Assembly: GCA_019637355.1 (NCBI GenBank)
Contig: JAHBVT010000001.1
Location: 3,069,192-3,133,191, forward strand
Source of the DNA: Gemmatimonadaceae bacterium
GTDB lineage: Bacteria > Gemmatimonadota > Gemmatimonadetes > Gemmatimonadales > Gemmatimonadaceae
Direction: 5' to 3'
Length of the DNA: 64,000 nt
In this document: positions 1-64,000 of the stretch, piece by piece
Layout: each line of letters begins with the position of its first letter
How positions within the stretch are numbered: the stretch's first letter is position 1
Notes under the pieces: generated by a model
The model's input: the letters and a program-made list of their open reading frames with translations, nothing else
Database searches by the model: none
What the model was told of the DNA's origin: nothing
Program-made: the position numbers and the translations under genes

Positions 1-1
1 C

Positions 2-121
2 GTGCGTGGATATCCGACGTCGTTTCTGCTCGACCGCCAAGGACGCATCCGGCACACGGTGATCGGGCCAGTGGCGCCGGTGAGCCTCGAGCCCGCCGTG
101 CGCCGGCTACTGGCCGAGTAG
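2..121 (+). CDS. Thioredoxin/TlpA-like protein, C-terminal fragment
   Basis: Only the last 39 codons are inside the window; the start lies to the left. The readable part contains YPTSFLLDRQGRIR, the cis-proline loop and following strand of a TlpA/ResA-type thioredoxin fold, and ends VRRLLAE with a TAG stop. Such proteins act as periplasmic thiol-disulfide oxidoreductases. The CXXC active site is outside the window, so a redox role cannot be confirmed. Confidence 0.55.
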   Translation: MRGYPTSFLLDRQGRIRHTVIGPVAPVSLEPAVRRLLAE

Positions 122-208
122 GTGAATCACCGACTTGCCGCTCGGCGCCGCCATCGTAATATTACTTGTTGGTTATACGACGATTGACAATCCCAGCCGG
201 AGCACGCG

Positions 209-679
209 ATGGGCACGTACCACGCCACGATCAAGTGGAACCGCGGCAACGACGAGTTCCTCCGCCAGAAGTACTCGCGCGGCCACACCTGGCACTTCGA
301 CGAAGGCATCACCGTGCCGGCGTCGGCCTCGCCGCTGGTCCTGCGCGCGCCGCTTTCGGTGGCCGCTGCGGTGGACCCCGAGGAGGCCCTCGTCGCCTCA
401 CTCAGCAGTTGCCATATGCTTTTTGCGCTCTCGCACCTCTCCAAGCACGGCGCGGTCGTCGAGTCGTACGAAGACGCGGCCGAGGGCGTGATGGAGAAGC
501 GACCCGACGGCAAGACGGCATTGGTGCGCGTCACGCTCAAGCCGGTGATCACCGTCAGCGCCAACGCGCCGGACGCCGAGACCTTCGCCAAGCTGCATCA
601 CGACGCGCACGAGGAGTGCTACATCGCCAACTCGGTGAACTTCCCGGTGCTCGTGGAGCCGCAGCTGGTCGTCCGCTGA
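209..679 (+). CDS. OsmC/Ohr family peroxiredoxin
   Basis: 156 residues, the usual size for OsmC-family proteins, which reduce organic hydroperoxides with two conserved cysteines. Both are visible: one in SSCHMLFAL near residue 70 and one in EECYIANS near residue 135. The early arginine/glutamate region and the AVDPEEALVASLSSC stretch are typical. The ATG follows a CCGGAGCACGCG leader. It converges on the next gene with a strong GC hairpin between them. A general oxidative-stress enzyme; substrate not readable from sequence. Confidence 0.9.
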   Translation: MGTYHATIKWNRGNDEFLRQKYSRGHTWHFDEGITVPASASPLVLRAPLSVAAAVDPEEALVASLSSCHMLFALSHLSKHGAVVESYEDAAEGVMEKRPDGKTALVRVTLKPVITVSANAPDAETFAKLHHDAHEECYIANSVNFPVLVEPQLVVR

Positions 680-717
680 GTGCGCGGCGGGCGCGCCGCT
701 GCGGCGCGCCCGCTCAG
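675..717. terminator. Hairpin between convergent genes
   Basis: A perfect 12-bp GC stem (GCGGGCGCGCCG / CGGCGCGCCCGC) with a 3-base loop lies between the convergent OsmC and bestrophin-like stops, flanked by a CTGAG/CTCAG extension. There is no clear T run, as is common in high-G+C genomes. It could work for both directions. Confidence 0.55.
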
Positions 718-1532
718 TCCGCCACGAGGATGCCGCGCACGTCGCGCGCGATCACCTGGCCGAGCTCGTCCAGCGGCAGGTCGTTCTTGTCCGTGCCGAA
801 GGGCTCCTCGATCTCGCCCGCCAGCAGCTCGAGCCCCATCGTCGCGAAGAACGTGAACATACAGGCGATCACCGTGCCGTAGCCGAACTCGAGCACCAGC
901 CCGAACGGCATAACGAACGCGTACAGCAGCACGAACTGCTTCACGTAGCTCGAATACGAGAACGGGATCGGCGTGTTGCGGATGCGTTCGCAGGAGCCGG
1001 CGATGTCGTCGAACTGCTGCAGCAGCGGCGTGAGGCGCAGCAGCGCGTCCGGACCAAGCGCCCCGCCCTCGGCGTCCTGCCGGACCTCGGCGTGGAGCTC
1101 GCTCAGCAGGCGGTTCGGCAGGTGCGGGCCCTGGCTACCCACGGGCCGGCGCAGGTGCGTCGCCAGGGTCGGCGGGAAGTCGGCGAGCAGCGTCGCGTAG
1201 CGCGCCCGGCGCTCCAGCGGCGCGGCGGCGAGATGCCGAGACAGCCCGCGCGAGACGTTCACGAGCTGGCCCCAGAGGCGTCGCCCCTCCCACCAGCGTT
1301 CGTAGGCCGTGTTGGTGCGGAACACCAACAAGAGGCCGAGGATGATGCCGAGGATGGAGAGGAACGAGGGCCCCAGCGGGACCGCCACGCGGAACAGGTC
1401 GGTCTCCACCCAGACCACCAAGGCGGCCCAGGCACCGGCGCCGAGCACGTCGAAGAACAGCGTCCGGAAGACCGGGCTCCGCGGGAAATCCAGCAGCACG
1501 CGGACCCACTGCTTGGGGTCGTAGGCGATCAT
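714..1532 (-). CDS. Bestrophin-like (UPF0187) membrane channel
   Basis: 272 residues from the ATG at 1532 (MIAYDPKQWVRVL), the family's usual start. Bestrophin hallmarks are present: an N-terminal W-rich helix, the LGLLLVFRTNTAYERWWEGR segment where the first membrane helix meets a conserved FRTNxAYxRWWEGR motif, and a late PIPFSYSSYVKQFVLLY helix. Bacterial members are homopentameric ion channels, some sodium- or anion-selective. Stands alone; divergent from the hydrolase that starts at 1570. Confidence 0.88.
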   Translation of the reverse strand: MIAYDPKQWVRVLLDFPRSPVFRTLFFDVLGAGAWAALVVWVETDLFRVAVPLGPSFLSILGIILGLLLVFRTNTAYERWWEGRRLWGQLVNVSRGLSRHLAAAPLERRARYATLLADFPPTLATHLRRPVGSQGPHLPNRLLSELHAEVRQDAEGGALGPDALLRLTPLLQQFDDIAGSCERIRNTPIPFSYSSYVKQFVLLYAFVMPFGLVLEFGYGTVIACMFTFFATMGLELLAGEIEEPFGTDKNDLPLDELGQVIARDVRGILVAD

Positions 1533-1569
1533 ACCGATATTATACCGAGTCCCCGAACCCCCATCGCCT

Positions 1570-2616
1570 ATGCGCTCCGCCATCCTCGCCCTGCTCCTGA
1601 CCGCCTCGGCCACCGCCGCCGCCGCCCAGCAGCGGCCCGTGCCGATGGACAGCGCCCGCGCCCGCCAGCTCTACGTGAGCAACCGGCCGGAAGACCATCC
1701 GGTGGCCAACTACGCGCAGCACATCGCCGCCAAGGCGCGCACCGACAGCATCTTCGCCGCGCGCTCGGCCGGCGTGATGCGCTACGAGAAGATCACGTAC
1801 CGCTCGCAGGTGGACGGGCTCGAGATTCCGGCCTACGTGTTCTCGCCGCTGACCACGCGCCCGCGCGGACACGCGGCGATGGTCTGGGTGCACGGCGGCG
1901 TGCACGGCAACTGGGACCAGAACTACCTGCCGTTCATCATCGAGGCGGTGCAGCGCGGATATGTGATCCTCGCGCCGGAGTACCGCGGTTCCACCGGCTA
2001 CGGCGAGGCGCACCACAACGCCATCGACTACGGCGGCAAGGAGCTTGACGACGTCGAGACGGCGCACAGCGTGCTGCAGGCGCGGCCCGAGGTGGACCCG
2101 GCTCGCATCGGCATTATGGGCTGGAGCCACGGCGGCTTCATCACCGCGCACCTGCTGATGCGCGGGGCGCGCACGAAGTTCGTCGCCGGCGTCGCGATGG
2201 TGCCGACGACCAACCTCGTCTTCCGGCTGTCGTACAAGGGCCCGGGCTACCAGCGCTCGTTCAGCACGCAGGAGGGCATCCGCGGCCTGCCCTTCGAGCG
2301 CCGCGAGGAGTACATCAAGCGCTCACCATACTACCACGTGGATTCGCTCGCGCGTCCGATCCTCGTGCACGTGGCCACCAACGACACCGACGCCGACTTC
2401 GTGGAGTCGCAGCCGCTGATCGACGCGTTGCGTGCCCGCAAGCCGGAGCTCTCCGAGACCAAGGTCTACGTGGATCCCACGCCGGGCCCGGCCAGCGGCG
2501 GACACACCTTCAACCGCCGCGTGAACCGCGAGACGCTGTTGCGCGACGATTCGCCGGAGCAGATCGACTCCTGGAACCTCACCTGGGCCTTCCTCGAGAA
2601 ATGGCTCAAGCCGTGA
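1570..2616 (+). CDS. Secreted S9-type alpha/beta hydrolase
   Basis: 348 residues with a signal peptide (MRSAILALLLTASATAAAAQQ). The alpha/beta-hydrolase core shows HGGVHGNWDQ (oxyanion region), the nucleophile elbow GWSHGG, an acidic residue region around NDTDAD and a late GGHTFNRR histidine, consistent with a Ser-Asp-His triad of the prolyl oligopeptidase/dipeptidyl peptidase class. No beta-propeller precedes it, so it is a stand-alone catalytic domain. Probably a periplasmic peptidase or esterase; substrate unknown. Confidence 0.82.
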   Translation: MRSAILALLLTASATAAAAQQRPVPMDSARARQLYVSNRPEDHPVANYAQHIAAKARTDSIFAARSAGVMRYEKITYRSQVDGLEIPAYVFSPLTTRPRGHAAMVWVHGGVHGNWDQNYLPFIIEAVQRGYVILAPEYRGSTGYGEAHHNAIDYGGKELDDVETAHSVLQARPEVDPARIGIMGWSHGGFITAHLLMRGARTKFVAGVAMVPTTNLVFRLSYKGPGYQRSFSTQEGIRGLPFERREEYIKRSPYYHVDSLARPILVHVATNDTDADFVESQPLIDALRARKPELSETKVYVDPTPGPASGGHTFNRRVNRETLLRDDSPEQIDSWNLTWAFLEKWLKP

Positions 2617-2620
2617 CCTC

Positions 2621-3883
2621 GTGAGCGCGCCGCTGGCGGAGCACCGCGCGGGCTTCGACGACCGCGTCCGCTTCCTCACGGAGCTGGCGCGGCGGCTGCA
2701 CGTGGTCGGGGTGTCGGCCTCGCGCCTGGAAGGTGCGGTGCGCTCCGTCGCGCTGAGCATCGGCGTGCGGGCCGAGATCTGGTCCACGCCCACCGGCCTG
2801 CTGCTCTCGCTCAGCGAAGCGGCGACGCCCAACGCCACGCAGGAGACGCGCGTGCTGCGGCTCGAACCGGGCGACATCCAGCTTGGCGCGCTGGCCAAGC
2901 TCGATGCCATTTCCGAATCGGTGGCGGCGGGCACGATGAGCCTCACCGACGCGTGGGACGCAATGCACGCGCTCGACCGACCGGTGAGCATCAAGCAGCA
3001 GTTGGCGACGGTGGGGGCATTCGGATTGGCGGCCGCCGGCGTGGCCGGCCTGCTGCGCACCGCGTGGATCGACGTGTCAGTGGCGGCGGTGATCGGGTTG
3101 GTGATCGGCTGGCTGGCGATCCTCAGCAACACGCGACCGCATCTCTCGGCGGCCTTCGAGGCCGTGGCGGCGCTGGTGGCGACATCGCTGGCGACGGCCT
3201 TTGCGCACTTCGTGGCGCCGCTGTCGCTGCAGACCGTCATCGTCGCGGCGCTGATCGTGCTGATGCCCGGCCTCTCGCTCACCACGGCGGTGTCGGAGCT
3301 CGCGTCGAATCAGCTCGTGACCGGGACCACGCGCTTCGCCGGCGCGCTGACCGTGCTGCTCAAGCTCACGTTCGGGTCGGTGGCGGCGTCGCAGCTGATG
3401 CTCGCGATCGGCTGGACGCCGATGCCGGGGACGCCGGAAGCCTTGCCCAAGTGGGTGGAGCTGATCGCGATGGTCGCGGCGGCCGCGTCCTTCGCGGTGC
3501 TCTTCCGCGCCTCGCGCCGCGACATCCCGCTGGTGATGGGTTCGGCGATCCTCGGCTACGTGCTCACACGCTTGGGGTCTGGGTGGTTGGGGCCCGTGGC
3601 GACGGGGACTTTCGCGGGGTCGGTGTTCTTCTCGAGCCTCCTGATGGCGGCGCTCGCCAACCTGTACGGGCGGCTGCGGGGCCGGCCGGGGACGCTGGTG
3701 CGCGTGCCCGGGATTATGCTCCTCGTGCCGGGGTCGGTGGGTTTCCGGGCCCTCAGCTTCGTGATGGAAAAGGACTACACGCTCGGCTTCGACACCCTCG
3801 TCGCGGTGCTCAGCGCCATCCTCGCCTTGGTCGCGGGGTTGCTGTTCGGGAGCCTTTTGGTCCCCCCCAGGCGCCATCTATAG
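2621..3883 (+). CDS. Threonine/serine exporter family protein (ThrE-like)
   Basis: 420 residues starting at GTG 2621, four bases after the previous stop. The N-terminal ~120 residues match the soluble DUF1212 domain (FLTELARRLHVVGVSASRLE, YWS-like motif IWSTPTGLLLS). The rest holds about ten hydrophobic segments, including LPGLSLT-like IVLMPGLSLTTAVSELAS. The second half resembles ThrE_2, so both halves of the exporter are fused in one chain. Likely exports threonine, serine or related small amino acids across the inner membrane. Confidence 0.82.
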   Translation: MSAPLAEHRAGFDDRVRFLTELARRLHVVGVSASRLEGAVRSVALSIGVRAEIWSTPTGLLLSLSEAATPNATQETRVLRLEPGDIQLGALAKLDAISESVAAGTMSLTDAWDAMHALDRPVSIKQQLATVGAFGLAAAGVAGLLRTAWIDVSVAAVIGLVIGWLAILSNTRPHLSAAFEAVAALVATSLATAFAHFVAPLSLQTVIVAALIVLMPGLSLTTAVSELASNQLVTGTTRFAGALTVLLKLTFGSVAASQLMLAIGWTPMPGTPEALPKWVELIAMVAAAASFAVLFRASRRDIPLVMGSAILGYVLTRLGSGWLGPVATGTFAGSVFFSSLLMAALANLYGRLRGRPGTLVRVPGIMLLVPGSVGFRALSFVMEKDYTLGFDTLVAVLSAILALVAGLLFGSLLVPPRRHL

Positions 3884-3974
3884 AAGGGGAGGGGGGCCAC
3901 ATTGCCCCTCGGCGGGGTAAATTGGGGGGTTGCCCGGGTGACCGGGCCTGTTCGCTGACCGTCGTCCCCCTGCA

Positions 3975-4478
3975 ATGCGCGCGTTTCGCTCCCTGTCCGT
4001 CCTGATCGTCGTGGCCTTCGTTGCGAGTTGCCTCGACGGTGCGCCGTTCGAGCCCAATATCGAGAAGGTCTACTTCGACCCCGCGCTCAACGTGAACTTG
4101 GCGGCCTCGACCAAGACCGCGTCGGGGCTGTACTTTCGGGATCTTCAGGTTGGCGACGGGACGGAAGTCCTGATGGTCAACGGCGACTCGGTCGGTGTGC
4201 GTTATACCGGTAAGCTTCGCAATGCAGTACAGTTCGACAGCAACGTAGACGCTACGACGCCCCTGCGGTTCCGGACGGGATCCGGCTCGATGATCGCGGG
4301 CTTCGATGAAGGTGTGCGCGGGATGCGGGTCAACGGCCGACGCCAGTTGATTATCCCGCCGGAACTCGCCTATGGCCGCGCCGGCCGCACGGGCATTCCG
4401 CCCAACAGCATCCTCGTCTTCGAAGTCACGCTGCAATTCATCTACGACTCGGATTCGACCCCAGCCCCCGTCCCGTGA
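3975..4478 (+). CDS. FKBP-type peptidyl-prolyl isomerase, lipoprotein
   Basis: 167 residues. The signal ends in a lipobox (VVAFVASC), so the protein is likely lipid-anchored in the envelope. The FKBP fold is clear: SVGVRYTGKLRNAVQFDSN, MIAGFDEGVRGMRVNGRRQL, IPPELAYGRAGRTGIPPNSILVFEVTL. The catalytic aromatic and Asp positions are kept. Periplasmic proline isomerase or chaperone. Its stop overlaps the next start in a GTGA junction, so the two are translated together. Confidence 0.9.
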   Translation: MRAFRSLSVLIVVAFVASCLDGAPFEPNIEKVYFDPALNVNLAASTKTASGLYFRDLQVGDGTEVLMVNGDSVGVRYTGKLRNAVQFDSNVDATTPLRFRTGSGSMIAGFDEGVRGMRVNGRRQLIIPPELAYGRAGRTGIPPNSILVFEVTLQFIYDSDSTPAPVP

Positions 4479-5485
4479 AGAACGCAAATCCCACCATCGC
4501 CAGCACTGACTGGAAGGCGATTGTCGCGAAGTACGCCGGTGCTGACGTTCGCGTCTCGCTCTGGCAACTGTTCTCGACGCTGTTCCTGCTGTTCTCGGCG
4601 GTGTATATCGCCTATTGGCTGTTCGATTACGCGTGGTGGGCGAGCGCGCTGATGGTGATCCCGATCGCCGGGCTGCAGACGCGCACGTTCATCTTTATGC
4701 ACGATTGTGCGCACGGCTCGTTCCTCCCCTGGTCCAAGGCCAACGACGCAGTGGGCTTCATTACCGGCGTGCTGACCTTCACGCCCTATCAGGCCTGGCG
4801 CCGCGAGCACGCCATCCACCACGCCTCGTCGGGCGACCTCGACCATCGCGGCTGGGGTGACGTGACGACGCTGACGGTGGCCGAGTACCAGGCGCTTTCG
4901 CGTTGGGGCAGGTTCAAGTACCGGCTGTACCGCCACCCGATCGTGCTCTTCGGCATCGGGCCGCTGCACCTGATGGTGCTGCAGCGTTTCCGCTTCCTGC
5001 CCAGCGAGGCCGCCGGGGCGAAGCAACTCTGGAACATCTGGATGACCAACGCGGCGATGGTCGGCCTGGCCGTCATCGCGTATATGGTGCTCGACTGGCG
5101 TTCGGTGTGGTTGCTCTACGTGCCGGGCTTCTACGTCGCCGGCGCCGTGGGCATCTGGCTCTTCTACGTGCAGCACCAGTTCGAGGAAGCGTACTGGGAG
5201 CGGAGCAAGACCTGGGACTACGCGACCGCCGCGATTACCGGCAGCACGCACCTCAAGCTGCCGGCGGTGCTCAACTGGTTCACCGGCCACATCGGCTTGC
5301 ACCACGTGCATCACCTCGGCCCCAAGATCCCGAACTACAAGCTGAAGAAGGCGCACGAGGAGAATCCGGTGTTCCAGGAAGCGCCGGTGATCACGCTGAA
5401 GTCGGCGCTCAAGTCGCTGCGCCTCGCGCTGTGGGACGAGGAGCGCGGCCGGATGATCGGGTTCCGGGAGTTGCGGACGAACTGA
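4475..5485 (+). CDS. Fatty acid desaturase
   Basis: 336 residues, GTG start overlapping the FKBP stop (GTGA). All three histidine boxes of membrane di-iron desaturases are visible: HDCAH, HAIHH (with DHRGWGD just after) and HHVHH near the C-terminus. Two hydrophobic hairpins flank them. It likely introduces a double bond into acyl chains of membrane lipids, using an electron carrier encoded elsewhere. Regiospecificity cannot be read from sequence. Confidence 0.9.
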   Translation: MKNANPTIASTDWKAIVAKYAGADVRVSLWQLFSTLFLLFSAVYIAYWLFDYAWWASALMVIPIAGLQTRTFIFMHDCAHGSFLPWSKANDAVGFITGVLTFTPYQAWRREHAIHHASSGDLDHRGWGDVTTLTVAEYQALSRWGRFKYRLYRHPIVLFGIGPLHLMVLQRFRFLPSEAAGAKQLWNIWMTNAAMVGLAVIAYMVLDWRSVWLLYVPGFYVAGAVGIWLFYVQHQFEEAYWERSKTWDYATAAITGSTHLKLPAVLNWFTGHIGLHHVHHLGPKIPNYKLKKAHEENPVFQEAPVITLKSALKSLRLALWDEERGRMIGFRELRTN

Positions 5486-5509
5486 GCCCGGCTTGGGGCG
5501 TGCCAGGGC

Positions 5510-6766
5510 TTAAGGTGTCGGTTGCTGTAGGACCTTGAGCCCGCCGAGCCCAGCGGCCACGAACAGCGAGCCGCCGTAGACCCCCACCATATTGCTCGAC
5601 ACGCCGGGCAGGTCGAGGCGACCGATGGGCGTGATGGCGGGGGTCAGGTTCTGCGCCGTGCTCGACCAATTCCCGCGCGCCACCCACACGCCGGCGCCAC
5701 CGTTCGCGGCGTACGCGTACGAGCCGCTGACGGCCACCGCGTTGGTCACGGCGTCGTCGTCGTGCACGCCCGGTACGCCGGCGGGGCTGCCCCAGCTCAT
5801 CAGCTTGGTGCCCGTCACGCTGCCATTCTGCCGAATGCGCGCAAAGACGACGCCCGAGTCGCCAGCGGCGACGAAGGCCCAGTTGGCTACGTTGGCAATC
5901 GTCGCCTTGTGACCGGGAGCCGTGAGCCCGCCGACCCCGAACTCACTAATGAACTTCTGGCTCGCGGCGTCGTACAGGCGCATCCGCGCATCCGAACCGA
6001 GCAAGGCGGTCACGACGCTACCGTTCACGGACACCGCGCGAACGTCGGCGAGCGTCTCCTGCATCGTGATCTCGAGCGTGGCGGCGTCCAGCACCGTGAG
6101 GCCACCGGGCCGCTTCTCGCTCGTGCCCGATGCGACCCAGACGTTTCCTTGGGCAACGGCGATGCCCGTGACGACGTGGCTGGGCACCGCGACGCGGACA
6201 CTACGCGTGCTCAGGCGACCGCTCTCGTCCAGTTGGATCGTCTCCAGCACCGCCGTCGCGTCCGGATACTTCTCGTTGGCGGTCACCGTGCCGAGGTAGA
6301 GGCGATCGCCTTCCACTGCCATCGTCGTGATCTTGGTGTCGCTAAACCGGGCCGACGAGATGAGGCTCGGTTTCCAGGGCGTCGAGATGTCGAACACATC
6401 GACCGCGCCGACCAGCGTCTCACCGGCGGGCGCATACGATACGTAGGCCCGTGTGCCGCGGAATGCGATGTGACTGGCTGGCAGCGTGATTGAGGAGACG
6501 ACGGGCGCGTCGATGGTGACCTGGAGCTTGTAGCTCATCTCGTTGTCGTCACCCTTGATGGAGACGAGGTACGGATTCGTCGAGACGATGCCGACCGCGC
6601 TGCCACCCGCATCGTGCACGCGCGCGGCCAACACGGCTGGGGAGTTCTCGATTGTCACACCGGGCCGCGATTCGAAGAGGGAGTTCCGCGGGGCGATGGG
6701 CGAATCGCCCTGGCAGGCGCTGAGGGCGAGGATTGCGGCGGGGGCGAGCAGCTTGATGTGGCGCAT
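5510..6766 (-). CDS. Lipoprotein with LVIVD/beta-propeller-like repeats
   Basis: 418 residues from the ATG at 6766. Signal peptide with lipobox (AILALSAC), then repeats of ~45 residues with the pattern hydrophobic-x-VSVxGxxxYV and xVDVFDISTPxxPS (near residues 135-150), as in LVIVD-repeat and YncE-like propellers. It should be an envelope-exposed beta-propeller of unknown partner. Monocistronic; it faces away from the pilus locus across a 320-bp spacer. Confidence 0.7.
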   Translation of the reverse strand: MRHIKLLAPAAILALSACQGDSPIAPRNSLFESRPGVTIENSPAVLAARVHDAGGSAVGIVSTNPYLVSIKGDDNEMSYKLQVTIDAPVVSSITLPASHIAFRGTRAYVSYAPAGETLVGAVDVFDISTPWKPSLISSARFSDTKITTMAVEGDRLYLGTVTANEKYPDATAVLETIQLDESGRLSTRSVRVAVPSHVVTGIAVAQGNVWVASGTSEKRPGGLTVLDAATLEITMQETLADVRAVSVNGSVVTALLGSDARMRLYDAASQKFISEFGVGGLTAPGHKATIANVANWAFVAAGDSGVVFARIRQNGSVTGTKLMSWGSPAGVPGVHDDDAVTNAVAVSGSYAYAANGGAGVWVARGNWSSTAQNLTPAITPIGRLDLPGVSSNMVGVYGGSLFVAAGLGGLKVLQQPTP

Positions 6767-7086
6767 AGTCAGGTTTGGTTGATTGGACGCCCCGAATATT
6801 GACACTGGCCACTTTCGACACAACAAAGGCCGTTCTATCGTGATAGATCCAGCGAGTTCAGTGTTGGACCGCAACTCGGGAATGGCTGTGAGTGACCCGT
6901 TTGAGGCGGCAGGCAAGCAAAGTCTCCAAGTGTCACATTGTGCGACACTGACTAGTTTCTGCTTGGCATCTGGGCCTCACGCAGTTAGGGTTCGCTTGTG
7001 ACGCGGGGTTGCCTCGCGTCACGGTTGCTGAATCACCGGGCTGTTTTCAGCAGCCTCGGTATCCCCTTTTCGGAGGTCGTCCCACG
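6767..7086. promoter_or_regulatory. Divergent spacer upstream of the pilus locus
   Basis: A 320-bp gap between the lipoprotein and the first pilus gene. It holds an inverted repeat AGTGTC-n9-GACACT at 6929-6949, a candidate operator, and a perfect 8-bp stem GTGACGCG/CGCGTCAC at 6998-7022 that would sit in the 5' leader of the pilus mRNA. A GGAG ribosome site at 7073 precedes the ATG at 7087. No known riboswitch fold was recognised. Confidence 0.4.
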
Positions 7087-7617
7087 ATGCGCGTGTACTC
7101 AGCACTTTCTGCCCTTGTCGTTGCTCTCGCATTGGCCACCAACACCGCCAGCGCTCAAGTCAGCGGCAATATGACGGTGAACACCACAGTGGGCGCGGCG
7201 TTGGCGGTGTCTGCTGCGGGAGGCGCGGCCGGCCAGCTCCGCTTCGGTACCTTGGCGCAGGGCGCCGCGTCGACTACGGTCCTGCCCTCGGACGCGACTG
7301 CAGGCCGTTTTGACGTGATCGGCATCGCGAGCACGGCGCTCGACATCACGTTCACCGCGCTGCCCGCGACGCTGAACGGGCCGGCCGGCGCCACGATTGC
7401 GGTGACGAACTATCAGGCTTGCTTTACGGCCACGACGGTGAACGCCGGCTGCGCCGCGCAGGGCATCACGGTGGGTCCGTCGATGACCGGTGGGCCAGCG
7501 CTTTCGGCCGGCGGCGTCGGGTACGTGTGGATTGGTGCGACGCTCGGCGCCATCGGTGCTGGCCAGACCACCGGCGCATATACCGGTACGCTGTCGATTC
7601 AGATCGTCGCGTTGTAG
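7087..7617 (+). CDS. DUF4402-like pilus subunit, copy 1
   Basis: 176 residues with a signal peptide cut near ASAQ. The mature part has the small, Gly/Ala/Thr-rich beta-sandwich pattern of DUF4402/spore-coat-U-like subunits (LRFGTLAQG, ATAGRFDVIGI, TNYQACFTATTVNAGC) and ends in a beta strand LSIQIVAL. Two cysteines about 12 residues apart could form a disulfide. The chaperone and usher genes downstream say it is a pilin. It is the first of two near-identical tandem copies. Confidence 0.75.
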   Translation: MRVYSALSALVVALALATNTASAQVSGNMTVNTTVGAALAVSAAGGAAGQLRFGTLAQGAASTTVLPSDATAGRFDVIGIASTALDITFTALPATLNGPAGATIAVTNYQACFTATTVNAGCAAQGITVGPSMTGGPALSAGGVGYVWIGATLGAIGAGQTTGAYTGTLSIQIVAL

Positions 7618-7696
7618 CCGTCAGTGGGGCGACCACGTGCCGCTCCGCACTCCTTCTCGTCCAACATTGCACACTTCACTAGGGAGTAGACCCTCG

Positions 7697-8227
7697 ATGC
7701 AGCGTTTTTCTCGAGTTATTGCTGGAGTCGGTTTCCTGGTCCTCACTGCGAGCACCGTCTCGGCTCAAGTCAGCGCGAATATGACTGCGACCACCACGAT
7801 TGGTGCCGCGCTGGCGGTCTCCGCCGCCGGCGGTGTGACCGGTCAGGTCCGGTTCGGCACACTGGCGCAGGGTGCCGGCGCGACGACGGTGCTGCCGTCG
7901 GCCGCGACGGCAGGCCGCTTTGACGTCGTGGGCATCCCCAGTACCAGTCTCTCGATCACCTTCACGTCGCTGCCCGCGACGCTCAACGGTCCTGCGGGCG
8001 CCACGCTGTCGATGTCGAACTATCAGGCTTGTTTCACCACGACGACGGTCAATGCGGGCTGCACGGCGCAGGGCATCACGGTCGGACCCGCGATGACCGG
8101 TTCGCCCACACTGTCCGCCGGAGGGCTGGGCTACGTCTGGGTGGGCGCGACACTCGGTGCCGTCGGGGCCGGTCAGACCACTGGCACCTACACCGGAACG
8201 ATCTCGATTCAGATCGTCGCACTCTAG
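7697..8227 (+). CDS. DUF4402-like pilus subunit, copy 2
   Basis: 176 residues, exactly the length of the upstream gene and clearly its duplicate: the same FGTLAQGA, SLPATLNGPAGAT, YQACF, VNAGC and LSAGG blocks, with only scattered substitutions and a diverged signal peptide. Predicted to be secreted and chaperone-assembled. A GGGAG site lies before the ATG. The duplication may supply major and minor shaft subunits or phase/antigen variants. Confidence 0.75.
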   Translation: MQRFSRVIAGVGFLVLTASTVSAQVSANMTATTTIGAALAVSAAGGVTGQVRFGTLAQGAGATTVLPSAATAGRFDVVGIPSTSLSITFTSLPATLNGPAGATLSMSNYQACFTTTTVNAGCTAQGITVGPAMTGSPTLSAGGLGYVWVGATLGAVGAGQTTGTYTGTISIQIVAL

Positions 8228-8234
8228 GGTGTGA

Positions 8235-8834
8235 ATGCGCGCGAGTCCGTTTGCCGCGTTCGCCGATTCCCGCGCCTTGGCGCGGGTTTCGGCGTCTCGG
8301 TGTCCGTCCCATCAGGGGCATCGGCACTTGCGTTGCGCGCGAGGCTTGCATCGCTGGAGGCGCCTCGCGACGCTGCTGTTGACCGTCATCGCGACGGCGG
8401 TCATCGCCGCCGCTCAGCTCGAGGCGCAGCAGACCCTCCGCGCGAACGTCTTGCGTCCCTTGCAGTTCAATGCTGTATCGGGGGGAATAACGTCGGCCGG
8501 GTCCCTGCACGCGCCGAGCGACACCGGCGCATTTGAGGTGATCGGCCGTGCGGGCGCGCGCGTCGAAGTGTGGTTCAACCTTCCGGCCACCTTCAATGGG
8601 CCGCGGGGCGAGGTCGTGCCAGTGACCTTCGATGCCACGTCGGCTGCCTACTCGGCCGCGCAGACACCGGTCGACGGGCAGCGGTTCGACCCGAGACTGC
8701 GCCAGACGTTCACCGTGCCGTCCACCGGTCGGTTCTTGATCTACCTCGCCGGTCGCGTTGCGGTGCACGCGGCGCAGTTGCCGGGGCGCTATCACGCCCA
8801 GGTCGTTCTCTTTGCCAATGAGGTGCCGTGGTGA
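8235..8834 (+). CDS. Third pilus subunit (DUF4402-like, diverged)
   Basis: 199 residues. A long basic leader precedes a hydrophobic signal (LLLTVIATAVIAAAQLEAQ), so the true start may be later than 8235. The mature region keeps the subunit logic (LQFNAVSGGITSAGS, TGAFEVIGRAGARVEVWFN, LPGRYHAQVVLFAN) but lacks the paired cysteines. Position between shaft subunits and chaperone suggests an adaptor or tip subunit. Its TGA overlaps the next ATG (TGATG). Confidence 0.65.
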   Translation: MRASPFAAFADSRALARVSASRCPSHQGHRHLRCARGLHRWRRLATLLLTVIATAVIAAAQLEAQQTLRANVLRPLQFNAVSGGITSAGSLHAPSDTGAFEVIGRAGARVEVWFNLPATFNGPRGEVVPVTFDATSAAYSAAQTPVDGQRFDPRLRQTFTVPSTGRFLIYLAGRVAVHAAQLPGRYHAQVVLFANEVPW

Positions 8835-9667
8835 TGCGCGTTCGCTGGTCCATACTCGTCGCGCTGTTGCTCGTCTCGGCGTCGCTCGCCGCGCAGGGCG
8901 TGATTGTGTCCCCTCCGGTGCTCGCGATGGACCATCGCACGCGTGCCGGTGCGCTCGAGCTGTTCAATCCTGGTGATCGACCGACGGAGGTACAGGTCGA
9001 GTTGGTGTTCGGCTATCCCGTCACAGACTCGCTTGGGCAGTACCGACTGGAGACTCCGCCGACGGTGCCGACGGGAATGCGTGCCGCGACCTCGTGGCTG
9101 GAGGTGTATCCGGCCCGGCTGACGATTCCGGCCGGTGGTCGCCAGACGGTGCGGTTCCTGGCGCGCCCCCCGGCGACGTTGGCCGATGGCGAGTATCTCA
9201 CGCGCATCGTCGTCGCGTCCAAGTACGCGCCGCGGGCCGCCGCAGAAGAGTCGGCGGCCATCAGCACCGAGCTCAGCATCGAGGTGAAGGCGGTGACCAC
9301 GCTCCTGTACCGTAAGGGCGCCGTCGAGACCGAGATTGCGATCGCGCCCCCGCGCGTCCGGCAGCACGGCGATACGCTTGATATCCGCCTCGCCCTGACG
9401 CCGGCCGGGACTGCCGCGTTTCTCGGGACGCTGCGCTTCACGCTCGAGTCCACGGACGGCAGCGTCGTGGCGACGCACGATCAGCCGGTAAGCATCTACG
9501 TGCCGGTCGATCCGCTCATTCGAATGGCGATTCCCGGCCTCGCCGCAGGCGACTACAGTTTGCGCATCACACCGCTCGCTGTACGCAGCGATGTGCCGCC
9601 CGGAACACTTGCGCCCCTGCGCGCGAGTCCGGGATTCCGGCTCCCGCTGCGCGTCACGCGTCCGTAG
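8834..9667 (+). CDS. Periplasmic pilus assembly chaperone (PapD-like)
   Basis: 277 residues from ATG 8834, overlapping the previous stop. After a signal peptide (LLLVSASLAAQ) come features of an FGS/FGL chaperone N-domain: SPPVLAMDHRTRAGALELFN, RLTIPAGGRQTVRFLAR. A second immunoglobulin-like domain follows with ...EIAIAPPRV. Such chaperones donate a strand to pilin subunits and hand them to the usher. The family match is by pattern and by context with the usher gene 15 bases downstream. Confidence 0.75.
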   Translation: MRVRWSILVALLLVSASLAAQGVIVSPPVLAMDHRTRAGALELFNPGDRPTEVQVELVFGYPVTDSLGQYRLETPPTVPTGMRAATSWLEVYPARLTIPAGGRQTVRFLARPPATLADGEYLTRIVVASKYAPRAAAEESAAISTELSIEVKAVTTLLYRKGAVETEIAIAPPRVRQHGDTLDIRLALTPAGTAAFLGTLRFTLESTDGSVVATHDQPVSIYVPVDPLIRMAIPGLAAGDYSLRITPLAVRSDVPPGTLAPLRASPGFRLPLRVTRP

Positions 9668-9682
9668 GGCGCGATCGCGCGC

Positions 9683-12265
9683 GTGCGCCGATCCGGTCGC
9701 ACACTGCCGCGCGCTGCGCGGCTGGCGTTGCATTGTGCCCTCCTGTGCACGGCGACCGTTGGTGCACCGGCGCTCGGCGCGCAGGACAGCGTCGAGACGG
9801 TGCTTGTCAGCGTGGTCCTTCCCGGTTTGCGCGCGCAGGTCCTTCCGGGGTTGCGTCGCGGCGAACGCATCGCACTACCTCTGCGCGACGTGCTCACTCT
9901 CGTCGACGTCCCCGCGACCGGCGATGACTCCGCCGTCGTCCGATTCGTGCGTCCGCGGGATGGCGCCGTCGTGCGGCTTGAGGCGGCGCGTGGCCGCATC
10001 AGCGTCGGGCGGCGCGCGGGCGCACCCGCGCCTAGCCACGTTCTCCTGCGCGAGGGCGTGGCGTATGTGGATACCGAGGAACTCGGCAACGCAATCGGCG
10101 CACGCCTGGTCGTGGAATGGGCGTCCCTGAGCGTCGAGATCGTCGACGCCGAGTCGCTTCCGCCGGTCGACGCCGTCAGGCGGGCGCAGCGCCACGCGCG
10201 ACTGCTGGAGCCAACGCACGTCGAGCCCGTCGGCGCGGCGCGTCCGCTGTCGCGTGACTGGGTCGGTGGCGGAACGCTGGACTATCTCCTGCAGGTACCC
10301 GATAGCCGTCCGCTTGGCACCGGGACCTATCTCGCCTCGATGGGCGGCTCGATTCTCGGCGGCGCGCTCGAAGGCATCGTCGCCGGCCGCCTCGACGGCG
10401 AACACGCGCAGCATTCGGCCTCTTGGCTCGGGGTGTGGCGGGACCGCCGGTGGCTTGCGCAGGCGCGTCTCGGCGATGGTGCGGCGAGCGGGCCGCGCGG
10501 CACGGCGTTGCGCGGCATCGCGCTGACGAACGCGCCGTTCCTGCGCCCTCTCGACTACGGGCTCATTCCGGTGCGTGCCGCGGGGGACAGCACCTGGGAA
10601 GTCGAGAGCTTCGTGAACGGCAGGCTCGTCCGCGTCGACACGCTGCGGGGCTCACGTGATGCCGTGCCCATCGCGGCGAGTTACGGCGGCAATGTCATCG
10701 ATCTGGTGGCCCGCGGTCCGGGTGGGGCGCTGTTACGGACGGAACGATTCCTCGCGCTGACCGCGGATGAATTCCTGCCGGCCGGGCGCGCCGAGTATGG
10801 CCTGAGCGCCGGGCAGTGCCGTTTCACGGTCTGTGATGTGGCGGGGAATGCGGATTTCCGCGTCGGCCTTACGCCAGTCCTGACGTTGCGCGCCGGGGCT
10901 GACTACCAGCGCGGCGTCGGTGGGCGCGGCGTGGCACGCCCGTACGGCGCGGTCTCGTGGCTCGCGACCACCACGCTCTCCGCCACGGCATTCGCGCAGT
11001 CCACGAGCGACGCCAGCGCGGTACTGCGTTGGCAACCGTCGATCGATCGCGCGGTGTTGCTGGAGCGCAGCAGCACCGCGCGCAACAATCCGTTTGCCGG
11101 TGGACCGGGCACCGGCGCGCAGGAACGGTTGAATGCAACCGTATTCCTGCGCCCGGCGCGGTGGAACGACGCCGTGTTCGTGAACGGACTGTGGCGCGGC
11201 GAACACGGCGACCACGGGCGCGCGACGCGCGCGCGGGTCGCGCTTGGCCTGCGCTCGCGGGTCGGACAGGTTTTTCCGTATCTCCAGTACGACGCGGCCG
11301 CGCGTCCGCTCGCGGCGCCGTCGTCGCACTACGCGAGCGGATTCGCCTGGTTCGCCTCGCCGTCACCCCGGTGGGGCCCGCGGTGGTCGCGCTACTGGGG
11401 TTATCTGTCGGCCGACCTGCGCGATGATCGCCGGGGGACGCTCAGCGCGACGCTGGCGCGGACGCTGTCAGCCGCGCTGCGTCTTGAGCTCACGGCCACC
11501 GGGGCGTCGGCGGCGCCGCCGCACTTTGGCTTGCGCGTGTACACGGATTTGCCGCGCGCCCGCATCATCTCGTCAACGCAGTATGATGCCGTCGGCGGGT
11601 ATCAAGGAACGCATCAGGTGCAAGGGGCGGCGTATGTGGATGCGCCGCGCCGCGCCATCGGCGCGGTGCGCGGCCCGCTCCTCCTGCGTGGCGGCGTCGG
11701 AGGTCGGGTGTTCCTCGACCTCGACGGCGACGGCGTACTGGGTCCCGACGAAATGCCACTGGCCGGTGTCTCGGTCCGCGTCGGTGCGGCGACCGCCAGC
11801 ACCGATGCGGGCGGCTGGTACCACGTCTGGGACGTCCTGCCGTTCGAACCGGTCCGCGTCGAACTGGACGCACTCACGCTCGAATCGCCGCTGTGGGTGC
11901 CCGCGTTGGCAGGACTCGAGGTCGAGCCGACCCCCAACAGCGTCCGCCGCGTGGACCTTCCCGTGCTCTCGGGAGGCATCGTCGAGGGCGTCGTGCAGCG
12001 TCGCGTCGATGCCGATTCGACCGTTCCCGTGCCCGCCTTCGCGCTGACGTTGAGTGCGACGGATGGCGGGCGCCGGCACCGCGTGACGACGTTCAGCGAT
12101 GGCGGGTTCGTCATCTTCGGCTTGGCGCCGGGTAGCTATCGGGTCGAAGCGGCCACGGCGCCGTGGGTCGTGCACACGCCGGCAACGATCGAGGTGCGAC
12201 GCCTGCCCGACGGTGACCGCGTCAGGGGCCTCCGCGTATTCGTCAGCGTCCTCGCCGACCCGTGA
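9683..12265 (+). CDS. Outer-membrane usher-like protein with C-terminal SdrD-B-like domain
   Basis: 860 residues from a GTG start, signal peptide ending near LGAQD. The middle ~500 residues have the alternating strand pattern of a large beta-barrel with usher-type segments (SFVNGRLVRVDTLRG, LPAGRAEYGLSAGQCRF). After about residue 670 there is VFLDLDGDGVLGPDEMPLAGVSV, an SdrD-B-like fold with a DxDxDG calcium-loop pattern, followed by carboxypeptidase-regulatory-like strands. It should export and assemble the three upstream subunits. The Ca-loop domain is unusual for classic FimD/PapC ushers. Confidence 0.7.
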   Translation: MRRSGRTLPRAARLALHCALLCTATVGAPALGAQDSVETVLVSVVLPGLRAQVLPGLRRGERIALPLRDVLTLVDVPATGDDSAVVRFVRPRDGAVVRLEAARGRISVGRRAGAPAPSHVLLREGVAYVDTEELGNAIGARLVVEWASLSVEIVDAESLPPVDAVRRAQRHARLLEPTHVEPVGAARPLSRDWVGGGTLDYLLQVPDSRPLGTGTYLASMGGSILGGALEGIVAGRLDGEHAQHSASWLGVWRDRRWLAQARLGDGAASGPRGTALRGIALTNAPFLRPLDYGLIPVRAAGDSTWEVESFVNGRLVRVDTLRGSRDAVPIAASYGGNVIDLVARGPGGALLRTERFLALTADEFLPAGRAEYGLSAGQCRFTVCDVAGNADFRVGLTPVLTLRAGADYQRGVGGRGVARPYGAVSWLATTTLSATAFAQSTSDASAVLRWQPSIDRAVLLERSSTARNNPFAGGPGTGAQERLNATVFLRPARWNDAVFVNGLWRGEHGDHGRATRARVALGLRSRVGQVFPYLQYDAAARPLAAPSSHYASGFAWFASPSPRWGPRWSRYWGYLSADLRDDRRGTLSATLARTLSAALRLELTATGASAAPPHFGLRVYTDLPRARIISSTQYDAVGGYQGTHQVQGAAYVDAPRRAIGAVRGPLLLRGGVGGRVFLDLDGDGVLGPDEMPLAGVSVRVGAATASTDAGGWYHVWDVLPFEPVRVELDALTLESPLWVPALAGLEVEPTPNSVRRVDLPVLSGGIVEGVVQRRVDADSTVPVPAFALTLSATDGGRRHRVTTFSDGGFVIFGLAPGSYRVEAATAPWVVHTPATIEVRRLPDGDRVRGLRVFVSVLADP

Positions 12266-12300
12266 GCATCGATCACGTCAACGTGCGCAGGTTCCGCCCC

Positions 12301-13083
12301 TCAGCGCGGTGCCTCGAGCTCGCGCACCCACACGTTCCGGAAGCGCACCGGATCCCCGTGATCCTGCAGCGCGATCGGTAGCCGATCCTCGTGCGCTTCA
12401 TACCTTGCGGCACGCATATGCGCCGTCGCGCCGGCGAAGGCGACCGCGTCGTGCACGAGCACCCCGTTGTGCAGCACCGTGATGCGCGCCGGTTCGAGGA
12501 CACTGCCGTCAACGCCGAAGCGCGGGCGGCGAAACACGATGTCATAGGCTTGCCACTCACCGGGCGGCCGCGCCGCATTCACCAGCGGCGGCTGCTGGCC
12601 GTACAGCGCTGCTGCCTGCCCGTCGGCGTAGGTCTCATTCTCGTACGAATCCAGAATCTGCACTTCGTAGCGCCCCATCAGGAACACGCCGCTGTTGCTG
12701 CGGTTCTGTCCCGATCCGCTGGGCGGAGTTGCGGCGCGCCACTCGATGTGCAGTTGGATGTCGCCGAAGCCGCGTGCGGTCTGGATGCCGCCCGTACCGC
12801 GCACGACTTCCATCGCGCCATCCACGATGCGCCAGCGCGCGGGCTGGCCGTCGCCGCTGCGCCAGGCCGCGAGGCTCGCGCCGTCAAAGAGCACAATGGC
12901 ATCTGAGGGAGGCGCCACCGGCGCACCCGCAGGTCCTGGCGTGACCACCGGCGGCTTGGGACGCTCCATCGAATGCACGGGCCAGGTAGGCGCGGCTTGA
13001 GCCGCGGCGATGCCCTGCACGTTTGGAGTATTTCCCACGAGGGCCATCGCGAGTGCCGTGACGCAGGTCCAATAGCGGGGCAT
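12301..13083 (-). CDS. DUF1080 (3-keto-disaccharide hydrolase-like) secreted protein
   Basis: 260 residues with a signal peptide. The concanavalin-like DUF1080 domain is clear: IVLFDGASLAAWRSGDG, WRIVDGAMEVV, FGDIQLHIEWR, SNSGVFLMGRYEVQILDSY, PARITVLHNGVLVHD. Members bind or hydrolyse 3-keto-glycosides and similar sugars. Single gene, convergent with the pilus operon; no sugar genes nearby, so its substrate is open. Confidence 0.88.
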   Translation of the reverse strand: MPRYWTCVTALAMALVGNTPNVQGIAAAQAAPTWPVHSMERPKPPVVTPGPAGAPVAPPSDAIVLFDGASLAAWRSGDGQPARWRIVDGAMEVVRGTGGIQTARGFGDIQLHIEWRAATPPSGSGQNRSNSGVFLMGRYEVQILDSYENETYADGQAAALYGQQPPLVNAARPPGEWQAYDIVFRRPRFGVDGSVLEPARITVLHNGVLVHDAVAFAGATAHMRAARYEAHEDRLPIALQDHGDPVRFRNVWVRELEAPR

Positions 13084-13147
13084 TCCTCAAGGTACCCCGC
13101 AGTCTTCCGAGCGGCAAACCCGCGCGCCCGCGCCACCTCCGCCGCGC

Positions 13148-13960
13148 CTATCCGCCGCGTCCCGTCCAGATCGCGACGATCCCGCAACTGCCGCGTCCGC
13201 CCATCGCGCGGGCCTGAATTTCCGCCGGGGCGGTCGCGGCGCTCGGGTACACCTCGATCGCCGCGATCTCGAGTCCGTTCACCAGTTCGTCGATGCTCGT
13301 GTCTTCGCGTTGGCGCGCCGTCCCTCGAGAATTGATGGACGTCGTGCCAGCGGCGTTCTCCTCAAGCGTGCGAACGCGCACGCCGTCCACAAGAATGGTG
13401 TAGCCGCAGCGGCCACGCCCCAGCAGCGTCGCCACCTGCCGCGGGCCGGTGCGCTGGATGCTCACATACTGCGATCCCCGAAAGGCCTGCGACGGCCTGC
13501 TCGGCGAGATGCGCTCGAGGTCCTCGGGCGTGATGAACTCACCGGTGTAGGCGCCGGCGCGCACGCGATCGAAGCGATCGTAGAACCCACGCGCGACGAG
13601 CAGGTTGTTGCGACGCTCCGAGATGACGATCGCCGAGAGTGAACGCGCGACCGGCGTCAGCACGATGAGCGTCGGCGCGTTGCCTTGGCGTAGCACTGCA
13701 CTGGTCGGCTGGTAGCCGATGCGCCGCACCGTGACGAGGATGGAATCCGCCCGCTGCGGGAGTTCCAGGCTCGCGCGGCCGAGGCTGTCCGCAATGCGAC
13801 GGCCGCCGAGGTTCGCTTCGAGGAGCGCGAAGGGGACGGCCACGCCGGCGGTGTCCGCGATGCGGACCTGGATCGACGCCTGTGCGGTGAGTGGTGCGCC
13901 GCCGACGATGGTCATCAACGAAACAATGCAGGCCAAGCTGCAGCGCAGGCGTGAGTCCAT
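13148..13960 (-). CDS. Secreted carboxypeptidase-regulatory/TonB-plug-like protein
   Basis: About 270 residues (start ATG 13960; an in-frame ATG at 13978 is also possible). Signal peptide, then a CarboxypepD_reg-like sandwich (IQVRIADTAGVAVPFALLE...VTVRRIGYQPTS) and a short TonB-plug-like domain (GYTILVDGVRV...INELVNGLEIAAIEVYPS type). There is no barrel, so it is a stand-alone plug protein of unknown partner. Confidence 0.7.
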   Translation of the reverse strand: MDSRLRCSLACIVSLMTIVGGAPLTAQASIQVRIADTAGVAVPFALLEANLGGRRIADSLGRASLELPQRADSILVTVRRIGYQPTSAVLRQGNAPTLIVLTPVARSLSAIVISERRNNLLVARGFYDRFDRVRAGAYTGEFITPEDLERISPSRPSQAFRGSQYVSIQRTGPRQVATLLGRGRCGYTILVDGVRVRTLEENAAGTTSINSRGTARQREDTSIDELVNGLEIAAIEVYPSAATAPAEIQARAMGGRGSCGIVAIWTGRGG

Positions 13961-14016
13961 CGGAAGAGTGTACGGCACAGCCGGCAGGCGCGCCAGACGC
14001 TTGTGCCGGCACCCGA

Positions 14017-14838
14017 CTACGTCGTGCGCGCCCGATAGCGCGCCGGGCTCTCGCCAAAGGTCCGGTGGAACGCGTTGGTGAAATGGGATTGGTCGTAGAA
14101 GCCCGCCTTCAACGCGATCACGGAAAGCGCTTCACCACTGCGGCGAAGCTCCTCGGCCGCCCACTCGAGCCGCAGCCGACGCACGCGCTCGCCCACGCTG
14201 ACGCCAAACTGTGCGCGATACGCCCGCGCCAGCGCGGACGGACTCACCTGGACCTCGTGTGCGACCTGGCTCAGCGTCAGCGGGGTCGCGAAGAGCGTGT
14301 GGACGATCTCGTCCGCGCGCAGGAGCCACGCCGGCGTCCGGCGACCGGCGTCGCGCACGTGCTCGCGGGCGAGGCGCGCGAAGAGCTCGAGGAGCGCGCT
14401 CTCGACCACCAGCGGCGCGATGTCGTCACCGGACTCGAGCTCTGCGACGATGCGACTGAACGTCGCCCGCGCGCCCGAGCCGCGCAGGTAGAATTCGCCA
14501 TCGAGCAACCGCGCGATGGAGGGCGAGTCCACGAAGCGCGCCGGGTCTACGTCGACGCGCACGCCGCGCACGTCGCTGTGGGCGAAGCGATCCGAATGCT
14601 TCTCGCCGACCGCGGTCAGCTTGAGCGTATCGCTGGTGCAGTCCAGTGCGCGGCCGCGGGAGTACTCGTCGAAGCGTCCGTGCAGCACATAGCACAAGGA
14701 CGGCTGATCGTGCCAATGCACCGCCAACGCGGAGCCCACGGCGTGCGTGCCGGTCATCACCTCAAACCCTGGAACGCGCACGGAGCGGGAGGTCGGCGGC
14801 GCCGGTCGCGAGGCGCGAGCGGTGGGTGGGGCTGACAT
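14017..14838 (-). CDS. AraC-family transcriptional regulator
   Basis: 273 residues from ATG 14838, with a strong GGAGGAGG site just upstream. The N-terminal ~120 residues look like a cupin-type sensor (HWHDQPSLCYVLHG). The C-terminal ~100 residues carry two helix-turn-helix motifs, the second with the AraC signature ALKAGFYDQSHFTNAFHRTFGESPARYR. Target genes are not evident; it is divergent from the cupredoxin lipoprotein at 14972. Confidence 0.88.
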   Translation of the reverse strand: MSAPPTARASRPAPPTSRSVRVPGFEVMTGTHAVGSALAVHWHDQPSLCYVLHGRFDEYSRGRALDCTSDTLKLTAVGEKHSDRFAHSDVRGVRVDVDPARFVDSPSIARLLDGEFYLRGSGARATFSRIVAELESGDDIAPLVVESALLELFARLAREHVRDAGRRTPAWLLRADEIVHTLFATPLTLSQVAHEVQVSPSALARAYRAQFGVSVGERVRRLRLEWAAEELRRSGEALSVIALKAGFYDQSHFTNAFHRTFGESPARYRARTT

Positions 14839-14971
14839 TCCCTCCTCCTGGGCAACGGAATGGGCGGAGCGTCCAAGCGAGCCACGATGCTCCAAGCGCT
14901 TTCGGCGTACCTCTCCTACCCTGAATGCACGAGGATGTGTCACGACCGCTCCCGCTCTCGACGAGGATTGG

Positions 14972-15454
14972 ATGGACCGAGTTCGGCTTGGAAGACCGGC
15001 GACCGCAGCACGCCGTCTCGCCGTCGCGCTACTCGTGGCGCTGACCGCGGCAACGGTTGCGTGCAGTGACAGCGGAACGCCATCCGGCCCGGGGGCGGGT
15101 CCCGGTCCCGGTCCCGGGCCCGGACCCGGACCAGGACCTGGACCTGGGCCTGGACCTGGCGGCGGCGGCGGCGGTGCACTCACCGCGGATGTCGCAATGC
15201 TGTCGGCCGACGGCTACGAGAGCGGCAACAGCTTCTCACCGCAGTCCGTCACGATCACGGTCACCGGGTCCGTCACGTGGTCCAACGCGACGCTCGGCGT
15301 GCACAACGTCACCTTCGCCACTGCCGGCGCACCCGCGAACGTCGCCAATATGAGTGGTGGCACGGCGACCCGGAGCTTCCCGACCGCCGGTACGTTCGAG
15401 TATCAGTGCACCAATCACTCAGGGATGACAGGTACCGTCGTCGTCACGCCGTAA
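14972..15454 (+). CDS. Cupredoxin lipoprotein with Gly-Pro linker
   Basis: 160 residues. Lipobox ATVACS, then a (Gly-Pro)n spacer of about 25 residues and a ~95-residue cupredoxin. Type-1 copper ligands are visible: the His of GVHNVTF and the C..H..M set of YQCTNHSGMTG. It should be a lipid-anchored periplasmic blue-copper electron carrier held away from the membrane by the rigid linker. A closely related domain is encoded at 16548-16886. Confidence 0.82.
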   Translation: MDRVRLGRPATAARRLAVALLVALTAATVACSDSGTPSGPGAGPGPGPGPGPGPGPGPGPGPGGGGGGALTADVAMLSADGYESGNSFSPQSVTITVTGSVTWSNATLGVHNVTFATAGAPANVANMSGGTATRSFPTAGTFEYQCTNHSGMTGTVVVTP

Positions 15455-15471
15455 GCGCGCGCGATCCGCGT

Positions 15472-16551
15472 TCACGGTGTGACGATCACCAACCCTTTCA
15501 TATGCGGGTGCGGCTCGCAGACGTACTCGAAGCGGCCGGGCGTCGTGAAGCGCCGCAGGTAGCGTTGCTCTGCCATCAGGAATCCGCTGCGCCACGCGCC
15601 CCCTGGATCCGCGACCGTGTGCGGCACCGGGTCGTCATTGATCCACTCCACCCACTGACCCACGCGGATGTGCACGGTGTCCGCCTTGAAGGCGAGGTCG
15701 CGGACGCGCACGCGTACCGTGTCCGATGCCCTTGCCTCGCCGACGGACGGATCGTCGTCCCCGGGACGGAACACGCGCCTCCACTGCGCCGCCGAGCCCA
15801 GCGGCGCGATGAACGTGAAGCCGTAGCGGCGGGGCTGCGGTCCGATGACCTTGGTGCGCGAGGCACCCTGCAACGTCGGTGCGCCGCCGTTGGACGCGTG
15901 AAAGGCGAACTGATGTCGCGTCCCGGGAATCGCCAGCGTGATGCCGCCGGTCCACACGGTGCCGAAGGTGTCGGGACTGAACGTTCGGCCGAGGTCGCCA
16001 CCGACGCTCAGGTACGGCGTGAGCGCGAACGATGCGCCACCACTGGCCGCCACGCCGGCCGCTCCCGTGCCAAACGCATCGCTGAACCCCCGCGCCTCGG
16101 CCACCAGCGTGATCCGGCCGCTACGCGTCGTGGTGGTTGCCGCCACGTCGACGCTGCGCGCGGCCGAGTTGTAGGCGAGCAGCGTGCTGAGCCCGAGGCG
16201 CGTTCCCGACAGCGCGCGATAGGCCACCCACCACTGCCGCTCATTGCCACCGAACGACTCGGCAGTCACTTCGCTGTTGGACGTGAAGTCGAGTCCGATG
16301 GCGATGCGCTCCGTGACGGCGGTGCCGACCACGATCAGCGGGACATTCAGCAACTCGTCGCCACCGCCGATGAACTCAAAGCGGTGCGAGAGCAGCAGCG
16401 CCGGTTGCCCGGGTGCCATCGTCCACGGCGCGCGCGTGTTCGGCGTGGCGTCCATCGGTCGCTGCGCGTGGGACCGCGACGGTGCCGCAAACAGCAGCGC
16501 GGCGAGCATCACTAGCGCGCCCGGGCACCACCAGCGGCAGCGCAGCGTCAC
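15472..16551 (-). CDS. Beta-barrel protein fused to a C-terminal cupredoxin
   Basis: 359 residues, GTG start overlapping the upstream stop (GTGA). Signal peptide, then ~230 residues resembling the DUF5777-type outer-membrane barrel (LLLSHRFEFIGGG, RIAIGLDFTSNSEV). The last ~100 residues form a cupredoxin with DPVPHTVADPGG and YVCEPHPHMKG, giving His, Cys, His, Met copper ligands. A barrel-cupredoxin fusion is unusual and would put a copper site next to the outer membrane. Translated with the upstream cupredoxin. Confidence 0.7.
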   Translation of the reverse strand: MTLRCRWWCPGALVMLAALLFAAPSRSHAQRPMDATPNTRAPWTMAPGQPALLLSHRFEFIGGGDELLNVPLIVVGTAVTERIAIGLDFTSNSEVTAESFGGNERQWWVAYRALSGTRLGLSTLLAYNSAARSVDVAATTTTRSGRITLVAEARGFSDAFGTGAAGVAASGGASFALTPYLSVGGDLGRTFSPDTFGTVWTGGITLAIPGTRHQFAFHASNGGAPTLQGASRTKVIGPQPRRYGFTFIAPLGSAAQWRRVFRPGDDDPSVGEARASDTVRVRVRDLAFKADTVHIRVGQWVEWINDDPVPHTVADPGGAWRSGFLMAEQRYLRRFTTPGRFEYVCEPHPHMKGLVIVTP

Positions 16552-16886
16552 TGGACGGTGATCGAGCCGACCATCCCGGCGTGGTTCGTGCAGGAGAAGT
16601 CGAAGGTGCCCGCGGTCGGGAAGCTGCGCGAGTTCTGTCCCGAACTGTGGTCGCCGACGTTCGCTGGCGAGCCCGCCGTCGAGAAGGTCACGTTGTGCAG
16701 CACGCCGCTCGGATTCCGGAAGGTCACCGACTCGGTGGCGTCGATGGTCAACGATGCAGGCACGAAACTGGTCGAACTCATCGAGATGGTGTTGCCTGCA
16801 GGCGCGGCGGGGCCGTCACTGCTGCAGGCCTGCGCGGCGGCCAGCAGCAGGGCACCACAGATCACGGAACAGGGCAAGCGCGACAT
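16548..16886 (-). CDS. Cupredoxin lipoprotein
   Basis: 112 residues: lipobox AAQACS, then a plastocyanin-like domain with VLHNVTF and SCTNHAGMVG, the type-1 copper ligands. Closely similar to the cupredoxin at 14972-15454 but without the Gly-Pro spacer. First gene of a two-gene unit with the barrel-cupredoxin fusion, so both copper proteins are probably used together in periplasmic electron transfer. Confidence 0.82.
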   Translation of the reverse strand: MSRLPCSVICGALLLAAAQACSSDGPAAPAGNTISMSSTSFVPASLTIDATESVTFRNPSGVLHNVTFSTAGSPANVGDHSSGQNSRSFPTAGTFDFSCTNHAGMVGSITVQ

Positions 16887-16992
16887 CACGGCCTCCGGTG
16901 TGCACGAAAAGGACAGCACGGAGGATATCGGAGCGTCTGCGGCGCGGCTTGGAATGGGGAGCGCGAGTTGGACGGGCGTGACTTGCTCGTAC

Positions 16993-17814
16993 TCAGCGTG
17001 AGGCCGGTGTCCGCATCGCACTGATGTCAGCCTTCCGCATCTGGAACAGCAGCGGAACGGCGACGACCCACGAAATCGCCACCGTGGCCCACGCCACCAG
17101 CGAGCCGCCAAAGGCAACCGGCGCAATCGTTCCGCCGACCGCCGTCGGCACGATGCCTGTCGTGTTGTTCACCGCGGAATGCAGCAGCATCACGAGGAGC
17201 AAGCTTCCGTCGGTCTTCCAATAGAGGTAGGCGACGGCGACCGACAACGCCATCACGTGGAGCAGGTACACGAGGAACGACTGCCCCGTGCTGCCGCTAT
17301 CCGGGAGCACGAAGAGCGGGATGTGCCAGGCCGCCCACACGACACCGAGCGCAAGACTCGCGCCGCCGAGTCCCAGGTATGCCGAGAGGCGTGGAAGGGC
17401 GTAGCCGCGCCAACCCACTTCCTCACCGGCCTGCGCCAAGGTCGAGAAGGCGATGCCGAGCAGCAAGATCACTGCGGGCGTCGTGCCAAACAGCGGCCAC
17501 TCACCCGTGAGAAGGCGGTGCACGACTGCCGCGCTCAGCTTGATGACCGCGAAGTAGACGATCGCGAAGACGTACCACCGCGCGCTGACGCGCCAATGCC
17601 CGATGCGCGCGAGCAACTGGGCAACGCCGACGCGACCCTCCGCGCGCGCCGTGAACGCCAGCGCCACGATCGCCGGCGCGAAGACCCCGAGCAGGAACAC
17701 CGGTCCTTGGCCGCCGAAGAATCCGGTGTTGCCGGGTGCTGCGAGCCTTGATGCAAGCAGCCACAGCGACCAGGTGACGAAGAACGTCGAGGCGAAGTAG
17801 GCCAGTAGGCGCAT
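16993..17814 (-). CDS. CPBP-family intramembrane metalloprotease
   Basis: 273 residues with about eight hydrophobic helices. The Abi/CAAX-protease motifs are present: EEVGWRGYALPRL (EExxxR), WAAWHIPLF (second motif) and a later HSAVNN (third motif). Such membrane proteases cleave prenylated or peptide substrates in the membrane. It stands alone and overlaps none of its neighbours. Confidence 0.85.
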   Translation of the reverse strand: MRLLAYFASTFFVTWSLWLLASRLAAPGNTGFFGGQGPVFLLGVFAPAIVALAFTARAEGRVGVAQLLARIGHWRVSARWYVFAIVYFAVIKLSAAVVHRLLTGEWPLFGTTPAVILLLGIAFSTLAQAGEEVGWRGYALPRLSAYLGLGGASLALGVVWAAWHIPLFVLPDSGSTGQSFLVYLLHVMALSVAVAYLYWKTDGSLLLVMLLHSAVNNTTGIVPTAVGGTIAPVAFGGSLVAWATVAISWVVAVPLLFQMRKADISAMRTPASR

Positions 17815-17916
17815 CGGCTAACGTTGGCGTCGCCTGCCGACACGGCACAAGATGCGCAGCCAGTATCAGGCGGAGGGCAACGTTGACGGAGACCGCGATA
17901 GGGCGGAGATTGGCGT

Positions 17917-18216
17917 ATGATCCTTGGATCCGGCGACCCCACCCCGTACGACGCCACTCTGCAGATCACACTCGTGGTGCTCGCCGCGCTGCTGCTCACG
18001 GGTGCGCTGACGCACGCCCACTGGTCACCGATGGTCGCTGCGGTCACGCGACGCAGCGCCGTCATCATCGGTGTGATCGCGTTCATCGTCGTGCACCTGC
18101 GCACGCCGAGCGAGGGGAGCATCGTGGCAGCGGGACGCATCCTGACGCTGTGGCCTGCGCTCGCGGCGGTGGTGCTGATCTACGGGATCTGGAGTTGGCG
18201 AGCCGGCCGGCTCTAG
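17917..18216 (+). CDS. Small membrane protein, unknown
   Basis: 99 residues with three predicted membrane helices (TLQITLVVLAALLLTGAL, AVIIGVIAFIVVHL, PALAAVVLIYGIWSW). No family recognised. Codon use is consistent with the neighbours, with strong third-position G/C. Function unknown. Confidence 0.5.
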   Translation: MILGSGDPTPYDATLQITLVVLAALLLTGALTHAHWSPMVAAVTRRSAVIIGVIAFIVVHLRTPSEGSIVAAGRILTLWPALAAVVLIYGIWSWRAGRL

Positions 18217-18253
18217 GCGCTGCGAGCAAGGCGCGCGCGGGCGCCGTCGCGAC

Positions 18254-18811
18254 CTAGCGCTCGCGTCGGTAGTGGACGGCGATGGCACCGCATTTGAGCG
18301 GCGTCGACGAGACCAGCTGCAGCCGTCGCGTGCTGGGCAGTCCGCCTTGGAACAACGTGGGGCCGTGGCCGACGATCCTCGGCTGGACGAGGAACTTGTA
18401 CTCGTCGATCAAGTCCAAGCGATCAAGTTCCGTCGCGAGGGCGCCGCTGCCGAGGAGTACGCCGGCGGGCGTCGCATCCTTCAGCCGCTGCACGCTCGTG
18501 CGCAAATCGCCGGCGAGGTGATGGCTGTTGGTCCAGGGATAGTCCGTACGCGTCGACGAGACCACGTACTTCGGCTTGGCATCGAGCTTCTCCGCCCACT
18601 CGCGGAGTGCCGGCGGGGCGTCGACGTCTCCGCGGGCGACCGCCGGCCAGTAGCTCTCCATCATCTCGTAGGTGACGCGCCCCCACAACATCGCGCCGCC
18701 CTCGTCCATCATTCGCGTGAAGAACGCGTGGGTCTCGTCGTCAGCGATTCCTACGCGGTGGTCGACGCAGCCGTCGAGCGTGACGTTGAGGCTGAAGGTC
18801 AGGAGGCCCAT
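18254..18811 (-). CDS. Dihydrofolate reductase-like (RibD C-terminal family) protein
   Basis: 185 residues from ATG 18811 (MGLLTFSLNVTLDGCVDH). Family features: N-terminal SLDG-type strand, MLWGRVTYEMMESYW, YVVSST, VLLGSGALATELDRLDLIDEYKFLVQPRIVGHG. This family shares the DHFR fold and binds NADPH, but the physiological substrate is usually unknown. It is followed on the same strand by an acetyltransferase to its right. Confidence 0.85.
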   Translation of the reverse strand: MGLLTFSLNVTLDGCVDHRVGIADDETHAFFTRMMDEGGAMLWGRVTYEMMESYWPAVARGDVDAPPALREWAEKLDAKPKYVVSSTRTDYPWTNSHHLAGDLRTSVQRLKDATPAGVLLGSGALATELDRLDLIDEYKFLVQPRIVGHGPTLFQGGLPSTRRLQLVSSTPLKCGAIAVHYRRER

Positions 18812-18821
18812 GTGGGGAAGT

Positions 18822-19400
18822 CTACTCAGGGAGCCGCGCAAGCGCCGCGATGTCCTGCCATCCATAGTTGCCGCTGCCGGGATCCGCGTCGCATTTCTCC
18901 GCGCCCAGCGCCACCCAGGCTCGGCTCGACGGGTTCCGCGCGTCGCCGTAGAGCCACATCGACGTGATTCCGCGCGCGACGAACCGACGCGCCACCCGTC
19001 CGACGAGGCGTCGCCCCAAGCCGAGTCGCTGGTAGTCCCGGAGCAGGTGGATCTTCGCGAGCTCGCCCTCGTACGCCGGGTTATCGCTGCGGTTGGCTTG
19101 TGCGAAGCCCACCAGCGCACCGTCCGCGCGCTCGACGACCAGGCAGAACCAATCGGGGTCGTCCTTCGCGAACTTCGCGCGCCACTGCTGCTCGCGGACG
19201 TCCGCGCTGGGGCCCTTCAGTCCGAACACGCCGTACGTCGCGTTCCAGGTCACGACGTGCAGCCGAGCCAAGGCAGGCACGTCCGTCGCCGTCGCGTCGC
19301 GGATGGTGAGGTCCGCGAGCGACTCGCCGCGCGCGCGGAGGCGGCGGAGGTTTCCGCGCGGTGTCGGCCGGAGGAGTCCGGCGATGAAGCGCCAGATCAC
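18822..19400 (-). CDS. GNAT-family N-acetyltransferase
   Basis: 192 residues. The GNAT core is clear: LTIRDATATDVPALARLHV at the start, WFCLVVERADGALVGFAQ, and the acetyl-CoA loop LLRDYQRLGLGRRLVGRV (Q/RxxGxG/A type). Likely acetylates a small amine or protein N-terminus. It lies 1 bp from the ankyrin gene to its right and 10 bp from the reductase to its left, so the three may be co-transcribed. Confidence 0.85.
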   Translation of the reverse strand: MIWRFIAGLLRPTPRGNLRRLRARGESLADLTIRDATATDVPALARLHVVTWNATYGVFGLKGPSADVREQQWRAKFAKDDPDWFCLVVERADGALVGFAQANRSDNPAYEGELAKIHLLRDYQRLGLGRRLVGRVARRFVARGITSMWLYGDARNPSSRAWVALGAEKCDADPGSGNYGWQDIAALARLPE

Positions 19401-19401
19401 G

Positions 19402-20193
19402 CTAGGGTCTCGGACGCGATTCCCAACGCGCCCGCCGCGCCGCGCGGCGCGCCTCGTAGTCGGCGGCCGTGCGTCCGCAGAGATCCGCCCGGTCGGGGTC
19501 CGCCCCCCGCGCGCGCAGCAGCGAGTCGAGTTCGAATCCGTACTCCAGCATCAACAAGGTTCCGCCTGTCAGGTCGGTGGCGTTGGGGTCGGCACCGCGG
19601 TCAAAGAGTAGTTCGAGAACCTGGCGTCTCGTCTCCGGCGTCGAACCATCGCCGTAGCCCAGCGTCGCGTGTGTCAGCGGAATCGGAGCCGACACTTGGC
19701 AGTCGAAGCGGCGCATCGTCTCGGCGAATCGCTCGGGCGCAAGATCTGCCTCCGGTATACGCACCTGGTCGAACCCCCCGGGCCCGGCGGCCCATCCGGT
19801 CACGTCCTGGCGAACACTTCGCATATCCAGACCCGCCCCCCGCTCCAACAGGAGCGTCGCGATGTCCACGCGTCCCATCGCCGCCGCCGCGACGAACGCT
19901 TCGAAGTCGGCACGCGGGTCCGCTCCACGGTCGAGGAGCAGTCGCACGATGGAGATGTCACCGGACTGCACCGCGAACCACAAGGTGCTCTCCGTCAGCG
20001 GTGCCGGAGGAACGGGCCGCGCACCGGCATCCAGCAGTTGGGTCACGCGGGCCAAGTCGCCCCGTCGCGCCGCCATATCCAGCTGGTCCGAGCCGGTCAG
20101 CCGGTAGCGGAAGCCGCTGGCGGAGGACCCCGCACAGGCGACTGCGCTCAGGATTGCCGTGAGGAGTGCCGCGGCATTGGGGAGCCGACGCAT
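19402..20193 (-). CDS. Ankyrin-repeat lipoprotein
   Basis: 263 residues with lipobox (LSAVACAGSSA). Several ankyrin repeats follow (LDMAARRGDLARVTQLLDAG, LWFAVQSGDISIVRLLLDRG, FVAAAAMGRVDIATLLLERG, VLELLFDRGADPNATDLTG). It should be an envelope-anchored protein-binding scaffold. The partner is unknown. Confidence 0.85.
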   Translation of the reverse strand: MRRLPNAAALLTAILSAVACAGSSASGFRYRLTGSDQLDMAARRGDLARVTQLLDAGARPVPPAPLTESTLWFAVQSGDISIVRLLLDRGADPRADFEAFVAAAAMGRVDIATLLLERGAGLDMRSVRQDVTGWAAGPGGFDQVRIPEADLAPERFAETMRRFDCQVSAPIPLTHATLGYGDGSTPETRRQVLELLFDRGADPNATDLTGGTLLMLEYGFELDSLLRARGADPDRADLCGRTAADYEARRAARRARWESRPRP

Positions 20194-20387
20194 AGAATCT
20201 CCGGTCTGAAAAGCGCGCGTGCTGCTCCATAATGGCTCCAGATTCGCTGAGGCGCCAACAGCGCATTCAAGCTGCCGTTCATCCCGCGGTAGGACGGCTC
20301 GCCCCAGCCGCGTGACACGCGTCGTTCAGTCGCGGGTAGCCATCGGTGGACGCTGTTACTCACTGACTCTGGCTCGAGGAATCGACG

Positions 20388-20831
20388 ATGCTCAAACACT
20401 GGCACTTCTTCATTCCGCTCGTGCTGGCGACCGCGGCCTGCGCCGCCCCAACCGACGCGCGCCGCATCGTCGACGAGTTCGCGCTGGTCGAGATCATCAC
20501 GAGCGCACCTGCGGCGCCCAGTGCGCCGGTCGCCGACACCATCCGCCTCTACGAGGCCGGCCGCGGCGAGAAAATCACGCGACTGGCCTTCCCCGGCACC
20601 GCGCCTCGCCGCTTCGTCGTGCCGTTCGAGTATCAGCGTGAGGATGATTACTTCGTGATCTCGTGGGGCTGTGTGGACGTGATCAGCGTACGCTCCACCT
20701 GCGTTCAAGGACCGCACGACGCCGGCAGCCTGCTCGCGGGCGAGCTGCGGCTGGATTCTATGCGGTTTCCGGGCGACTACCAGACGGTCTGGGTACGGAC
20801 GGCGCGCTTCTCTCAACGCGCCGGACTGTGA
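20388..20831 (+). CDS. Hypothetical lipoprotein
   Basis: 147 residues with lipobox LATAACAAP. The mature domain is a small beta-rich protein with three later cysteines, family not recognised. Its TGA overlaps the GTG start of the S41 peptidase (GTGA), so the two are translationally coupled and may work together in the periplasm. Confidence 0.6.
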   Translation: MLKHWHFFIPLVLATAACAAPTDARRIVDEFALVEIITSAPAAPSAPVADTIRLYEAGRGEKITRLAFPGTAPRRFVVPFEYQREDDYFVISWGCVDVISVRSTCVQGPHDAGSLLAGELRLDSMRFPGDYQTVWVRTARFSQRAGL

Positions 20832-22552
20832 ACCGCACGGGCTGCCTTCGACTCGGCGCGCTCGCTGCAGTGCTGACGTGCGCTGCGGCGCAGGGCGGTG
20901 CCCAGGAGCTGACGGCCAAGTCGGCGCACGACGAGATCCAACGCGCGCGCGGCCGCGCGGCCGCATTGCTTCGGGCGGGTGATTCCGCCGGTGTCACCGA
21001 ACTCGAGTCGCTGCTCTCGCGCTTGCGCGAGCCGCAGCTCCGCGACCTCGCCAATGGCTATCCGTACCTCGCCAATCGCGCGCTCAACCTCGAGATGGAT
21101 CTGGCGCGCGCCGGACTCGCTCGAGGCGACACCGCCGCGGCGCATCAGCATTTTCTGCGCGCCCTGAACGCCGATCCCCCGCCGAGCAGCCCCTTGTCGG
21201 AGTTTGACTCCACGCTCACACGTCTGCTCACCGCTGACGAGGCCCGCAGCTACGACGCGGCGTGGCGCACCCGCACTGGCTTGCGACTCGCCACCGCGTT
21301 CCGCTCGGAGTCGTTTGACGTGGCCGATCGCATCGCGGCGCTTTCGCTGCTCTGGGCCGAGGTGCGATGGGGCTTCCCGAACATAGAGCGCGGTGCGATG
21401 CCGGTGTGGGACTCGCTGTACCGTGCGGCCATCCCGCGCGTGATCGCCGCCGAGGCCGAGTGGACGGCCTGGCAGGAACTCCAGCGCCTCGTCGCGCAAC
21501 TCGAGGACGGACACACGAACGTGTATCCCCCGCCGGCGCTGGTGGATCGTCACTGGGCGCGGCCCCCGATCACGACGGAGCGGGTCGAGGGACGCGTGGT
21601 CATTCGCGCGGCGTCGGCGGCGGCCCGGGCGCTCGGTGTGGAGCCCGGTGCCATCATCGAGACGATTGATGGTGAGCTGGTCGACTCGTATGCCGCACGG
21701 GAAATCGCGCCGTATGTGTCCTCCTCCACGCCGCAGGATCGCGAGGTGCGGGTCTACGGCTACCACCTGCTGCGTGGTCCGGTGGACCGCGACCTGCGAC
21801 TCGGCCTCGCGTCAGCGAGCGCCCCGCGTCGTGAGGTGGTCGTGCCGCGTGACACGCCGCGCGATGCGACGGTTGGACGTGCCGTGCGCGACAGCATCCT
21901 GCCGAACGGCATCGGCTACCTGCGCATTGACCACTTCGAGGACGAGCGCATCGCGGCGATGGTGCAGGAAAGCCTCGCACGCCTCGCGGGCACACAAGGG
22001 CTGATTGTGGACCTGCGCCGCAACGGCGGCGGCAACTCGTCCCTCGGGTTCGGCCTGCTCCGCGCACTGGCGGATGCACCAATCGTGCTGCCGACCTCGT
22101 GGATCCGCACGATGCCGTCGTTCTGGAAGGCGCGCGGGTTCCACAGTCTCACGATGCACCTTCCCGCGGACACGCTGGCGCTTGACCCAACGATTGATCG
22201 CTACGACGCGCCCGTAGCGTTCCTCGTGGGCCCGATGACATTCTCGGCCGCCGAGGACGTCACGGCGATGTTCCAGGGGATGCGGCGCGGCGCGATCGTC
22301 GGGCTCCCCACGGGCGGGAGCACGGGGCAGCCGTATGTCTTCCGGCTGCCGGGCGGTGGACAGGCACGCGTGCGGACCAAGCACGATGTCGCGCCGGGCG
22401 GCGTGGAGTTCGACGGCGTCGGCATCGCTCCCGACGTGATCGTGCCGCAAACACTGGATGGCATCCGTGCTGGCCAAGACGAGCAACTGGAGGCAGCGGT
22501 CCGGCACCTCGAGGAGCGACGCCGCGGCCCTCGCGGCGAGCACGACTTCTAG
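20828..22552 (+). CDS. S41-family C-terminal-processing-type peptidase
   Basis: 574 residues from GTG 20828, signal peptide near the start. A helical N-terminal region is followed by a PDZ-like segment (AARALGVEPGAIIETIDGELV) and the S41 core: GYLRIDHFEDERI, GLIVDLRRNGGGNSS, and the nucleophile stretch VGPMTFSAAEDVTAMFQ with its serine. These enzymes cut near exposed C-termini in the periplasm. Larger than the usual CtpA because of the N-terminal extension. Confidence 0.87.
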   Translation: MNRTGCLRLGALAAVLTCAAAQGGAQELTAKSAHDEIQRARGRAAALLRAGDSAGVTELESLLSRLREPQLRDLANGYPYLANRALNLEMDLARAGLARGDTAAAHQHFLRALNADPPPSSPLSEFDSTLTRLLTADEARSYDAAWRTRTGLRLATAFRSESFDVADRIAALSLLWAEVRWGFPNIERGAMPVWDSLYRAAIPRVIAAEAEWTAWQELQRLVAQLEDGHTNVYPPPALVDRHWARPPITTERVEGRVVIRAASAAARALGVEPGAIIETIDGELVDSYAAREIAPYVSSSTPQDREVRVYGYHLLRGPVDRDLRLGLASASAPRREVVVPRDTPRDATVGRAVRDSILPNGIGYLRIDHFEDERIAAMVQESLARLAGTQGLIVDLRRNGGGNSSLGFGLLRALADAPIVLPTSWIRTMPSFWKARGFHSLTMHLPADTLALDPTIDRYDAPVAFLVGPMTFSAAEDVTAMFQGMRRGAIVGLPTGGSTGQPYVFRLPGGGQARVRTKHDVAPGGVEFDGVGIAPDVIVPQTLDGIRAGQDEQLEAAVRHLEERRRGPRGEHDF

Positions 22553-22581
22553 AAGCGCTGCCGACGCACGTACTGCGCACC

Positions 22582-22599
22582 GCCCGTCAGCGGACGGGC
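22582..22599. terminator. Hairpin between convergent S41 and M16 genes
   Basis: A 7-bp GC stem GCCCGTC-agcg-GACGGGC sits at the end of two convergent genes and overlaps the stop of the minus-strand one. No T run. Weak support by position only. Confidence 0.35.
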
Positions 22600-24032
22600 C
22601 GCCCCTCGACATCGTGAATGACGATCGGGCCGAGTTGGAGCTTGGCGAGCATCGCCTCGATGGTGGCGCGGTCCCCAGCGACGGCGACAACCATACGGTC
22701 CACGTCGAGGTAAGTCCGAGCCACGCGGACGATGTCCTCGCGTGTCACCTCTTGGTATCGCCGCGCCAGATCGATGTAGAAGTCTTCGCCCGCTCCCTGC
22801 TGCACGATGCCCCGCAGGGCGAACGCCGTCGACTGCACGGTCTGGAAGCGCCCGACCAGCGACGACGCGATGGCCTGCCTCGCTTGCTCGAACTCCGCCT
22901 CGGCAATCGGGATCTCGCCCGCGATGCCCCGCAGTTCGCGCAGGATCTCCACGAGTGCGCTGTCGGTCTTGCTGCGTTCGACCGCCGTGACGACACGGAA
23001 CGCGCCGGGCCCACGCCCGAACTCGAAGCCGGCCCAGATGTCGTAGGTGAATCCACGCCGCTCTCGGAGATTCTGGCTGAGTCGCGATTGCAGCCCCGTG
23101 CCCAAGATCTGCCTGAGCATCACCGCGGCGTAGAAGTCCGGCGATGCACGCGGCATCGCCGGAAGTCCGATGAGGAACTGCGTCTGCGTCGCTCCCGGGA
23201 GATCGACGAGGTGGATGGATGCTCCGGTGCGGCGAGGAAGCGGCGGATAGTCGAACCGCGTTGGCGCGCCATCGCCGGACCAGCCACCGAAGGCTGCCTC
23301 CACCTGAGCGCGCACCGTTGCCGGATCGACGTCACCCACGACCAGAATGGTCGCACGGCCCGGCTGTAGGTACTCGCGGTGCACCGCGCGCAGGTCGTCC
23401 AAGGTGATTCGTGTGAGCGGCTCGGTGGTACGCAGTCCCTTCGCGTAGGGATGCTGCTCGCCGAAGACGGCGTTGAGGAACGTCCCGGTGGCGAGCGCGT
23501 TGAGCTGGCTCTGCCATCCCGTCACGGTCTGGATCGCACGACGGCGGACGAGTTCGAAAGCCGCTGTGTCGAACGCGGGTTCCGCTGCGAGCCCGGCGAC
23601 GAGATGCATCGCCGACTCGAGGTGGTTCGGCATTGCCGTGAAGCCGATCGTGCCGTCCTCGCGGCCGAAGTTCAGCGCGATGCGAACGCCGAGTCGCTGG
23701 CTCGCTTCCGCGAACTGCTGTCCTGGATGGCTTCGCGACCCTTGCTCCATCAGGTTGGCGAGCAGCGACACCGCGCCCGGAAGCGCTGGGGGATCGAACG
23801 ACGATGCACCGCCGCCAAGTTCAAGGGTAAACGACACCAAGGGCACACCGGTGCGGCGCGCGACCACGAGCCGGATTCCGTTGGGAAGCTCGCTGGAGAC
23901 GAACGGAAGCCGCTGGATGGCCGGAGTCGGCCCGGGTTGCGGCGGCACGCGTCGATCGACGGGACCTTCCTGCGCGACGGCAGCCGCGGCACCCACACAC
24001 ACGGCGACGACCAACAAGGCGACGCGCAGCAT
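22587..24032 (-). CDS. M16 peptidase-like protein, non-catalytic partner
   Basis: 481 residues from ATG 24032, signal peptide LLVVAVCVGAAAAVAQ. Two M16 domains are visible, but the zinc motif HxxEH is absent (the matching place reads LLANLMEQGSRS). The second domain keeps the R...Y-type substrate-binding segment LRERRGFTYDIWAG. Such proteins pair with an active M16 subunit. Its start overlaps the stop of the catalytic gene (TGATG), which supports a heterodimer. Confidence 0.85.
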   Translation of the reverse strand: MLRVALLVVAVCVGAAAAVAQEGPVDRRVPPQPGPTPAIQRLPFVSSELPNGIRLVVARRTGVPLVSFTLELGGGASSFDPPALPGAVSLLANLMEQGSRSHPGQQFAEASQRLGVRIALNFGREDGTIGFTAMPNHLESAMHLVAGLAAEPAFDTAAFELVRRRAIQTVTGWQSQLNALATGTFLNAVFGEQHPYAKGLRTTEPLTRITLDDLRAVHREYLQPGRATILVVGDVDPATVRAQVEAAFGGWSGDGAPTRFDYPPLPRRTGASIHLVDLPGATQTQFLIGLPAMPRASPDFYAAVMLRQILGTGLQSRLSQNLRERRGFTYDIWAGFEFGRGPGAFRVVTAVERSKTDSALVEILRELRGIAGEIPIAEAEFEQARQAIASSLVGRFQTVQSTAFALRGIVQQGAGEDFYIDLARRYQEVTREDIVRVARTYLDVDRMVVAVAGDRATIEAMLAKLQLGPIVIHDVEGRPVR

Positions 24033-25456
24033 CACGGCACCTCCGTGATGTCGTAGCCACGGCCGTCTGCGGCGATGCGCACGCGCGCGCTCGTGCCAGG
24101 GTGTGCGCTGAGCTCCGGCTTTCCGGTGGGGACCACGCTGAGCACGACGCGTCGGCTGCCGAGGTGCCGCCGCGCCGCGTCGCGAACCTGCGCGGGCGTC
24201 ATCTCGTGCAAGCGCCGCAGGTACGTCGCGTAATGCTCGGGATCTTCCGCTTGCACGCTCCCTTGGATCAGGCGATATGCGCGCTCGTCCGCGGCGCTGA
24301 GGCCAGCGACCCAAGTGGTCATCAGCGTGGCTCGCACCATCTCAACCTCCTCTGCAGTCGGACCGTGTGCGGCTACATCCGCCATCAGTGAGTCCACCAC
24401 GGCGAGAATCGCCGCGAGCGTCTGTCCCGGTGCGGGTTCCGCCGTGAGCTTGAACTCGCCCGTGTGCTGCCAGCCTGACTGGCTGACGGTGACGCGCGAC
24501 GCCAACTGCCGCTCCTGCACGAGCACACGTGTGAGCCGAGAGTAGCCCGTCTGCGCGAGTACCGCTGCGAGCGTCGCCAGTGCCGCGTCGTCCGGCGTGC
24601 CCAGTGCCGAGCTCGGCCAGTACACTGCTAGGCGAGGAGCGGCGACGTTCTCCTCGTAGACCAGGTGCCGCTCGGCCCTCAAGGGCGCCGAAGGCACCGC
24701 GACACGGCGAACCGCCTCTGGGCCGGTGAGGTCGCCGAACCAGCGCGCGATCTGTGAGCGCACCACGGCAGGGTCGAACCCTCCCGCAATCGCGAGCGTG
24801 GCGTTCGCCGGCCCGTACCAGGTGCGATGAAACGCACGGATATCGTCGAGCGACGCGGCGTCGAGATCAGGCATATAGCCCGCAGGAAACCACCCGTGCG
24901 GATGCGACGCACCGTACATCGCCCAGAGCATTATCTCGTGCATCCGACCGTACGGCGCATCTACGATGCCGCGACGCTCGTTCTTGACAACTTCGCGGTC
25001 GGCCAGGAAGCGCGCCGAGTCGAGCGACGAAATGAGAAAACCCATCCGATCGGCCTCGAGCCAGAGCACCTGCTCAAGGTGGTTCGCCAACACGCTAACG
25101 AAGTAGCCGGTGGCGTCGTGATTGGTGAACCCGTTGCTCCACCCGCCGCCCTGCCGGATGAGCCGCTCGTACTCGCCGGCCGGTGCGTGCTGTGAGCCGC
25201 CGAACATCACGTGCTCAAATAGATGTGCGAAACCCATCTGCCCGCTCGGCTCGTCGCGTGAGCCGACGCCGTACCAGAGGTGCAGCCCAGCCATCACCGT
25301 CGTGGAGTCGGGCGCGAGGATCACCCGAAGCCCGTTGGGGAGTTCGTACCGCTCCACGTCGAGATGGATAGTCGGCATCTGGGACGCGACGCCGACAGGT
25401 AGCAATGCGACCAGCATCCACGCGACGATGACCCCACAGAGCTTGCGCATTCTCAT
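24032..25456 (-). CDS. M16 family zinc peptidase, catalytic subunit
   Basis: 474 residues from ATG 25456 (MRMRKL...), signal peptide ending near ASQ. Zinc motif HLFEH followed about 75 residues later by the distal glutamate region NERRGIVDAPYG gives a full M16 active site. It makes a pair with the inactive subunit downstream. Expression probably responds to the GntR regulator that diverges from it across an AT-rich spacer. Confidence 0.9.
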   Translation of the reverse strand: MRMRKLCGVIVAWMLVALLPVGVASQMPTIHLDVERYELPNGLRVILAPDSTTVMAGLHLWYGVGSRDEPSGQMGFAHLFEHVMFGGSQHAPAGEYERLIRQGGGWSNGFTNHDATGYFVSVLANHLEQVLWLEADRMGFLISSLDSARFLADREVVKNERRGIVDAPYGRMHEIMLWAMYGASHPHGWFPAGYMPDLDAASLDDIRAFHRTWYGPANATLAIAGGFDPAVVRSQIARWFGDLTGPEAVRRVAVPSAPLRAERHLVYEENVAAPRLAVYWPSSALGTPDDAALATLAAVLAQTGYSRLTRVLVQERQLASRVTVSQSGWQHTGEFKLTAEPAPGQTLAAILAVVDSLMADVAAHGPTAEEVEMVRATLMTTWVAGLSAADERAYRLIQGSVQAEDPEHYATYLRRLHEMTPAQVRDAARRHLGSRRVVLSVVPTGKPELSAHPGTSARVRIAADGRGYDITEVP

Positions 25457-25489
25457 AACAGAACGTAATGTGTTATGTGTTATTGTTAT
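25455..25489. promoter_or_regulatory. AT-rich operator/promoter between M16 genes and GntR gene
   Basis: A strikingly AT-rich patch in a GC-rich region. Three TGTTAT copies at 25471, 25478 and 25484, plus the inverse ATAACA at 25455-25460, lie between divergent genes. This pattern suits a GntR-type dimer operator controlling both the peptidase pair and the regulator itself. Confidence 0.4.
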
Positions 25490-25533
25490 ATATTCTGACA
25501 CAGCGTACCCTGCAGCGCGAGGCCAGTCAAGCC

Positions 25534-26427
25534 GTGACACCGCATCCGTATCAGCAGCTCGTTGACCGTCTGCGGTTCGCGATCGCCACCGGTGAACTCG
25601 CACCGGGCTCAGTCCTGCCATCGTTGCGCAGCGGCGCGCAGGAGTACGGAGTGCACCTCCACACGGTGCGACGCGCGTATCACGAGTTGGCGCAGGCGGG
25701 CTTGGTGCGCGTGGATGCGCGCCGCGGCACCATCGTGCTCCCCGTCGTCGGCGCGCAATCGAGTCTCGATGCGTTCCTGGGGGAGATGCTCGCGGCGGCG
25801 CAGCAGCGCTACGGTCTGTCGAATGCGGAGGTGGTCGCGGCACTCGAACGACGCCGGAGCGCGTCAACACCGACGGTCAGTGTCGCCGAGTGCAGCCGCA
25901 CGCTTGCCGGATCCATCGCACGCCAGATTGCGCAACGGTGGCGCGTGACGGCGGTGCCACACGTGCTCGGCGACGGTGCGCTCCCGAACGGGCGCCTGAT
26001 CTCGACCTACTTCCATTATCGCGAGGTGACGGCGGCCACCGCACAACGTCCCGGCGACGTGACCTACGTGCGGATCGCCATCGCGCGCGCGCTGGTCGCC
26101 ACGTTGCTCAGGGCTCGCAGCACGGGGAGGCTCCGCCACCTCGTGCTGCGCGAGACGGACGCGCAGTTAGGCCAGCAAGTGGCCGGGGCCCTCCAATACG
26201 CGCTGCGGGACCAAGTCGAGATCGAAGTGCAGGTGACCGCTACGGGTGCTCCGGTCGCGGCGCCACCGGCCGGTCAGATGCTCCTCCTCTCGCCCCGCCA
26301 GTGGGATGCACTGCCGGCGTCAGCGCTGCCACCGCGCGTCGCACTACTCGAGTACGATGTGGATCCGACAGACCTCGAGGGGCTCGGACCGGTGCACGGC
26401 TGGGTGCCCGTGCCGCCGCGACGCTGA
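25534..26427 (+). CDS. GntR-family regulator with unusual C-terminal domain
   Basis: 297 residues from GTG 25534 (MTPHPYQQLVDRL); the frame is open further upstream. The N-terminal ~75 residues are a GntR winged helix (LRFAIATGELAPGSVLPSLR, HTVRRAYHELAQAGLVRVDARRGTIV). The remaining ~200 residues do not resemble FadR, HutC or MocR effector domains that I recognise. It faces the M16 pair, so an autoregulated peptidase repressor is plausible. Confidence 0.75.
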   Translation: MTPHPYQQLVDRLRFAIATGELAPGSVLPSLRSGAQEYGVHLHTVRRAYHELAQAGLVRVDARRGTIVLPVVGAQSSLDAFLGEMLAAAQQRYGLSNAEVVAALERRRSASTPTVSVAECSRTLAGSIARQIAQRWRVTAVPHVLGDGALPNGRLISTYFHYREVTAATAQRPGDVTYVRIAIARALVATLLRARSTGRLRHLVLRETDAQLGQQVAGALQYALRDQVEIEVQVTATGAPVAAPPAGQMLLLSPRQWDALPASALPPRVALLEYDVDPTDLEGLGPVHGWVPVPPRR

Positions 26428-26460
26428 AGTGGCCGAACGTGGCTCGCGCATCGGTGGCGC

Positions 26461-27582
26461 TTACGGGGCGCCGGTCAGCCGCAACGCGCGCACCACGACT
26501 CTCGGCACTTGATCCTCGTCGGTGCGGTATCCGGCAATGCGACCATCGGCGAGCAACCACGGATAGAAGCCCGGGATGACGGTGGTGGCAATCAGCGCCC
26601 CCCGATCAGGATCGATCACATCAACGACGGTCTCATACAGCAGCTGTGGAATGCGGTCGAGGAGCGTCCACCCGACGACATCCCCTGCACGAACGCTCGG
26701 CGTTCCGACGCCCTCCCGCCAACTCGGCGCCGCACGCGTAACGGCGATCCACAGGCGGCCCCGGTCGTCCACGCGTAGTGATTGCAGGACGGGCAGCGGT
26801 GCGCGGGTGTCTGTGGCCCCGGGGTCAACTTCACGCGTTGGAAACCAGTCGGCGCGCCGCACCAAGCTGCGGCGCAGTGCGCCGTCGAGCGTCCACTCGT
26901 CAAGCCGGTAGCCGAGGCGCTGCGCGGCCCATACGCCGTGGACGGACGCGGCCAGTGCACGATCGAGACTTCGAGGCGCGACCCCTGCCCCTGGTGCCTC
27001 GGCCGTCGCGATTCCCCTGATGTGCTCTCCTTCGGCGCCGAATACCTGCAGCAACGTCACCCGACCATCTGCGCTGGCGAGCGGCCGGCTCGTCACAAAA
27101 CGCTGGTCGCGGAGCAAGCGCACGTCGCTCCACCCGGTCGGTCCTCGCACGGATCGCACGTACGACCACGGATCGGCCGGCGAATGCACGGAGCGCCGAG
27201 CGGCGCGGACATCGAACACCCACACGGAGTCCTGGGCGTCGGTAAGCGCAGCCAGCGCGAGGCGGAACTCTCCGGGACCGCCACCGCTGCCTCCAATGCG
27301 GCGCACGAAGCGGCCGCTGCCATCGTACACGAACGGACCGCCCTCGTGAACCTCCTCAAGGACAAACGTTTGCCCGTTGGCGCCAGAGCTGACCCACACC
27401 GGAGCCCGATTCAGCTCAGGGGTATCGGGGTCACCGAGAGTTACCTCACTTCCCGCGACGATTGCGCAGTTACGACAACTCGGGATTTCCGGCACGACGA
27501 TGGGCTGTTGTGCGATTGCGACTGCGGCGATGACCGCCAAGAGGCCGGAGACTGCTCCGGACTGGGTGAGCAACTGCGACAT
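26461..27582 (-). CDS. Secreted 6-bladed beta-propeller-like protein
   Basis: 373 residues from ATG 27582, hydrophobic leader near residues 10-24. Repeated segments such as GPFVYDGSGRFVRRIGGSGGGPGEF and LRVDDRGRLWIAV match the NHL/6-bladed propeller pattern common in secreted proteins of this type of genome. Function unknown. Confidence 0.7.
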   Translation of the reverse strand: MSQLLTQSGAVSGLLAVIAAVAIAQQPIVVPEIPSCRNCAIVAGSEVTLGDPDTPELNRAPVWVSSGANGQTFVLEEVHEGGPFVYDGSGRFVRRIGGSGGGPGEFRLALAALTDAQDSVWVFDVRAARRSVHSPADPWSYVRSVRGPTGWSDVRLLRDQRFVTSRPLASADGRVTLLQVFGAEGEHIRGIATAEAPGAGVAPRSLDRALAASVHGVWAAQRLGYRLDEWTLDGALRRSLVRRADWFPTREVDPGATDTRAPLPVLQSLRVDDRGRLWIAVTRAAPSWREGVGTPSVRAGDVVGWTLLDRIPQLLYETVVDVIDPDRGALIATTVIPGFYPWLLADGRIAGYRTDEDQVPRVVVRALRLTGAP

Positions 27583-27722
27583 CTGGGAGCTCTCCTTGGG
27601 GACGCGGGAACCTTCCGTTGGCGACACGCTGCACTGCACTGTCCGTCACGGCGTGCCGGCCAACGGTTGCTGCGATTCGTCCCGTTCCACGCTGGAACGC
27701 GCCGTCGCGCCCAGCATTCCGC

Positions 27723-28754
27723 CTAGCGCCGTGCCGCCCGCCAGCGCTGCGGCGGTTCACCCGTCCAGCGCCGGAACGCGCGGAAGAACGACGCCGGCTC
27801 GCTGAACCCGAGCAAGAACGCGACCTCACTCGCCGTCAGCCGCGGGTCGGAGAGCAGGAACTCCGCACGCTCACGGCGCATCGCCTCGACGAGCGCCGCA
27901 AAGGTCGTGCCCTCGGCCGCGAGCCGGCGCTGCATCGTGCGCACGGACATCGCGAGCCGCTTGGCCACGACGCCCTGTTGCGGCTCCCCCGACGGCAACT
28001 CCGCCGCGATCTCGCGACGCACCATCGCCAGTGTGCTGCCGCTGTCGGGCACTTCCTCCAACAGCCGCTCGGCCTGCTGCGCGAGATACCCGAACAACCG
28101 TGGGTCGTGACGCGGCAGCGGCCGGTCGAGCACAGCGGCGTCGAAGGCGATCTCGAAGCGCGGCGCACCCCAGGTGATCCGGCAGCCAAACCACGCCTCG
28201 TGCGCGGCGGCGTCATCCGCGCTCGGAAACGGATAGCTGAGGGACCGCACCGCAACCGGCGCTCCGGTGAGCCCACGCAGCAGCGCGCGGGCAGCGCTCG
28301 CGTAGGCGTACACCGGCTCCCGCAGCCGCGCGAACGGCCCGGCCATCACCTTGCTGAGCACGAGCCGCCGACCATTCGACGTGGAGACTTCGTCCATCTC
28401 GGGCACGAGTTCGGGATGCAGCACCGCCCGATAACGCTGGAACCACTGCAGCGCCTCGCGCACCGTCCGCCCGTGCTGCATCGCGTAGCCGACCGCGCCG
28501 AGCGTCGTCGCGCCAAGCTTCTCGCCCAACGGAAGCCCGATCGGGCGATTGGACAGCGCGAGCCACACCGCGAAATCGGCGGTGACGGGAACGCGGGCGT
28601 CCGGATCGGCGAGCACCGCGGCGTCCAGACCCGAGGCCGTGAGGAGTTCCGCGCGCGGAACGCCGAGCGACTCAGCGGCAGCGATGACGTCCGCGACGAC
28701 CGCCGCGAGGACCGTGCCTTCGACCGGAAACGGAAAAGGGATGGCGCCAGTCAC
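27723..28754 (-). CDS. AraC-family regulator (Arabinose_bd-type sensor)
   Basis: 343 residues from GTG 28754. The N-terminal ~190 residues match the arabinose-binding-like sensor of OruR/MmsR-type regulators (VPVTADFAVWLALSNRPIGLPLG, YAMQHGRTVREALQWFQRYRA). The C-terminal ~100 residues carry the double helix-turn-helix ending SEVAFLLGFSEPASFFRAFRRWTGEPP. It diverges from the oxidoreductase at 28913, a possible target. Confidence 0.88.
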   Translation of the reverse strand: MTGAIPFPFPVEGTVLAAVVADVIAAAESLGVPRAELLTASGLDAAVLADPDARVPVTADFAVWLALSNRPIGLPLGEKLGATTLGAVGYAMQHGRTVREALQWFQRYRAVLHPELVPEMDEVSTSNGRRLVLSKVMAGPFARLREPVYAYASAARALLRGLTGAPVAVRSLSYPFPSADDAAAHEAWFGCRITWGAPRFEIAFDAAVLDRPLPRHDPRLFGYLAQQAERLLEEVPDSGSTLAMVRREIAAELPSGEPQQGVVAKRLAMSVRTMQRRLAAEGTTFAALVEAMRRERAEFLLSDPRLTASEVAFLLGFSEPASFFRAFRRWTGEPPQRWRAARR

Positions 28755-28912
28755 CCCGCAATGCTCGCTACGCCGGCCCGGGGGCGCAACGGGTCGGCGG
28801 CTGGCACTTCGGCGGCGCGTGGCGCCCTTAGTCATATAGAAGTCGGCTTCGGTCAAGGTGGCGCGGCGGCGGGCGGCGCAAGCTTCGGTGTCCTCTCTCA
28901 CCTGAGCACAAA

Positions 28913-29635
28913 ATGACCGTCAGTCCCTCCCTCGCCCCCCTCCAGCGTCCACCGAAAGCGGCAGACGCACCTCGTCTCGTCGTCCTCGGCGCCAGCGGCG
29001 GCTGCGGCAGTTGGGTCGTCCGCCTGGCGGCCGCGCGCGGCTGGCAGGTCACCGCCACCGTGCGGCCCGGCAGCAGCATCGCCGTGCCCGCTGGCGTGCA
29101 GGTGCGCGTCGGCGATGTCACCGACGTGCGGTTCCTCGACGACGTCCTGCCCGATGCGACCGTGGTCGTCTCCGCGCTCGGCCTGCGCCGAGCGGGCCTG
29201 AGTCCGTGGGCGCGCCTGCTGTCGCCGCCGGACCTCACCTCCGGCGTAGTCGAGCGCCTGCTGCCGGTGATGCGCTGGCACGGCGTACCCCGCCTGCTGG
29301 CCATCAGCGCCGGCGGCGTGGCGGAAAGCCGCAGCCAACTCTCGTGGACGATGCGGCAAGTGGTCGACTCGGGCAATGTCGCCGTCGCGTATCGCGACCT
29401 CGAGCGGATGGAAGCGACTCTCGCTGCGAGCGACGTGGACTGGGAAGTCGTGCGTCCGGTGACGCTGCTGTCGGGCCGCCCGACCGGCCGCGCGACCGCT
29501 GTTGACCGCTACACGCTGACCTCCACGGTGAGGCGCGCGGACGTTGCCGCGCACCTCGTGCGGCGCGCGGCCAGCGGCCATCCGCTGCACACGCGCGCCG
29601 TCTTGCTGGGCCAAGGAGCGACCGATGCACGCTGA
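28913..29635 (+). CDS. NAD(P)-binding Rossmann protein
   Basis: 240 residues. Nucleotide-binding loop LVVLGASGGCGSWVVRLA near residue 23, then GDVTDVRFLDDVLPDATVVVSALG as in NmrA/SDR-extended-like proteins. A short atypical SDR, probably a reductase or redox sensor. Its end overlaps the next ATG by 11 bases; the AraC gene is divergent upstream. Confidence 0.8.
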   Translation: MTVSPSLAPLQRPPKAADAPRLVVLGASGGCGSWVVRLAAARGWQVTATVRPGSSIAVPAGVQVRVGDVTDVRFLDDVLPDATVVVSALGLRRAGLSPWARLLSPPDLTSGVVERLLPVMRWHGVPRLLAISAGGVAESRSQLSWTMRQVVDSGNVAVAYRDLERMEATLAASDVDWEVVRPVTLLSGRPTGRATAVDRYTLTSTVRRADVAAHLVRRAASGHPLHTRAVLLGQGATDAR

Positions 29636-30338
29636 TTCGCGATACCTCCGCGTCGTCGGGCAGTTGACGCTGCTCTCGGCGGCGCTCGCCATCGCCAGCT
29701 TGGCTGTCGGGGCGATGGCTGTGGAGTTCGACTTCGACGCCTTCAGCGACCCGACGCGCACCTTGGCGTACGCCGAGCATCACGCACTGATGTTCTGGTT
29801 CGCCATCCTGGATATGTTCGGCTACTACCTGCTGTTGCTGCCGGTGGTGCTGCAGCAGCACCTGTGGTTGCGCGAACGCTCGTCGTGGGCGCCGCTGATC
29901 ACGCTGAGCGGCGTGGCCTACGCCATCATCGGTGCGGTCGGGGCCGCTGTTCTCGCGGCGGTGTGGCCCGACCTGCTGCAGCAGCTGCGCAGTGCCACTG
30001 CCGACGACCAGGCCGTGATCGCCTACATCTTCACTACCGTGACCACGGCGGTGACGAAAGGCCTGTGGAACATTCTCGAAATGGTGTTCGCCGCGTTGTG
30101 GTGGATCGGGGCCGGCCTCCTTCAGCGGGTCGCGATGCCGCTCGTGGGTTGGCTGTCGGTCGCGACCGGCACCTCCTGCCTGCTGGACCTAGTGGGGAAT
30201 CTCGGCGGCGTGGAGGCGCTCAGTGCAGCGGGGCTCAATCTGTATCTCGTGCTCGCGATCGTGTGGGCGGTGGCAATCGGGGTGCACTTGCTTCGCGCGA
30301 CGCCTGGTCAGCCACCAACACAGCGAGAAGCTCCTTGA
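29625..30338 (+). CDS. Multi-pass membrane protein, unknown
   Basis: 237 residues from ATG 29625 with an AAGGAG site at 29613. Six hydrophobic segments (for example LTLLSAALAIASLAVGAMAV and LNLYLVLAIVWAVAIGVHLL). No family recognised. Co-transcribed with the Rossmann protein. Its 3' end overlaps the convergent serine hydrolase by 104 bases. Confidence 0.65.
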   Translation: MHADSRYLRVVGQLTLLSAALAIASLAVGAMAVEFDFDAFSDPTRTLAYAEHHALMFWFAILDMFGYYLLLLPVVLQQHLWLRERSSWAPLITLSGVAYAIIGAVGAAVLAAVWPDLLQQLRSATADDQAVIAYIFTTVTTAVTKGLWNILEMVFAALWWIGAGLLQRVAMPLVGWLSVATGTSCLLDLVGNLGGVEALSAAGLNLYLVLAIVWAVAIGVHLLRATPGQPPTQREAP

Positions 30339-31446
30339 ACGGCGTCTCGACCGCATCATCGGCGACATTCGTTACGAGCAGCACCGCGAAGCCTTTGCGC
30401 GGAGCGAGCGTCGCTTCGGCGATCCAGAAGCTGTTGCTCCCGATATGCCGAAGCATCTTCCCGCCAGCCCAGTCCTGTTCGGTCACCACCCAGCCCGGTG
30501 AGTAGGTCCAGTCCTTTCCGCCCGCCGCGTGCAGGCGCTGCCAGGACGCCGTCGAGAGGAATCGTTCATCGCCATTCTCGCCACGCAGGTGTGCGGCGAC
30601 GAATCGTGCCCAGTCGGCCAGCGTCGTGTGGACGGATCCCGCGGGTCCGGTAGCCGCGGGGTTGTCGGCGTTCGGTCCGAGTGCGACCGGCCGCCATCCG
30701 TCCGCGCCGCGCCGGTGTCCCAAGGGTTGATCCAGCGCCCCCGGCGTACCTGGCGCGCCGAAGCCCGTCCGCGTCATCCCAAGCGGTTCGAATACCTCGC
30801 GCTGCATCAGGTCTTCCCACGGGGAGTCGGTCAGCATCTCCATCATCACGCCGGCGACGAGGAGGCCCGAGTTGGAGTAGACGGTCACGGTGTTCGGTGT
30901 GTTCGTCGGTGCCGTCCTGAGCCCTTGTTCAACGAAGAATCGTCGTTGCTCGCGGGGTGATCCGCCGCGCGCGGCCATCTCCCGCCACAGGGCATCGCTG
31001 AAGTTGAGTGGCGCGCCAGAGCGATGGCTCAGCAACCACACGATCGGCACATCCTTCCACGCCGGGTCGATTGTCGATCCGAAGACGGCACCGATCGTGG
31101 TCTCCCAATTGAGCACGCCACGATCAACCAGGCGCGCGGCGAGCGTCGCCGTCATCGCCTTGGTGCACGAGCCGATATGCCACTGGTCGTCCACGCTTAC
31201 CTGCTGCGTATCCGCCCACGAGCGCAGGCCGACAGCGCCGATGGCTTCGAGTCCGTCAGCGCTCACCACGGCGGCGCCGAGCGCAGGGATCTTGCTCGTT
31301 TCGAGTAGCGGCGCGATGATTCCGGCGAGATCCCGTGGCGCGCGTGCCGCAGCGGACGTCTGTTGACTTCCTTGCCCGCAGGAGCTGGCCGCAAGGCTGA
31401 AGAGCGCCACGGTTCCGAGACGTGCGGCGGGAGATCGGAGGTACAT
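30235..31446 (-). CDS. Serine hydrolase, beta-lactamase/class-C-like lipoprotein
   Basis: 403 residues, lipobox LAASSCGQ. Penicillin-binding fold motifs are present: SCTK (SxxK nucleophile) after WHIG, and YSN (YxN) in TVYSNSGLLVAG. The third motif is probably HIGS near residue 345. Likely a periplasmic esterase or D-alanyl peptidase; not evidently a resistance enzyme. The C-terminal tail overlaps the convergent membrane-protein gene, so the last ~30 residues may be acquired read-through. Confidence 0.85.
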   Translation of the reverse strand: MYLRSPAARLGTVALFSLAASSCGQGSQQTSAAARAPRDLAGIIAPLLETSKIPALGAAVVSADGLEAIGAVGLRSWADTQQVSVDDQWHIGSCTKAMTATLAARLVDRGVLNWETTIGAVFGSTIDPAWKDVPIVWLLSHRSGAPLNFSDALWREMAARGGSPREQRRFFVEQGLRTAPTNTPNTVTVYSNSGLLVAGVMMEMLTDSPWEDLMQREVFEPLGMTRTGFGAPGTPGALDQPLGHRRGADGWRPVALGPNADNPAATGPAGSVHTTLADWARFVAAHLRGENGDERFLSTASWQRLHAAGGKDWTYSPGWVVTEQDWAGGKMLRHIGSNSFWIAEATLAPRKGFAVLLVTNVADDAVETPFKELLAVLVADQASREASAPRLPPPTRSRARDTD

Positions 31447-31653
31447 CGGGGACGCTCTCCTCGTTGCTGCAGTTGTGGGTGCGCGCAGTGTCCGCGAGTT
31501 CGGACGTCATCGTCTCCGACACAGGCTGCCGGGAAAAGGGTTGCCTTCGCTGCGGCTCAAGTCCCCGGCTGAGTCAGACCCGATGACGTGGAGCGCCGTC
31601 GCCTCGGCGCCACTAGTCTCCAGCGCACATTCACAACTCACTTCGAGACGACC

Positions 31654-31887
31654 GTGCCCCTTCCTGCCCAACTCAAGTTTCTCGCTGCCGCCAACATCGG
31701 CGCCTACCTCGTCATCAACGTGCTGATGCTCGTGCTCGGTCCAGTGACGCGCGGACTCTCGCAATTCGGGATGACCGCCATCATCGTCCCGCCGATGGTC
31801 CTCGCGATGGTGTTCCTCGTGATGCCTATTGCGCGTCGCGCCGCTCAGGCGAACAGCCACGCTGAGAGCACGCGGGCGCAGGCATAA
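31654..31887 (+). CDS. Small DUF2798-like membrane protein
   Basis: 77 residues from GTG 31654, a start chosen because the family begins just before LPAQLKFLAAANIGAYLVINVLM. Two membrane helices. A tail overlaps the convergent gene by 43 bases. DUF2798 function is unknown. Confidence 0.5.
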   Translation: MPLPAQLKFLAAANIGAYLVINVLMLVLGPVTRGLSQFGMTAIIVPPMVLAMVFLVMPIARRAAQANSHAESTRAQA

Positions 31888-32345
31888 AGCCCGAGCCCGT
31901 ACACGCTGTGCGTCGCAAGGCTCTTGATGCGAGCCGCGAGCGGATCGCGTGTCGCTGACGATGCCAGTCCGAGTCCAAGCGCCGGCTGCAGCACGAAGAA
32001 CGGCAGCGCTACGGTGACCACGCCAAACCCCAGCGCCGGTAGCACCGTCGGACGCAGGAGCCAGTCGGCCCCGGCCGCGCCGACGAACACCGCCGCCAGC
32101 GCGATGCCGATGCCGTAGTGGGCGATCCAGCCGAGCGTGCATTCACAGCGAGCCAGCTCGGCGTCGGCGATGCTGCGGTGCCGGAACACACCGTGGCGCA
32201 GGTGGCTCACCCAGCGGTCCAGGAGGCAATAGTTGAGTGACGCGATGCCCGCCACGCGCCGCAGGGCGTAGTTCCACGCGTCAATCGCTGCCGTCGCGCC
32301 GGCACCCAGGGCGACGGCGGCAGCCGCGTGCAGCATCGGGCTCAT
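31845..32345 (-). CDS. DUF2938-like membrane protein
   Basis: 166 residues with four hydrophobic segments. The pattern ATAAIDAWNYALRRVAGIASLNYCLLDRWVSHLRHGVF and LGWIAHYGIGIALAAVFV fits DUF2938. Function unknown. In similar genomes the gene often neighbours a LysR regulator, and a decayed LysR lies directly upstream here. Confidence 0.7.
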   Translation of the reverse strand: MSPMLHAAAAVALGAGATAAIDAWNYALRRVAGIASLNYCLLDRWVSHLRHGVFRHRSIADAELARCECTLGWIAHYGIGIALAAVFVGAAGADWLLRPTVLPALGFGVVTVALPFFVLQPALGLGLASSATRDPLAARIKSLATHSVYGLGLYACARVLSAWLFA

Positions 32346-32369
32346 CGCCGCTCCAAGCGCAGGCCCACG

Positions 32370-32982
32370 AGCACCGCGAGATCGTTCCGCGTGCGACTGC
32401 CGGCACCCGTCACCGCCGCGCTCGTGGACGGCGCGGAGTCGGTGCTGCGTCCGGCCGCGAAGGCGCGGATCGACCAGCTCGAACGGAGCTTCGCCATCCG
32501 CAGCAGCGATGGCTTTGTCGAGAACTATGGCCCGCGCTCGTCTCGCGCATCAGCAAGGCCGCTCCGCGCGTGCGTCTGCGCTTCGTTCAGAAGTCCGGCA
32601 AGGACCGAGGGCCATTGCGCGACGGGCTGGTAGATCTCGAGACCGGCGTCGTGGACGCCGTGACCGCCCCTGAGTTCAAGATGCAGATGCTGTTTCGCGA
32701 TCGCTTCGTCGGCATCGTGCGTGCTGGGCACGCGTTGGCCAGCGGCCGAGTCACCCCGCGGCGGTCGCCATCGTGCGGCAGAGCGACCTCGTTGCCGTCG
32801 TGCCTGAGCGACACACGGCAAACCTCTGCGAGGGGTTAGTCCGGTTCACGCTGCCGTTCACGACCGACGCGCTCGTGGTCGCGATGCTCTGGCATCCACG
32901 ACTCGACGCCGATGGTGCACATCGTTGGCTTCGCGAGTGCGTGCGGGCGACGTGCCGTGATGATGCGTCACCCGCGCGGTGA
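32370..32982 (+). pseudogene. Decayed LysR-family regulator
   Basis: Pieces of a LysR effector domain occur in order but in three frames: AESVLRPAAKARIDQLERSF, then VRLRFVQKSGKDRGPLRDGLVDLETGVVDAV, then SDLVAVVPERHTANLCEGLVRFTLPF. The DNA-binding helix-turn-helix is missing upstream and at least two frameshifts are needed. It is probably a dead copy of the regulator for the DUF2938 gene, from which it diverges. Confidence 0.7.
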
Positions 32983-33579
32983 GGCAGCCAGACGCAGGCC
33001 CAAGAACGTCGCGCTGAAGTCCGAGATGCCACCCCGCGACTTCTCGCCGAACACGTTCACCTGCTTGGCGAATACGCCGACCTCATAGCCGCGCACGCGG
33101 CGGCCGACGTCCACGTACGGCGCCAGGAATGCACCGTCCCCCTTGAAGAACGCCCCCGTCGACGCGCCCTGCGACGGCGCGGCGCCCTGACGCGCCATTG
33201 CGTTCACGATCAATCCGCCGCCGTGCACGCCGGCGGACACATACCAGGTCCGCCCGTACCGGAACTCCACTACCGGCCCCGCCGCCTGATAGTTCATCGT
33301 CGTCACTTGGTCCTTGTCGGAACTGGCGACCAACGTCTCCACACCCACGCGCAGGTATGGCTTCAGCGCGTACATCAGAAAGAAGCCGGACATATGCGGC
33401 CCCTCCGGTCCATCAGGCGCGAGGTCGTCGAAGGCCGGGTCAAGCCCTGAGAGTGTCATCGGTGCCGTGGCCAGAGCCGACCGAATGCCAGCGACGAGTC
33501 GAGGTTCACGCTCCTGCGCGCCAGAGAGGTTCGGCAGCATCGCCGACAAGAGTCCGAGTAGAACGAGTTGCTTCACCAT
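32968..33579 (-). CDS. Outer-membrane beta-barrel-like secreted protein
   Basis: 203 residues, signal peptide LLGLLSAMLPNLSGAQ. Alternating strands with aromatic ends (LKPYLRVGVETLVAS, TWYVSAGVHGGGLIV, FSATFLGLRLAASPRG) suggest a small eight-stranded barrel. Function unknown. Confidence 0.6.
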   Translation of the reverse strand: MVKQLVLLGLLSAMLPNLSGAQEREPRLVAGIRSALATAPMTLSGLDPAFDDLAPDGPEGPHMSGFFLMYALKPYLRVGVETLVASSDKDQVTTMNYQAAGPVVEFRYGRTWYVSAGVHGGGLIVNAMARQGAAPSQGASTGAFFKGDGAFLAPYVDVGRRVRGYEVGVFAKQVNVFGEKSRGGISDFSATFLGLRLAASPRG

Positions 33580-33743
33580 CTGTTACCTCTGCGTTGAGTG
33601 AGTGCCATCGGCCAACGCAGGGAGTGTCGCTGGAAGGGGGGCTCGGGCGATTGAACGAGAGGGCTAACCTGCGCCGCCGGGCCGCGACGCAACTCAGCCG
33701 CTGCGTTCAAGCCGAGTGCACCGGGTGGCCCTATCCTCCTGCT

Positions 33744-34412
33744 ATGCCTATTGCCTTCCGCCACCGCCGCGATGCCAGCCCGTTCAAGCCACCGCTCCTC
33801 GGGATGACCGTACATCGCGAACTCAATCCCGACGTGATGGCGCGGCTTCAGGGCCGCACGCGCGAGGAGATCGACAATCGCTTTGCCGGAGGCCATCGCG
33901 CATACATCGCAAGCATCGATGGCGCGCCTGCCGCCTGGGGCTGGGTCGCCACGACGGCTGCGACCATCGGCGAGCTCAAGGCGTCGTTCGTCGTGCCGCA
34001 GGCCGACCGATACCTCTGGAACTTCGTCACGCTCGCCGCGTATCGTGGCCGTGGCATCTATCCGCGGCTACTCGATGCCATCGTCGACGCTGAGTCGGTC
34101 GATGGCGAACGATTCTGGATCGCCTACGCACCGGAGAACCACGCCTCTGGCATCGGCATCCAGAAGGCCGGCTTTGCGCTCGTGGCCGAGCTCTCGTTTG
34201 ACCTCGCCGGGCGTCCCGTCGTTCGCGACATCCGTCCCGAGGGCGGTCGCGCGGCGTCGCGGCTCCTGGGGCTTCCCCTGATCACCGAGGCCGTCGCTCA
34301 ATGCTGGAGGTGCGCGCGCAGCTCCGCACCTTCCGCATCGAGCTGCGCTGGCGGCGTGTGTTCCTGCGACTATCAACGGGCTGAACAGCCCTGCACCTTG
34401 GAGACGGTATGA
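33744..34412 (+). CDS. GNAT-family acetyltransferase
   Basis: 222 residues from ATG 33744. The acetyl-CoA strand and loop are seen in LWNFVTLAAYRGRGIYPRLL, followed by RFWIAYAPENHASGIGIQKAGF. The C-terminal ~35 residues are cysteine-rich and may be a read-through extension. It ends in an ATGA overlap with the oxidoreductase. Confidence 0.78.
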   Translation: MPIAFRHRRDASPFKPPLLGMTVHRELNPDVMARLQGRTREEIDNRFAGGHRAYIASIDGAPAAWGWVATTAATIGELKASFVVPQADRYLWNFVTLAAYRGRGIYPRLLDAIVDAESVDGERFWIAYAPENHASGIGIQKAGFALVAELSFDLAGRPVVRDIRPEGGRAASRLLGLPLITEAVAQCWRCARSSAPSASSCAGGVCSCDYQRAEQPCTLETV

Positions 34413-35386
34413 AAGCAGCAGTGTATGAGCAGTATGGAGCGCCCGAGGTCGTGTCGATCCGCGAGGTCCCGACGCCCACGCCGGCGGCTGGCGAAGTGCT
34501 GATTCGGGTGCACGCCACCACCGTGTCCACTGGCGACTGGCGGGCGCGCAGTCTGGAAATGCCTCCGGGCTTCGGTCCGTTCGGCCGGCTCTTCTTCGGC
34601 ATCTCGCGCCCTCGGCAACCGATCCTCGGCACGGAGCTCTCGGGTACCATCGCCGCACTCGGCGCCGGCGTCAGCAACTTTGCGGTCGGCGACGAGGTCT
34701 TCGCCTTTGCGGATGCCAAGATGGGCGCCCACGCGGAGTTTCGGTGCATCGCGGCAGACGGCCTCGTGGTCAAGAAGCCAGCGCGGCTCACGTTCGAGCA
34801 GGCCGCCGCCATCTCGTTCGGCGGGATGACGATGATCGGCTTCTACGATCGCGCAGCGCTCCGACGCGGCGAGCGCGTGCTCGTGAACGGCGCGTCGGGT
34901 GCGGTGGGGTCCGCCGCCGTCCAGCTCGCGCGTCACGCGGGTGCCGAGGTGACGGCGGTGTGCAGTGCGGCCAACGCCGATATCGTCCGTGCGCTCGGCG
35001 CGACTCACGTGATCGACTACGCGCGCGAGGACTTTGCGACCACTGGGCAGACGTACGACGTCATCGTCGATACCGTCGGCAACGCCCCTTATGCACGCGT
35101 GGCAAATGCGCTCGTCGCGGGCGGCCGCCTGCTCGCGGTCCTCAGTGGTTTCGGTGAACTCCTCCGCTCGCCGCTGGCGGGTCGCTCGCGCGGGCATCGT
35201 GTAATCGCAGGTCCGTCGGTGGCACGCGTGGAAGACCTGCAGCGGCTGGCCGCGCTCGCAGCGGCCGGGGACTACACGCCGCTGATTGACCGCACCTATG
35301 AGTTCGCCCAGATCGTCGAGGCACATCGCCGCGTCGAGACCAAGCGCAAACGCGGCAGCGTCGTCGTTATGGTGTCGGCGGCGTAG
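34409..35386 (+). CDS. NAD(P)-dependent quinone oxidoreductase-like dehydrogenase
   Basis: 325 residues of the zinc-free MDR/QOR class: GroES-like start (MKAAVYEQYGAPEVVSIREV), then VLVNGASGAVGSAAVQLARHAGAEVTAV with the AxGxxG cofactor loop. The zinc cysteines of alcohol dehydrogenases are absent. Likely reduces quinones or enones with NADPH. Coupled to the upstream acetyltransferase; convergent with an AraC gene, overlapping by 20 bases. Confidence 0.88.
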   Translation: MKAAVYEQYGAPEVVSIREVPTPTPAAGEVLIRVHATTVSTGDWRARSLEMPPGFGPFGRLFFGISRPRQPILGTELSGTIAALGAGVSNFAVGDEVFAFADAKMGAHAEFRCIAADGLVVKKPARLTFEQAAAISFGGMTMIGFYDRAALRRGERVLVNGASGAVGSAAVQLARHAGAEVTAVCSAANADIVRALGATHVIDYAREDFATTGQTYDVIVDTVGNAPYARVANALVAGGRLLAVLSGFGELLRSPLAGRSRGHRVIAGPSVARVEDLQRLAALAAAGDYTPLIDRTYEFAQIVEAHRRVETKRKRGSVVVMVSAA

Positions 35387-36155
35387 GGCCGGCAGCGACC
35401 TGCAGCAGCGATGGGGGGAATCCGAACATCCGGTTGGAGGTGCGCGTGAAGTGCGCGGCATCCGCGAAGCCGGCGCGGTGCGCCGCGGTCGAGATCGACT
35501 CGCCCTGCGCGAGCAGGTCCCACGCGAGGATGAAGCGTCGCCACAGGATGTACGGGCGCATCCCCATCCCCGTCTGCTCGACGAACAGGTGGCGGAATCG
35601 GCCGGGGGAGAGAAAGACGTGGGCCGCAACCGCGTCCAGTGTCACATCCGTGTCGAGATGTGTGCGGACGAACTCTATGGCGCGCAGGATGCGGTCGTCG
35701 GTGACGGTTGGCGCTGCGGCGCTGGAGGTGAGCGCCGCGATCACCCGAGTGGCGCCGGTGATGAGTTGCGGCTTGCTGCTGCCGGCGAGCCAGCCGGCGA
35801 AGAGGTCGGTACACACACCACGCACTGCCGCCTCGTCGATGGAGGCGAGGCCGCCTGCGGGCAGGCGGGCAGCGAGCGTGCGGCCCGCGGAGGTCTCTGG
35901 CTCGACGAAGATCACGGCATTGTAGGTGGCTGCCGTCGCATCCATCGAGTGCGACTGGCGCGAGGCGACGATGCCGAGTGGATAGGGCAGCCACGGTTCG
36001 TCATCGGAGCGACGTAGCCCCACGGGGCCTGCGTAGCCAAAGGCCACCTGAATCGCCTGGTGGGCGTGCGTGGGAATGACCCGGTTTGCGTGCCCGATGA
36101 GAAGCACGCCTCCATCCCAGGCAACGAGATCGCCGACACCCACTGGCGCGGACAC
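35367..36155 (-). CDS. AraC-family regulator
   Basis: 262 residues. Cupin-like sensor half (HANRVIPTHAHQAIQVAFGY), then a double helix-turn-helix with DAVAAHVFLSPGRFRHLFVEQTGMGMRPYILW and HRAGFADAAHFTRTSNRMFGFPPS. Its 3' end overlaps the convergent dehydrogenase. Targets unknown. Confidence 0.88.
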   Translation of the reverse strand: MSAPVGVGDLVAWDGGVLLIGHANRVIPTHAHQAIQVAFGYAGPVGLRRSDDEPWLPYPLGIVASRQSHSMDATAATYNAVIFVEPETSAGRTLAARLPAGGLASIDEAAVRGVCTDLFAGWLAGSSKPQLITGATRVIAALTSSAAAPTVTDDRILRAIEFVRTHLDTDVTLDAVAAHVFLSPGRFRHLFVEQTGMGMRPYILWRRFILAWDLLAQGESISTAAHRAGFADAAHFTRTSNRMFGFPPSLLQVAAGPTPPTP

Positions 36156-36248
36156 GGACGTGAGCCTCTAAGAGAAGTGATGAGAAAAGATGTTCGCGCT
36201 GCGTGTGTGGGTCATCACGAGATCGTGCTCGTTCCTGTCATCCGGAGC

Positions 36249-36878
36249 TCACGCCCTGACATAACGCAGGTGTGTCGCGGCGGGTCCGTTGATGACACGA
36301 TCGATGCGGAACTGTGGCCCGGGCTCGGCAATGTTCTCGAAGAGCCGTCGTCCGCGGTGAAACAGCACCGGTGCGAGCGCGATCTCCAGCTCGTCGACCA
36401 GGTCGCGATTCAGGAATTGCTGGATGACATCGGCGCCCCCGGCAATACGGACGTCGCGGTCGCCCGCGGCATCCCGTGCGAGCGCGAGGGCGCGCTCAGG
36501 GCCGTCGGTGACGAAGTGGAACATCGTGCCGCCCGGGCGCGCCCAGGGTTCTCGGGGGGAATGCGTAAGCACGTAGACCGGCGTGTGGAACGGAGCTTCT
36601 TCCGGCCAGGCGACCTCGCCTTGGTCGAACATCCGCCTGCCCATAATGTTCGCGCCGATGCGCTCGGTGGTGTGTCGAACGAGATCGTTGATTGGGCCCG
36701 TCTCGCCACCGCCGCCGATCTTGAGGTTCTCGCGGAAGTACTGGGTGTTAACGATCCAGGCCATCAGCGCGCCCCACTTGGCTCCCCACCCCATATGGCC
36801 GGGGTCACTCATTGTCATTCCTTCCGGGGCGAGGTAGCCATCGAGGCTCAGCCCGATGCTGACGAAGACCTTGCTCAT
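36249..36878 (-). CDS. Dihydrofolate reductase-like (RibD C-terminal family) protein
   Basis: 209 residues from ATG 36878 (MSKVFVSIGLSLDGYLAPEG). ANIMGRRMFDQGEVAWPEE, VYVLTHSPREPW, RIAGGADVIQQFLNRDLVDELEIALAPVLFHRG match the family. A second, distinct member lies at 18254-18811. NADPH-dependent reductase of unknown substrate. Confidence 0.88.
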   Translation of the reverse strand: MSKVFVSIGLSLDGYLAPEGMTMSDPGHMGWGAKWGALMAWIVNTQYFRENLKIGGGGETGPINDLVRHTTERIGANIMGRRMFDQGEVAWPEEAPFHTPVYVLTHSPREPWARPGGTMFHFVTDGPERALALARDAAGDRDVRIAGGADVIQQFLNRDLVDELEIALAPVLFHRGRRLFENIAEPGPQFRIDRVINGPAATHLRYVRA

Positions 36879-37009
36879 TTGTCCGTAGGTGTCAGTGTCA
36901 ACTGGCCAGCCCACGCTTCTGGCGATTCCCGACCACAGCAACCCTCGAGATGCTAACGCCTCGTGAGCGCCACGTCTACGAGCTCCGGCGGCCCTCTAGG
37001 CGTCGTCCC

Positions 37010-37963
37010 CTAGCGCTTCTGTCCCGCGGCAGCCCCGTGGGCAGCGCCCTGTAACCGCCGCAGCGCCTTCGCCATCGCCTCGCGCAGCGCCGGACCCTCG
37101 AGGCGCAGCAGCGTCTCGAACGGCAGGTCACGCGCGAGTTCCCGTGCCACCAGATAGCCGACGTAGTAGCCGAACCGTGGCGGCAAGTCGCCGCTCGCGG
37201 CGGCGAGCAGCGGACGATGCATCGTCGCCTCGTCCGTGGCATCGAGGTGCTCGAGAATGAAATCGACCACCTCGCCCCATCGTGGCTCTACCTGTGCAGC
37301 GAGGTCACGCGGCCAGCCGAGGATCGCCTCCTCGGCAACGTCCGGCGCGAAGCGTCGGCTGAACAGCGTTGCGAGGCCTTCCCGCCACACGCGGCCGTAC
37401 AGCGTGCTGTCCATTTCGGGCCCTGTCACCGCGCGGTGGTACAGGTGGAACATCTCGTGCCCGACGAACGCGCGGAGCTCCCCGGGTCGCTGCGTCCGCG
37501 ATGCGACTTCGACGCCGAAGAGCAGCAGCTCACGCCCGTCCACGACGCGGACGGCACCGTCGAAGGCGCCAGCCGAGAAGAAGAAGTAGACGGGAGCCGT
37601 ACAGCGGAACCCAGGCAGCGCCGCAGCCAGGTCAGGCCCCAAGCGCGGCAGCTCGGCCGCGAGCTGCACGCTCATCGCGCGAAACGCGGTGTCGTCTTGT
37701 GCGAGGAATCGAAACCACGCGCGGACATCGTCATCGAGGCGGGCTGGATCCGCACCGACGCGCACCTGAGGTCCATAGAGCTGCTCCGACCGAGACACCA
37801 CGTCCGCACGGAAGCGAGTGACGCGCGCGTCAAGGTCGACGTGGCGCGTCGAATCCCAGAACGCGAGAAACTCCGGCATCAGGTTGATCAGTTCACAGTC
37901 GACCGCCGGTCGCGGCGGTGCGCAGGACGCGGCGATTGTCACCGCTATCAGGATTCGACGCAT
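37010..37963 (-). CDS. HExxH metalloprotease-like lipoprotein
   Basis: 317 residues, lipobox AASCAPP. Zinc motif HEMFH in AFVGHEMFHLYHR, followed about 20 residues later by REGLATLFSR, where the glutamate is a candidate third ligand, as in gluzincin/DUF2268-like proteases. It should be a lipid-anchored periplasmic metalloprotease. No neighbour suggests a substrate. Confidence 0.7.
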   Translation of the reverse strand: MRRILIAVTIAASCAPPRPAVDCELINLMPEFLAFWDSTRHVDLDARVTRFRADVVSRSEQLYGPQVRVGADPARLDDDVRAWFRFLAQDDTAFRAMSVQLAAELPRLGPDLAAALPGFRCTAPVYFFFSAGAFDGAVRVVDGRELLLFGVEVASRTQRPGELRAFVGHEMFHLYHRAVTGPEMDSTLYGRVWREGLATLFSRRFAPDVAEEAILGWPRDLAAQVEPRWGEVVDFILEHLDATDEATMHRPLLAAASGDLPPRFGYYVGYLVARELARDLPFETLLRLEGPALREAMAKALRRLQGAAHGAAAGQKR

Positions 37964-38062
37964 TGCAAGGCCTCCGGAGGTGGGACACCGGCACTCTCCA
38001 TCTGGTTGCGTGCGAACGGCCGAAAGCGAAACCTGCCGCGAGCCGCGGCGTAGACACACGGT

Positions 38063-38596
38063 ATGACAATCGTCGGAACGATACACTTCGTGGCGGCGGT
38101 GGCCGCCATCGTCCTCGGCGCCATCGTCCTCAGGCAGGGGCCGAAAGGCGGTCCGCGACACCGCCGGATCGGCTGGACGTACCTGCTCGCGATGCTGACG
38201 GTCAATGCGACGGCCTTCACGCTCTACGGACTGTTCGGCGGCTTCGGTCCCTTCCACGTCGCGGCAGTCGTTAGCCTGGCCGGCATCGTCGCCGGGATGC
38301 TCGCCGCCCGGAGGGCGAGAAGGGCGCGCTTGGCGAATCAGAGGTTCCTACGGGCGCACCGCGTGGAGGTCCATTTCTGGTGGATGACCTTCTCCTACGT
38401 GGGGCTGGTCGCGGCGCTCGCCTCCGAGGCGATCACTCGGCTGCCGGCCACGCGGGCGATCGGTGGCGGCGCCGGCGCGATATTCGCGGCGGCGGTCGGT
38501 GGCGTGACCGCGCTGGTCTTCGCCGTCGGGAGTTACCTGATTGTCACGCGTCGTGCGCGTACGCTTGAGCCGTTTCGTGCGCACGGGGCGCCTTGA
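38063..38596 (+). CDS. DUF2306-family membrane protein
   Basis: 177 residues with four or five helices. Starts with IHFVAAVAAIVLGAIVLRQGPKGGPRHRRIGW, a DUF2306 hallmark where a HR..G loop follows the first helix. Function unknown; some relatives are heme or quinone associated. Confidence 0.75.
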   Translation: MTIVGTIHFVAAVAAIVLGAIVLRQGPKGGPRHRRIGWTYLLAMLTVNATAFTLYGLFGGFGPFHVAAVVSLAGIVAGMLAARRARRARLANQRFLRAHRVEVHFWWMTFSYVGLVAALASEAITRLPATRAIGGGAGAIFAAAVGGVTALVFAVGSYLIVTRRARTLEPFRAHGAP

Positions 38597-38907
38597 TCCT
38601 ACACGGCGTGACGAGTGTCGCGAAGCGCCACGTTCCCAGTGCCCGAGTATCTCCTCACCCCACGGCTCGTCCCACCCAACGCCCGGACTCGCCGTCGGTG
38701 GCTGGTGCGAGTCTCTCGCGCGAACACCTCCCCATAGGGTTCGACGTTACTCGCAATGCGTCTGCGCGCGGTTGATGCTGGCAGTGATGTCTTGTCGTGA
38801 CCGGTCCAGGGCTACGCACGGTGCTCGTTGACCAACCTCGCAGGTGAGAAGGAGCGCACCCGTCTTCGGCAGTTGCACGAGCAGTGACTGATGTCCGGGC
38901 GCGCCTG
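38597..38907. other. Intergenic stretch, no gene seen
   Basis: 311 bases between DUF2306 and the VOC gene. An imperfect GACTCGC/GCGAGTC hairpin occurs near 38690-38730, but no convincing gene, attC or promoter could be supported. Confidence 0.4.
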
Positions 38908-39306
38908 CTACGTGTGCGGCGCACTCGGTACGTACGCCGAGCTCGCATCGAGATCATGGCCGATCCGCACGAGATTGCCAGAGGGATCCTTGAGCGTAAA
39001 CTCGCGCATACCCCATATCTCATCCTCGGGCGGCGTGATGCGCGGTATGCCTGTGGATGGAAGGTTCAGCCGAGTGAACTCGCTGTGAAGCGCGTCCGCA
39101 TCGGTGACGCGCCAGTAACAGGCGTCGCGATTCTCGTCGGGGTTAAGCGCACGGTGCTCTTCAAAGTGCACGACGAGGTTACCGCGAGAAACGATCTCGT
39201 ATCCGGTCCCTCGGAACCACGGGGTGAAGCCAAGGGATTCGTAGAATGAACGGGTCGCTGCCAAGTCGAGAGACCGGAGGATGGGCTCTGGACGTTCGGT
39301 TCGCAT
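38908..39306 (-). CDS. VOC (glyoxalase/bleomycin-resistance) superfamily protein
   Basis: 132 residues from ATG 39306 (MRTERPEPILRSLDLAATRSFYESLGF). Typical VOC pattern with YEIVSRGNLVVHFEEH and DPSGNLVRIGHD; a metal-binding Glu/His set is partly present. It starts right after an attC-like site on the reading strand, so it may be an old integron cassette, but no attC of its own is seen downstream. Confidence 0.85.
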   Translation of the reverse strand: MRTERPEPILRSLDLAATRSFYESLGFTPWFRGTGYEIVSRGNLVVHFEEHRALNPDENRDACYWRVTDADALHSEFTRLNLPSTGIPRITPPEDEIWGMREFTLKDPSGNLVRIGHDLDASSAYVPSAPHT

Positions 39307-39351
39307 AATCTGTCCCACGAGAGGTGTGGTAGGGCACACTACCTAAATGCG

Positions 39352-39418
39352 GTCTAACGCTCCGGTTCAGCGGCGGGCTGCGCAACGGACCGCCGCTGCA
39401 ACCGGTTCGGTGTTGCAC
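39352..39418 (-). other. Solitary attC-like integron recombination site
   Basis: 67 bases with an R' box GTTAGAC (exact GTTRRRY on the minus strand, 39358-39352) and an R'' box GTGCAAC (39418-39412). Between them are arms CCGGTT-CAGCGGCGG and CCGCCGCTG-C-AACCGG; the extra base lies on the R'' side, as in real attC sites. It lies between two VOC genes on the minus strand, consistent with a cassette junction. Confidence 0.5.
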
Positions 39419-39431
39419 TTTCCGGTTGACT

Positions 39432-39821
39432 TCACACGGCCTCGGGCCCGTCCTGCGTGCCGCCGATGGGGAACAACAGTTCATTGCCATCGGGGTCGAG
39501 CACGCGGACCACGTCATCTCCCCAGCGGGCGATCGTGTACGGGACGGAGCGGGCTTCGAGCTCTTGCCTCAGTGCGGCGAGCCCTTCGGGCGTCAACTCG
39601 ATGAAGAGCCGAGCTGGTGTGGTGCGGCCCGAGTCTTCACAGAGGATGATCTCGCAGTCACTCCGGTCGACTTGGCAGACCGTACCCGCGCCGTCGGCCT
39701 CGTGCCACTTCTTCGTGAAGCCGAGGAGCTCTCGGTAGAAATGGAGCGCGCGTACGAGGTCGGCGACGAAGAACACCGGTCGGGGATACCAGAAATGGTC
39801 GGTGTCGCGGTGCAAGGACAA
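39432..39821 (-). CDS. VOC superfamily protein
   Basis: 129 residues; the start is uncertain (TTG 39821; no ATG nearby). Pattern RPVFFVADLVRALHFYRELLGFTKKW, VCQVDRSDCEIILCEDSG, VRVLDPDGNELLFPI is VOC-like. The attC-like site begins 14 bases after its stop on the reading strand, the usual place for a cassette attC. Confidence 0.8.
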   Translation of the reverse strand: MSLHRDTDHFWYPRPVFFVADLVRALHFYRELLGFTKKWHEADGAGTVCQVDRSDCEIILCEDSGRTTPARLFIELTPEGLAALRQELEARSVPYTIARWGDDVVRVLDPDGNELLFPIGGTQDGPEAV

Positions 39822-39873
39822 TCCTCCAGAATGCTATGTCCCACGATACGTGTCAGAGCCGCTCCGCGAAGCG

Positions 39874-40338
39874 TCAACTCGACGGTGGCGTGAGTCCCAT
39901 CATCCGCAGGTAGGTCACGAGATTCCCGTAGTGCAGGCTCGCGTGGCCGATGTTCTGCAACAACGGCATCTGGCTCCCTCTTGCGTACGCGGCGATGCAA
40001 GCGTCGGTGGCCGATTGAAGTCGCCTCTGCAGCGTGGCCTTGTCGAGCGGTCCCTTCTCCGTCGCATCCGACCACTCTGTCTGCCTCCCTGCGGCGTTCG
40101 AACAGTACCAGATGTATCCGTCGGCGATGTGGGCCAGCAACTCGCCCACGGTTCGCACTCCCGCCGTCGGTCGGTACGTGTACTGCTCGGCGGAAACGAG
40201 CGTCGCGGCTTGCGAGATCCATCCACTCACCTCCTGGAATCCCCCGCGCAGCAGCATCGTCGTGGTATCGCGTGCAGACTGGGCGTGAAGTGCAGGTGCC
40301 GAGAGCGTAAGGACTGCGACGAGCACGAACCGTTGCAT
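39874..40338 (-). CDS. Secreted DinB-family protein
   Basis: 154 residues from ATG 40338 with a signal peptide (LVAVLTLSAPALHAQ). DinB four-helix pattern with putative metal histidines in ELLAHIADGYIWY and IGHASLHYGNLVTYL. Secreted DinB-like proteins are common in this style of genome; function unknown. Confidence 0.78.
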   Translation of the reverse strand: MQRFVLVAVLTLSAPALHAQSARDTTTMLLRGGFQEVSGWISQAATLVSAEQYTYRPTAGVRTVGELLAHIADGYIWYCSNAAGRQTEWSDATEKGPLDKATLQRRLQSATDACIAAYARGSQMPLLQNIGHASLHYGNLVTYLRMMGLTPPSS

Positions 40339-40358
40339 CAGGACTCCGATGTGAAGGG

Positions 40359-41495
40359 TCAGAGGTACCGCATCCACGGCGCGGGCCGAGTCGCCTTGCG
40401 GCGCGCGTACGCGGCGCAGAGCGGGTACAACACGGCAATGGCCACGGCCCAGACAGCGTAGAGCGTCACGAGGTCCCACCGGTGGTCCGGGAGCCACGTG
40501 TATGGTGCAGTCGCATACCATTCGTGACGAAATTCGCCGAACCGCATCCACATCGTCGCGATCGCGAGGAGGTGGATGACGAGTATGTGGGAGAGATAGT
40601 AGAACATCGGCACGCGGCCGATGGTCGTCAGCGCGCGCGCCACCCAGCCCTGAGCGCGTTCAGCCCACGGCAGCAATGCAATCGCGGGGCCGAGGGTCAT
40701 CAACAGGAAAAGCTGCGACGCCGGGTACTTCTGCTGATTCAGCAGGCGCATCCAGAACGGCAGCGTGCCTCCCTCCTCTGCGCCCGTCGCAGCAAGCGCT
40801 CCGCCGAGCACGAGAAATGATATCGTCATCGCCACGCCGAGCCGCCGCAGGATCCGCTCTCGATCCGCCGTCTCGCGCTCCCAGAGTGCGCCGAGCGCGT
40901 ATCCGGCGAGCATCACGCCGACCCACGGTACGAGGACGTAGAGGATCTGGATGCCGCTCCAAGGTTCGGTGCCGGCAGGGTAGATGAAATTCCACACGTA
41001 TCCGAACCCGTGACGCGCCGCTGCGGGTACGATCTGCGGCACCAGCGCGAGGAGTTGCTGCAGCGCCACAATCGCGATGCCGATGATTCCGACACGCCGA
41101 GCGCGCATCCCAACGAACGGGGCGAGGAGCACCATACACCATCCCAGCATCCAGATCACGCCGGCGAGCACGAACCCCGTTCCGACCTCGAACGCCCAGA
41201 GGAAGCGGATGACGGTGAGCTCAAGCACGACCAGCAGCAGCCCTCGACTCACGAGGAACCGACGCAGCGCGCCGACATCCGCGAGCTGTCGCCCGTGAAA
41301 CCAGGCCGAGGTGCCCGCGAAGAAGCAGAACATGGGCGCGACGAAGTGCGTGACCCAGCGCGTGAGGAACACGCCCGTCTCCGGCCCGCCGGCGGGGATG
41401 CCGGAGTAGACGCGCACGTGGTCGATCGCCATAAGGACGCAGACCACCCCGCGCAGCAGGTCAACCGATTGGACACGCGTCAAGGGAGGCGCCAT
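40359..41495 (-). CDS. DUF1624 membrane acetyltransferase-like protein
   Basis: 378 residues with about ten membrane helices. It begins VQSVDLLRGVVCVLMAIDHVRVYSG, the R-x-x-D-H loop of the heparan-alpha-glucosaminide N-acetyltransferase/DUF1624 family. Likely moves acyl groups across the inner membrane onto a sugar. It lies 20 bases from the DinB gene on the same strand. Confidence 0.82.
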   Translation of the reverse strand: MAPPLTRVQSVDLLRGVVCVLMAIDHVRVYSGIPAGGPETGVFLTRWVTHFVAPMFCFFAGTSAWFHGRQLADVGALRRFLVSRGLLLVVLELTVIRFLWAFEVGTGFVLAGVIWMLGWCMVLLAPFVGMRARRVGIIGIAIVALQQLLALVPQIVPAAARHGFGYVWNFIYPAGTEPWSGIQILYVLVPWVGVMLAGYALGALWERETADRERILRRLGVAMTISFLVLGGALAATGAEEGGTLPFWMRLLNQQKYPASQLFLLMTLGPAIALLPWAERAQGWVARALTTIGRVPMFYYLSHILVIHLLAIATMWMRFGEFRHEWYATAPYTWLPDHRWDLVTLYAVWAVAIAVLYPLCAAYARRKATRPAPWMRYL

Positions 41496-41623
41496 GGCGA
41501 GAGATTGGGCCGGCTGGGCGCAGTGCGCCAGCCCTCTATACGCGGGCGGTACTGACTCTGACGTGAACGGCGCCTGCCTTCGGTTGCGTTGCGGTCCGGG
41601 TTCTTCGCCCGTACTGTCCTCTT

Positions 41624-42769
41624 ATGTCGGCTCCGCGACTCAAGCCTTGGATGCTGGTCTCGGCCATCTGGCTTTGGCCGGCGATCTTCGGCGTCGTGAA
41701 CCGTCTCGTCCAGGGCCGGCTTCAGGACTGGGGTCCGGCATCGGCGTCTGAGTTACTCTTTCAGTTCTGGGACTGGGTCGCATACGCACTCGTGACGCCC
41801 GCGATCTTCTGGGCCAGCACCCGATGGCCCGTGGTCGGCGAGCGACTGCGTCGTCACTTCGCGATCCATCTCGGACTCGCTCTGCTCTTCTGCGTCGTGT
41901 GGGCAGTGGTTGGAAAGCTGCTGCAGCTTGTCCTCGGCGCCATCTTTGAGCCCGACGCCCTGCTCAAGGCGATCTCTGATGCGGGTCCGGACCTGGGATT
42001 CGTCGTCGCGCGAAACGTTGTCAGTTGGATTGCGACGACGGTCCCGTTCGGTGTCGTGGTCTATACCACCGTGGCAGCGCTCGCGCACGCCATCAGCTAT
42101 TTCGCCGAGGCACGGGACCGCGAGCTACAACTGGCCCGGCTCTCGGAGCAGCTGGCCACGGCACGCCTCAGCGCGCTGCAGGCGCAGGTCAATCCACACT
42201 TCCTCTTCAATACGCTCAACACGCTGGTTGTCCTCGTGCGGGACGGAGACCGCGCCGGCGCGGTGCGGATCATCGAGTTGATGAGCGAGGTGTTCCGTCG
42301 CATCCTCCGGCGCGACCCCAACGACGAGAGTGCGCTGGACGACGAACTCGAGCTCGTGCGCCAGTACCTTGCCATCGAGGCGGCGCGCTTTCCCGACCGA
42401 CTTCGCGTAACGTTCGACATCGCACGCGGGCTGGAGACGGCTGCCGTGCCCTCGTTCGCGCTGCAGCACCTTGTGGAGAACGCCATCCGCCACGGCATCG
42501 CGCGGCGTGAGGACGCAGGACAGCTGTGGGTCACGGTTGCGCGCATTGCCGACCTGCTGGTGCTGACCGTCGTCGACGATGGAATCGGCATCACGGGCGG
42601 CGAGCCGCCGGCAGGGCACGGCATCGCGAATACGCGCGAACGTCTGCGGGCACTCTATGGACCGCAGGCATCGCTCACGGTCGAGCCGCGCGCCGAGGGC
42701 GGCACGGTCGCGTCGCTGCGGATCCCCCATCGCGAGCGCGTGCAAGGGGGGACTGATGCCGGTCGCTGA
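41624..42769 (+). CDS. LytS-type sensor histidine kinase
   Basis: 381 residues. Four membrane helices in the first ~170 residues, a short coiled stretch, then the His_kinase domain QVNPHFLFNTLNTLVVL with the phosphorylated histidine, N-box LVENAIRHGI and G-box DDGIGITGG...GHGIANTRERL. Overlaps its response regulator by 14 bases. Confidence 0.9.
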   Translation: MSAPRLKPWMLVSAIWLWPAIFGVVNRLVQGRLQDWGPASASELLFQFWDWVAYALVTPAIFWASTRWPVVGERLRRHFAIHLGLALLFCVVWAVVGKLLQLVLGAIFEPDALLKAISDAGPDLGFVVARNVVSWIATTVPFGVVVYTTVAALAHAISYFAEARDRELQLARLSEQLATARLSALQAQVNPHFLFNTLNTLVVLVRDGDRAGAVRIIELMSEVFRRILRRDPNDESALDDELELVRQYLAIEAARFPDRLRVTFDIARGLETAAVPSFALQHLVENAIRHGIARREDAGQLWVTVARIADLLVLTVVDDGIGITGGEPPAGHGIANTRERLRALYGPQASLTVEPRAEGGTVASLRIPHRERVQGGTDAGR

Positions 42770-43487
42770 GTGGGGCGTGCTCATTGCCGACGACGAGCCG
42801 GCGGCGCGGCGCGGCGTGCGGCAGTTGCTGGACAAGCACCCGCGCTTCACGGTGGTGGCCGAGTGCCGCAACGGCTCGGAGGTATTGCGAAGCCTGGATG
42901 AAGCGCGACCTCACGTGGTGTTTCTTGATATCCAGATGCCGGGGGTGGACGGCTTTGAGGTCGTGCGGCGGCGCACGCCGGAGCGGATGCCCGCGGTGGT
43001 GTTCCTCACCGCGTATGACGAGTTCGCGCTCAAGGCGTTCGAAGCACAGGCGCTCGACTATCTCGTGAAGCCGGTGAATGAAGCGCGGTTCGCGGCGACG
43101 ATGCATCGTCTCGCGCGTATGCTGCGAGGCCACGCCGCGCACGGCGGCGACAGCGGCATCGCCGTATCCACGGCGCGAGGCACGGCGGTCGTGCGACTAT
43201 CCGAGATTGAAGTGATCGAGAGTGCCGACAACTATGCCCGGCTCTGGGTGGGTACGAGGAGTTACCTCGTCAGGGAGTCACTCGACTCGCTCGAGCGGCG
43301 CGTAGGCCCGCGCGGGTTCGTTCGCGCGCACCGGCAGGCGCTCGTCCGCACGAGCGCGATTCGCGAGTTCGTGCGGACGGGGCCAGGCGAGGGCGTGCTC
43401 ATCCTCGCGACGGGGTCGCGCGTACCCGTGTCGCGCCGACGATTGGCGGCGGTGCGAGGGGTGCTGCGGAAGCAGGGCAGCGTGTAG
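42756..43487 (+). CDS. LytTR-type response regulator
   Basis: 243 residues from ATG 42756. Receiver domain with acidic pair IADDEP, phospho-acceptor aspartate in VFLDIQMPG and the lysine in YLVKPVNEARF. A C-terminal LytTR DNA-binding domain follows (IEVIESADNYARLWVG, SLDSLERRVGPRGFVRAHRQALV). Forms a two-component system with the kinase just upstream. Confidence 0.92.
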   Translation: MPVAEWGVLIADDEPAARRGVRQLLDKHPRFTVVAECRNGSEVLRSLDEARPHVVFLDIQMPGVDGFEVVRRRTPERMPAVVFLTAYDEFALKAFEAQALDYLVKPVNEARFAATMHRLARMLRGHAAHGGDSGIAVSTARGTAVVRLSEIEVIESADNYARLWVGTRSYLVRESLDSLERRVGPRGFVRAHRQALVRTSAIREFVRTGPGEGVLILATGSRVPVSRRRLAAVRGVLRKQGSV

Positions 43488-43526
43488 GGCCCCACAGCCG
43501 CACGCCTGGGGGAGTGCGACAAGCGC

Positions 43527-43544
43527 CCCACGCTCGGACGTGGG
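43527..43544. terminator. Hairpin after the LytTR gene
   Basis: CCCACG-ctcgga-CGTGGG stem-loop between the convergent regulator and the metallo-hydrolase remnant. Short stem, no T run. Confidence 0.35.
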
Positions 43545-43554
43545 TGAGGTGATC

Positions 43555-44250
43555 TCACCGATACGAATATGGCGCGCGTTCGATGGTGGCGGCAAAGTCC
43601 TTGTCGTGGCCGATCCACAGCTGTGCCCCCTGCGCCGTGAGCATCTCACGAACGCGTTCCATCGACGCGAGGGACTGCGCGAGGTCGATATTGAACGACG
43701 GCACGACCCCGTGATCCCACATATACTGGAAGTGCACGAGATCCCCGGACAAGAGGAGAGGGCCGGTCTCGCGAAGTGTGACGAGCAGAGACTGGTGTCC
43801 GGGTGTATGGCCTGGCGTTGAGATGATTGTGAGACTCCCGTCACCGAATACATCGTGGTCACCGGCCAGCCGCGCAGTGCGCTGAGCGACATCAATCGAG
43901 GCAGGCATCGCCGTCAAGGCGAAGTCGAACTCAGATCCTTGTATCAAGAGTGTGGACTGCGTGAAGGCACGCGCATTTCCAATATGGTCCCCGTGCGAAT
44001 GCGAGAACGCCACATACGTGATGTCTTCGGGGCGGATTCCAAGACTCGCGAGCTGATCCCTGAGCGTTCGATCAAGGTACCAGACAATCACCCCACTCGG
44101 TGCCGTGATGCCCGCCGGGTACGTTGCGACCGAATCCGGCACGCCCGTCTCCCACAGCAACGTGCCGCGCTTATGTTGGAACAGGTAGCAGTAGTTGGCG
44201 AGTTCCAGTGGCCGGCCACCGTCATCCAGCGAGTTTCGCTTAACATATCC
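43555..44250 (-). pseudogene. 5'-truncated metallo-beta-lactamase-fold hydrolase
   Basis: The frame codes for most of an AHL-lactonase-like protein: LFQHKRGTLLWETG, the zinc motif SHSHGDHIGN, STPGHTPGHQSLLV and LLSGDLVHF. The frame starts directly after the TGA of the upstream DinB gene and has no good start; the usual signal peptide and first strand are missing. TTG 44160 could still start a shortened protein, but the N-terminus is lost. Probably a deletion relic. Confidence 0.65.
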
Positions 44251-44817
44251 TCATACTGCCTTTGGGAACCCCGCCGCTTCCATCACACGCCTTGCTTGCA
44301 GCAAATGCCGTTTCTCGTGAACCGCCAGCATCGTAAGGCAATCTTCCAAGCGGTACGTTACCCATCCCAGCAAGGGCGATGTGACGATTGTTCCCTTCAG
44401 ATCGATGCTGGAGGGGATCCTTCGCAGATGCTCGATCAGTTCACCCTGGTGGCGAGCAAATGTATCAAGGATTCTCGCGTCAATCGCGCTCGCTGAAGGT
44501 TCGGCCTTCGGGCTCGTTTTCGTCCTCTTCGGATACTCCGGACCCAACGTCTTGATCAAGAACTTCCCGAGAAATCCGCTGAGAGGTGAGTGTCGTTCCC
44601 AGAAGGTGGGTCCCGGGGTGTCAGTACTCATTGACTCGAGCAATGGAAAGTAGAATCGGTTGATCGTGATGAGATGATCGAGACACTGGGCGATGCTCCA
44701 GCTTTCCGCCGAAGGTTTCCAGTTGAGTTGCTCAGCCGACAGGGGGCCGAAAGCCACGCGGGCGGCGTGCGTAACCTCCGTCAACTCGTGACAAACTTCC
44801 TGGATGTGATTGCTCAT
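44251..44817 (-). CDS. DinB_2-family protein
   Basis: 188 residues: EVTHAARVAFGPLSAEQLNWKPSAESWSIAQCLDHLI with a first metal histidine and AVHEKRHLLQARRVM with the others. Cytoplasmic, no signal. A likely metal-dependent thiol-transferase-like protein of unknown substrate. Its stop adjoins the truncated hydrolase frame. Confidence 0.85.
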   Translation of the reverse strand: MSNHIQEVCHELTEVTHAARVAFGPLSAEQLNWKPSAESWSIAQCLDHLITINRFYFPLLESMSTDTPGPTFWERHSPLSGFLGKFLIKTLGPEYPKRTKTSPKAEPSASAIDARILDTFARHQGELIEHLRRIPSSIDLKGTIVTSPLLGWVTYRLEDCLTMLAVHEKRHLLQARRVMEAAGFPKAV

Positions 44818-44839
44818 AGAATTGGGGAAGCGTGATTCC

Positions 44840-45829
44840 TCACGGCTCCTTCCTTCGGTGCTGGTTGAGGCCGGCTATCGCCAGCACAATGACCGCGCCG
44901 ACGGCGAAGACGGTATTCCCAATCAGGTCAACGGCCCCTGTGGTGCCGATAATCGGAGTATGAGGGAAGCCCTGCCAGGCGTATGTCAACAAGGCGCCGC
45001 CGGCCAGCGCGAGTTCGTGGCTGGCGCCCCACCCCACACGACGCGACCACCGCGTGACGAGAACGGCAATCCCGGCAAATGACACGAGCCAGACACCAAC
45101 GGTCGCCCAGCTTGGCAGATAGAGCCCGAGCGTGAAGAAGCTCGAGGCTAGCAGTGACACGACACCGACCACCCACGGGTTCGGCGCGAGGCGATCGACA
45201 TCAGGAGGCGGACGCCGACCGATCGCAAATGCCGCGACGATCAGGGCCAAGACGACGACGATCGTGCCGAGTCGTTGTTGGGTCGAAGCAACGAAGCCTT
45301 CTTGATCGTTCGTCAGGGAGTAGTTGACAATCGCGCCAAGAAGGAACAAGGCCCCGATCACCGCCAAGCCGGGCTTGCCGAGCCACGGCGTCGTATTCCG
45401 GTTGAGGACGAACCCTTCGACGAGCGCAATCGGAACGGCGATACTCCAGACCGTGTGCAAGGTTAGGACATAGATCGTCCACCACGCGCCTATGCCGAGG
45501 AGGGGGATGTGCGTTGGACCGAGCAAGTCGAAGCCGAAATACGACGGGTTGAACAGGGACTGGGTGACCAAGCCCTCTTCGATCACGGCATAGGCCAAGG
45601 CGAGCATCAGCATCGTCGGCCAGCCGCGCCCGGTGCGGCGGGTGACTTCGCGAATCAGAACGGCCCCGCCGCCGTAGAGCGGTGCGAAGAACAGTCCGGT
45701 CCAGATCGCGTCGATCGCGATGTTGCCAAGCAGGAACTCCGCGACCAGCGGCGAGAGGAAGAACAATCCGAACGCGGGTGCGATCCGTCTAGTTGTCGTA
45801 GCAACACGGCGTTTGATGAATGTGTTCAC
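44840..45829 (-). CDS. Multi-pass membrane protein, unknown
   Basis: 329 residues from GTG 45829, chosen because it overlaps the previous stop in GTGA. About eleven hydrophobic segments. An acidic pair in YAVIEEGLVTQSLFNPSYFG recalls CPBP proteases, but the remaining motifs are missing. Function unknown. Translationally coupled to the YjbR gene. Confidence 0.65.
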   Translation of the reverse strand: MNTFIKRRVATTTRRIAPAFGLFFLSPLVAEFLLGNIAIDAIWTGLFFAPLYGGGAVLIREVTRRTGRGWPTMLMLALAYAVIEEGLVTQSLFNPSYFGFDLLGPTHIPLLGIGAWWTIYVLTLHTVWSIAVPIALVEGFVLNRNTTPWLGKPGLAVIGALFLLGAIVNYSLTNDQEGFVASTQQRLGTIVVVLALIVAAFAIGRRPPPDVDRLAPNPWVVGVVSLLASSFFTLGLYLPSWATVGVWLVSFAGIAVLVTRWSRRVGWGASHELALAGGALLTYAWQGFPHTPIIGTTGAVDLIGNTVFAVGAVIVLAIAGLNQHRRKEP

Positions 45830-46206
45830 GGGGCGCTGCGCCCATCGCGCCGCGCTATGCACTGCCACGCGTCTGCAAGCAGCGCCCGCAGTTCAGTCAC
45901 GCGCACGGTACGCAAACGCAACAGCACCGCCGGATAGCCGTTATAGTGCGGCTCCGTGAAGAACTTGGTGGGCTCAGTCTGAAGCATCTGATCCTTCTGG
46001 CCGAGATTCGCAACGCGGAGCGCCAGGACGGAGGCATTGGGGACCCGGGCCTGCTTGGGCTCCAGCCGCTCCAGCCGCTCGAGCCACACCCACGCGAAGC
46101 TTTTCCGCTTTCCCTTGATCGACACGGAGAACGCGAATCGGCCCGCCTCCTCCTCGGTTCCGGGAAGCGTCATCGCGATGCGGCGGACGTCAGCTTGTGT
46201 GGCCAT
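45826..46206 (-). CDS. MmcQ/YjbR-family DNA-binding-like protein
   Basis: 126 residues from ATG 46206 (MATQADVRRIAMTLPGTEEE). YjbR pattern: KRKSFAWVWLERLE, KDQMLQTEPTKFFTEPHYNGYPAVLLRL, ELRALLADAWQCIA. CyaY-like fold, DNA-binding in some members. The IS3 element starts 29 bases upstream of its start and could supply or disrupt its promoter. Confidence 0.88.
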   Translation of the reverse strand: MATQADVRRIAMTLPGTEEEAGRFAFSVSIKGKRKSFAWVWLERLERLEPKQARVPNASVLALRVANLGQKDQMLQTEPTKFFTEPHYNGYPAVLLRLRTVRVTELRALLADAWQCIARRDGRSAP

Positions 46207-46284
46207 ATAGCATGGTGTGCGTGAACAGTCGAGGTGAATCGGCCCGGGTTTGCCGGAGGCTCCACATCGTGAGAGGTTGGAGCC

Positions 46285-47510
<1,226 letters not shown>

Positions 47511-47540
47511 CCGAGTCTCCGGGAATCCCGGGCCGATTCA

Positions 47541-47662
47541 GCTACCAGGAGTCCCACCGACGTGATGCCGCGCGATTCGAGCACGACCACGGGAAGTGTC
47601 GCCAGCGCGGCGAATACCACCAAGCCTTCGAGTGTCGACTTCGACTTCTGAGGCCGTGTCAT
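47541..47662 (-). pseudogene. N-terminal stump of a voltage-gated channel-like gene
   Basis: An ATG at 47662 opens a frame reading TLEGLVVFAALATLPVVVLES and ending in GLLVA exactly at the IS3 boundary. This resembles the first helix of bacterial ion-channel proteins. The rest is not on the other side of the IS, which suggests an IS-linked deletion. Too short for certainty. Confidence 0.45.
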
Positions 47663-47707
47663 CGTGCTGGAGTAGAATGGCACCCAAGTCGAGCTGTGTT
47701 TGCTGTC

Positions 47708-48514
47708 CTAATTGGTCACCTCTGCCGCGACCGTTGCCTTGGAGACACCTGTGGGCTGGTCCTCTGTCCTGACGCGCTGCGCTTTGCGAGCGACGCGCGC
47801 GAGACTCCGCCTCGCAGACTCGGCCTTCTCACCTTCGAGAATCTCGCGCTTCAGGACGTCGGTGCGAAGCACCGCCTGAATGAGTTCCGAGTCGATTCGC
47901 GTGTCAGGATTGAGGCGACGAAGCTCGCGACGGAGAACACCAACCACAGAATCGCTGCATACAAGTGCCCCGATTGCGTACTTACTCAACGCCTCCTGCT
48001 GCGCGGCAAAATCTTCGAGATGGCTCTTCAGCCAGCCCTCCTTCGAGAGCAGCCATAGCAAGGCAAGGTCTTCGTCCTTGCGAGGACTCAAGAGCGAAAG
48101 GTCGACTTCTGCGACAAGCGTGTGCTCAATTGGTTTTCCGAAGCCGACTCGATACACGAGCCAGCGTGTTCCGTTCGTGAGCGTTACCCACTCGCAACCT
48201 TGGTTTGCTGCGTAGTCCACCGCCTGCTTAACGTGATTCTCCTTGAGTCCGAGTCCTGCGGACTTCACCTCGATAAGCCACGCAAGCTTGCCATCGAGCT
48301 TTACCGCGAGATCGCAGTACGTGCCCCGAATTGCGTGCTCGGATGTGACCTCGGCGTACTTGTCGTATCCAAGAATCTCCGCGAGGATGTCCTTAACGAT
48401 GGTCACCGTATCAGCCTCGGTGACATCTCTCGCGCGCGCCCCGTCGAGAATGGGCTGAAAGCGCTTCAAGCCAGCTGCGAGGCGGGAACTGACCTTTGCG
48501 GGAATCTTAGACAT
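47708..48514 (-). CDS. HsdR N-terminal-like PD-(D/E)XK nuclease
   Basis: 268 residues from ATG 48514. The type-I-restriction R-subunit N-terminal domain is evident: ILGYDKYAEVTSEHAIRGTYCDLAVKLDG with the active aspartate near residue 68, then WLIEVKSAG giving E82-x-K84, and VKQAVDYAANQGCEWVTLTNGTRW. No helicase motor is attached. Lies 155 bases downstream of the Cys/His-rich gene on the same strand; could be the nuclease of that module or an independent gene. Base composition is visibly less GC-rich than the backbone. Confidence 0.82.
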   Translation of the reverse strand: MSKIPAKVSSRLAAGLKRFQPILDGARARDVTEADTVTIVKDILAEILGYDKYAEVTSEHAIRGTYCDLAVKLDGKLAWLIEVKSAGLGLKENHVKQAVDYAANQGCEWVTLTNGTRWLVYRVGFGKPIEHTLVAEVDLSLLSPRKDEDLALLWLLSKEGWLKSHLEDFAAQQEALSKYAIGALVCSDSVVGVLRRELRRLNPDTRIDSELIQAVLRTDVLKREILEGEKAESARRSLARVARKAQRVRTEDQPTGVSKATVAAEVTN

Positions 48515-48669
48515 GGCACCGAGTGTTGAATAATTCGCTTCTGCGGAGGGCGAGTAGGGCCGCTGCATCCTAACATAAAGTGAAGCACTGGCCTCACAAT
48601 CGCTACTGCGCCTGAGCTCCGAAACGGAGACAGCGACGAAGGCCACCGATGATGATAATGTGCCCCAAC
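48515..48669. promoter_or_regulatory. Spacer between nuclease and Cys/His-rich gene
   Basis: 155 AT-richer bases. It should hold the nuclease gene's own promoter, or nothing if the unit is one operon. No clear terminator hairpin was found. Confidence 0.25.
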
Positions 48670-50802
48670 CTAAACGAGACGCTTGGTTCCGAGCACCGAC
48701 TTCATTCTAGCTCTCTCGGCTCGGTCCGATCCGTGTCGCAGCACGAAAACGACCTTCCGCGTCCAGCCCAAGTCAGCCTCGACGATACTGTGCGTGGCAT
48801 CCCGCGCCGAGCGCCACGATTTTGCCCGCATCGCATCTTCAAATAGCTCATTCGCCGGAGTTAGCCACTCCTGTGCGGGTGCTGAACGCGGCCGCAAGTT
48901 AGCACAGGTTACACAAAGCTTCTCAGGTGCAGCACGATCAGCGGCGCACACGTGTCGCCCGCAGGACGTGCATTCAAAACGATGGCGGTCACACGAGCGC
49001 CGCTCGCACACTGGGCATTCGTGAGTCCCTGTTAGCGAGAACGCGGCTCCATCGACGTGGCAGGTGGTGCGATGGGACTCGCACGCCTTCTCTCCGCGAC
49101 GATCGCCGAGTTCGGACAGGTGCCTGTCGCAGTGAAGGGCGAGATCTTCGGCACATATCCCTAAGTGTTCAGCACACGCCATCGCGCCGCAGCTCGAGCA
49201 CGGTGAGATTTCATCGACCGCGAACACCGCGGTAGGCTCGTACGCACACACCGCCCTGTCATTGACGCACACCAAGCGTCGAGAGCGATCGGTACGCCGG
49301 AGGTGCGTCGAGCAGTGAACGTGCCCATCTACTTCGCAACGCGCCTGGTGGTCCTCACACACAACTCGCTCACATGTTGCACACCCCGACACCTCGTCAG
49401 GCCCCACCAACTCGTTCGATCCTCCCTCGCAGCGCCGTACACATCGGGCGCAGAAGCGCCTAGCTCCGCGCGGCGCGTCAGCGGCAGAGTGAGAAGCGTG
49501 GCTATCGCAGACCTTGTCTCCACAAGTCGCGCACATCGCTATGCAAGAAGTGCAGGCGGGATGCCCTCCATCCTCGCACTCATCCTCGTGCGAACTACAA
49601 TGTGAGCGGAGGCACGACACGCAGGTGCGAGCGTGTGCGTCGCACGCGGGCTGCGAGTCCACGTGGCAAGCCGCGATTCCGTGCTTCTCACAGAATGAGT
49701 CCTCGCACACCGAGCACTCACGATCACACGCAGAGCAGGTCACGTGATCGTGCCGGCAGACCGACACATCCTTCGGAGCCTTCGCGCCACAAGCTGGACA
49801 GCCAAAGTGCCAGTGTCTGTCGCCAGCAAGCACGCGCTCAGCAGTCGCCTGTCCACGATGTCCGTTCGAAGTCAGCGTCCAATGCGCCCGTTGAACCAGC
49901 ACCTGCCATTCGGTAAGCTGAACTGGGTGGACGACCGCACGTACGTCATGGCGATCGCGTTCCTCTGCGAGCCGCCTGTCGCGCTCAGCCTCGAACACGC
50001 GCCTCGCATCACGATCGGGGATGGCAGTTCCGCGGCCGCCGCCCTCCTCCAGCATAGACTGATAGTATCGCTGAATGCGACCACTCTCGTGGGTGAACTC
50101 CCGCTCGGCCTTCTGGCGCAGGCGCTCGATCTGGGGCTCCAACGCAACCCTCAGATCCCCAAGCATACGGCTCACGAGATCTGAAGCGGGCATCGCGGTC
50201 GCTACTGGCGGTCCCTGAATCAGGGCGCGAGACTGCGCAGATAAGAGCTGACGCTCACACTCGGTGGCGATGTCCGCGCCCAGCGCGACTCCTGAGACTG
50301 TGTCATACACCTGGCTCTCCACCAGATGCTCCTCGAGCGTCGCCCCTGCGCGAACTGCGACACGAGCGGTAAGGCGCCCCACACGATGAATCGCGATGGA
50401 TGACTCGGCTTCAGCGGCCTGGCCACGCTTCACAGATGCCGGAAGCGAGGGTTGCGCACTCGCCTCGGCCTCCTGAGCGCCCACAGAGCCGGCAAAGTAG
50501 CGCGCGCCGCGCCCACGGACCGCGGCGATGAGCTGCTCAACAAACGCGCTGCCGACGATGGCCATCTCGGCGTCGGCATCCGCTTGGATTGCCTCAAGTG
50601 AGAAAGCCAGCCGCACATTCGAGCGGTTTCCGAACGTGCGGCGATCAGCAACCGGGATCGTCAGCTCATACAAATGCGGTGAGAGTTCGGTGAGCGAAGC
50701 ACCCGTATGTGCGGCGTAGCGATCAATCAGATCACGAACGTGGCGGTCCCCGAGCGTCTCGTGTTCGAGGCCTTCGGGGTGGCTCGACGCACCTTCGCTC
50801 AC
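48670..50802 (-). CDS. Large Cys/His-rich protein, helicase partner
   Basis: 710 residues. The first ~330 residues are Cys-free and begin HVRDLIDRYAAHTGASLTEL, loosely like YqhG, the neighbour of the SNF2 helicase YqhH in Bacillus. From about residue 340 to 640 come many CxxC...H/C units such as CPACG, CSACDRECSVCEDSFCEKHG, CATCERVVCEDH and CTSCGRHVC, enough for several zinc ribbons or RING-like modules. Its ATG overlaps the helicase stop by 4 bases. Likely a DNA- or protein-binding scaffold for the helicase. Family not recognised. Confidence 0.7.
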   Translation of the reverse strand: MSEGASSHPEGLEHETLGDRHVRDLIDRYAAHTGASLTELSPHLYELTIPVADRRTFGNRSNVRLAFSLEAIQADADAEMAIVGSAFVEQLIAAVRGRGARYFAGSVGAQEAEASAQPSLPASVKRGQAAEAESSIAIHRVGRLTARVAVRAGATLEEHLVESQVYDTVSGVALGADIATECERQLLSAQSRALIQGPPVATAMPASDLVSRMLGDLRVALEPQIERLRQKAEREFTHESGRIQRYYQSMLEEGGGRGTAIPDRDARRVFEAERDRRLAEERDRHDVRAVVHPVQLTEWQVLVQRAHWTLTSNGHRGQATAERVLAGDRHWHFGCPACGAKAPKDVSVCRHDHVTCSACDRECSVCEDSFCEKHGIAACHVDSQPACDAHARTCVSCLRSHCSSHEDECEDGGHPACTSCIAMCATCGDKVCDSHASHSAADAPRGARRFCARCVRRCEGGSNELVGPDEVSGCATCERVVCEDHQARCEVDGHVHCSTHLRRTDRSRRLVCVNDRAVCAYEPTAVFAVDEISPCSSCGAMACAEHLGICAEDLALHCDRHLSELGDRRGEKACESHRTTCHVDGAAFSLTGTHECPVCERRSCDRHRFECTSCGRHVCAADRAAPEKLCVTCANLRPRSAPAQEWLTPANELFEDAMRAKSWRSARDATHSIVEADLGWTRKVVFVLRHGSDRAERARMKSVLGTKRLV

Positions 50803-52934
50803 GAGGACGCTCGCACGAGGGGCGCCTCCGCATCAGCGTCAATCTCAATGAGCATCATAGGTAGCGAGTCCGCCTTCACCATCAAGTGGACTGCCCGCTG
50901 CCGGTGTGTCAGGCCAGAGATGCGATAGACGGGCCCGTACTCTCTCACGTGATCCTCCTCCACGTGCGCGTGCTCAAGCGCCTCCAGAATCTCGTTCTCG
51001 TGAAGGCCAATTGCTTGACGCCGAGAGTCGACGCCCTGCTTCTTCTCGAGAAGCCGTGTTCCATAGCCAAGACGAACACGCGAGGCAGGCGGCAAGTGCC
51101 GAAACTCGCGTTCAAGCCGCATCGCATTGTCATCTGCCGCAATATCGGAATTCAGCTGCTCTTGGAGCAATCCCTCGTCACGGCTCGCAGTGATCCGTTG
51201 CCCAATACCATCGATGAGACGCTCAAACTCTTCCTCCGTACCGGCCTCGAGGAACTTGGTCGTCAGTTCGGTCTCAAGTGCGTCAGCCCCTCCAAACTCG
51301 CCAAGAATGACATCGAGCTCCCCGACGACCAACTCGAACAGCTTGATCTTCTGGTCAAGGAGCTTGAGCACGTGCGCCTCAATCGTCTGCTCAGCGGCCA
51401 GGTTGATGATGTGCGCGTCCCTCGTCTGACCAATCCGGTGGATGCGGCCGATACGCTGCTCGACAATCATTGGATTCCAGGGCAACTCATAGTTCACCAG
51501 AACATTGCAGAACTGGAGATTCAACCCCTCAGTGCCAGCGCGCGTCGATACAAACACGGCGTCAGGAGTGTTCTTGAACGCGTTCAGGCGCTTCACTCGC
51601 TCGTCTCGGGAAAGTCCCCCTTGATAGATCACGGCGCGTCGCCCAAGCGATTCCACCGACTGTCGAATCAGATCCAACGTTGGCAAATGCTCGGAGAATA
51701 CGATGACCTGCTCAGTGTGCGTCCCGAGGAGGCGCTCTAGAGTCTGGAGCTTAGCGTGCTCGCTTACATCACGAGCGAAGCTCGCTAGCTTCAGCGCGTG
51801 CTGCCGGTACTCTGGAGTGATGAACTCACCCTCAGCCATTCGCTCCAGCGAAACGCCAAGTGCGGTGGACGATGAACATAGCCGCCGACAGAGGCGCATA
51901 AGCTCTAAAGTGAGAATCCCTTTTCCTGTGTTGCGCTTTCGCCGCGCTCGATCTTCCTCTGCCTCTTCTCGCGATGGCTGGATGAAGCCCTTCCGATAGA
52001 GCTCTCGTAGGTAGCCAACCGAAGCCTGATACAACGCGCGCTCTGGCGGAGTCAACCGAGTGATTGGGTGCAGCGGTATTCGCTTGGGCAGTTCGAGCGC
52101 GTGAGCGACGCTAGAGCGACGAGTGCGGACCATGACCTGAGAGGTCAAGTCTTTGAGCGCGCCCGGGTCTTTCACGCGTCGCCGATCGCCTCTCACGAGA
52201 TAGCGCTGCGCGAACTCTGTCCAAGTCCCTAGCTGTCCCGGGCGCAGCAAGGTGATGAGGTTGTACAGTTCACGGAGGTCGTTCTGAAGGGGCGTCGCGG
52301 TCAGCAGGAGGATGTAGTTTCGCCGAATCTCTTGAATAAACTTGTACGTCGCCGACGACTCGTTTTTAAGCTTGTGCGCTTCGTCAAGGATGACGAGGTC
52401 CCATTGGTGACGGAGGATGGCCTCACGATGCTTTTTGGTACGAGCTCGGTCGTACGAGGCGATGCCCCGTGTAACGCGCCGCCATTCGTCGGGGCCCGTG
52501 GGCGCATCGAAGTTCTCAAAGAACTTTGATTCCAGCTCGCCCTGCCACTGATCTACGAGCGCTGCTGGCGTGAGAATCAGGATGCGCCGAGCCAGTCCGC
52601 GGACGACGAGCTCTTTTAGAATGATGCCCGCTTCGATGGTCTTTCCGAGCCCGACCTCGTCGGCGAGGAGCGCGCGCCCTCCCATCTGGCGGAGAACGGT
52701 AAGAGCGACATCGATCTGGTGCGGCAGCTCCTTTATGGTATTCGCGTTCAGCGTGATTAGGGAATCGAATCCTGGAACAAGAGACAGGCGTTCCGCCGCG
52801 CGGCGCAGGTCGAACCATTCACGGCTGTCAGGTTCCCGCTGAAGAGCGCTGGAGAACTGGGCCAATGATGTCTCGTCGACTGTCCACAACTGGGTAAGTG
52901 TTCGCATGGGTGTCGTGGGAACTCGCGGACTCAT
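50799..52934 (-). CDS. SNF2/RapA-like DEAD/DEAH helicase
   Basis: 711 residues from ATG 52934; MRTL at 52907 is an alternative start. Full SNF2 motor: Q-like LPHQIDVALTVLRQMGG, Walker A ADEVGLGKTIEAG (near residue 91), DEAHKLKN, TATPLQNDL, and motif VI VEQRIGRIHRIGQ. The first ~65 residues are family-specific. Likely a DNA translocase. Coupled to the Cys/His-rich gene by a 4-base overlap, so the two form a unit. Its 5' end runs into a half attC site. Confidence 0.92.
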   Translation of the reverse strand: MSPRVPTTPMRTLTQLWTVDETSLAQFSSALQREPDSREWFDLRRAAERLSLVPGFDSLITLNANTIKELPHQIDVALTVLRQMGGRALLADEVGLGKTIEAGIILKELVVRGLARRILILTPAALVDQWQGELESKFFENFDAPTGPDEWRRVTRGIASYDRARTKKHREAILRHQWDLVILDEAHKLKNESSATYKFIQEIRRNYILLLTATPLQNDLRELYNLITLLRPGQLGTWTEFAQRYLVRGDRRRVKDPGALKDLTSQVMVRTRRSSVAHALELPKRIPLHPITRLTPPERALYQASVGYLRELYRKGFIQPSREEAEEDRARRKRNTGKGILTLELMRLCRRLCSSSTALGVSLERMAEGEFITPEYRQHALKLASFARDVSEHAKLQTLERLLGTHTEQVIVFSEHLPTLDLIRQSVESLGRRAVIYQGGLSRDERVKRLNAFKNTPDAVFVSTRAGTEGLNLQFCNVLVNYELPWNPMIVEQRIGRIHRIGQTRDAHIINLAAEQTIEAHVLKLLDQKIKLFELVVGELDVILGEFGGADALETELTTKFLEAGTEEEFERLIDGIGQRITASRDEGLLQEQLNSDIAADDNAMRLEREFRHLPPASRVRLGYGTRLLEKKQGVDSRRQAIGLHENEILEALEHAHVEEDHVREYGPVYRISGLTHRQRAVHLMVKADSLPMMLIEIDADAEAPLVRASS

Positions 52935-52966
52935 CGCGAGCGTCGGCTGCAAGCGTCGTTATCTGG
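52935..52966 (-). other. Half attC site (R''-L'' arm) of the kinase cassette
   Basis: On the minus strand this reads CCAGATAACGACGCTTGCAG, the R''-L'' arm of the local attC type. Its first nine bases are the exact complement of the kinase cassette's own first bases (GTTATCTGG at 53876-53868). The matching L'-R' arm is not found downstream; the helicase gene starts there instead. A broken cassette end. Confidence 0.65.
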
Positions 52967-52974
52967 CGCGCGCA

Positions 52975-53853
52975 CTACTCGGCAGGTGAGTTGAGATCGC
53001 GCCACATCTCCAGTGATGAAGCTGTGCGGTAGACCGCATGCCGGCGAAGCGCCTTCTCGAGGGCAAAGTTATAAGGGGCGGGAAGCGTTAACGCGAGAGC
53101 GCGCGGAGCTCCCGCAAGGACCTCCTCAACTGTGAAGCTGAGCTCCTTGCCGAGCGCTAGCTGGAGAAAGAGTAGCCCCAAGTGATAGATGTCCACCCGA
53201 TAGTCAATCGGGCCGAACTCATCGGGGTCAAGAACCTCAGGCGGGAGCATCCACTGCGCGCGAGTATTCTCAACGCGCAAGTCTCCCGCGACCTTTGCGA
53301 CGCCGAGATCCGCCAGCTTGAACTGAATCGCCTGATACTCATCCGGGGCGACCTCGTCGTACGCGTACGAGGTAAAAACATTGCCCAGGTGAATGTCTTG
53401 ATGAACGAGGCCGGCACCGTGAACGTGTGCGACAGCCTGCAGAATGCAGCGCGCAACCGGACGTCCCCAGTCTCCCACCAAATAGTCAGGCAGTGAGAAA
53501 AGGGAGGAAACCGGCTCCTCGCAGCGCTCCGTGACAATGTAGAATGTGTCCCGATACTCAAAGGCATCGTACACGAACGTGATGAACGGGTGGCGCAGAA
53601 AAAGCAGTTTCTGAAACTCGGCCTCTGCCTTTGCGCGAACTTCCTCGTACGATCCGACCGGCTTTAGTACCTTCGCGGCCAGCTGATTGTCCCATACGTC
53701 AGTGCAGGCGTATGCGACACCGAAATGGCCCTCGCCAAGCTGCTCACCCATGACAAAGGTGTTGCCGGTGGCGAGGCTAGTGATGACCTCTCCGGGCTCG
53801 GGAACCACTACACGCTTCAGCTCACCCAGTGGTCCTGAGACTTCCTTTGACAC
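52975..53853 (-). CDS. Ser/Thr protein kinase-like protein in an integron cassette
   Basis: 292 residues from GTG 53853 with a GGAGAGG site. Eukaryotic-type kinase motifs: Gly loop LGEGHFG (39-45), AAKVLK lysine 61, HQD in place of HRD (151-153), metal asparagine 158, DLG in place of DFG (182-184) and PPE for APE (204-206). Catalytic Asp and Lys are kept, so activity is plausible. No sensor or membrane domain. The gene fills a single cassette: its left border is the R' box 15 bases before the start and its stop lies 9 bases before R''. Confidence 0.85.
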   Translation of the reverse strand: MSKEVSGPLGELKRVVVPEPGEVITSLATGNTFVMGEQLGEGHFGVAYACTDVWDNQLAAKVLKPVGSYEEVRAKAEAEFQKLLFLRHPFITFVYDAFEYRDTFYIVTERCEEPVSSLFSLPDYLVGDWGRPVARCILQAVAHVHGAGLVHQDIHLGNVFTSYAYDEVAPDEYQAIQFKLADLGVAKVAGDLRVENTRAQWMLPPEVLDPDEFGPIDYRVDIYHLGLLFLQLALGKELSFTVEEVLAGAPRALALTLPAPYNFALEKALRRHAVYRTASSLEMWRDLNSPAE

Positions 53854-54018
53854 TGATCCTCTCCGGTCCAGATAACGTGTGCTTCTGCTGCGAGCGCTTC
53901 CATAGTTGGTATGAAGCGGCGGCTGGACCTCCGCCCATCCACGGGTGCAAGGTTCTGCCCCATACCATCTACCGTGCTCGCCGTCTCGCGACGGGGCACA
54001 CTGCGGAGGCCAGCCGCC

Positions 54019-55062
54019 ATGGATATGATAGGCATCGATCTCCACAAGCGCGAGAGCCAGCTCTGCATCCTCGACGGGCAGGGCGGCGTCACCGAACGAC
54101 GCATCGTCACGAGCCGTGACCGCTTCACCGCGGTGCTGGGCGCGCGTCCGCCCGCGCGGATCCTCGTCGAGGCGTCGACCGAGAGCGAGTGGGTCGCGTG
54201 TCACCTGGAGGCGCTGGGCCACGCGGTCGTCGTGGCGGATCCGAACTTCGCGCCGATGTACGCCACGCGCAGCCGCCGGGTGAAGACGGACAAGCGCGAT
54301 GCGCGGACCCTGGCTGACGCGCTCCGGCTCGGCGCCTATCGTCCGGCGCACCGCGTCTCGGCGGCGCGGCGGCATGTGCGCGCCGAGTTGGCGGTGCGCG
54401 AGGCCTTGGTCCGCACACGCACGCGATGCATCGCGCTCGCCAAGGCCCTCGTGCGCCGCGACGGCCTGCGCGTGCCGAACAGCACGGCCGCGTGGTTTGT
54501 CGAACGACTCACCGCGCTCCCGCTCTCGCCGGTGCTGGCGGCCGAGCTCGCGCCGCTGGTCGCGATCCTCGCGCCGCTGAACGTGCAGATCGCGGCCGCC
54601 GACGCGCGCATCGCGGCGCTCGGGCGGACGGACCCGATCGTCGCGCTGCTGCAGACGGCCCCCGCCGTCGGGCCGGTGACGTCCAGCGGCATCGTCGCGA
54701 TCGCGGATGACATCGGCCGGTTCCCGTCGGCGCACCAGTTCGAGGCCTTCCTCGGGTTGGTGCCCGGGGAGCGGAGCTCGGGCGAGAAGCGGCGACTCGG
54801 CCACATCACGAAGGCGGGCAACCGGCGCGCGCGCTATCTCCTGGTCGAGGCGGCGTGGCGCATCCTCCGCTCCAAGTCAAGCGACACCGCGGTGTTGCGG
54901 GCGTGGGCGCAGCGCATCCTGCATCGCCGCGGCACGAAGATCGCGGCGGTCGCGCTGGCGCGGCGGCTCGCGGGCATCCTCTATGCGATGTGGCGGGACC
55001 AGCGGGCGTACGACGCGGGCCACCTGCGGACGCCGCAGCCCGTGCCGGCGTCCGCCGCATGA
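54019..55062 (+). CDS. IS110/IS1111-group transposase (DEDD recombinase)
   Basis: 347 residues from ATG 54019, GGAGG site upstream. N-terminal DEDD domain: MIGIDLHKRESQLCIL (first Asp), ILVEASTESEW (Glu), TDKRDARTLADAL (Asp pair). C-terminal Transposase_20 domain with TAPAVGPVTSSGIVAIADDI and the serine region LGLVPGERSSGEKRRLGHITKAGNRRAR. Full length; appears intact. Confidence 0.92.
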   Translation: MDMIGIDLHKRESQLCILDGQGGVTERRIVTSRDRFTAVLGARPPARILVEASTESEWVACHLEALGHAVVVADPNFAPMYATRSRRVKTDKRDARTLADALRLGAYRPAHRVSAARRHVRAELAVREALVRTRTRCIALAKALVRRDGLRVPNSTAAWFVERLTALPLSPVLAAELAPLVAILAPLNVQIAAADARIAALGRTDPIVALLQTAPAVGPVTSSGIVAIADDIGRFPSAHQFEAFLGLVPGERSSGEKRRLGHITKAGNRRARYLLVEAAWRILRSKSSDTAVLRAWAQRILHRRGTKIAAVALARRLAGILYAMWRDQRAYDAGHLRTPQPVPASAA

Positions 55063-55319
55063 TCGATGGGTAAGGGCAGGACCTGCGTGGGATCGAGATG
55101 ACTGAATCGGGAGTGGTGAGCGCGACGCATTTTATGGCCGCAGGTGAGAGCCGCCCCATAGTTGGCGCCACCATTCCTTCGCAGACCCCAATGCGCCGAG
55201 GCCTCGGGCCTCACGAGCGAGCGCGAACAGAAGGATGAGCAGCACCTCGAGCAGCGCAGGCACAACTGAGTCGTGCAACAGCGTCAACGCACCTGGGGCT
55301 TGACGCGGGCCGCCGCTTC
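55063..55319 (+). ncRNA. Candidate bridge-RNA region in the IS right end
   Basis: IS1111-group elements carry their guide RNA in the 3' non-coding end. Here CCATAGTTGG (55156-55165) repeats the left IS junction (53900-53909), and GCGAGCGC-n2-ACAGAA (near 55217-55232) resembles the rejoined target GCGAGCGC-TTC-ACAGAA. These could be donor and target guides. Pattern match only; no fold computed. Confidence 0.35.
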
Positions 55320-55419
55320 ACAGAAAAATGCGGTTGTGGGGCCGCTGCCGTCCTTCCGCATCGTGGAGCAGGGGCCCCACAACCGCTACCGGATCTGCGC
55401 TTGTCGGCAGCAAGCGTCG

Positions 55420-55935
55420 TTATGGCGCAGGAGCCCGCTGCGCGCACTCATCGAGGACGGCAATCACCGTGTCGAGCACGGCGACAACGTCCCACAACTC
55501 ATCATCGTCGAGCGCGGGGTCGTCGTCCACGCCGGGGTCATCGGAATCCTTGCCAATGACCGCATCGAAGACGGCGGCAATCAGGTGCGGCTGCGGCGAC
55601 CCATGGAACATCTGCTCGGCTGGATAGCCGGCGTCGACGAGGGCCGCGGCGTCCGCGATGCGCTTTTCGGACCGCTCAAACTGCGCCGAGATCTGATCTT
55701 CGGTGGCGGGCCGGGTTCCGGGGCGATGCTCGCGGTAGATCTCGTAGCACGCAACCATGCAGTCTCGGGCGACTTCCTGCGCGTCCTCGCCGAGGTGGTG
55801 CGTGAAGCCGAGCACGAAGCCGGTCAGCTCGTCTTGAAAGGGGCCGGACCTAGCCTCGAGCTTCGCCCACTCCTTCGGCGAACTCCGCATCACGCGCGTC
55901 CAGGTCGCAGATACCTGCGCCGGTGTGAGTTTCAT
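55420..55935 (-). CDS. Integron-cassette protein, unknown (171 aa)
   Basis: 171 residues, MKLTPAQVSATWTRVMRSSPKEW, mostly helical and acidic towards the C-terminus (DDPGVDDDPALDDDELWD). No family recognised. The start lies 17 bases from the R' box of the preceding attC and the TAA stop sits inside the R'' box of its own, the compact layout of an integron cassette. Confidence 0.7.
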   Translation of the reverse strand: MKLTPAQVSATWTRVMRSSPKEWAKLEARSGPFQDELTGFVLGFTHHLGEDAQEVARDCMVACYEIYREHRPGTRPATEDQISAQFERSEKRIADAAALVDAGYPAEQMFHGSPQPHLIAAVFDAVIGKDSDDPGVDDDPALDDDELWDVVAVLDTVIAVLDECAQRAPAP

Positions 55936-55951
55936 CTATTCGTCAGGTAGT

Positions 55952-56051
55952 CGCCATAACGTTCGCTTCTGCTGCGGACACTCCAATAAGATGCGCCGGC
56001 GTAGCCGGCGCTTCAATATCGTGGCCGTCGGCAGCAAGCAGCGTTATGCGG
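55952..56051 (-). other. attC site
   Basis: 100 bases. Plus strand CGCCATAACGTTCGCTTCTG on the left and CAGCAAGCAGCGTTATGCGG on the right, with a central GCGCCGGC/GCCGGCGC palindrome. Minus-strand R'' is CCGCATAAC, the exact complement of the 5' end of the cassette it closes (GTTATGCGG at 56537-56529). Confidence 0.87.
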
Positions 56052-56499
56052 CCGGTTCGCGAAGTGGCGTGCCAAGGGCGCGGAGGACGGCCCCGGCTCT
56101 CTCAGCACGAATTGCATTGCTGCATGAACCCATGTTGATCCGTAGGTTCCGATCCGCATCGTCGAGCAGGATAAGCCAGCGCTCGCCGACAGCTAGGCGA
56201 CCCCCGCACAAGCCCTCCGTCGTGAAGAGCCACACCGAGGTGGTGTCCGGAACGAGGCCCTTCCAGACCTGGCGCGAGGCGACGCGGACGTGCTGCGCCG
56301 GAAACGGGTGGCGAGCGTCGGGGTGCATGAGACGCGCGGTGTCGGATACAGCAACGACTTCGGCGATAAAGATCTCACTCGAATTGCGGATGCGCTCGTC
56401 GAGCGAGAGCTGAACGACGCAAGTGCATCGGAGCTCATCTACAGCCTCGCACTGAGGGGGTACGAGGCCCAGCAGGCCGATCAGGATCAGCTGTTTCAA
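56044..56499 (-). CDS. Secreted NTR/TIMP-like domain protein in a cassette
   Basis: 151 residues: weak signal peptide LILIGLLGLVPPQC, then CTC, SSEIFIAEVVAVS, QVWKGLVPDTTSVWLFTTEGLCGGRLAVGERWLILL and MGSCSNAIRAERA, the cysteine and strand pattern of bacterial TIMP/netrin-like OB folds. Likely exported and disulfide-bonded; ligand unknown. Stop TAA lies inside the R'' box of its attC. Confidence 0.65.
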   Translation of the reverse strand: MKQLILIGLLGLVPPQCEAVDELRCTCVVQLSLDERIRNSSEIFIAEVVAVSDTARLMHPDARHPFPAQHVRVASRQVWKGLVPDTTSVWLFTTEGLCGGRLAVGERWLILLDDADRNLRINMGSCSNAIRAERAGAVLRALGTPLREPAA

Positions 56500-56528
56500 T
56501 GGTGGCCCTCATTCCGAGGTATCTTGGA

Positions 56529-56600
56529 CCGCATAACGCCCCGCCGATAACCTGCGGGCGCCGAAGGCGACCGTCAGGTTCATCGGCTTGTTAGCCAGAC
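56529..56600 (-). other. attC site (short type)
   Basis: 72 bases: minus strand begins GTCTGGCTAACAAGCCGATG and ends CGGCGGGGCGTTATGCGG. Arms GCCGAT-AACCTG and its partner differ by two extra bases on the R'' arm, the extrahelical bases of a working attC. R'' GTCTGGCTAAC is the exact complement of the first 11 bases of the cassette it closes (58022-58012). Confidence 0.9.
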
Positions 56601-56610
56601 CCGCTTCGTG

Positions 56611-56985
56611 TCAAGACCCCGCTGTGCGACTTGTGGTTCGTCCCCAACCGGCCAAGAGCGGGATAGCCACTATCAGCGCGTAGTAGAGGTGGACAGCGGG
56701 CTTGTAGTACCCGTCCGCAGGCCTGAACGCCATGACGATGAACAGGTAGTCACCGAGCACCGCGATGAATAGCCAAACGAGCGCGACGAGCGCGAAATAG
56801 GCCAGCGTGCTGCCTCGAAGTTTCTTGAAAGCGACCCAGAACGTGATGGCCGCCCCAATCGGAGCAATGATCCATCCGATAAGGTTCACCGGCACGAGAA
56901 ACACAAGGATGATGCCGAGGACATAGCCGATGAGCCAGAGGACAAATCCCCAGCCGAGGCTGTCCCGCACTAATTGCCTATTCAT
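56611..56985 (-). CDS. Small membrane protein, second gene of a two-gene cassette
   Basis: 124 residues from ATG 56985, overlapping the previous stop (ATGA). Four hydrophobic helices (FVLWLIGYVLGIILVFLVPV, LIGWIIAPIGAAITFWVAF, YFALVALVWLFIAVLGDYLF, LYYALIVAIPLLAGW). Family not recognised. Coupled to the cyclase-like gene, so possibly its membrane partner. Confidence 0.7.
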   Translation of the reverse strand: MNRQLVRDSLGWGFVLWLIGYVLGIILVFLVPVNLIGWIIAPIGAAITFWVAFKKLRGSTLAYFALVALVWLFIAVLGDYLFIVMAFRPADGYYKPAVHLYYALIVAIPLLAGWGRTTSRTAGS

Positions 56986-57983
56986 ACCTTCGTCCTCGTG
57001 CGCGATTGGTCCGGGCCGTTCTGTTCCCACCACTTCAGCACTCGCAACGCGCGAAGAGTGTTCCACCGGCTTGGCGCATCGATGGGTTCAAGCTCAAAGA
57101 ACGTCTTCCCTTTGTACGAGTACTCCAAGAACCAGCGACCGTCCTCGCGCTGCCGTGAGTGAACGATATCGATCGCCTCTGATAGGCGAGGGTCGCGAGG
57201 CGCATCGACCGCCTGGAAGTAGTCAAGAGCCCGGAGAATGTCGTAGTGCCAACGCGGTGGGAACACAAAGCGCTTGAAATCGGACTTGATGACATTCCCA
57301 GTCCGATGCGATCTGAACAGCCGATGAGCCAACAGGAACTCGCGACCGCGCTCTGCGGCCGTCTGCGCTCGCGCATCGCCTCCGCAGTGGAGTTCGAAGA
57401 GGCGGAGGCCTTCGAGCACGCAGATTGTCGTGTTCATCGAAGCGTGTGTGGCACCGAGCGGGAGTCTACAGTTCCATCCCCCGTCGGGCATCTGCACCCT
57501 GAAGAGATGGTTCGCGATGGTTTGGATGCGCGCATCGTCAATCCTGAAATGGGACAGGATGGAGAGCACCATCCCTGTGATGCACGTTTCGCTCTGGTCG
57601 TGCCTTCCGTAGTTGATACCGCCGTCTTGCCGGAGCCCGGCCTCGAGTAGGAGTCCGCACGCTCTTCGTGCCTGCGGATTGTCTGCCGCCAAGCCAAAAT
57701 CGCGGAGCAGGAGCATCGTGTATGTTGTGGACGTCCACTTCGGTCCGTAGAGTCCCCCGTCAGCTGAAGCGCCACTGCCAGTCCTTCTGCCCCACGTGCC
57801 TTCCGGGTCTTGCATAGCAAGCAACCGAGCGCCCCAACCAACTACTGCAACTCTATTGCGCTCCCGCTCCAAAACCCGCGGCGACGGCCTGGCGAAATCG
57901 CTAAGGGTTTGCCACCGAATCGCTGGATCTCCGTCGAGAAGCCAACGGATCACTCTGCGCGGTTGCTCCGTCACTGCTGCCAA
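56982..57983 (-). CDS. Squalene-cyclase/prenyltransferase-fold protein in a cassette
   Basis: 333 residues. Repeats of the alpha/alpha-barrel type: LLAMQDPEGTWG, LFRVQMPDGGWNC, HSRQREDGRWFLEYS, each with the Q-x(3-5)-DG-x-W core of squalene-hopene cyclase and prenyltransferase repeats. No DxDD acid motif, so cyclase chemistry is doubtful. Possibly a lipid- or peptide-binding barrel. First gene of its cassette. Confidence 0.75.
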   Translation of the reverse strand: MAAVTEQPRRVIRWLLDGDPAIRWQTLSDFARPSPRVLERERNRVAVVGWGARLLAMQDPEGTWGRRTGSGASADGGLYGPKWTSTTYTMLLLRDFGLAADNPQARRACGLLLEAGLRQDGGINYGRHDQSETCITGMVLSILSHFRIDDARIQTIANHLFRVQMPDGGWNCRLPLGATHASMNTTICVLEGLRLFELHCGGDARAQTAAERGREFLLAHRLFRSHRTGNVIKSDFKRFVFPPRWHYDILRALDYFQAVDAPRDPRLSEAIDIVHSRQREDGRWFLEYSYKGKTFFELEPIDAPSRWNTLRALRVLKWWEQNGPDQSRTRTKV

Positions 57984-58011
57984 GGCTCCGTCTGATGTTC
58001 CATCGGTGTGG

Positions 58012-58151
58012 GTCTGGCTAACGTGTGCTTCTGCTGTGAACGCTCAATAAGAAGGGTTTGGCGGGGCGTCCGCAACCAGCCGTCCCCATCACGGACGCCC
58101 CGCCAAACCCACTCCGCACCGCGTTCATCAGCAGCAAGCGTCGTTATGGCG
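58012..58151 (-). other. attC site (long type)
   Basis: 140 bases: plus strand GTCTGGCTAACGTGTGCTTC on the left, CAGCAAGCGTCGTTATGGCG on the right, and an inner perfect stem GGGTTTGGCGGGGCGTCCG/CGGACGCCCCGCCAAACCC. The right arm has one extra base, placing R'' on the right and the reading direction on the minus strand. Confidence 0.88.
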
Positions 58152-58327
58152 CGCGCCTATACAGATAGCGGGAAAGGCGAGATCCATGGCACACGAACGG
58201 CTTCTGTTCGCGTGACGATGAAGGGCAGTAGCTGTCCCAAGCGTCTCATGCAAGCACGCGGATGCTGAAACAAATGGATATAGCCTGGGACTGCACTTAG
58301 CGTATGCGCGAGAAGGAAATGTCGCAC
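58152..58327. other. 3' spacer of the PRTase cassette
   Basis: 176 bases between the HD/PRTase stop and the attC. No gene supported; a short frame on the plus strand has no recognisable product. Confidence 0.3.
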
Positions 58328-60001
58328 TCAAGTCTCTCGCTCAACGAACACCTCGGCTGACCGACACACATCACAGTGTCCGTCCGAGCCCTCTTCCCAG
58401 TAACTGATGTCCCGAGCGGTACTTAGTACGTCAACAGAGATGTCGTCCACGTCGCGAAATAACGCTTCAGCATCGCCAGCGAGAAGAAGAGCAAAAATGT
58501 GTACGACGGGCGCAGGGCCGCCCCGAGCGCGAAGTCGCAGTACGGTCTCGGCCGCTGCCGATCCGGTTCCTACAAGGTCGTCCACGACTAGTACCCTTGC
58601 TGGAGTTGCATCTCCGAGATCCATCTCGTAGTCGGTGGTCGCGGACTGCGTGCCAGGCTCTGCAGCAGCTGAGCTCGACGCGAACGTATATGTAAAGGGA
58701 ACCCTGAGTGACAAGCCGATGATGCTCGCCATCTGAGCGCCGCAGGTTCCAACGCCAATCACGCGCTCGATGCCAACATTCCGATAGTGTTCTGCGGCTC
58801 CGCGCCCGAGATCGCTGAGGAACTGGCCGTCACCGAGCAAGTTGCCGAAACGATAGTAGCGATTGCAGTGCCATCCCGTTCGCAGCGCAGTATGTGCGGC
58901 GCTGTCCAGAAGGCGACCGCTCGCCTCGCACTCGCTAATCTTGTTGGCCGCGCGCGAGAGAAAGGAATTGCTCCCAGCGATGGTACTAGCCCGCGTCGCG
59001 GGGCCCTGCGGTGTCGCCGCTTGCTGCCTCCGCATGGAAGAGATGTACGTACGCAGTCGCACAGGGAAGTGCTCGATTGCGTGCAATCGGTGATCGGCGA
59101 TTCGGACATCGACGAGTGCTGGGCGGTTCTGCCCCACTCTTAGGAACGGCTTGACGCGTTCAGCCTCTTCGCGCATCCGACGCACGCGGTAATGGTCAAT
59201 GAGAAAGCGAATGCCGTCAATCTCATCCTCCTTCGCCGCATCCGGGAAGCGCGGAAACAACAGGATTCCAACTCCCGCGGTAGCATCGATGCGTACGTCG
59301 TGGATGTAGTAGCAAGCCGCCCAGTGGGAGAGAGTGAGATCATCAAGCGCGTCGGAGGTTAGACGCGAATAGTCATTAATTCGTGAGTAGTCGTTGTCGA
59401 TCTCGTCGGCGAGCCTCAACGCCGCCGCAAGCAGCTTTGCACGCAGCGGAAAGTCCTGCAACCCAACGTCGTCCTCTGCTAGAGAGACAACCGCATTCCA
59501 TGTCTCATCACCGCTGTGAGCCGCACCAATCTTGGCAGCGGTTCCGAACAGCGAATTGTACGGTAACGCATGTCGCAGCGTTGGAATCCCGTCTCCCGGC
59601 GCCGACGCAAGCGCACGCCGAATCAGTGAAATGCAATTCGGCGCGTGTCGTCGCCGCGATTCCTCGAGGCCGAGGCGCGTGGACGTGGGCTCGTAGTGAT
59701 CCCACTGCATCCCCGTATCGTGGATTAGCGCGGCTACGGCGAGGGTCGCACGCTCGAGGTCGCTCAGCTGCTGCTCGCGCGGATGACCCGACAGCACCTT
59801 GCCGAGGATCAAGAGCGCACGCCTTAGCACGCTGTATGAGTGCGATAGGCCGTGGTCAACAAACTGAGTGTGCATCGGAGTCGCCCAGATCGACGCGGAG
59901 TAGTCATACGCGAACTCGATCCAACGATTAAGATGGATTCCACCGGGCATGTGCGGATTCGACACACCCGCCTGATTCACAAAGTCTTCACGCTGTCTCA
60001 T
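58328..60001 (-). CDS. HD domain + phosphoribosyltransferase protein
   Basis: 557 residues from ATG 60001, which overlaps the previous stop by 14 bases (the frame is open 27 codons further). N-half is an HD phosphohydrolase: DHGLSH (49-54), ALIHDTG (H94-D95), H162 and LADEID (D199). C-half is a type-I PRTase with PRPP loop VLVVDDLVGTGSA (near 470). A final CDVC could bind zinc. Resembles HD and PRTase conflict effectors predicted in bacterial nucleotide-based immunity. Last gene of a three-gene operon. Confidence 0.8.
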   Translation of the reverse strand: MRQREDFVNQAGVSNPHMPGGIHLNRWIEFAYDYSASIWATPMHTQFVDHGLSHSYSVLRRALLILGKVLSGHPREQQLSDLERATLAVAALIHDTGMQWDHYEPTSTRLGLEESRRRHAPNCISLIRRALASAPGDGIPTLRHALPYNSLFGTAAKIGAAHSGDETWNAVVSLAEDDVGLQDFPLRAKLLAAALRLADEIDNDYSRINDYSRLTSDALDDLTLSHWAACYYIHDVRIDATAGVGILLFPRFPDAAKEDEIDGIRFLIDHYRVRRMREEAERVKPFLRVGQNRPALVDVRIADHRLHAIEHFPVRLRTYISSMRRQQAATPQGPATRASTIAGSNSFLSRAANKISECEASGRLLDSAAHTALRTGWHCNRYYRFGNLLGDGQFLSDLGRGAAEHYRNVGIERVIGVGTCGAQMASIIGLSLRVPFTYTFASSSAAAEPGTQSATTDYEMDLGDATPARVLVVDDLVGTGSAAAETVLRLRARGGPAPVVHIFALLLAGDAEALFRDVDDISVDVLSTARDISYWEEGSDGHCDVCRSAEVFVERET

Positions 60002-61037
60002 CAGCCTTGTCGGGAACGAGTGAATCTGAATGAGCACGCCGGAGATACTGTATGCGATTTCCAGGCCAGCACAGTGAGTCAAGCCGTCGTCCTTCTACCA
60101 ATATCGGTCGTGCTATATCGAGATCATACAGGGCAATCACCCTTACCACTTGGCCATCGTTGACGATTGCCAACAGTTGAAGCAGGTCAATCTCTCGCCC
60201 AGTGGAGATGACGTCCTCAATAACAACGACATGTTCTCCTCTCGATATGGCATCGCGCAGTCGAGTGGGTGAGAGGAACGGAAAAGGGCCGAGCCGGTCA
60301 ACTACTGCAACTCGGACTTGTGGACCAAGAAGTGCCTGCATCAAGGTCGCAAGCACTGCGGACGTGTTGTTTCCCGTAAGGATGGTCAAATGCTGGTAGT
60401 CTTCGCGGAAGTCGTCGGTATATGCTCTCACAAGCAGGTAAGCAATCTCCAAGGCACGCTCGTGACCCGTAGTCAGGATACGCTTTACGTCAATCCAAGT
60501 GTTTGCGAGAGTGCTGTCGGGCATCCTGCGGTAGCGCCGTCCCTCAGGCGGAGCACGAAGCACTTCTGTCGTTAGCAGCGAAGCGAGATAATCATTGAGC
60601 CAAGCGCGTCGTAAGTCCCGAAAGCTCGCGCCGTGATCAAGCACGTTGCCCGGAGCGCGCCCGGATCCCCCAAGAATCTCGACTACGCGTGCCTCGGGTG
60701 ATGAATCGACCGCGACAATCGTGCAGGGCTGAGCAGACGCTATCCCTGAGTTGCGAACGAGAAGTGATTGCCGCAGGACCAACACAATGGGCCGCGCGGA
60801 TGCAAGCAACTCAATTGGCCGAAGGCGCTCACGATCCGACAAGCTTTGGACGCAAGTCAGGTCGACGAATACGGTGTAGTCTTCGGGTTGCTGCCGGATT
60901 GCAGCTTCCAGCACCTGCAAGTCGCGCTCTTGGCCGTAGTTCAGTCTTGTCCTGTAGAGCGGTTCCGACGATTCATCGTGTATAGCTTCGCGCAGTGCGA
61001 CGTGCAGCGCGTCTACAATGAACAGACGCTCTAGCAT
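59988..61037 (-). CDS. Phosphoribosyltransferase-like protein
   Basis: 349 residues; ATG follows directly after the TAG of the upstream gene. The PRPP motif is HVVVIEDVISTGRE (about 269-282), with the nucleotide-side TILTGNNTSAVLA earlier. The N-terminal ~130 residues are a separate alpha/beta domain (YTVFVDLTCVQSLSDRERLRP). Does not look like pyrE, upp or purine salvage enzymes. Middle gene of the operon. Confidence 0.78.
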   Translation of the reverse strand: MLERLFIVDALHVALREAIHDESSEPLYRTRLNYGQERDLQVLEAAIRQQPEDYTVFVDLTCVQSLSDRERLRPIELLASARPIVLVLRQSLLVRNSGIASAQPCTIVAVDSSPEARVVEILGGSGRAPGNVLDHGASFRDLRRAWLNDYLASLLTTEVLRAPPEGRRYRRMPDSTLANTWIDVKRILTTGHERALEIAYLLVRAYTDDFREDYQHLTILTGNNTSAVLATLMQALLGPQVRVAVVDRLGPFPFLSPTRLRDAISRGEHVVVIEDVISTGREIDLLQLLAIVNDGQVVRVIALYDLDIARPILVEGRRLDSLCWPGNRIQYLRRAHSDSLVPDKADETA

Positions 61038-62024
61038 CTATCGTCTCCTCTGCGCGGAGTCCGGTACCACAAAGTCGATGAGAATCTGCGTGCCCGGCAG
61101 GAATGGTACGCTTCGCGCGGGAAGTGTCTCGATGCGACCGGCGAGACCATCAACTGAGCCAGTACGAGTGCCTTCATCAAGGCGCAACTCAAGTCCGCCA
61201 GAGCGGAGGACGAATCGGCCTCCCCAGCGAACCACCGTCTGCGCAACATGGAAGAGCCCTGGAACGCGCGGTCGGTAGTAGCGAAGCAGCAGCGCGGCGT
61301 GCAACGGAGATGGGGCTGAGAAATCGAGTGCTTGGCGATCGAGTGTCTCAGCGACCCCACTTCCAGAGTCGGTAATCGCAAGACGCACGAGAGTGTGTCG
61401 AATTGCTTGTAGTGCGAGAAAACCTGATGTCCGTCCGCTCCAGCCGACGAGATTCTTCAGAATGTTGTGAATGGCGTGAGCTAAGATGCCCGCCCATTCG
61501 GAGGCGTCACTTGTTGGATCTAGGCCCAAGCGTCGAAGCATTACTCCCGAGAGTAGCAGGTCATCGAGAGAGTGCTGTACGTGCGAGATCGAAGCCAGTG
61601 AATCAAGACGCGTGAGCCTTGGTCGCCCTAGAATAAAACTGTCATCAGGGCGGCCACTCCAATCGATTAGTTCCTCTCCGTCCAGAAAGGCGACGCGCGA
61701 CGCGGCATGGAGGAAGCCGCAACGGAGCAGCTCTGACTGCTGTCGCTCGGACGCTGGGAGTCGACACACAATGGGATGTCCCCGATCGAATGTTGACTCG
61801 AAGAGCGACGCCAAGAGAGTGAGGCCATCGACGTTGAGATAGTCGAATCCGCCAATATCTACTCCAACCGTAGGGCTGTCGCCCGCCGCATGCTCGAACG
61901 TTGGTGCGCGCACAAGAAGGGACTGAATCTCTCGTTGCCGGGCAAGTGCGCTAACGACGTCCCAGCCGAGGCGCTTGCTTGAGCTCGAAGAGGCAAACTT
62001 GAGAAGCGAGAATACACGTGACAC
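61038..62024 (-). CDS. STAS-like + GHKL ATPase protein
   Basis: 328 residues from GTG 62024 with GGGGAGG upstream. Residues ~52-90 (VGVDIGGFDYLNVDGLTLLA...PIVCRLP) look like a STAS domain. ~178-225 hold a GHKL-type N-box (LAHAIHNILKNLVGWSG) and G1 box LAITDSGSGV. No phospho-histidine domain, so not a classic sensor kinase. The same frame stays open for about 220 bases further upstream without ATG, GTG or TTG, so the protein may once have been longer. First gene of the operon. Confidence 0.72.
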   Translation of the reverse strand: MSRVFSLLKFASSSSSKRLGWDVVSALARQREIQSLLVRAPTFEHAAGDSPTVGVDIGGFDYLNVDGLTLLASLFESTFDRGHPIVCRLPASERQQSELLRCGFLHAASRVAFLDGEELIDWSGRPDDSFILGRPRLTRLDSLASISHVQHSLDDLLLSGVMLRRLGLDPTSDASEWAGILAHAIHNILKNLVGWSGRTSGFLALQAIRHTLVRLAITDSGSGVAETLDRQALDFSAPSPLHAALLLRYYRPRVPGLFHVAQTVVRWGGRFVLRSGGLELRLDEGTRTGSVDGLAGRIETLPARSVPFLPGTQILIDFVVPDSAQRRR

Positions 62025-62245
62025 CGAGGAGGCCTCCCCATTGAAACGGCGGACGGTCGCAAAGATGCGAGCAAGGGAGCTGCGATTGCGAAGAGCCCGA
62101 ACTCTATTGCGCCACCAACGTAGCAGCGCAGTGCGCGGAAGGATAGTTTGGGCTGAGGCGCCCGACGCACGGAGTAAACACTGAGCACACCAGGTCCGTG
62201 GGTCAGAAGCGCATCGCAGTATTTCGAGCTCATCCAGTCGCCATA
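62025..62245 (-). other. Leader of the PRTase cassette
   Basis: 221 bases between the GTG start and the IS junction. The gene's frame is open throughout (LDELEILRCASDPRTW near the cassette start). On the minus strand the cassette begins TATGGCGACTGG at the IS edge, which restores GTTATGGCG when the IS is removed. Confidence 0.45.
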
Positions 62246-62361
62246 GAAGTTATGACTGGGCTGGCCCCCCGACCTCTCGTGGGTTAGCTCCCCGAGTGCG
62301 TCGGAGGTGCCAGAGCCACTGGCGACGGTGCGTCGCCCTTCCTGCAACGGAGGACCAGCCC

Positions 62362-63501
62362 ATGTCATCGGTTCCTGCAGCAGCTGCCTCAACTATCTGG
62401 CTTGGCTGGGATGTGCACAAGGCCTCGGTCACGTCGGCGGTGCTGCGCGACGGCGCGGCCCAGGCCGAGTGCGTGGACCGGCTCCCGAATGCGCTGCCGA
62501 AGCTCGAACGCTATGTGCGGCGCTGGCAGCGCGAGGGGACGGTGCGCGTGGTCTACGAGGCGAGTAGCGCGGGCTTCGTGCTGCAGCGCGCGTGCGCGGC
62601 GTGGGGCGTGGCGTGCGACGTGATCGCGCCGTCGCTGATGCCGACGCGGCCCGGCGTGCAGCGCAAGCACGACCGCTATGATGCGGTGCAGCTCGCGCGG
62701 CTGCACCGCGCGGGGGAGCTCACGCCGGTGCGGGTGCCGGCGGCCGCCGAGGAGCGGGTGCGTGACCTCGTGCGGCTGCGGACGACGCTGCAGCGCGAGG
62801 TGATGCGCTCGCGGCACTACGTGCTGAAGTTCCTCACGCGGCGCGGCTGCGCGTACGGCGCGAAACCCTGGACGCCCGCGCACCACACGTGGCTGGCGAC
62901 GCTGCTGCGGGCGCCCGCGTCGCCCTTGGAGGCGGAAGACCGCGAGATCCTGCAGGAGCACCTGGCGCTGCTGGCGTACAAGGAGGGGCGCCGCAGCGCA
63001 CTCGACCAGCGCGTGGCGGCGCTGGCGGCGACGCCGGCCTATGCGCCGCTGGTCGGGCGCCTGGGCTGCTTCCGGGGGATCGACACCTTGGCGGCGATGG
63101 TGCTCGCCACGGAACTCGGCGACTGGCGGCGCTTCGCGTCGCCGCGCGCGCTGATGAGCTACGTGGGGCTCGTGCCGCGCGAGCACTCGAGCGGGGAGCG
63201 CGAGCGCCGCGGCGCGCTGACCAAGGCGGGGAACGCGCACGTGCGGCACGTGCTGGTGCAGGCGGCGTGGAGCTATCGGCACCTGCCGCGCGTGGGCAAG
63301 CGGCACCAGCAGCGGCAGGCGGGCCAGCCGGCGGCGGTGATCGCGCACGCGTGGAAGGCGCAGCATCGCCTGTACAAGCGCTACCACCGGTTGCAGGACG
63401 GCCACGCGCGCCAGGTCGCGGCGGTGGCGGTGGCGCGGGAGTTGATCGGGTTCCTGTGGGCGGTGATGCGCGAGGAGGCGCCGCCGCACGCACAGGCGTA
63501 G
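62362..63501 (+). CDS. IS110/IS1111-group transposase (DEDD recombinase)
   Basis: 379 residues from ATG 62362 with a GGAGG site. IWLGWDVHKASVTSAVL (first Asp), VVYEASSAGFVLQ (Glu), KHDRYDAVQLARL (Asp pair) form the DEDD set; the C-terminal domain has LGCFRGIDTLAAMVLATELGDW and LVPREHSSGERERRGALTKAGNAHVR with the serine. Full length. Confidence 0.93.
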   Translation: MSSVPAAAASTIWLGWDVHKASVTSAVLRDGAAQAECVDRLPNALPKLERYVRRWQREGTVRVVYEASSAGFVLQRACAAWGVACDVIAPSLMPTRPGVQRKHDRYDAVQLARLHRAGELTPVRVPAAAEERVRDLVRLRTTLQREVMRSRHYVLKFLTRRGCAYGAKPWTPAHHTWLATLLRAPASPLEAEDREILQEHLALLAYKEGRRSALDQRVAALAATPAYAPLVGRLGCFRGIDTLAAMVLATELGDWRRFASPRALMSYVGLVPREHSSGERERRGALTKAGNAHVRHVLVQAAWSYRHLPRVGKRHQQRQAGQPAAVIAHAWKAQHRLYKRYHRLQDGHARQVAAVAVARELIGFLWAVMREEAPPHAQA

Positions 63502-63775
63502 GAGACAGCTCGGCTCGGGTTCCAGCGGCACGATAGGGAGGACGCGCGGCACACGTTATCGGGTAGCGCTCGCGAGAGCGTGGATCCCCGCGCATAGAAC
63601 GCGCCTGCTCCGGACGAATCCACTTCGTGCCGCTCCGGTCTCCTGGAGACTGACCGGCGTATAGCAGCAGGATTCATCGTCGAAGCCGCCGCTGGGATCC
63701 GAGCCCCTCGCTTCACCACCCTCGACGCGGGAGCGCCGATGTAGCTCGTGCCCTTGACGGATGCCCAGTCATAGC
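63502..63775 (+). ncRNA. Candidate bridge-RNA region in the IS right end
   Basis: 274 non-coding bases after the transposase, where IS1111 elements encode the guide RNA. It contains GCACACGTTAT at 63549-63559, which is identical to the minus-strand attC core at the element's own target site (GCACACGTTATGG when rejoined). CATAGAA near 63593 echoes the left junction. Hairpins such as CGCTCGCGAGAGCG are present. Sequence match only; no expression or fold data. Confidence 0.42.
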
Positions 63776-63908
63776 AACGTGTGCTTCTGCTGTGGACGCT
63801 CATATAAAAAGGGTTGGGCGGGGTGGCCGCAACCAGCCCAGGTCATCACGGCCACCCCGCCCAACCCATCCTTAGCTGCGGCCATCGGCAGCAAGCATCG
63901 TTATTCGG
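63774..63908 (-). other. attC site with IS-damaged R' box
   Basis: About 135 bases: plus strand AACGTGTGCTTCTGCTGTGG on the left, GGCAGCAAGCATCGTTATTC on the right, inner stem GGGTTGGGCGGGGTGGCCG/CGGCCACCCCGCCCAACCC. It is very like the attC at 58012. The left R' core is interrupted by the IS at 62246-63775. Confidence 0.83.
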
Positions 63909-64000
63909 CCTCGCGCCCAAATCGTCGGCGTAGACTCTCCACGTGCTCGATGTCGGTCTGCCCGCTCAGCGCCAAGCGGCCGGTCTCCAACCGACCAACC
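63901..64000 (-). CDS. Cassette gene, C-terminal end only
   Basis: The last 32 codons of a minus-strand gene enter from the right edge and end at a TAA lying in the R'' box (63903-63901). Readable end: TGRLALSGQTDIEHVESLRR. Family not recognised. Placement against attC marks it as the next cassette in the array. Confidence 0.55.
   Translation of the reverse strand, partial: VGRLETGRLALSGQTDIEHVESLRRRFGREAE

What the first reader, a model, noticed from the sequence alone, without database searches (positions are those of the whole stretch)
47708..52934. SNF2 helicase + 710-aa Cys/His-rich protein + HsdR-N nuclease: candidate defence module
The helicase and Cys/His-rich genes overlap by 4 bases; a PD-(D/E)XK nuclease with a type-I R-subunit N-domain follows. 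The Cys/His protein has an unusually dense run of zinc-type pairs over ~300 residues and a YqhG-like N-part. The block is less GC-rich than the backbone, sits between an IS and a cassette array, and has no methylase, unlike restriction-modification or DISARM.
Basis: partly seen in the sequence, partly recalled or inferred. Interest (0 to 1): 0.75.

Follow-up and report, generated by a model that had tools for sequence, protein, structure and literature searches.

The report
Split RapA-type helicase with zinc-finger array
Two overlapping genes in a bacterium of the phylum Gemmatimonadota appear to encode the two halves of one DNA-tracking motor related to RapA and to antiviral BREX-type helicases, with a long string of zinc fingers added to one half; it is probably part of the cell's defence against invading DNA, but that function is not yet shown.

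Summary
The conserved object is a two-gene pair: an intact SNF2 motor and the 710-aa Cys/His protein. Their genes overlap by 4 bp in 20 of 21 related loci. By structure prediction and profile comparison, residues ~8-304 of the Cys/His protein correspond to the C-terminal module of RapA/BrxHII helicases. That module is normally fused to the motor; here it is a separate gene carrying ~300 residues of zinc fingers and a cystatin-like tail. The HsdR_N nuclease and an overlooked upstream kinase are local neighbours, not found beside other copies; the kinase lies in an integron cassette. The pair occurs in 28 of 395 Gemmatimonadota, standalone in most; in two it ends a type III restriction operon. 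Haloarchaeal plasmids carry long forms followed by an Mrr nuclease, and short forms beside DUF1156 methylase and often DUF499 ATPase. There the pair seems to be the split helicase of BREX-related systems. Best reading: a two-subunit RapA/BrxHII-like translocase, probably defensive, with optional nucleases. A housekeeping transcription role remains possible for standalone copies. New variant of a known kind.

The parts
50799..52907 (-). SNF2-family motor, 702 aa from ATG 52907 (717 aa if read from TTG 52952); Walker A and DEAH box intact; extra C-terminal region with a sub-threshold DUF4258 match
   Evidence: invariant GLGKT, DEAH and motif VI in 12 homologues
48670..50802 (-). Partner ('Cys/His') protein, 710 aa: RapA C-module + zinc-finger array + cystatin-like tail
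49831..50781 (-). Partner residues ~8-324: module matching RapA 701-968 (REase-like alpha/beta part, then antiparallel beta sheet with a two-helix coiled-coil insert)
48904..49800 (-). Partner residues 335-633: array of CxxC / CxxH zinc fingers (FYVE/PHD/RING-like treble clefs)
48688..48903 (-). Partner residues 634-705: cystatin-like alpha/beta tail
   Evidence: Z 5-6, weak
50799..50802 (-). 4-bp overlap of the SNF2 stop and partner start (GTGA), likely translational coupling
   Evidence: same overlap in 20 of 21 related loci
47708..48514 (-). Neighbour, not core: HsdR_N-type PD-(D/E)XK protein, 268 aa, 155 nt downstream of the partner stop if the ATG start is right
   Evidence: not found at the other pair loci
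52975..53802 (-). Neighbour, not core: Ser/Thr protein kinase inside the first integron cassette
52948..52964 (+). Truncated attC-like half-site in the 5' leader of the SNF2 gene: edge of the cassette array
46232..47543 (+). IS3-family element bounding the block on the left

Best explanation
The pair encodes one RapA/BrxHII-type double-stranded-DNA translocase divided between two polypeptides. The SNF2 protein is the ATP-driven motor. The partner supplies the C-terminal module that RapA and BrxHII carry on the same chain, plus a zinc-finger array. Overlapping genes would make the two subunits in step and they would assemble (inferred). The motor would then track along DNA while the partner's module and zinc fingers recognise a target, such as a phage DNA structure or modification, or a DNA-bound complex (inferred). 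In archaea the pair probably serves as the helicase of DUF499/DUF1156 BREX-related systems or works with an Mrr nuclease. In Gemmatimonadota it mostly acts without a dedicated nuclease and picks up local ones, here an HsdR_N nuclease (inferred). Shown: two-gene conservation, intact motor motifs, relation to the RapA module, the array, and defence-type contexts in archaea and two relatives. Not shown: complex formation, translocation, target, anti-phage activity.
For: Pair adjacency in nearly all complete loci and the 4-bp overlap in 20 of 21. The SNF2 motor's best PDB relatives include RapA. The AF2 model of the partner (pLDDT 84.5) has only two significant Foldseek hits, both RapA (E 4.5e-6, 4.6e-5; next 0.42), collinear with RapA 701-968. 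Independent profile comparison hits the same RapA/BrxHII C-terminal module: archaeal partners 86%, E 4.7e-6; Gemmatimonadota 62%, E 7.6e-5; decoys E 0.02 or worse. PMC12839542 describes the second domain of that module as found only in RapA and BrxHII. Partners from Gemmatimonadota, haloarchaea and cyanobacteria/Rhodovastum are one family (97% and 93%). Context: type III RM operon in two relatives; downstream Mrr in 3 of 3 archaeal long forms; DUF1156 in 6 of 6 and DUF499-type ATPase in 4 of 6 archaeal short-form loci read over a wider stretch, with McrBC or DUF262 genes near several. Sporadic distribution, 28 of 395 genomes.
Against: No conserved nuclease or methylase with the Gemmatimonadota pair; in family f2 it sits in backbone-like DNA and recurs across several genera. 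No DUF499 or DUF1156 in this genome. No PADLOC hit for the partner and only domain-level hits for the motor. Folded alone, the module did not return RapA in Foldseek's listed hits, only in the second-look aligner at Z 6.0-6.7 with large rmsd. Some archaeal short-form loci (Halorientalis, Salinigranum, in the stretch read) show no DUF499 or DUF1156. No complex prediction or experiment was possible.
Confidence: 0.55

Rival explanations
1. A host transcription factor: a split RapA that recycles or clears RNA polymerase, with zinc fingers contacting polymerase or nucleic acid; kept as a lineage-specific accessory gene, not a defence system.
For: Structural and profile match to RapA's C-terminal module; standalone two-gene locus in recurring backbone neighbourhoods of family f2, in most genomes of some genera.
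Against: Patchy distribution (1 of 17 genomes in the window's genus; 28 of 395 in the phylum); frequent plasmid location and repeated neighbouring restriction or BREX-related genes; the closest domain-level models of the motor include defence helicases.
Confidence: 0.25
2. One reading: a three-gene (or, with the kinase, four-gene) restriction module in which the HsdR_N protein is the effector nuclease of this pair.
For: Same strand, short gaps; HSDR_N_2 domain with a D...ExK-like motif; archaeal long forms have a different nuclease (Mrr) in the same downstream position.
Against: No other Gemmatimonadota pair was found with it; its homologue in a relative lies beside unrelated genes; the likely start leaves 155 nt to the partner stop; the kinase is inside an integron cassette.
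Confidence: 0.12
3. A DNA-repair or replication-fork remodeller with no defence role.
For: SNF2 translocases do such work elsewhere (general knowledge); a UvrD/exonuclease gene is divergent to the pair in a few f2 loci.
Against: That neighbour is found in only a few closely related loci; the archaeal context is restriction or BREX-related, not repair.
Confidence: 0.08

Closest known systems
E. coli RapA (RNA-polymerase-associated Swi2/Snf2)
   Same: SNF2 motor; C-terminal module of a degenerate REase-like domain followed by a beta sheet with a two-helix insert
   Different: Module is on a separate gene, with a ~300-aa zinc-finger array and a cystatin-like tail; no RapA-like N-terminal Tudor pair was identified
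BrxHII / BREX-related (BR) helicases
   Same: RapA-like architecture; archaeal members of this pair family sit with DUF499 and DUF1156 as in BR systems
   Different: Published BrxHII/BR helicases are described as single chains (PMC12839542); the window genome has no DUF499 or DUF1156
DISARM DrmA + DrmB
   Same: Precedent for a defence helicase whose zinc-binding C-terminal module is on a separate adjacent gene (PMC12458937)
   Different: YprA-family helicase with OB/DUF1998 module; a different helicase family and a different module
B. subtilis YqhH-YqhG
   Same: From general knowledge: SNF2 protein beside a small protein of unknown function
   Different: YqhG Pfam model does not hit the window protein; only E 0.39 in one archaeal relative
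Standalone HsdR_N-domain proteins
   Same: The window's third gene belongs here (48% to Leptospira plasmid proteins)
   Different: Not found linked to the pair elsewhere

Membership tests
RapA/BrxHII-type helicase | Intact SNF2 ATPase core | tested here: met
RapA/BrxHII-type helicase | C-terminal REase-like + coiled-coil-inserted beta module | tested here: met
   present but on the partner gene; weaker when folded alone
RapA/BrxHII-type helicase | All domains on one polypeptide | tested here: not met
   two adjacent, mostly overlapping genes
RapA/BrxHII-type helicase | N-terminal Tudor domain(s) | tested here: inconclusive
   no Pfam hit before residue ~77; the SNF2 protein was not folded
BREX-related (BR) system | DUF499 ATPase | tested here: not met
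   none in this genome; present beside archaeal short-form pairs
BREX-related (BR) system | DUF1156 methylase | tested here: not met
   none in this genome; present beside archaeal short-form pairs
DISARM | DrmD-equivalent SNF2 helicase | tested here: not met
   242 bits against a cut-off of 950
DISARM | DrmA, DrmB, DrmC and methylase nearby | tested here: not met
   none among the block proteins and near neighbours scanned with PADLOC; distant parts of the genome not scanned
Type I restriction-modification | HsdR motor, HsdM and HsdS | tested here: not met
   only an HsdR N-domain protein; no HsdM/HsdS among the scanned neighbours
YqhG | Pfam PF11079 | tested here: inconclusive
   no hit in the window protein or genome; E 0.39 in one archaeal relative at the matching N-terminal position
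Anti-phage defence system | Protection against phage | not testable with these tools
   needs plating assays

The most novel reading that the evidence does not exclude
A previously undescribed two-subunit defence motor shared by bacteria and archaea: a RapA-type translocase whose recognition half is a separate gene with an expandable zinc-finger array (none in cyanobacterial plasmids, one to three CxxC motifs in short archaeal and Rhodovastum forms, a long array in Gemmatimonadota and longer still in two haloarchaea). It would work alone in some hosts and serve as an interchangeable helicase subunit of BREX-related, Mrr-linked or type III restriction loci in others.
Probability: 0.35. Interest if true: 0.75.

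Novelty: new variant of a known kind. Interest (0 to 1): 0.56.

Why it matters
RapA-type helicases are core parts of several antiviral systems, yet what their unusual C-terminal module does is unclear. A natural split that puts this module on its own gene, with an array whose length varies between lineages, lets the module's role be tested apart from the motor. It would also add a family that current defence-system models miss: PADLOC, NCBIfam and Pfam have no model hitting the partner protein of the window.

Tried and rejected
Three-gene module: HsdR_N not found with any other pair. Kinase as an operon member: it lies inside an integron cassette and was not found in the other genomes searched. 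Exact-peptide scan of genome contigs with the single protein found no relative; the alignment did. Phage records: no match. Foldseek with the isolated N-part against PDB and viral models gave no significant hit. First SNF2 tree had a wrong frame for one row and long branches; rebuilt without RapA. A first profile comparison used a global-alignment flag by mistake and was repeated in local mode with decoys. Promoter and terminator scans gave chance-level counts. Papers found do not describe the split pair; only the held library was searched.

Full report
Observation. All three genes are present on the minus strand as stated. Pfam gives an HsdR N-terminal nuclease-type domain for 47708-48646, an SNF2/Helicase_C motor for 50799-52952, and nothing for the 710-aa Cys/His protein. 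PADLOC and NCBIfam give only domain-level hits to the motor, far under curated cut-offs (for example DrmD 242 bits against 950), and none to the Cys/His protein. The zinc-type pattern is real: 44 Cys and 22 His in 300 residues, with 8 CxxC...CxxH/C units against 1.0 in shuffles of the same stretch.

Setting. The window lies near the end of the main contig of a 3.15-Mb genome; relatives recovered by name are almost all Gemmatimonadota. Left of the block is an IS3-family element with 31-nt inverted ends. Right of it is an integron cassette array: attC-like sites at about 53868 (split from its other half at 55424 by an IS110 element), 55952, 58014 and 63770, plus a truncated half-site at 52948-52964 in the SNF2 leader. 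The same attC left-half pattern occurs 117 times in the genome against 2 for the reversed control, in several arrays, one beside an integron integrase at 784 kb. The kinase therefore sits in a cassette and is not shown to belong to the SNF2 operon.

What is conserved. The Cys/His gene occurs in 11 of 99 near relatives (1 of 17 in the genus) and 28 of 395 genomes of the phylum. In nearly every complete locus the SNF2 gene lies directly upstream, and in 20 of 21 loci the genes overlap by exactly 4 bp. One genome (G027) has an N-terminally truncated orphan. The motor is 56-66% identical to the window's across the two main families, with the ATPase motifs invariant. HsdR_N and kinase homologues were not found at the other pair loci, apart from one weak kinase match kilobases away; the HsdR_N homologue of one relative stands next to an HTH gene in an unrelated region. 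The unit is therefore the pair.

Nature of the partner. An AF2 model from 23 sequences has mean pLDDT 84.5 and pTM 0.52. Foldseek against PDB gives two significant hits, both E. coli RapA (E 4.5e-6 and 4.6e-5), then nothing better than 0.42. The second-look aligner places model residues 8-304 collinearly on RapA 701-968 (Z 7.6, rmsd 7.4 over 242 residues). Residues 335-633 match FYVE/PHD/RING-type zinc fingers and 634-705 a cystatin-like fold, both weakly. The N-part folded alone (pLDDT 85.5) did not return RapA among Foldseek's listed hits, though the aligner again ran collinearly over 238-240 residues (Z 6.0-6.7). Because the structural significance varies, sequence profiles were tested independently. 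Archaeal partner profiles against full-length RapA/BrxHII profiles hit only the C-terminal module (86%, E 4.7e-6), Gemmatimonadota profiles the same place (62%, E 7.6e-5), and shuffled or reversed decoys reached 0.02 at best. The cyanobacterial/Rhodovastum profile alone gave no such hit. PMC12839542 describes this module in RapA and BrxHII as a degenerate REase-like domain followed by an antiparallel sheet with two coiled-coil helices inserted, and reports no other true homologues of the second domain; the secondary structure of the model follows that order.

Relatives. SNF2 plus a partner of the same family occurs on cyanobacterial plasmids (no CxxC), on a Rhodovastum plasmid (three CxxC) and on many haloarchaeal plasmids. 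The profile relation of partners is 97% (Gemmatimonadota to haloarchaea) and 93% (to cyanobacteria plus Rhodovastum). Three haloarchaeal loci have long arrays (676-1245 aa partners), each followed by an Mrr-type nuclease. Of the short-form loci, six were read over a wider stretch: all six have a DUF1156 methylase gene, four a DUF499-type ATPase (one annotated only as AAA+ ATPase-like), and several McrBC or DUF262 genes (significant matches to the antiphage DUF499/DUF1156 models but far under their cut-offs). Two others showed neither in the stretch read. This is the ATPase/methylase/SNF2 triad of BREX-related systems with the helicase divided in two. In G029 and G044 the pair ends an operon holding a DrmD-like fragment, type III Mod, RhuM and type III Res. 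In family f2 it is standalone, in 23 of 102 genomes and concentrated in a few genera, with recurring backbone neighbours. In the SNF2 tree the haloarchaeal long and short forms group together, apart from Gemmatimonadota, so long arrays either are ancestral or arose more than once.

Mechanism. Shown: motor intact, module relation, array, linkage, contexts. Inferred: the two proteins assemble into one RapA-like DNA translocase whose recognition half is the partner; nucleases are optional partners. The main rival is a host transcription-recycling factor, which the f2 loci would suit. Defence is favoured by patchy distribution, plasmid location and repeated restriction or BREX-related neighbours, but no function was tested, and enrichment against random loci was not measured.

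Verdict. Observation confirmed; interpretation partly supported. A new variant of a known kind: a split RapA/BrxHII-type helicase with an added zinc-finger array, not covered for its partner by the defence and family libraries used here.

Noticed in passing
window 52948-63905 and genome-wide: Integron cassette array; the attC-like left-half pattern occurs 117 times in the genome (control 2), in several arrays, one next to an IntI integrase at 784 kb; contig ends fall inside arrays.
   Followed up: partly
window 53911-55062 and 62296-63501: Two IS110-family transposases within the cassette array; the first splits an attC-like site (halves at 53868 and 55424).
   Followed up: partly
window 58328-62024: One cassette-sized stretch (58146-63770) with an HD-CE + phosphoribosyltransferase protein (58328-60082), a second weakly PRTase-like ORF (59988-61037) and an unknown ORF (61038-62024), all minus strand: possible nucleotide-signalling conflict genes.
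   Followed up: no
window 56982-57983: Protein with a partial squalene-hopene-cyclase-type repeat match (E 9e-7) in a cassette.
   Followed up: no
L083 and L084 (G198 contig C11, two places 25 kb apart): One genome carries two copies of the pair on one contig, one beside an SNase-domain gene, the other beside a TM0106 RecB-like nuclease/helicase fusion.
   Followed up: partly
L018 8603-10624: Orphan, N-terminally truncated Cys/His gene without its SNF2 partner.
   Followed up: no
L027 3654-7376 and L028 3153-6944: PbeA-like DEAD helicase plus a ~280-aa unknown gene divergent to the pair in two haloarchaeal long-form loci that also carry a ~297-aa unknown gene after Mrr; conserved set of unknown role.
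   Followed up: no

Follow-up and report, generated by a model that had tools for sequence, protein, structure and literature searches.

The question raised by this locus is what a free-standing eukaryotic-type kinase does among the gene cassettes of a bacterial integron, and whether it takes part in defence, a role that a preliminary description of the sequence had put forward as possible. The window (the whole stretch of 64,000 nucleotides analysed here, from a Gemmatimonadaceae genome) carries a stand-alone kinase gene (Table 1), whose 292-aa product matches PF00069 (Pkinase) in Pfam over residues 35-239 with E=7.2e-26. A 292-residue frame together with a match of such strength indicates that the kinase domain is real and not a chance similarity. 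Pfam gives this domain alone: the protein has neither a sensor or PASTA region nor any other family outside the kinases, in agreement with the earlier statement that a sensor domain is lacking. The AlphaFold2 model adopts a kinase fold (mean pLDDT 86.6), and all the matches listed for it in a Foldseek search of the PDB were kinases, of a generic kind. This fold and the presence of the catalytic Lys61, Glu79, Asp153, Asn158 and Asp182 place the protein among the Hanks-type kinases. Judged from its sequence, the protein is a non-RD Hanks-type Ser/Thr kinase that is complete and consists of a single domain; it is predicted to bind ATP and to phosphorylate protein. A longer frame of 609 aa beginning at 54804 was rejected, since it passes through an IS110 element and attC sequence; the true start is the GTG at 53853.

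Table 1. Features of the kinase locus, in positions of the window
Feature	Position	Strand	Remarks
SNF2-type helicase ORF	50799..52952	-	flanks the array end; start near 52907 according to homologues
Downstream attC, left half only	52947..52962	-	12 nt past the kinase stop codon; truncated array end
Kinase ORF	52975..53853	-	stand-alone Hanks-type kinase, 292 aa, GTG start
Shine-Dalgarno-like GGAGAGG	53858..53864	-	4 nt 5' of the GTG, between it and the end of the upstream attC; read directly from the sequence
Upstream attC, right half	53872..53890	-	ends 18 nt before the kinase start codon
IS110-family transposase ORF (longest start)	53911..55062	+	NF033542, 2.1e-76; element sits inside the upstream attC
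Upstream attC, left half	55408..55423	-	parted from the right half, 1.5 kb away, by the IS110 element
Short attC of the next cassette, ~92 bp	55956..56047	-	left half with 2 mismatches, plus right half
Intact reference attC, 132 bp	58017..58148	-	fold -46.3 kcal/mol, z -6.97

The attC half-site patterns occur five and four times in the window, where 0.42 and 0.00 occurrences are expected, and at least 123 attC-like half-sites, but none of the reversed pattern, are present in the host genome (3.15 Mb in three contigs). Contig C1 carries attC arrays at its start and at about 633-653 kb, 751-781 kb, 2537-2586 kb and 3122-3136 kb, and others are located on C2 and C3; a chromosomal integron with so many half-sites over several arrays is very large. 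One complete integron integrase is encoded in the genome (C1:784030-784968; TIGR02249, 406 bits against a cut-off of 265), and its 3' end seems to face the nearest array, the nearest listed sites being on its 3' side. Among the 16 kinase matches in this genome, the window kinase is the sole one inside an attC array, the other 15 lying outside. Since the gene lies in an attC array and the same genome encodes an integron integrase, it is an integron cassette, and the first reading of it as integron cargo was right in substance. The accessible part of PMC8618304 names Gemmatimonadota as integron carriers and counts phage-related functions in the repertoire of cassettes; in that of PMC6213207, integrons appear in the reference list only. 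No description of a Hanks-type kinase as an integron cassette was found in the literature searched, whose coverage leaves out most subscription journals and bioRxiv preprints.

The term single-gene cassette, also used in the preliminary description, holds in part: a lone kinase does sit in the attC array, but its upstream attC is split by the IS110 element and its downstream attC is reduced to a left half. The kinase is the last cassette, at the truncated edge of the array, and has no intact attC directly 3' of its frame. A half-site pattern search revealed no right half for the downstream attC nearby, and this stretch folds unlike an attC site (z 0.19, against -6.97 for the intact one). With that half missing and no attC-like fold, the kinase cassette is probably immobilised and no longer excisable. 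The IS110 element is found in 13 copies in the host genome (window 53911-55062, loci L144-L156), which are 92-100% identical. In all 13 copies, an attC right half stands at one constant offset from the transposase gene; nine of them also have a left half at the corresponding position on the opposite side of the gene, and in a tenth it is about 40 nt off. The element is a site-specific, attC-targeting insertion sequence, known in kind (the IS1111-attC group); IS1111-family elements are described as targeting attC sites in the accessible text of PMC11187229. As a cassette, the kinase would have entered the large chromosomal integron, where the loss of one half of the attC belonging to it and the arrival of IS110 in the preceding one would have stranded it at the array end, a case of cassette stranding through attC truncation and an attC-aimed insertion sequence.

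A search with a two-sequence alignment produced a 48% identical relative in a 25.6-kb IMG/VR contig, and a search of genome contigs with a three-sequence alignment produced 51 loci, 22 of them 40-64% identical; these 22 and the IMG/VR locus form the set of 23 loci considered below. The subfamily alignment contains 20 intact members, the window kinase and 19 others with 41-62% identity to it (L107, L109, L111 and L112 were left out for broken or truncated frames). Invariant in all 20 are Gly42, Phe44 and Gly45 of the glycine loop, Lys61, Glu79, His151-x-Asp153, Asn158, Asp182-x-Gly184, Thr197 and Pro204-Pro205-Glu206, with HxD read as HQD, or as HKD in deeper branches of the subfamily. The residue numbering and the conservation across the subfamily bear out the earlier account of Lys61, Asp153, Asn158 and Asp182 and of the HQD, DLG and PPE variants, and the conservation of these variants across 20 members marks them as traits of a non-RD subfamily and not as decay. 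It is very improbable, for this reason, that the gene encodes a decayed or inactive pseudokinase held merely as a stockpiled cassette, even if its motifs are non-canonical, the attC sites around it are damaged, and no one frame spans the full length in L107, L109 and L112 (assembly error being possible); the catalytic residues remain invariant in the 20 members. Kinases with an HxD motif devoid of arginine usually do not need activation-loop phosphorylation, and HQD or HKD in place of HRD suggests that it should be dispensable here too, so that either its expression or a direct trigger would control the kinase. In a maximum-likelihood tree, for which a long-branch warning affects the deep splits and the Sulfitobacter row, the subfamily is joined with a support of 96/94, apart from seven kinases of the host genome (100/100). 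Host phyla are interleaved within it, and the window kinase is placed weakly (88/62) beside acidobacterial members.

The subfamily spans at least nine phyla besides that of the host, and it is rare: it was detected in one of 395 genomes of the host phylum, in five of 297 genomes of the phylum of G414 and in one of 251 genomes of the order of G419 (seed genomes counted), and as one copy in each of the eight genomes searched. The GC content of the kinase is at least 0.05 under that of its locus at nine of the 23 loci and over it at one, the values for the window being 0.58 and 0.68. No neighbour is conserved across the 23 loci, since within 6 kb a gene is common to two of them at most, shadow frames of the kinase aside. 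Close homologues at fixed chromosomal loci only, the pattern that the preliminary description had named as telling against its proposal, were not what was found, as relatives of at least 40% identity lie at 23 loci with no common neighbourhood. On sequence grounds, the subfamily appears as a distinct and horizontally mobile one, travelling as a lone cargo gene. An intact attC was found beside the kinase at none of the 23 loci with a strict finder, L098 being the only relative locus with an attC-like hairpin (z -4.18), and integron carriage may be unique to the window kinase. No relative was found in E. coli genomes, and the best match of a plasmid search, at 32%, was on a Sulfitobacter plasmid.

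The 48% relative of the IMG/VR contig is flanked by phage replication genes (helicase, exonuclease and DNA polymerase, by PHROG) and has a GC content of 0.52 against 0.65. This setting would fit a gene of phages or mobile elements that serves the element itself, through lysogeny control, superinfection exclusion or host take-over, and that was captured by the integron. However, it is the only phage-borne relative, with no other in the viral-contig scans and three weak matches in phage records, and we consider this origin improbable. Among further acidobacterial members, three of four are GC-matched to their locus, two of these with the same upstream transporter gene, and the kinase seems to have settled, or become domesticated, in one acidobacterial group. 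L170 and L172, both acidobacterial, GC-matched and with a common upstream transporter gene, apparently occupy the same chromosomal place.

Most relatives adjoin ordinary genes, and at most loci no defence or mobile-element gene was found among the neighbours examined. In several cases, they lie close to such genes: a DrmD-like helicase with a type III methyltransferase and restriction enzyme (L093), a type I methyltransferase with its specificity subunit (L096), a type III methyltransferase and restriction enzyme (L101), Thoeris ThsA, ThsB and ThsC (L113), plasmid Rep3 and KfrA (L094), a TrwC relaxase with ArdC and a tyrosine recombinase (L128), a serine recombinase (L108) and VapC (L106). PADLOC (1e-20) gave matches in the neighbours of four of 22 subfamily loci (91 proteins) and of none of 23 control loci (96 proteins), a difference with a one-sided p = 0.049 that is suggestive only, the control, loci around kinases 30-34% identical, being unmatched and its hosts almost all myxobacterial. 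L107 had no neighbour protein, which left 22 of the 23 loci. The proteins submitted were 90 of the 96 listed neighbours, six short frames being omitted (L098:3395-3781, L100:84-407, L104:10880-11197, L105:119-469, L109:8971-9291 and L109:9475-9873), together with a Thoeris protein (L113:4823-5329) added by hand after it had been recognised, on which the count of four in 22 does not depend; for the control, 96 of 124 were used. The PADLOC matches came as families, and their assignment to L093, L096, L101 and L113 was made through the neighbour annotation and the proteins submitted.

These surroundings bear on the possibility that the kinase is a horizontally spread regulator without any role in conflict, which would tune host physiology (stress or growth) and be carried on mobile DNA as any accessory gene may be. 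The ordinary neighbours of most relatives, and the fixed, GC-matched state in one acidobacterial group, are in line with such a regulator, whereas the extreme rarity of the subfamily, its hopping between phyla and its prophage, plasmid and defence-locus settings speak against it; altogether, we regard it as rather unlikely, if well worth keeping in mind. The suggested defence role, in turn, gains circumstantial support from relatives that are carried by a prophage, a plasmid and an element with a relaxase, or that lie next to defence genes, but it is weakened by the settled acidobacterial group and by a sequence no closer to defence kinases than housekeeping kinases are.

The immediate neighbourhood in the window suggests a different kind of defence, in which the kinase gene would head the downstream operon and its product would form a joint multi-gene system with its SNF2 helicase, Cys/His-rich and HSDR_N proteins. 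Kinase and helicase lie on one strand, with about 67 nt from the kinase to the likely helicase start, and both look horizontally acquired (GC of 0.58 and 0.59). Nevertheless, the helicase forms a conserved pair of its own (48670-52952, minus strand) with a Cys/His-rich protein of 710 aa that matches nothing in Pfam: the Cys/His-rich protein is present in 21 of 298 genomes of the phylum, host included, its gene is paired with the helicase in 16 of 17 loci fetched from other genomes, and none of these 17 contains a kinase match (tblastn, E<=1e-4). Moreover, attC sequence stands between kinase and helicase, and the relatives of the kinase have no such operon beside them, the only approach being the DrmD-like helicase of L093, which shows 36% identity along a part of its sequence. 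A partnership of the kinase with this operon is largely refuted by these data, and the joint system is hardly credible. The helicase and Cys/His-rich pair, together with the HSDR_N protein (47708-48646), is a candidate defence pair in its own right.

Among known kinases, one close parallel by description, and not by sequence alignment, is Stk2 of staphylococci, likewise a single kinase gene with a Hanks-type catalytic core and no dedicated partner; at the 23 loci too, one kinase gene occurs without a common neighbour. Stk2 is encoded by its staphylococcal host, whereas the window kinase is a mobile cargo gene. In the accessible part of PMC11341870, Stk2 is presented as a phage-activated Ser/Thr kinase and as the sole other kinase-based defence then known besides KKP, the module described there (PfkA, PfkB and PfpC). 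According to the same part, KKP comprises prophage kinases linked to mobile elements, toxin-antitoxin and restriction-modification genes in many genomes, a likeness to the present subfamily; however, KKP requires two kinases and a phosphatase, whereas the window kinase is single, and a regular-expression test found no frame with a PP2C-like motif near the relatives at the 23 loci. The best PADLOC matches of the window kinase are mad6 (86 bits) and PD-T4-6 (69 bits), with which it has the Hanks-type domain in common. Housekeeping kinases of the host reach 160-300 bits on the same models, which means that the resemblance is generic, and the PADLOC kinase names were rejected as functional evidence on the basis of this control; the PD-T4-6 match, at 69 against up to 300 bits, is no better than that of ordinary kinases. 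The MAD6 model is moreover longer (659 positions) and part of a multi-gene system, and in the NCBIfam comparison with the MAD6 protein of MADS the kinase attains 56 bits against a cut-off of 460. With the housekeeping PASTA kinases (PknB/Stk1), the kinase domain is likewise in common (NF033483, 37 bits against a cut-off of 450), but the window kinase has no PASTA region and belongs to a clade separate from the seven host paralogues.

Taking these lines together, an anti-mobile-element function is the best reading of the kinase, and it may plausibly serve to combat mobile DNA or to keep it under control. As an explanation of the whole, a lone, mobile, non-RD kinase that was stranded as a cassette and works as a one-gene device against mobile elements is the best available, and we give it about an even chance. 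The kinase would act alone on a broadly conserved target, a mode of action that suits a gene working in unrelated hosts. By a logic similar to that of Stk2, infection or an incoming element would trigger the phosphorylation of an essential host factor or of a phage protein, and this would stop either the invader or the cell; alternatively, the phage-borne copies could be superinfection-exclusion genes. More tentatively, and with less than even confidence, the subfamily may represent a class of anti-mobile-element kinases that is as yet undescribed, crosses phyla and works from one gene without a partner (non-RD, with HxDIHxGN, DLG and PPE motifs), carried as interchangeable cargo by prophages, plasmids, defence islands and integrons. 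In any case, a compact, partner-free, catalytically complete and phylum-crossing family offers candidates that are easily cloned, and that could be used to test Ser/Thr phosphorylation as a general currency of phage-host conflict, and a kinase is added to the cargo of integrons.

Some other elements of the window deserve mention. Between two attC sites lies a three-gene unit (58328-62024, minus strand), unusually large for a cassette, which encodes a fusion of HD-CE and phosphoribosyltransferase, its second and third genes being without Pfam match. An IS3-family element (46232-47543) carries an ALIL frameshift pseudoknot, the sole Rfam match in the window, and is bounded by 31-bp ends with 87% complementarity. 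Finally, a second, different IS110-family transposase (62296-63501) is found near another attC site (63774-63904).
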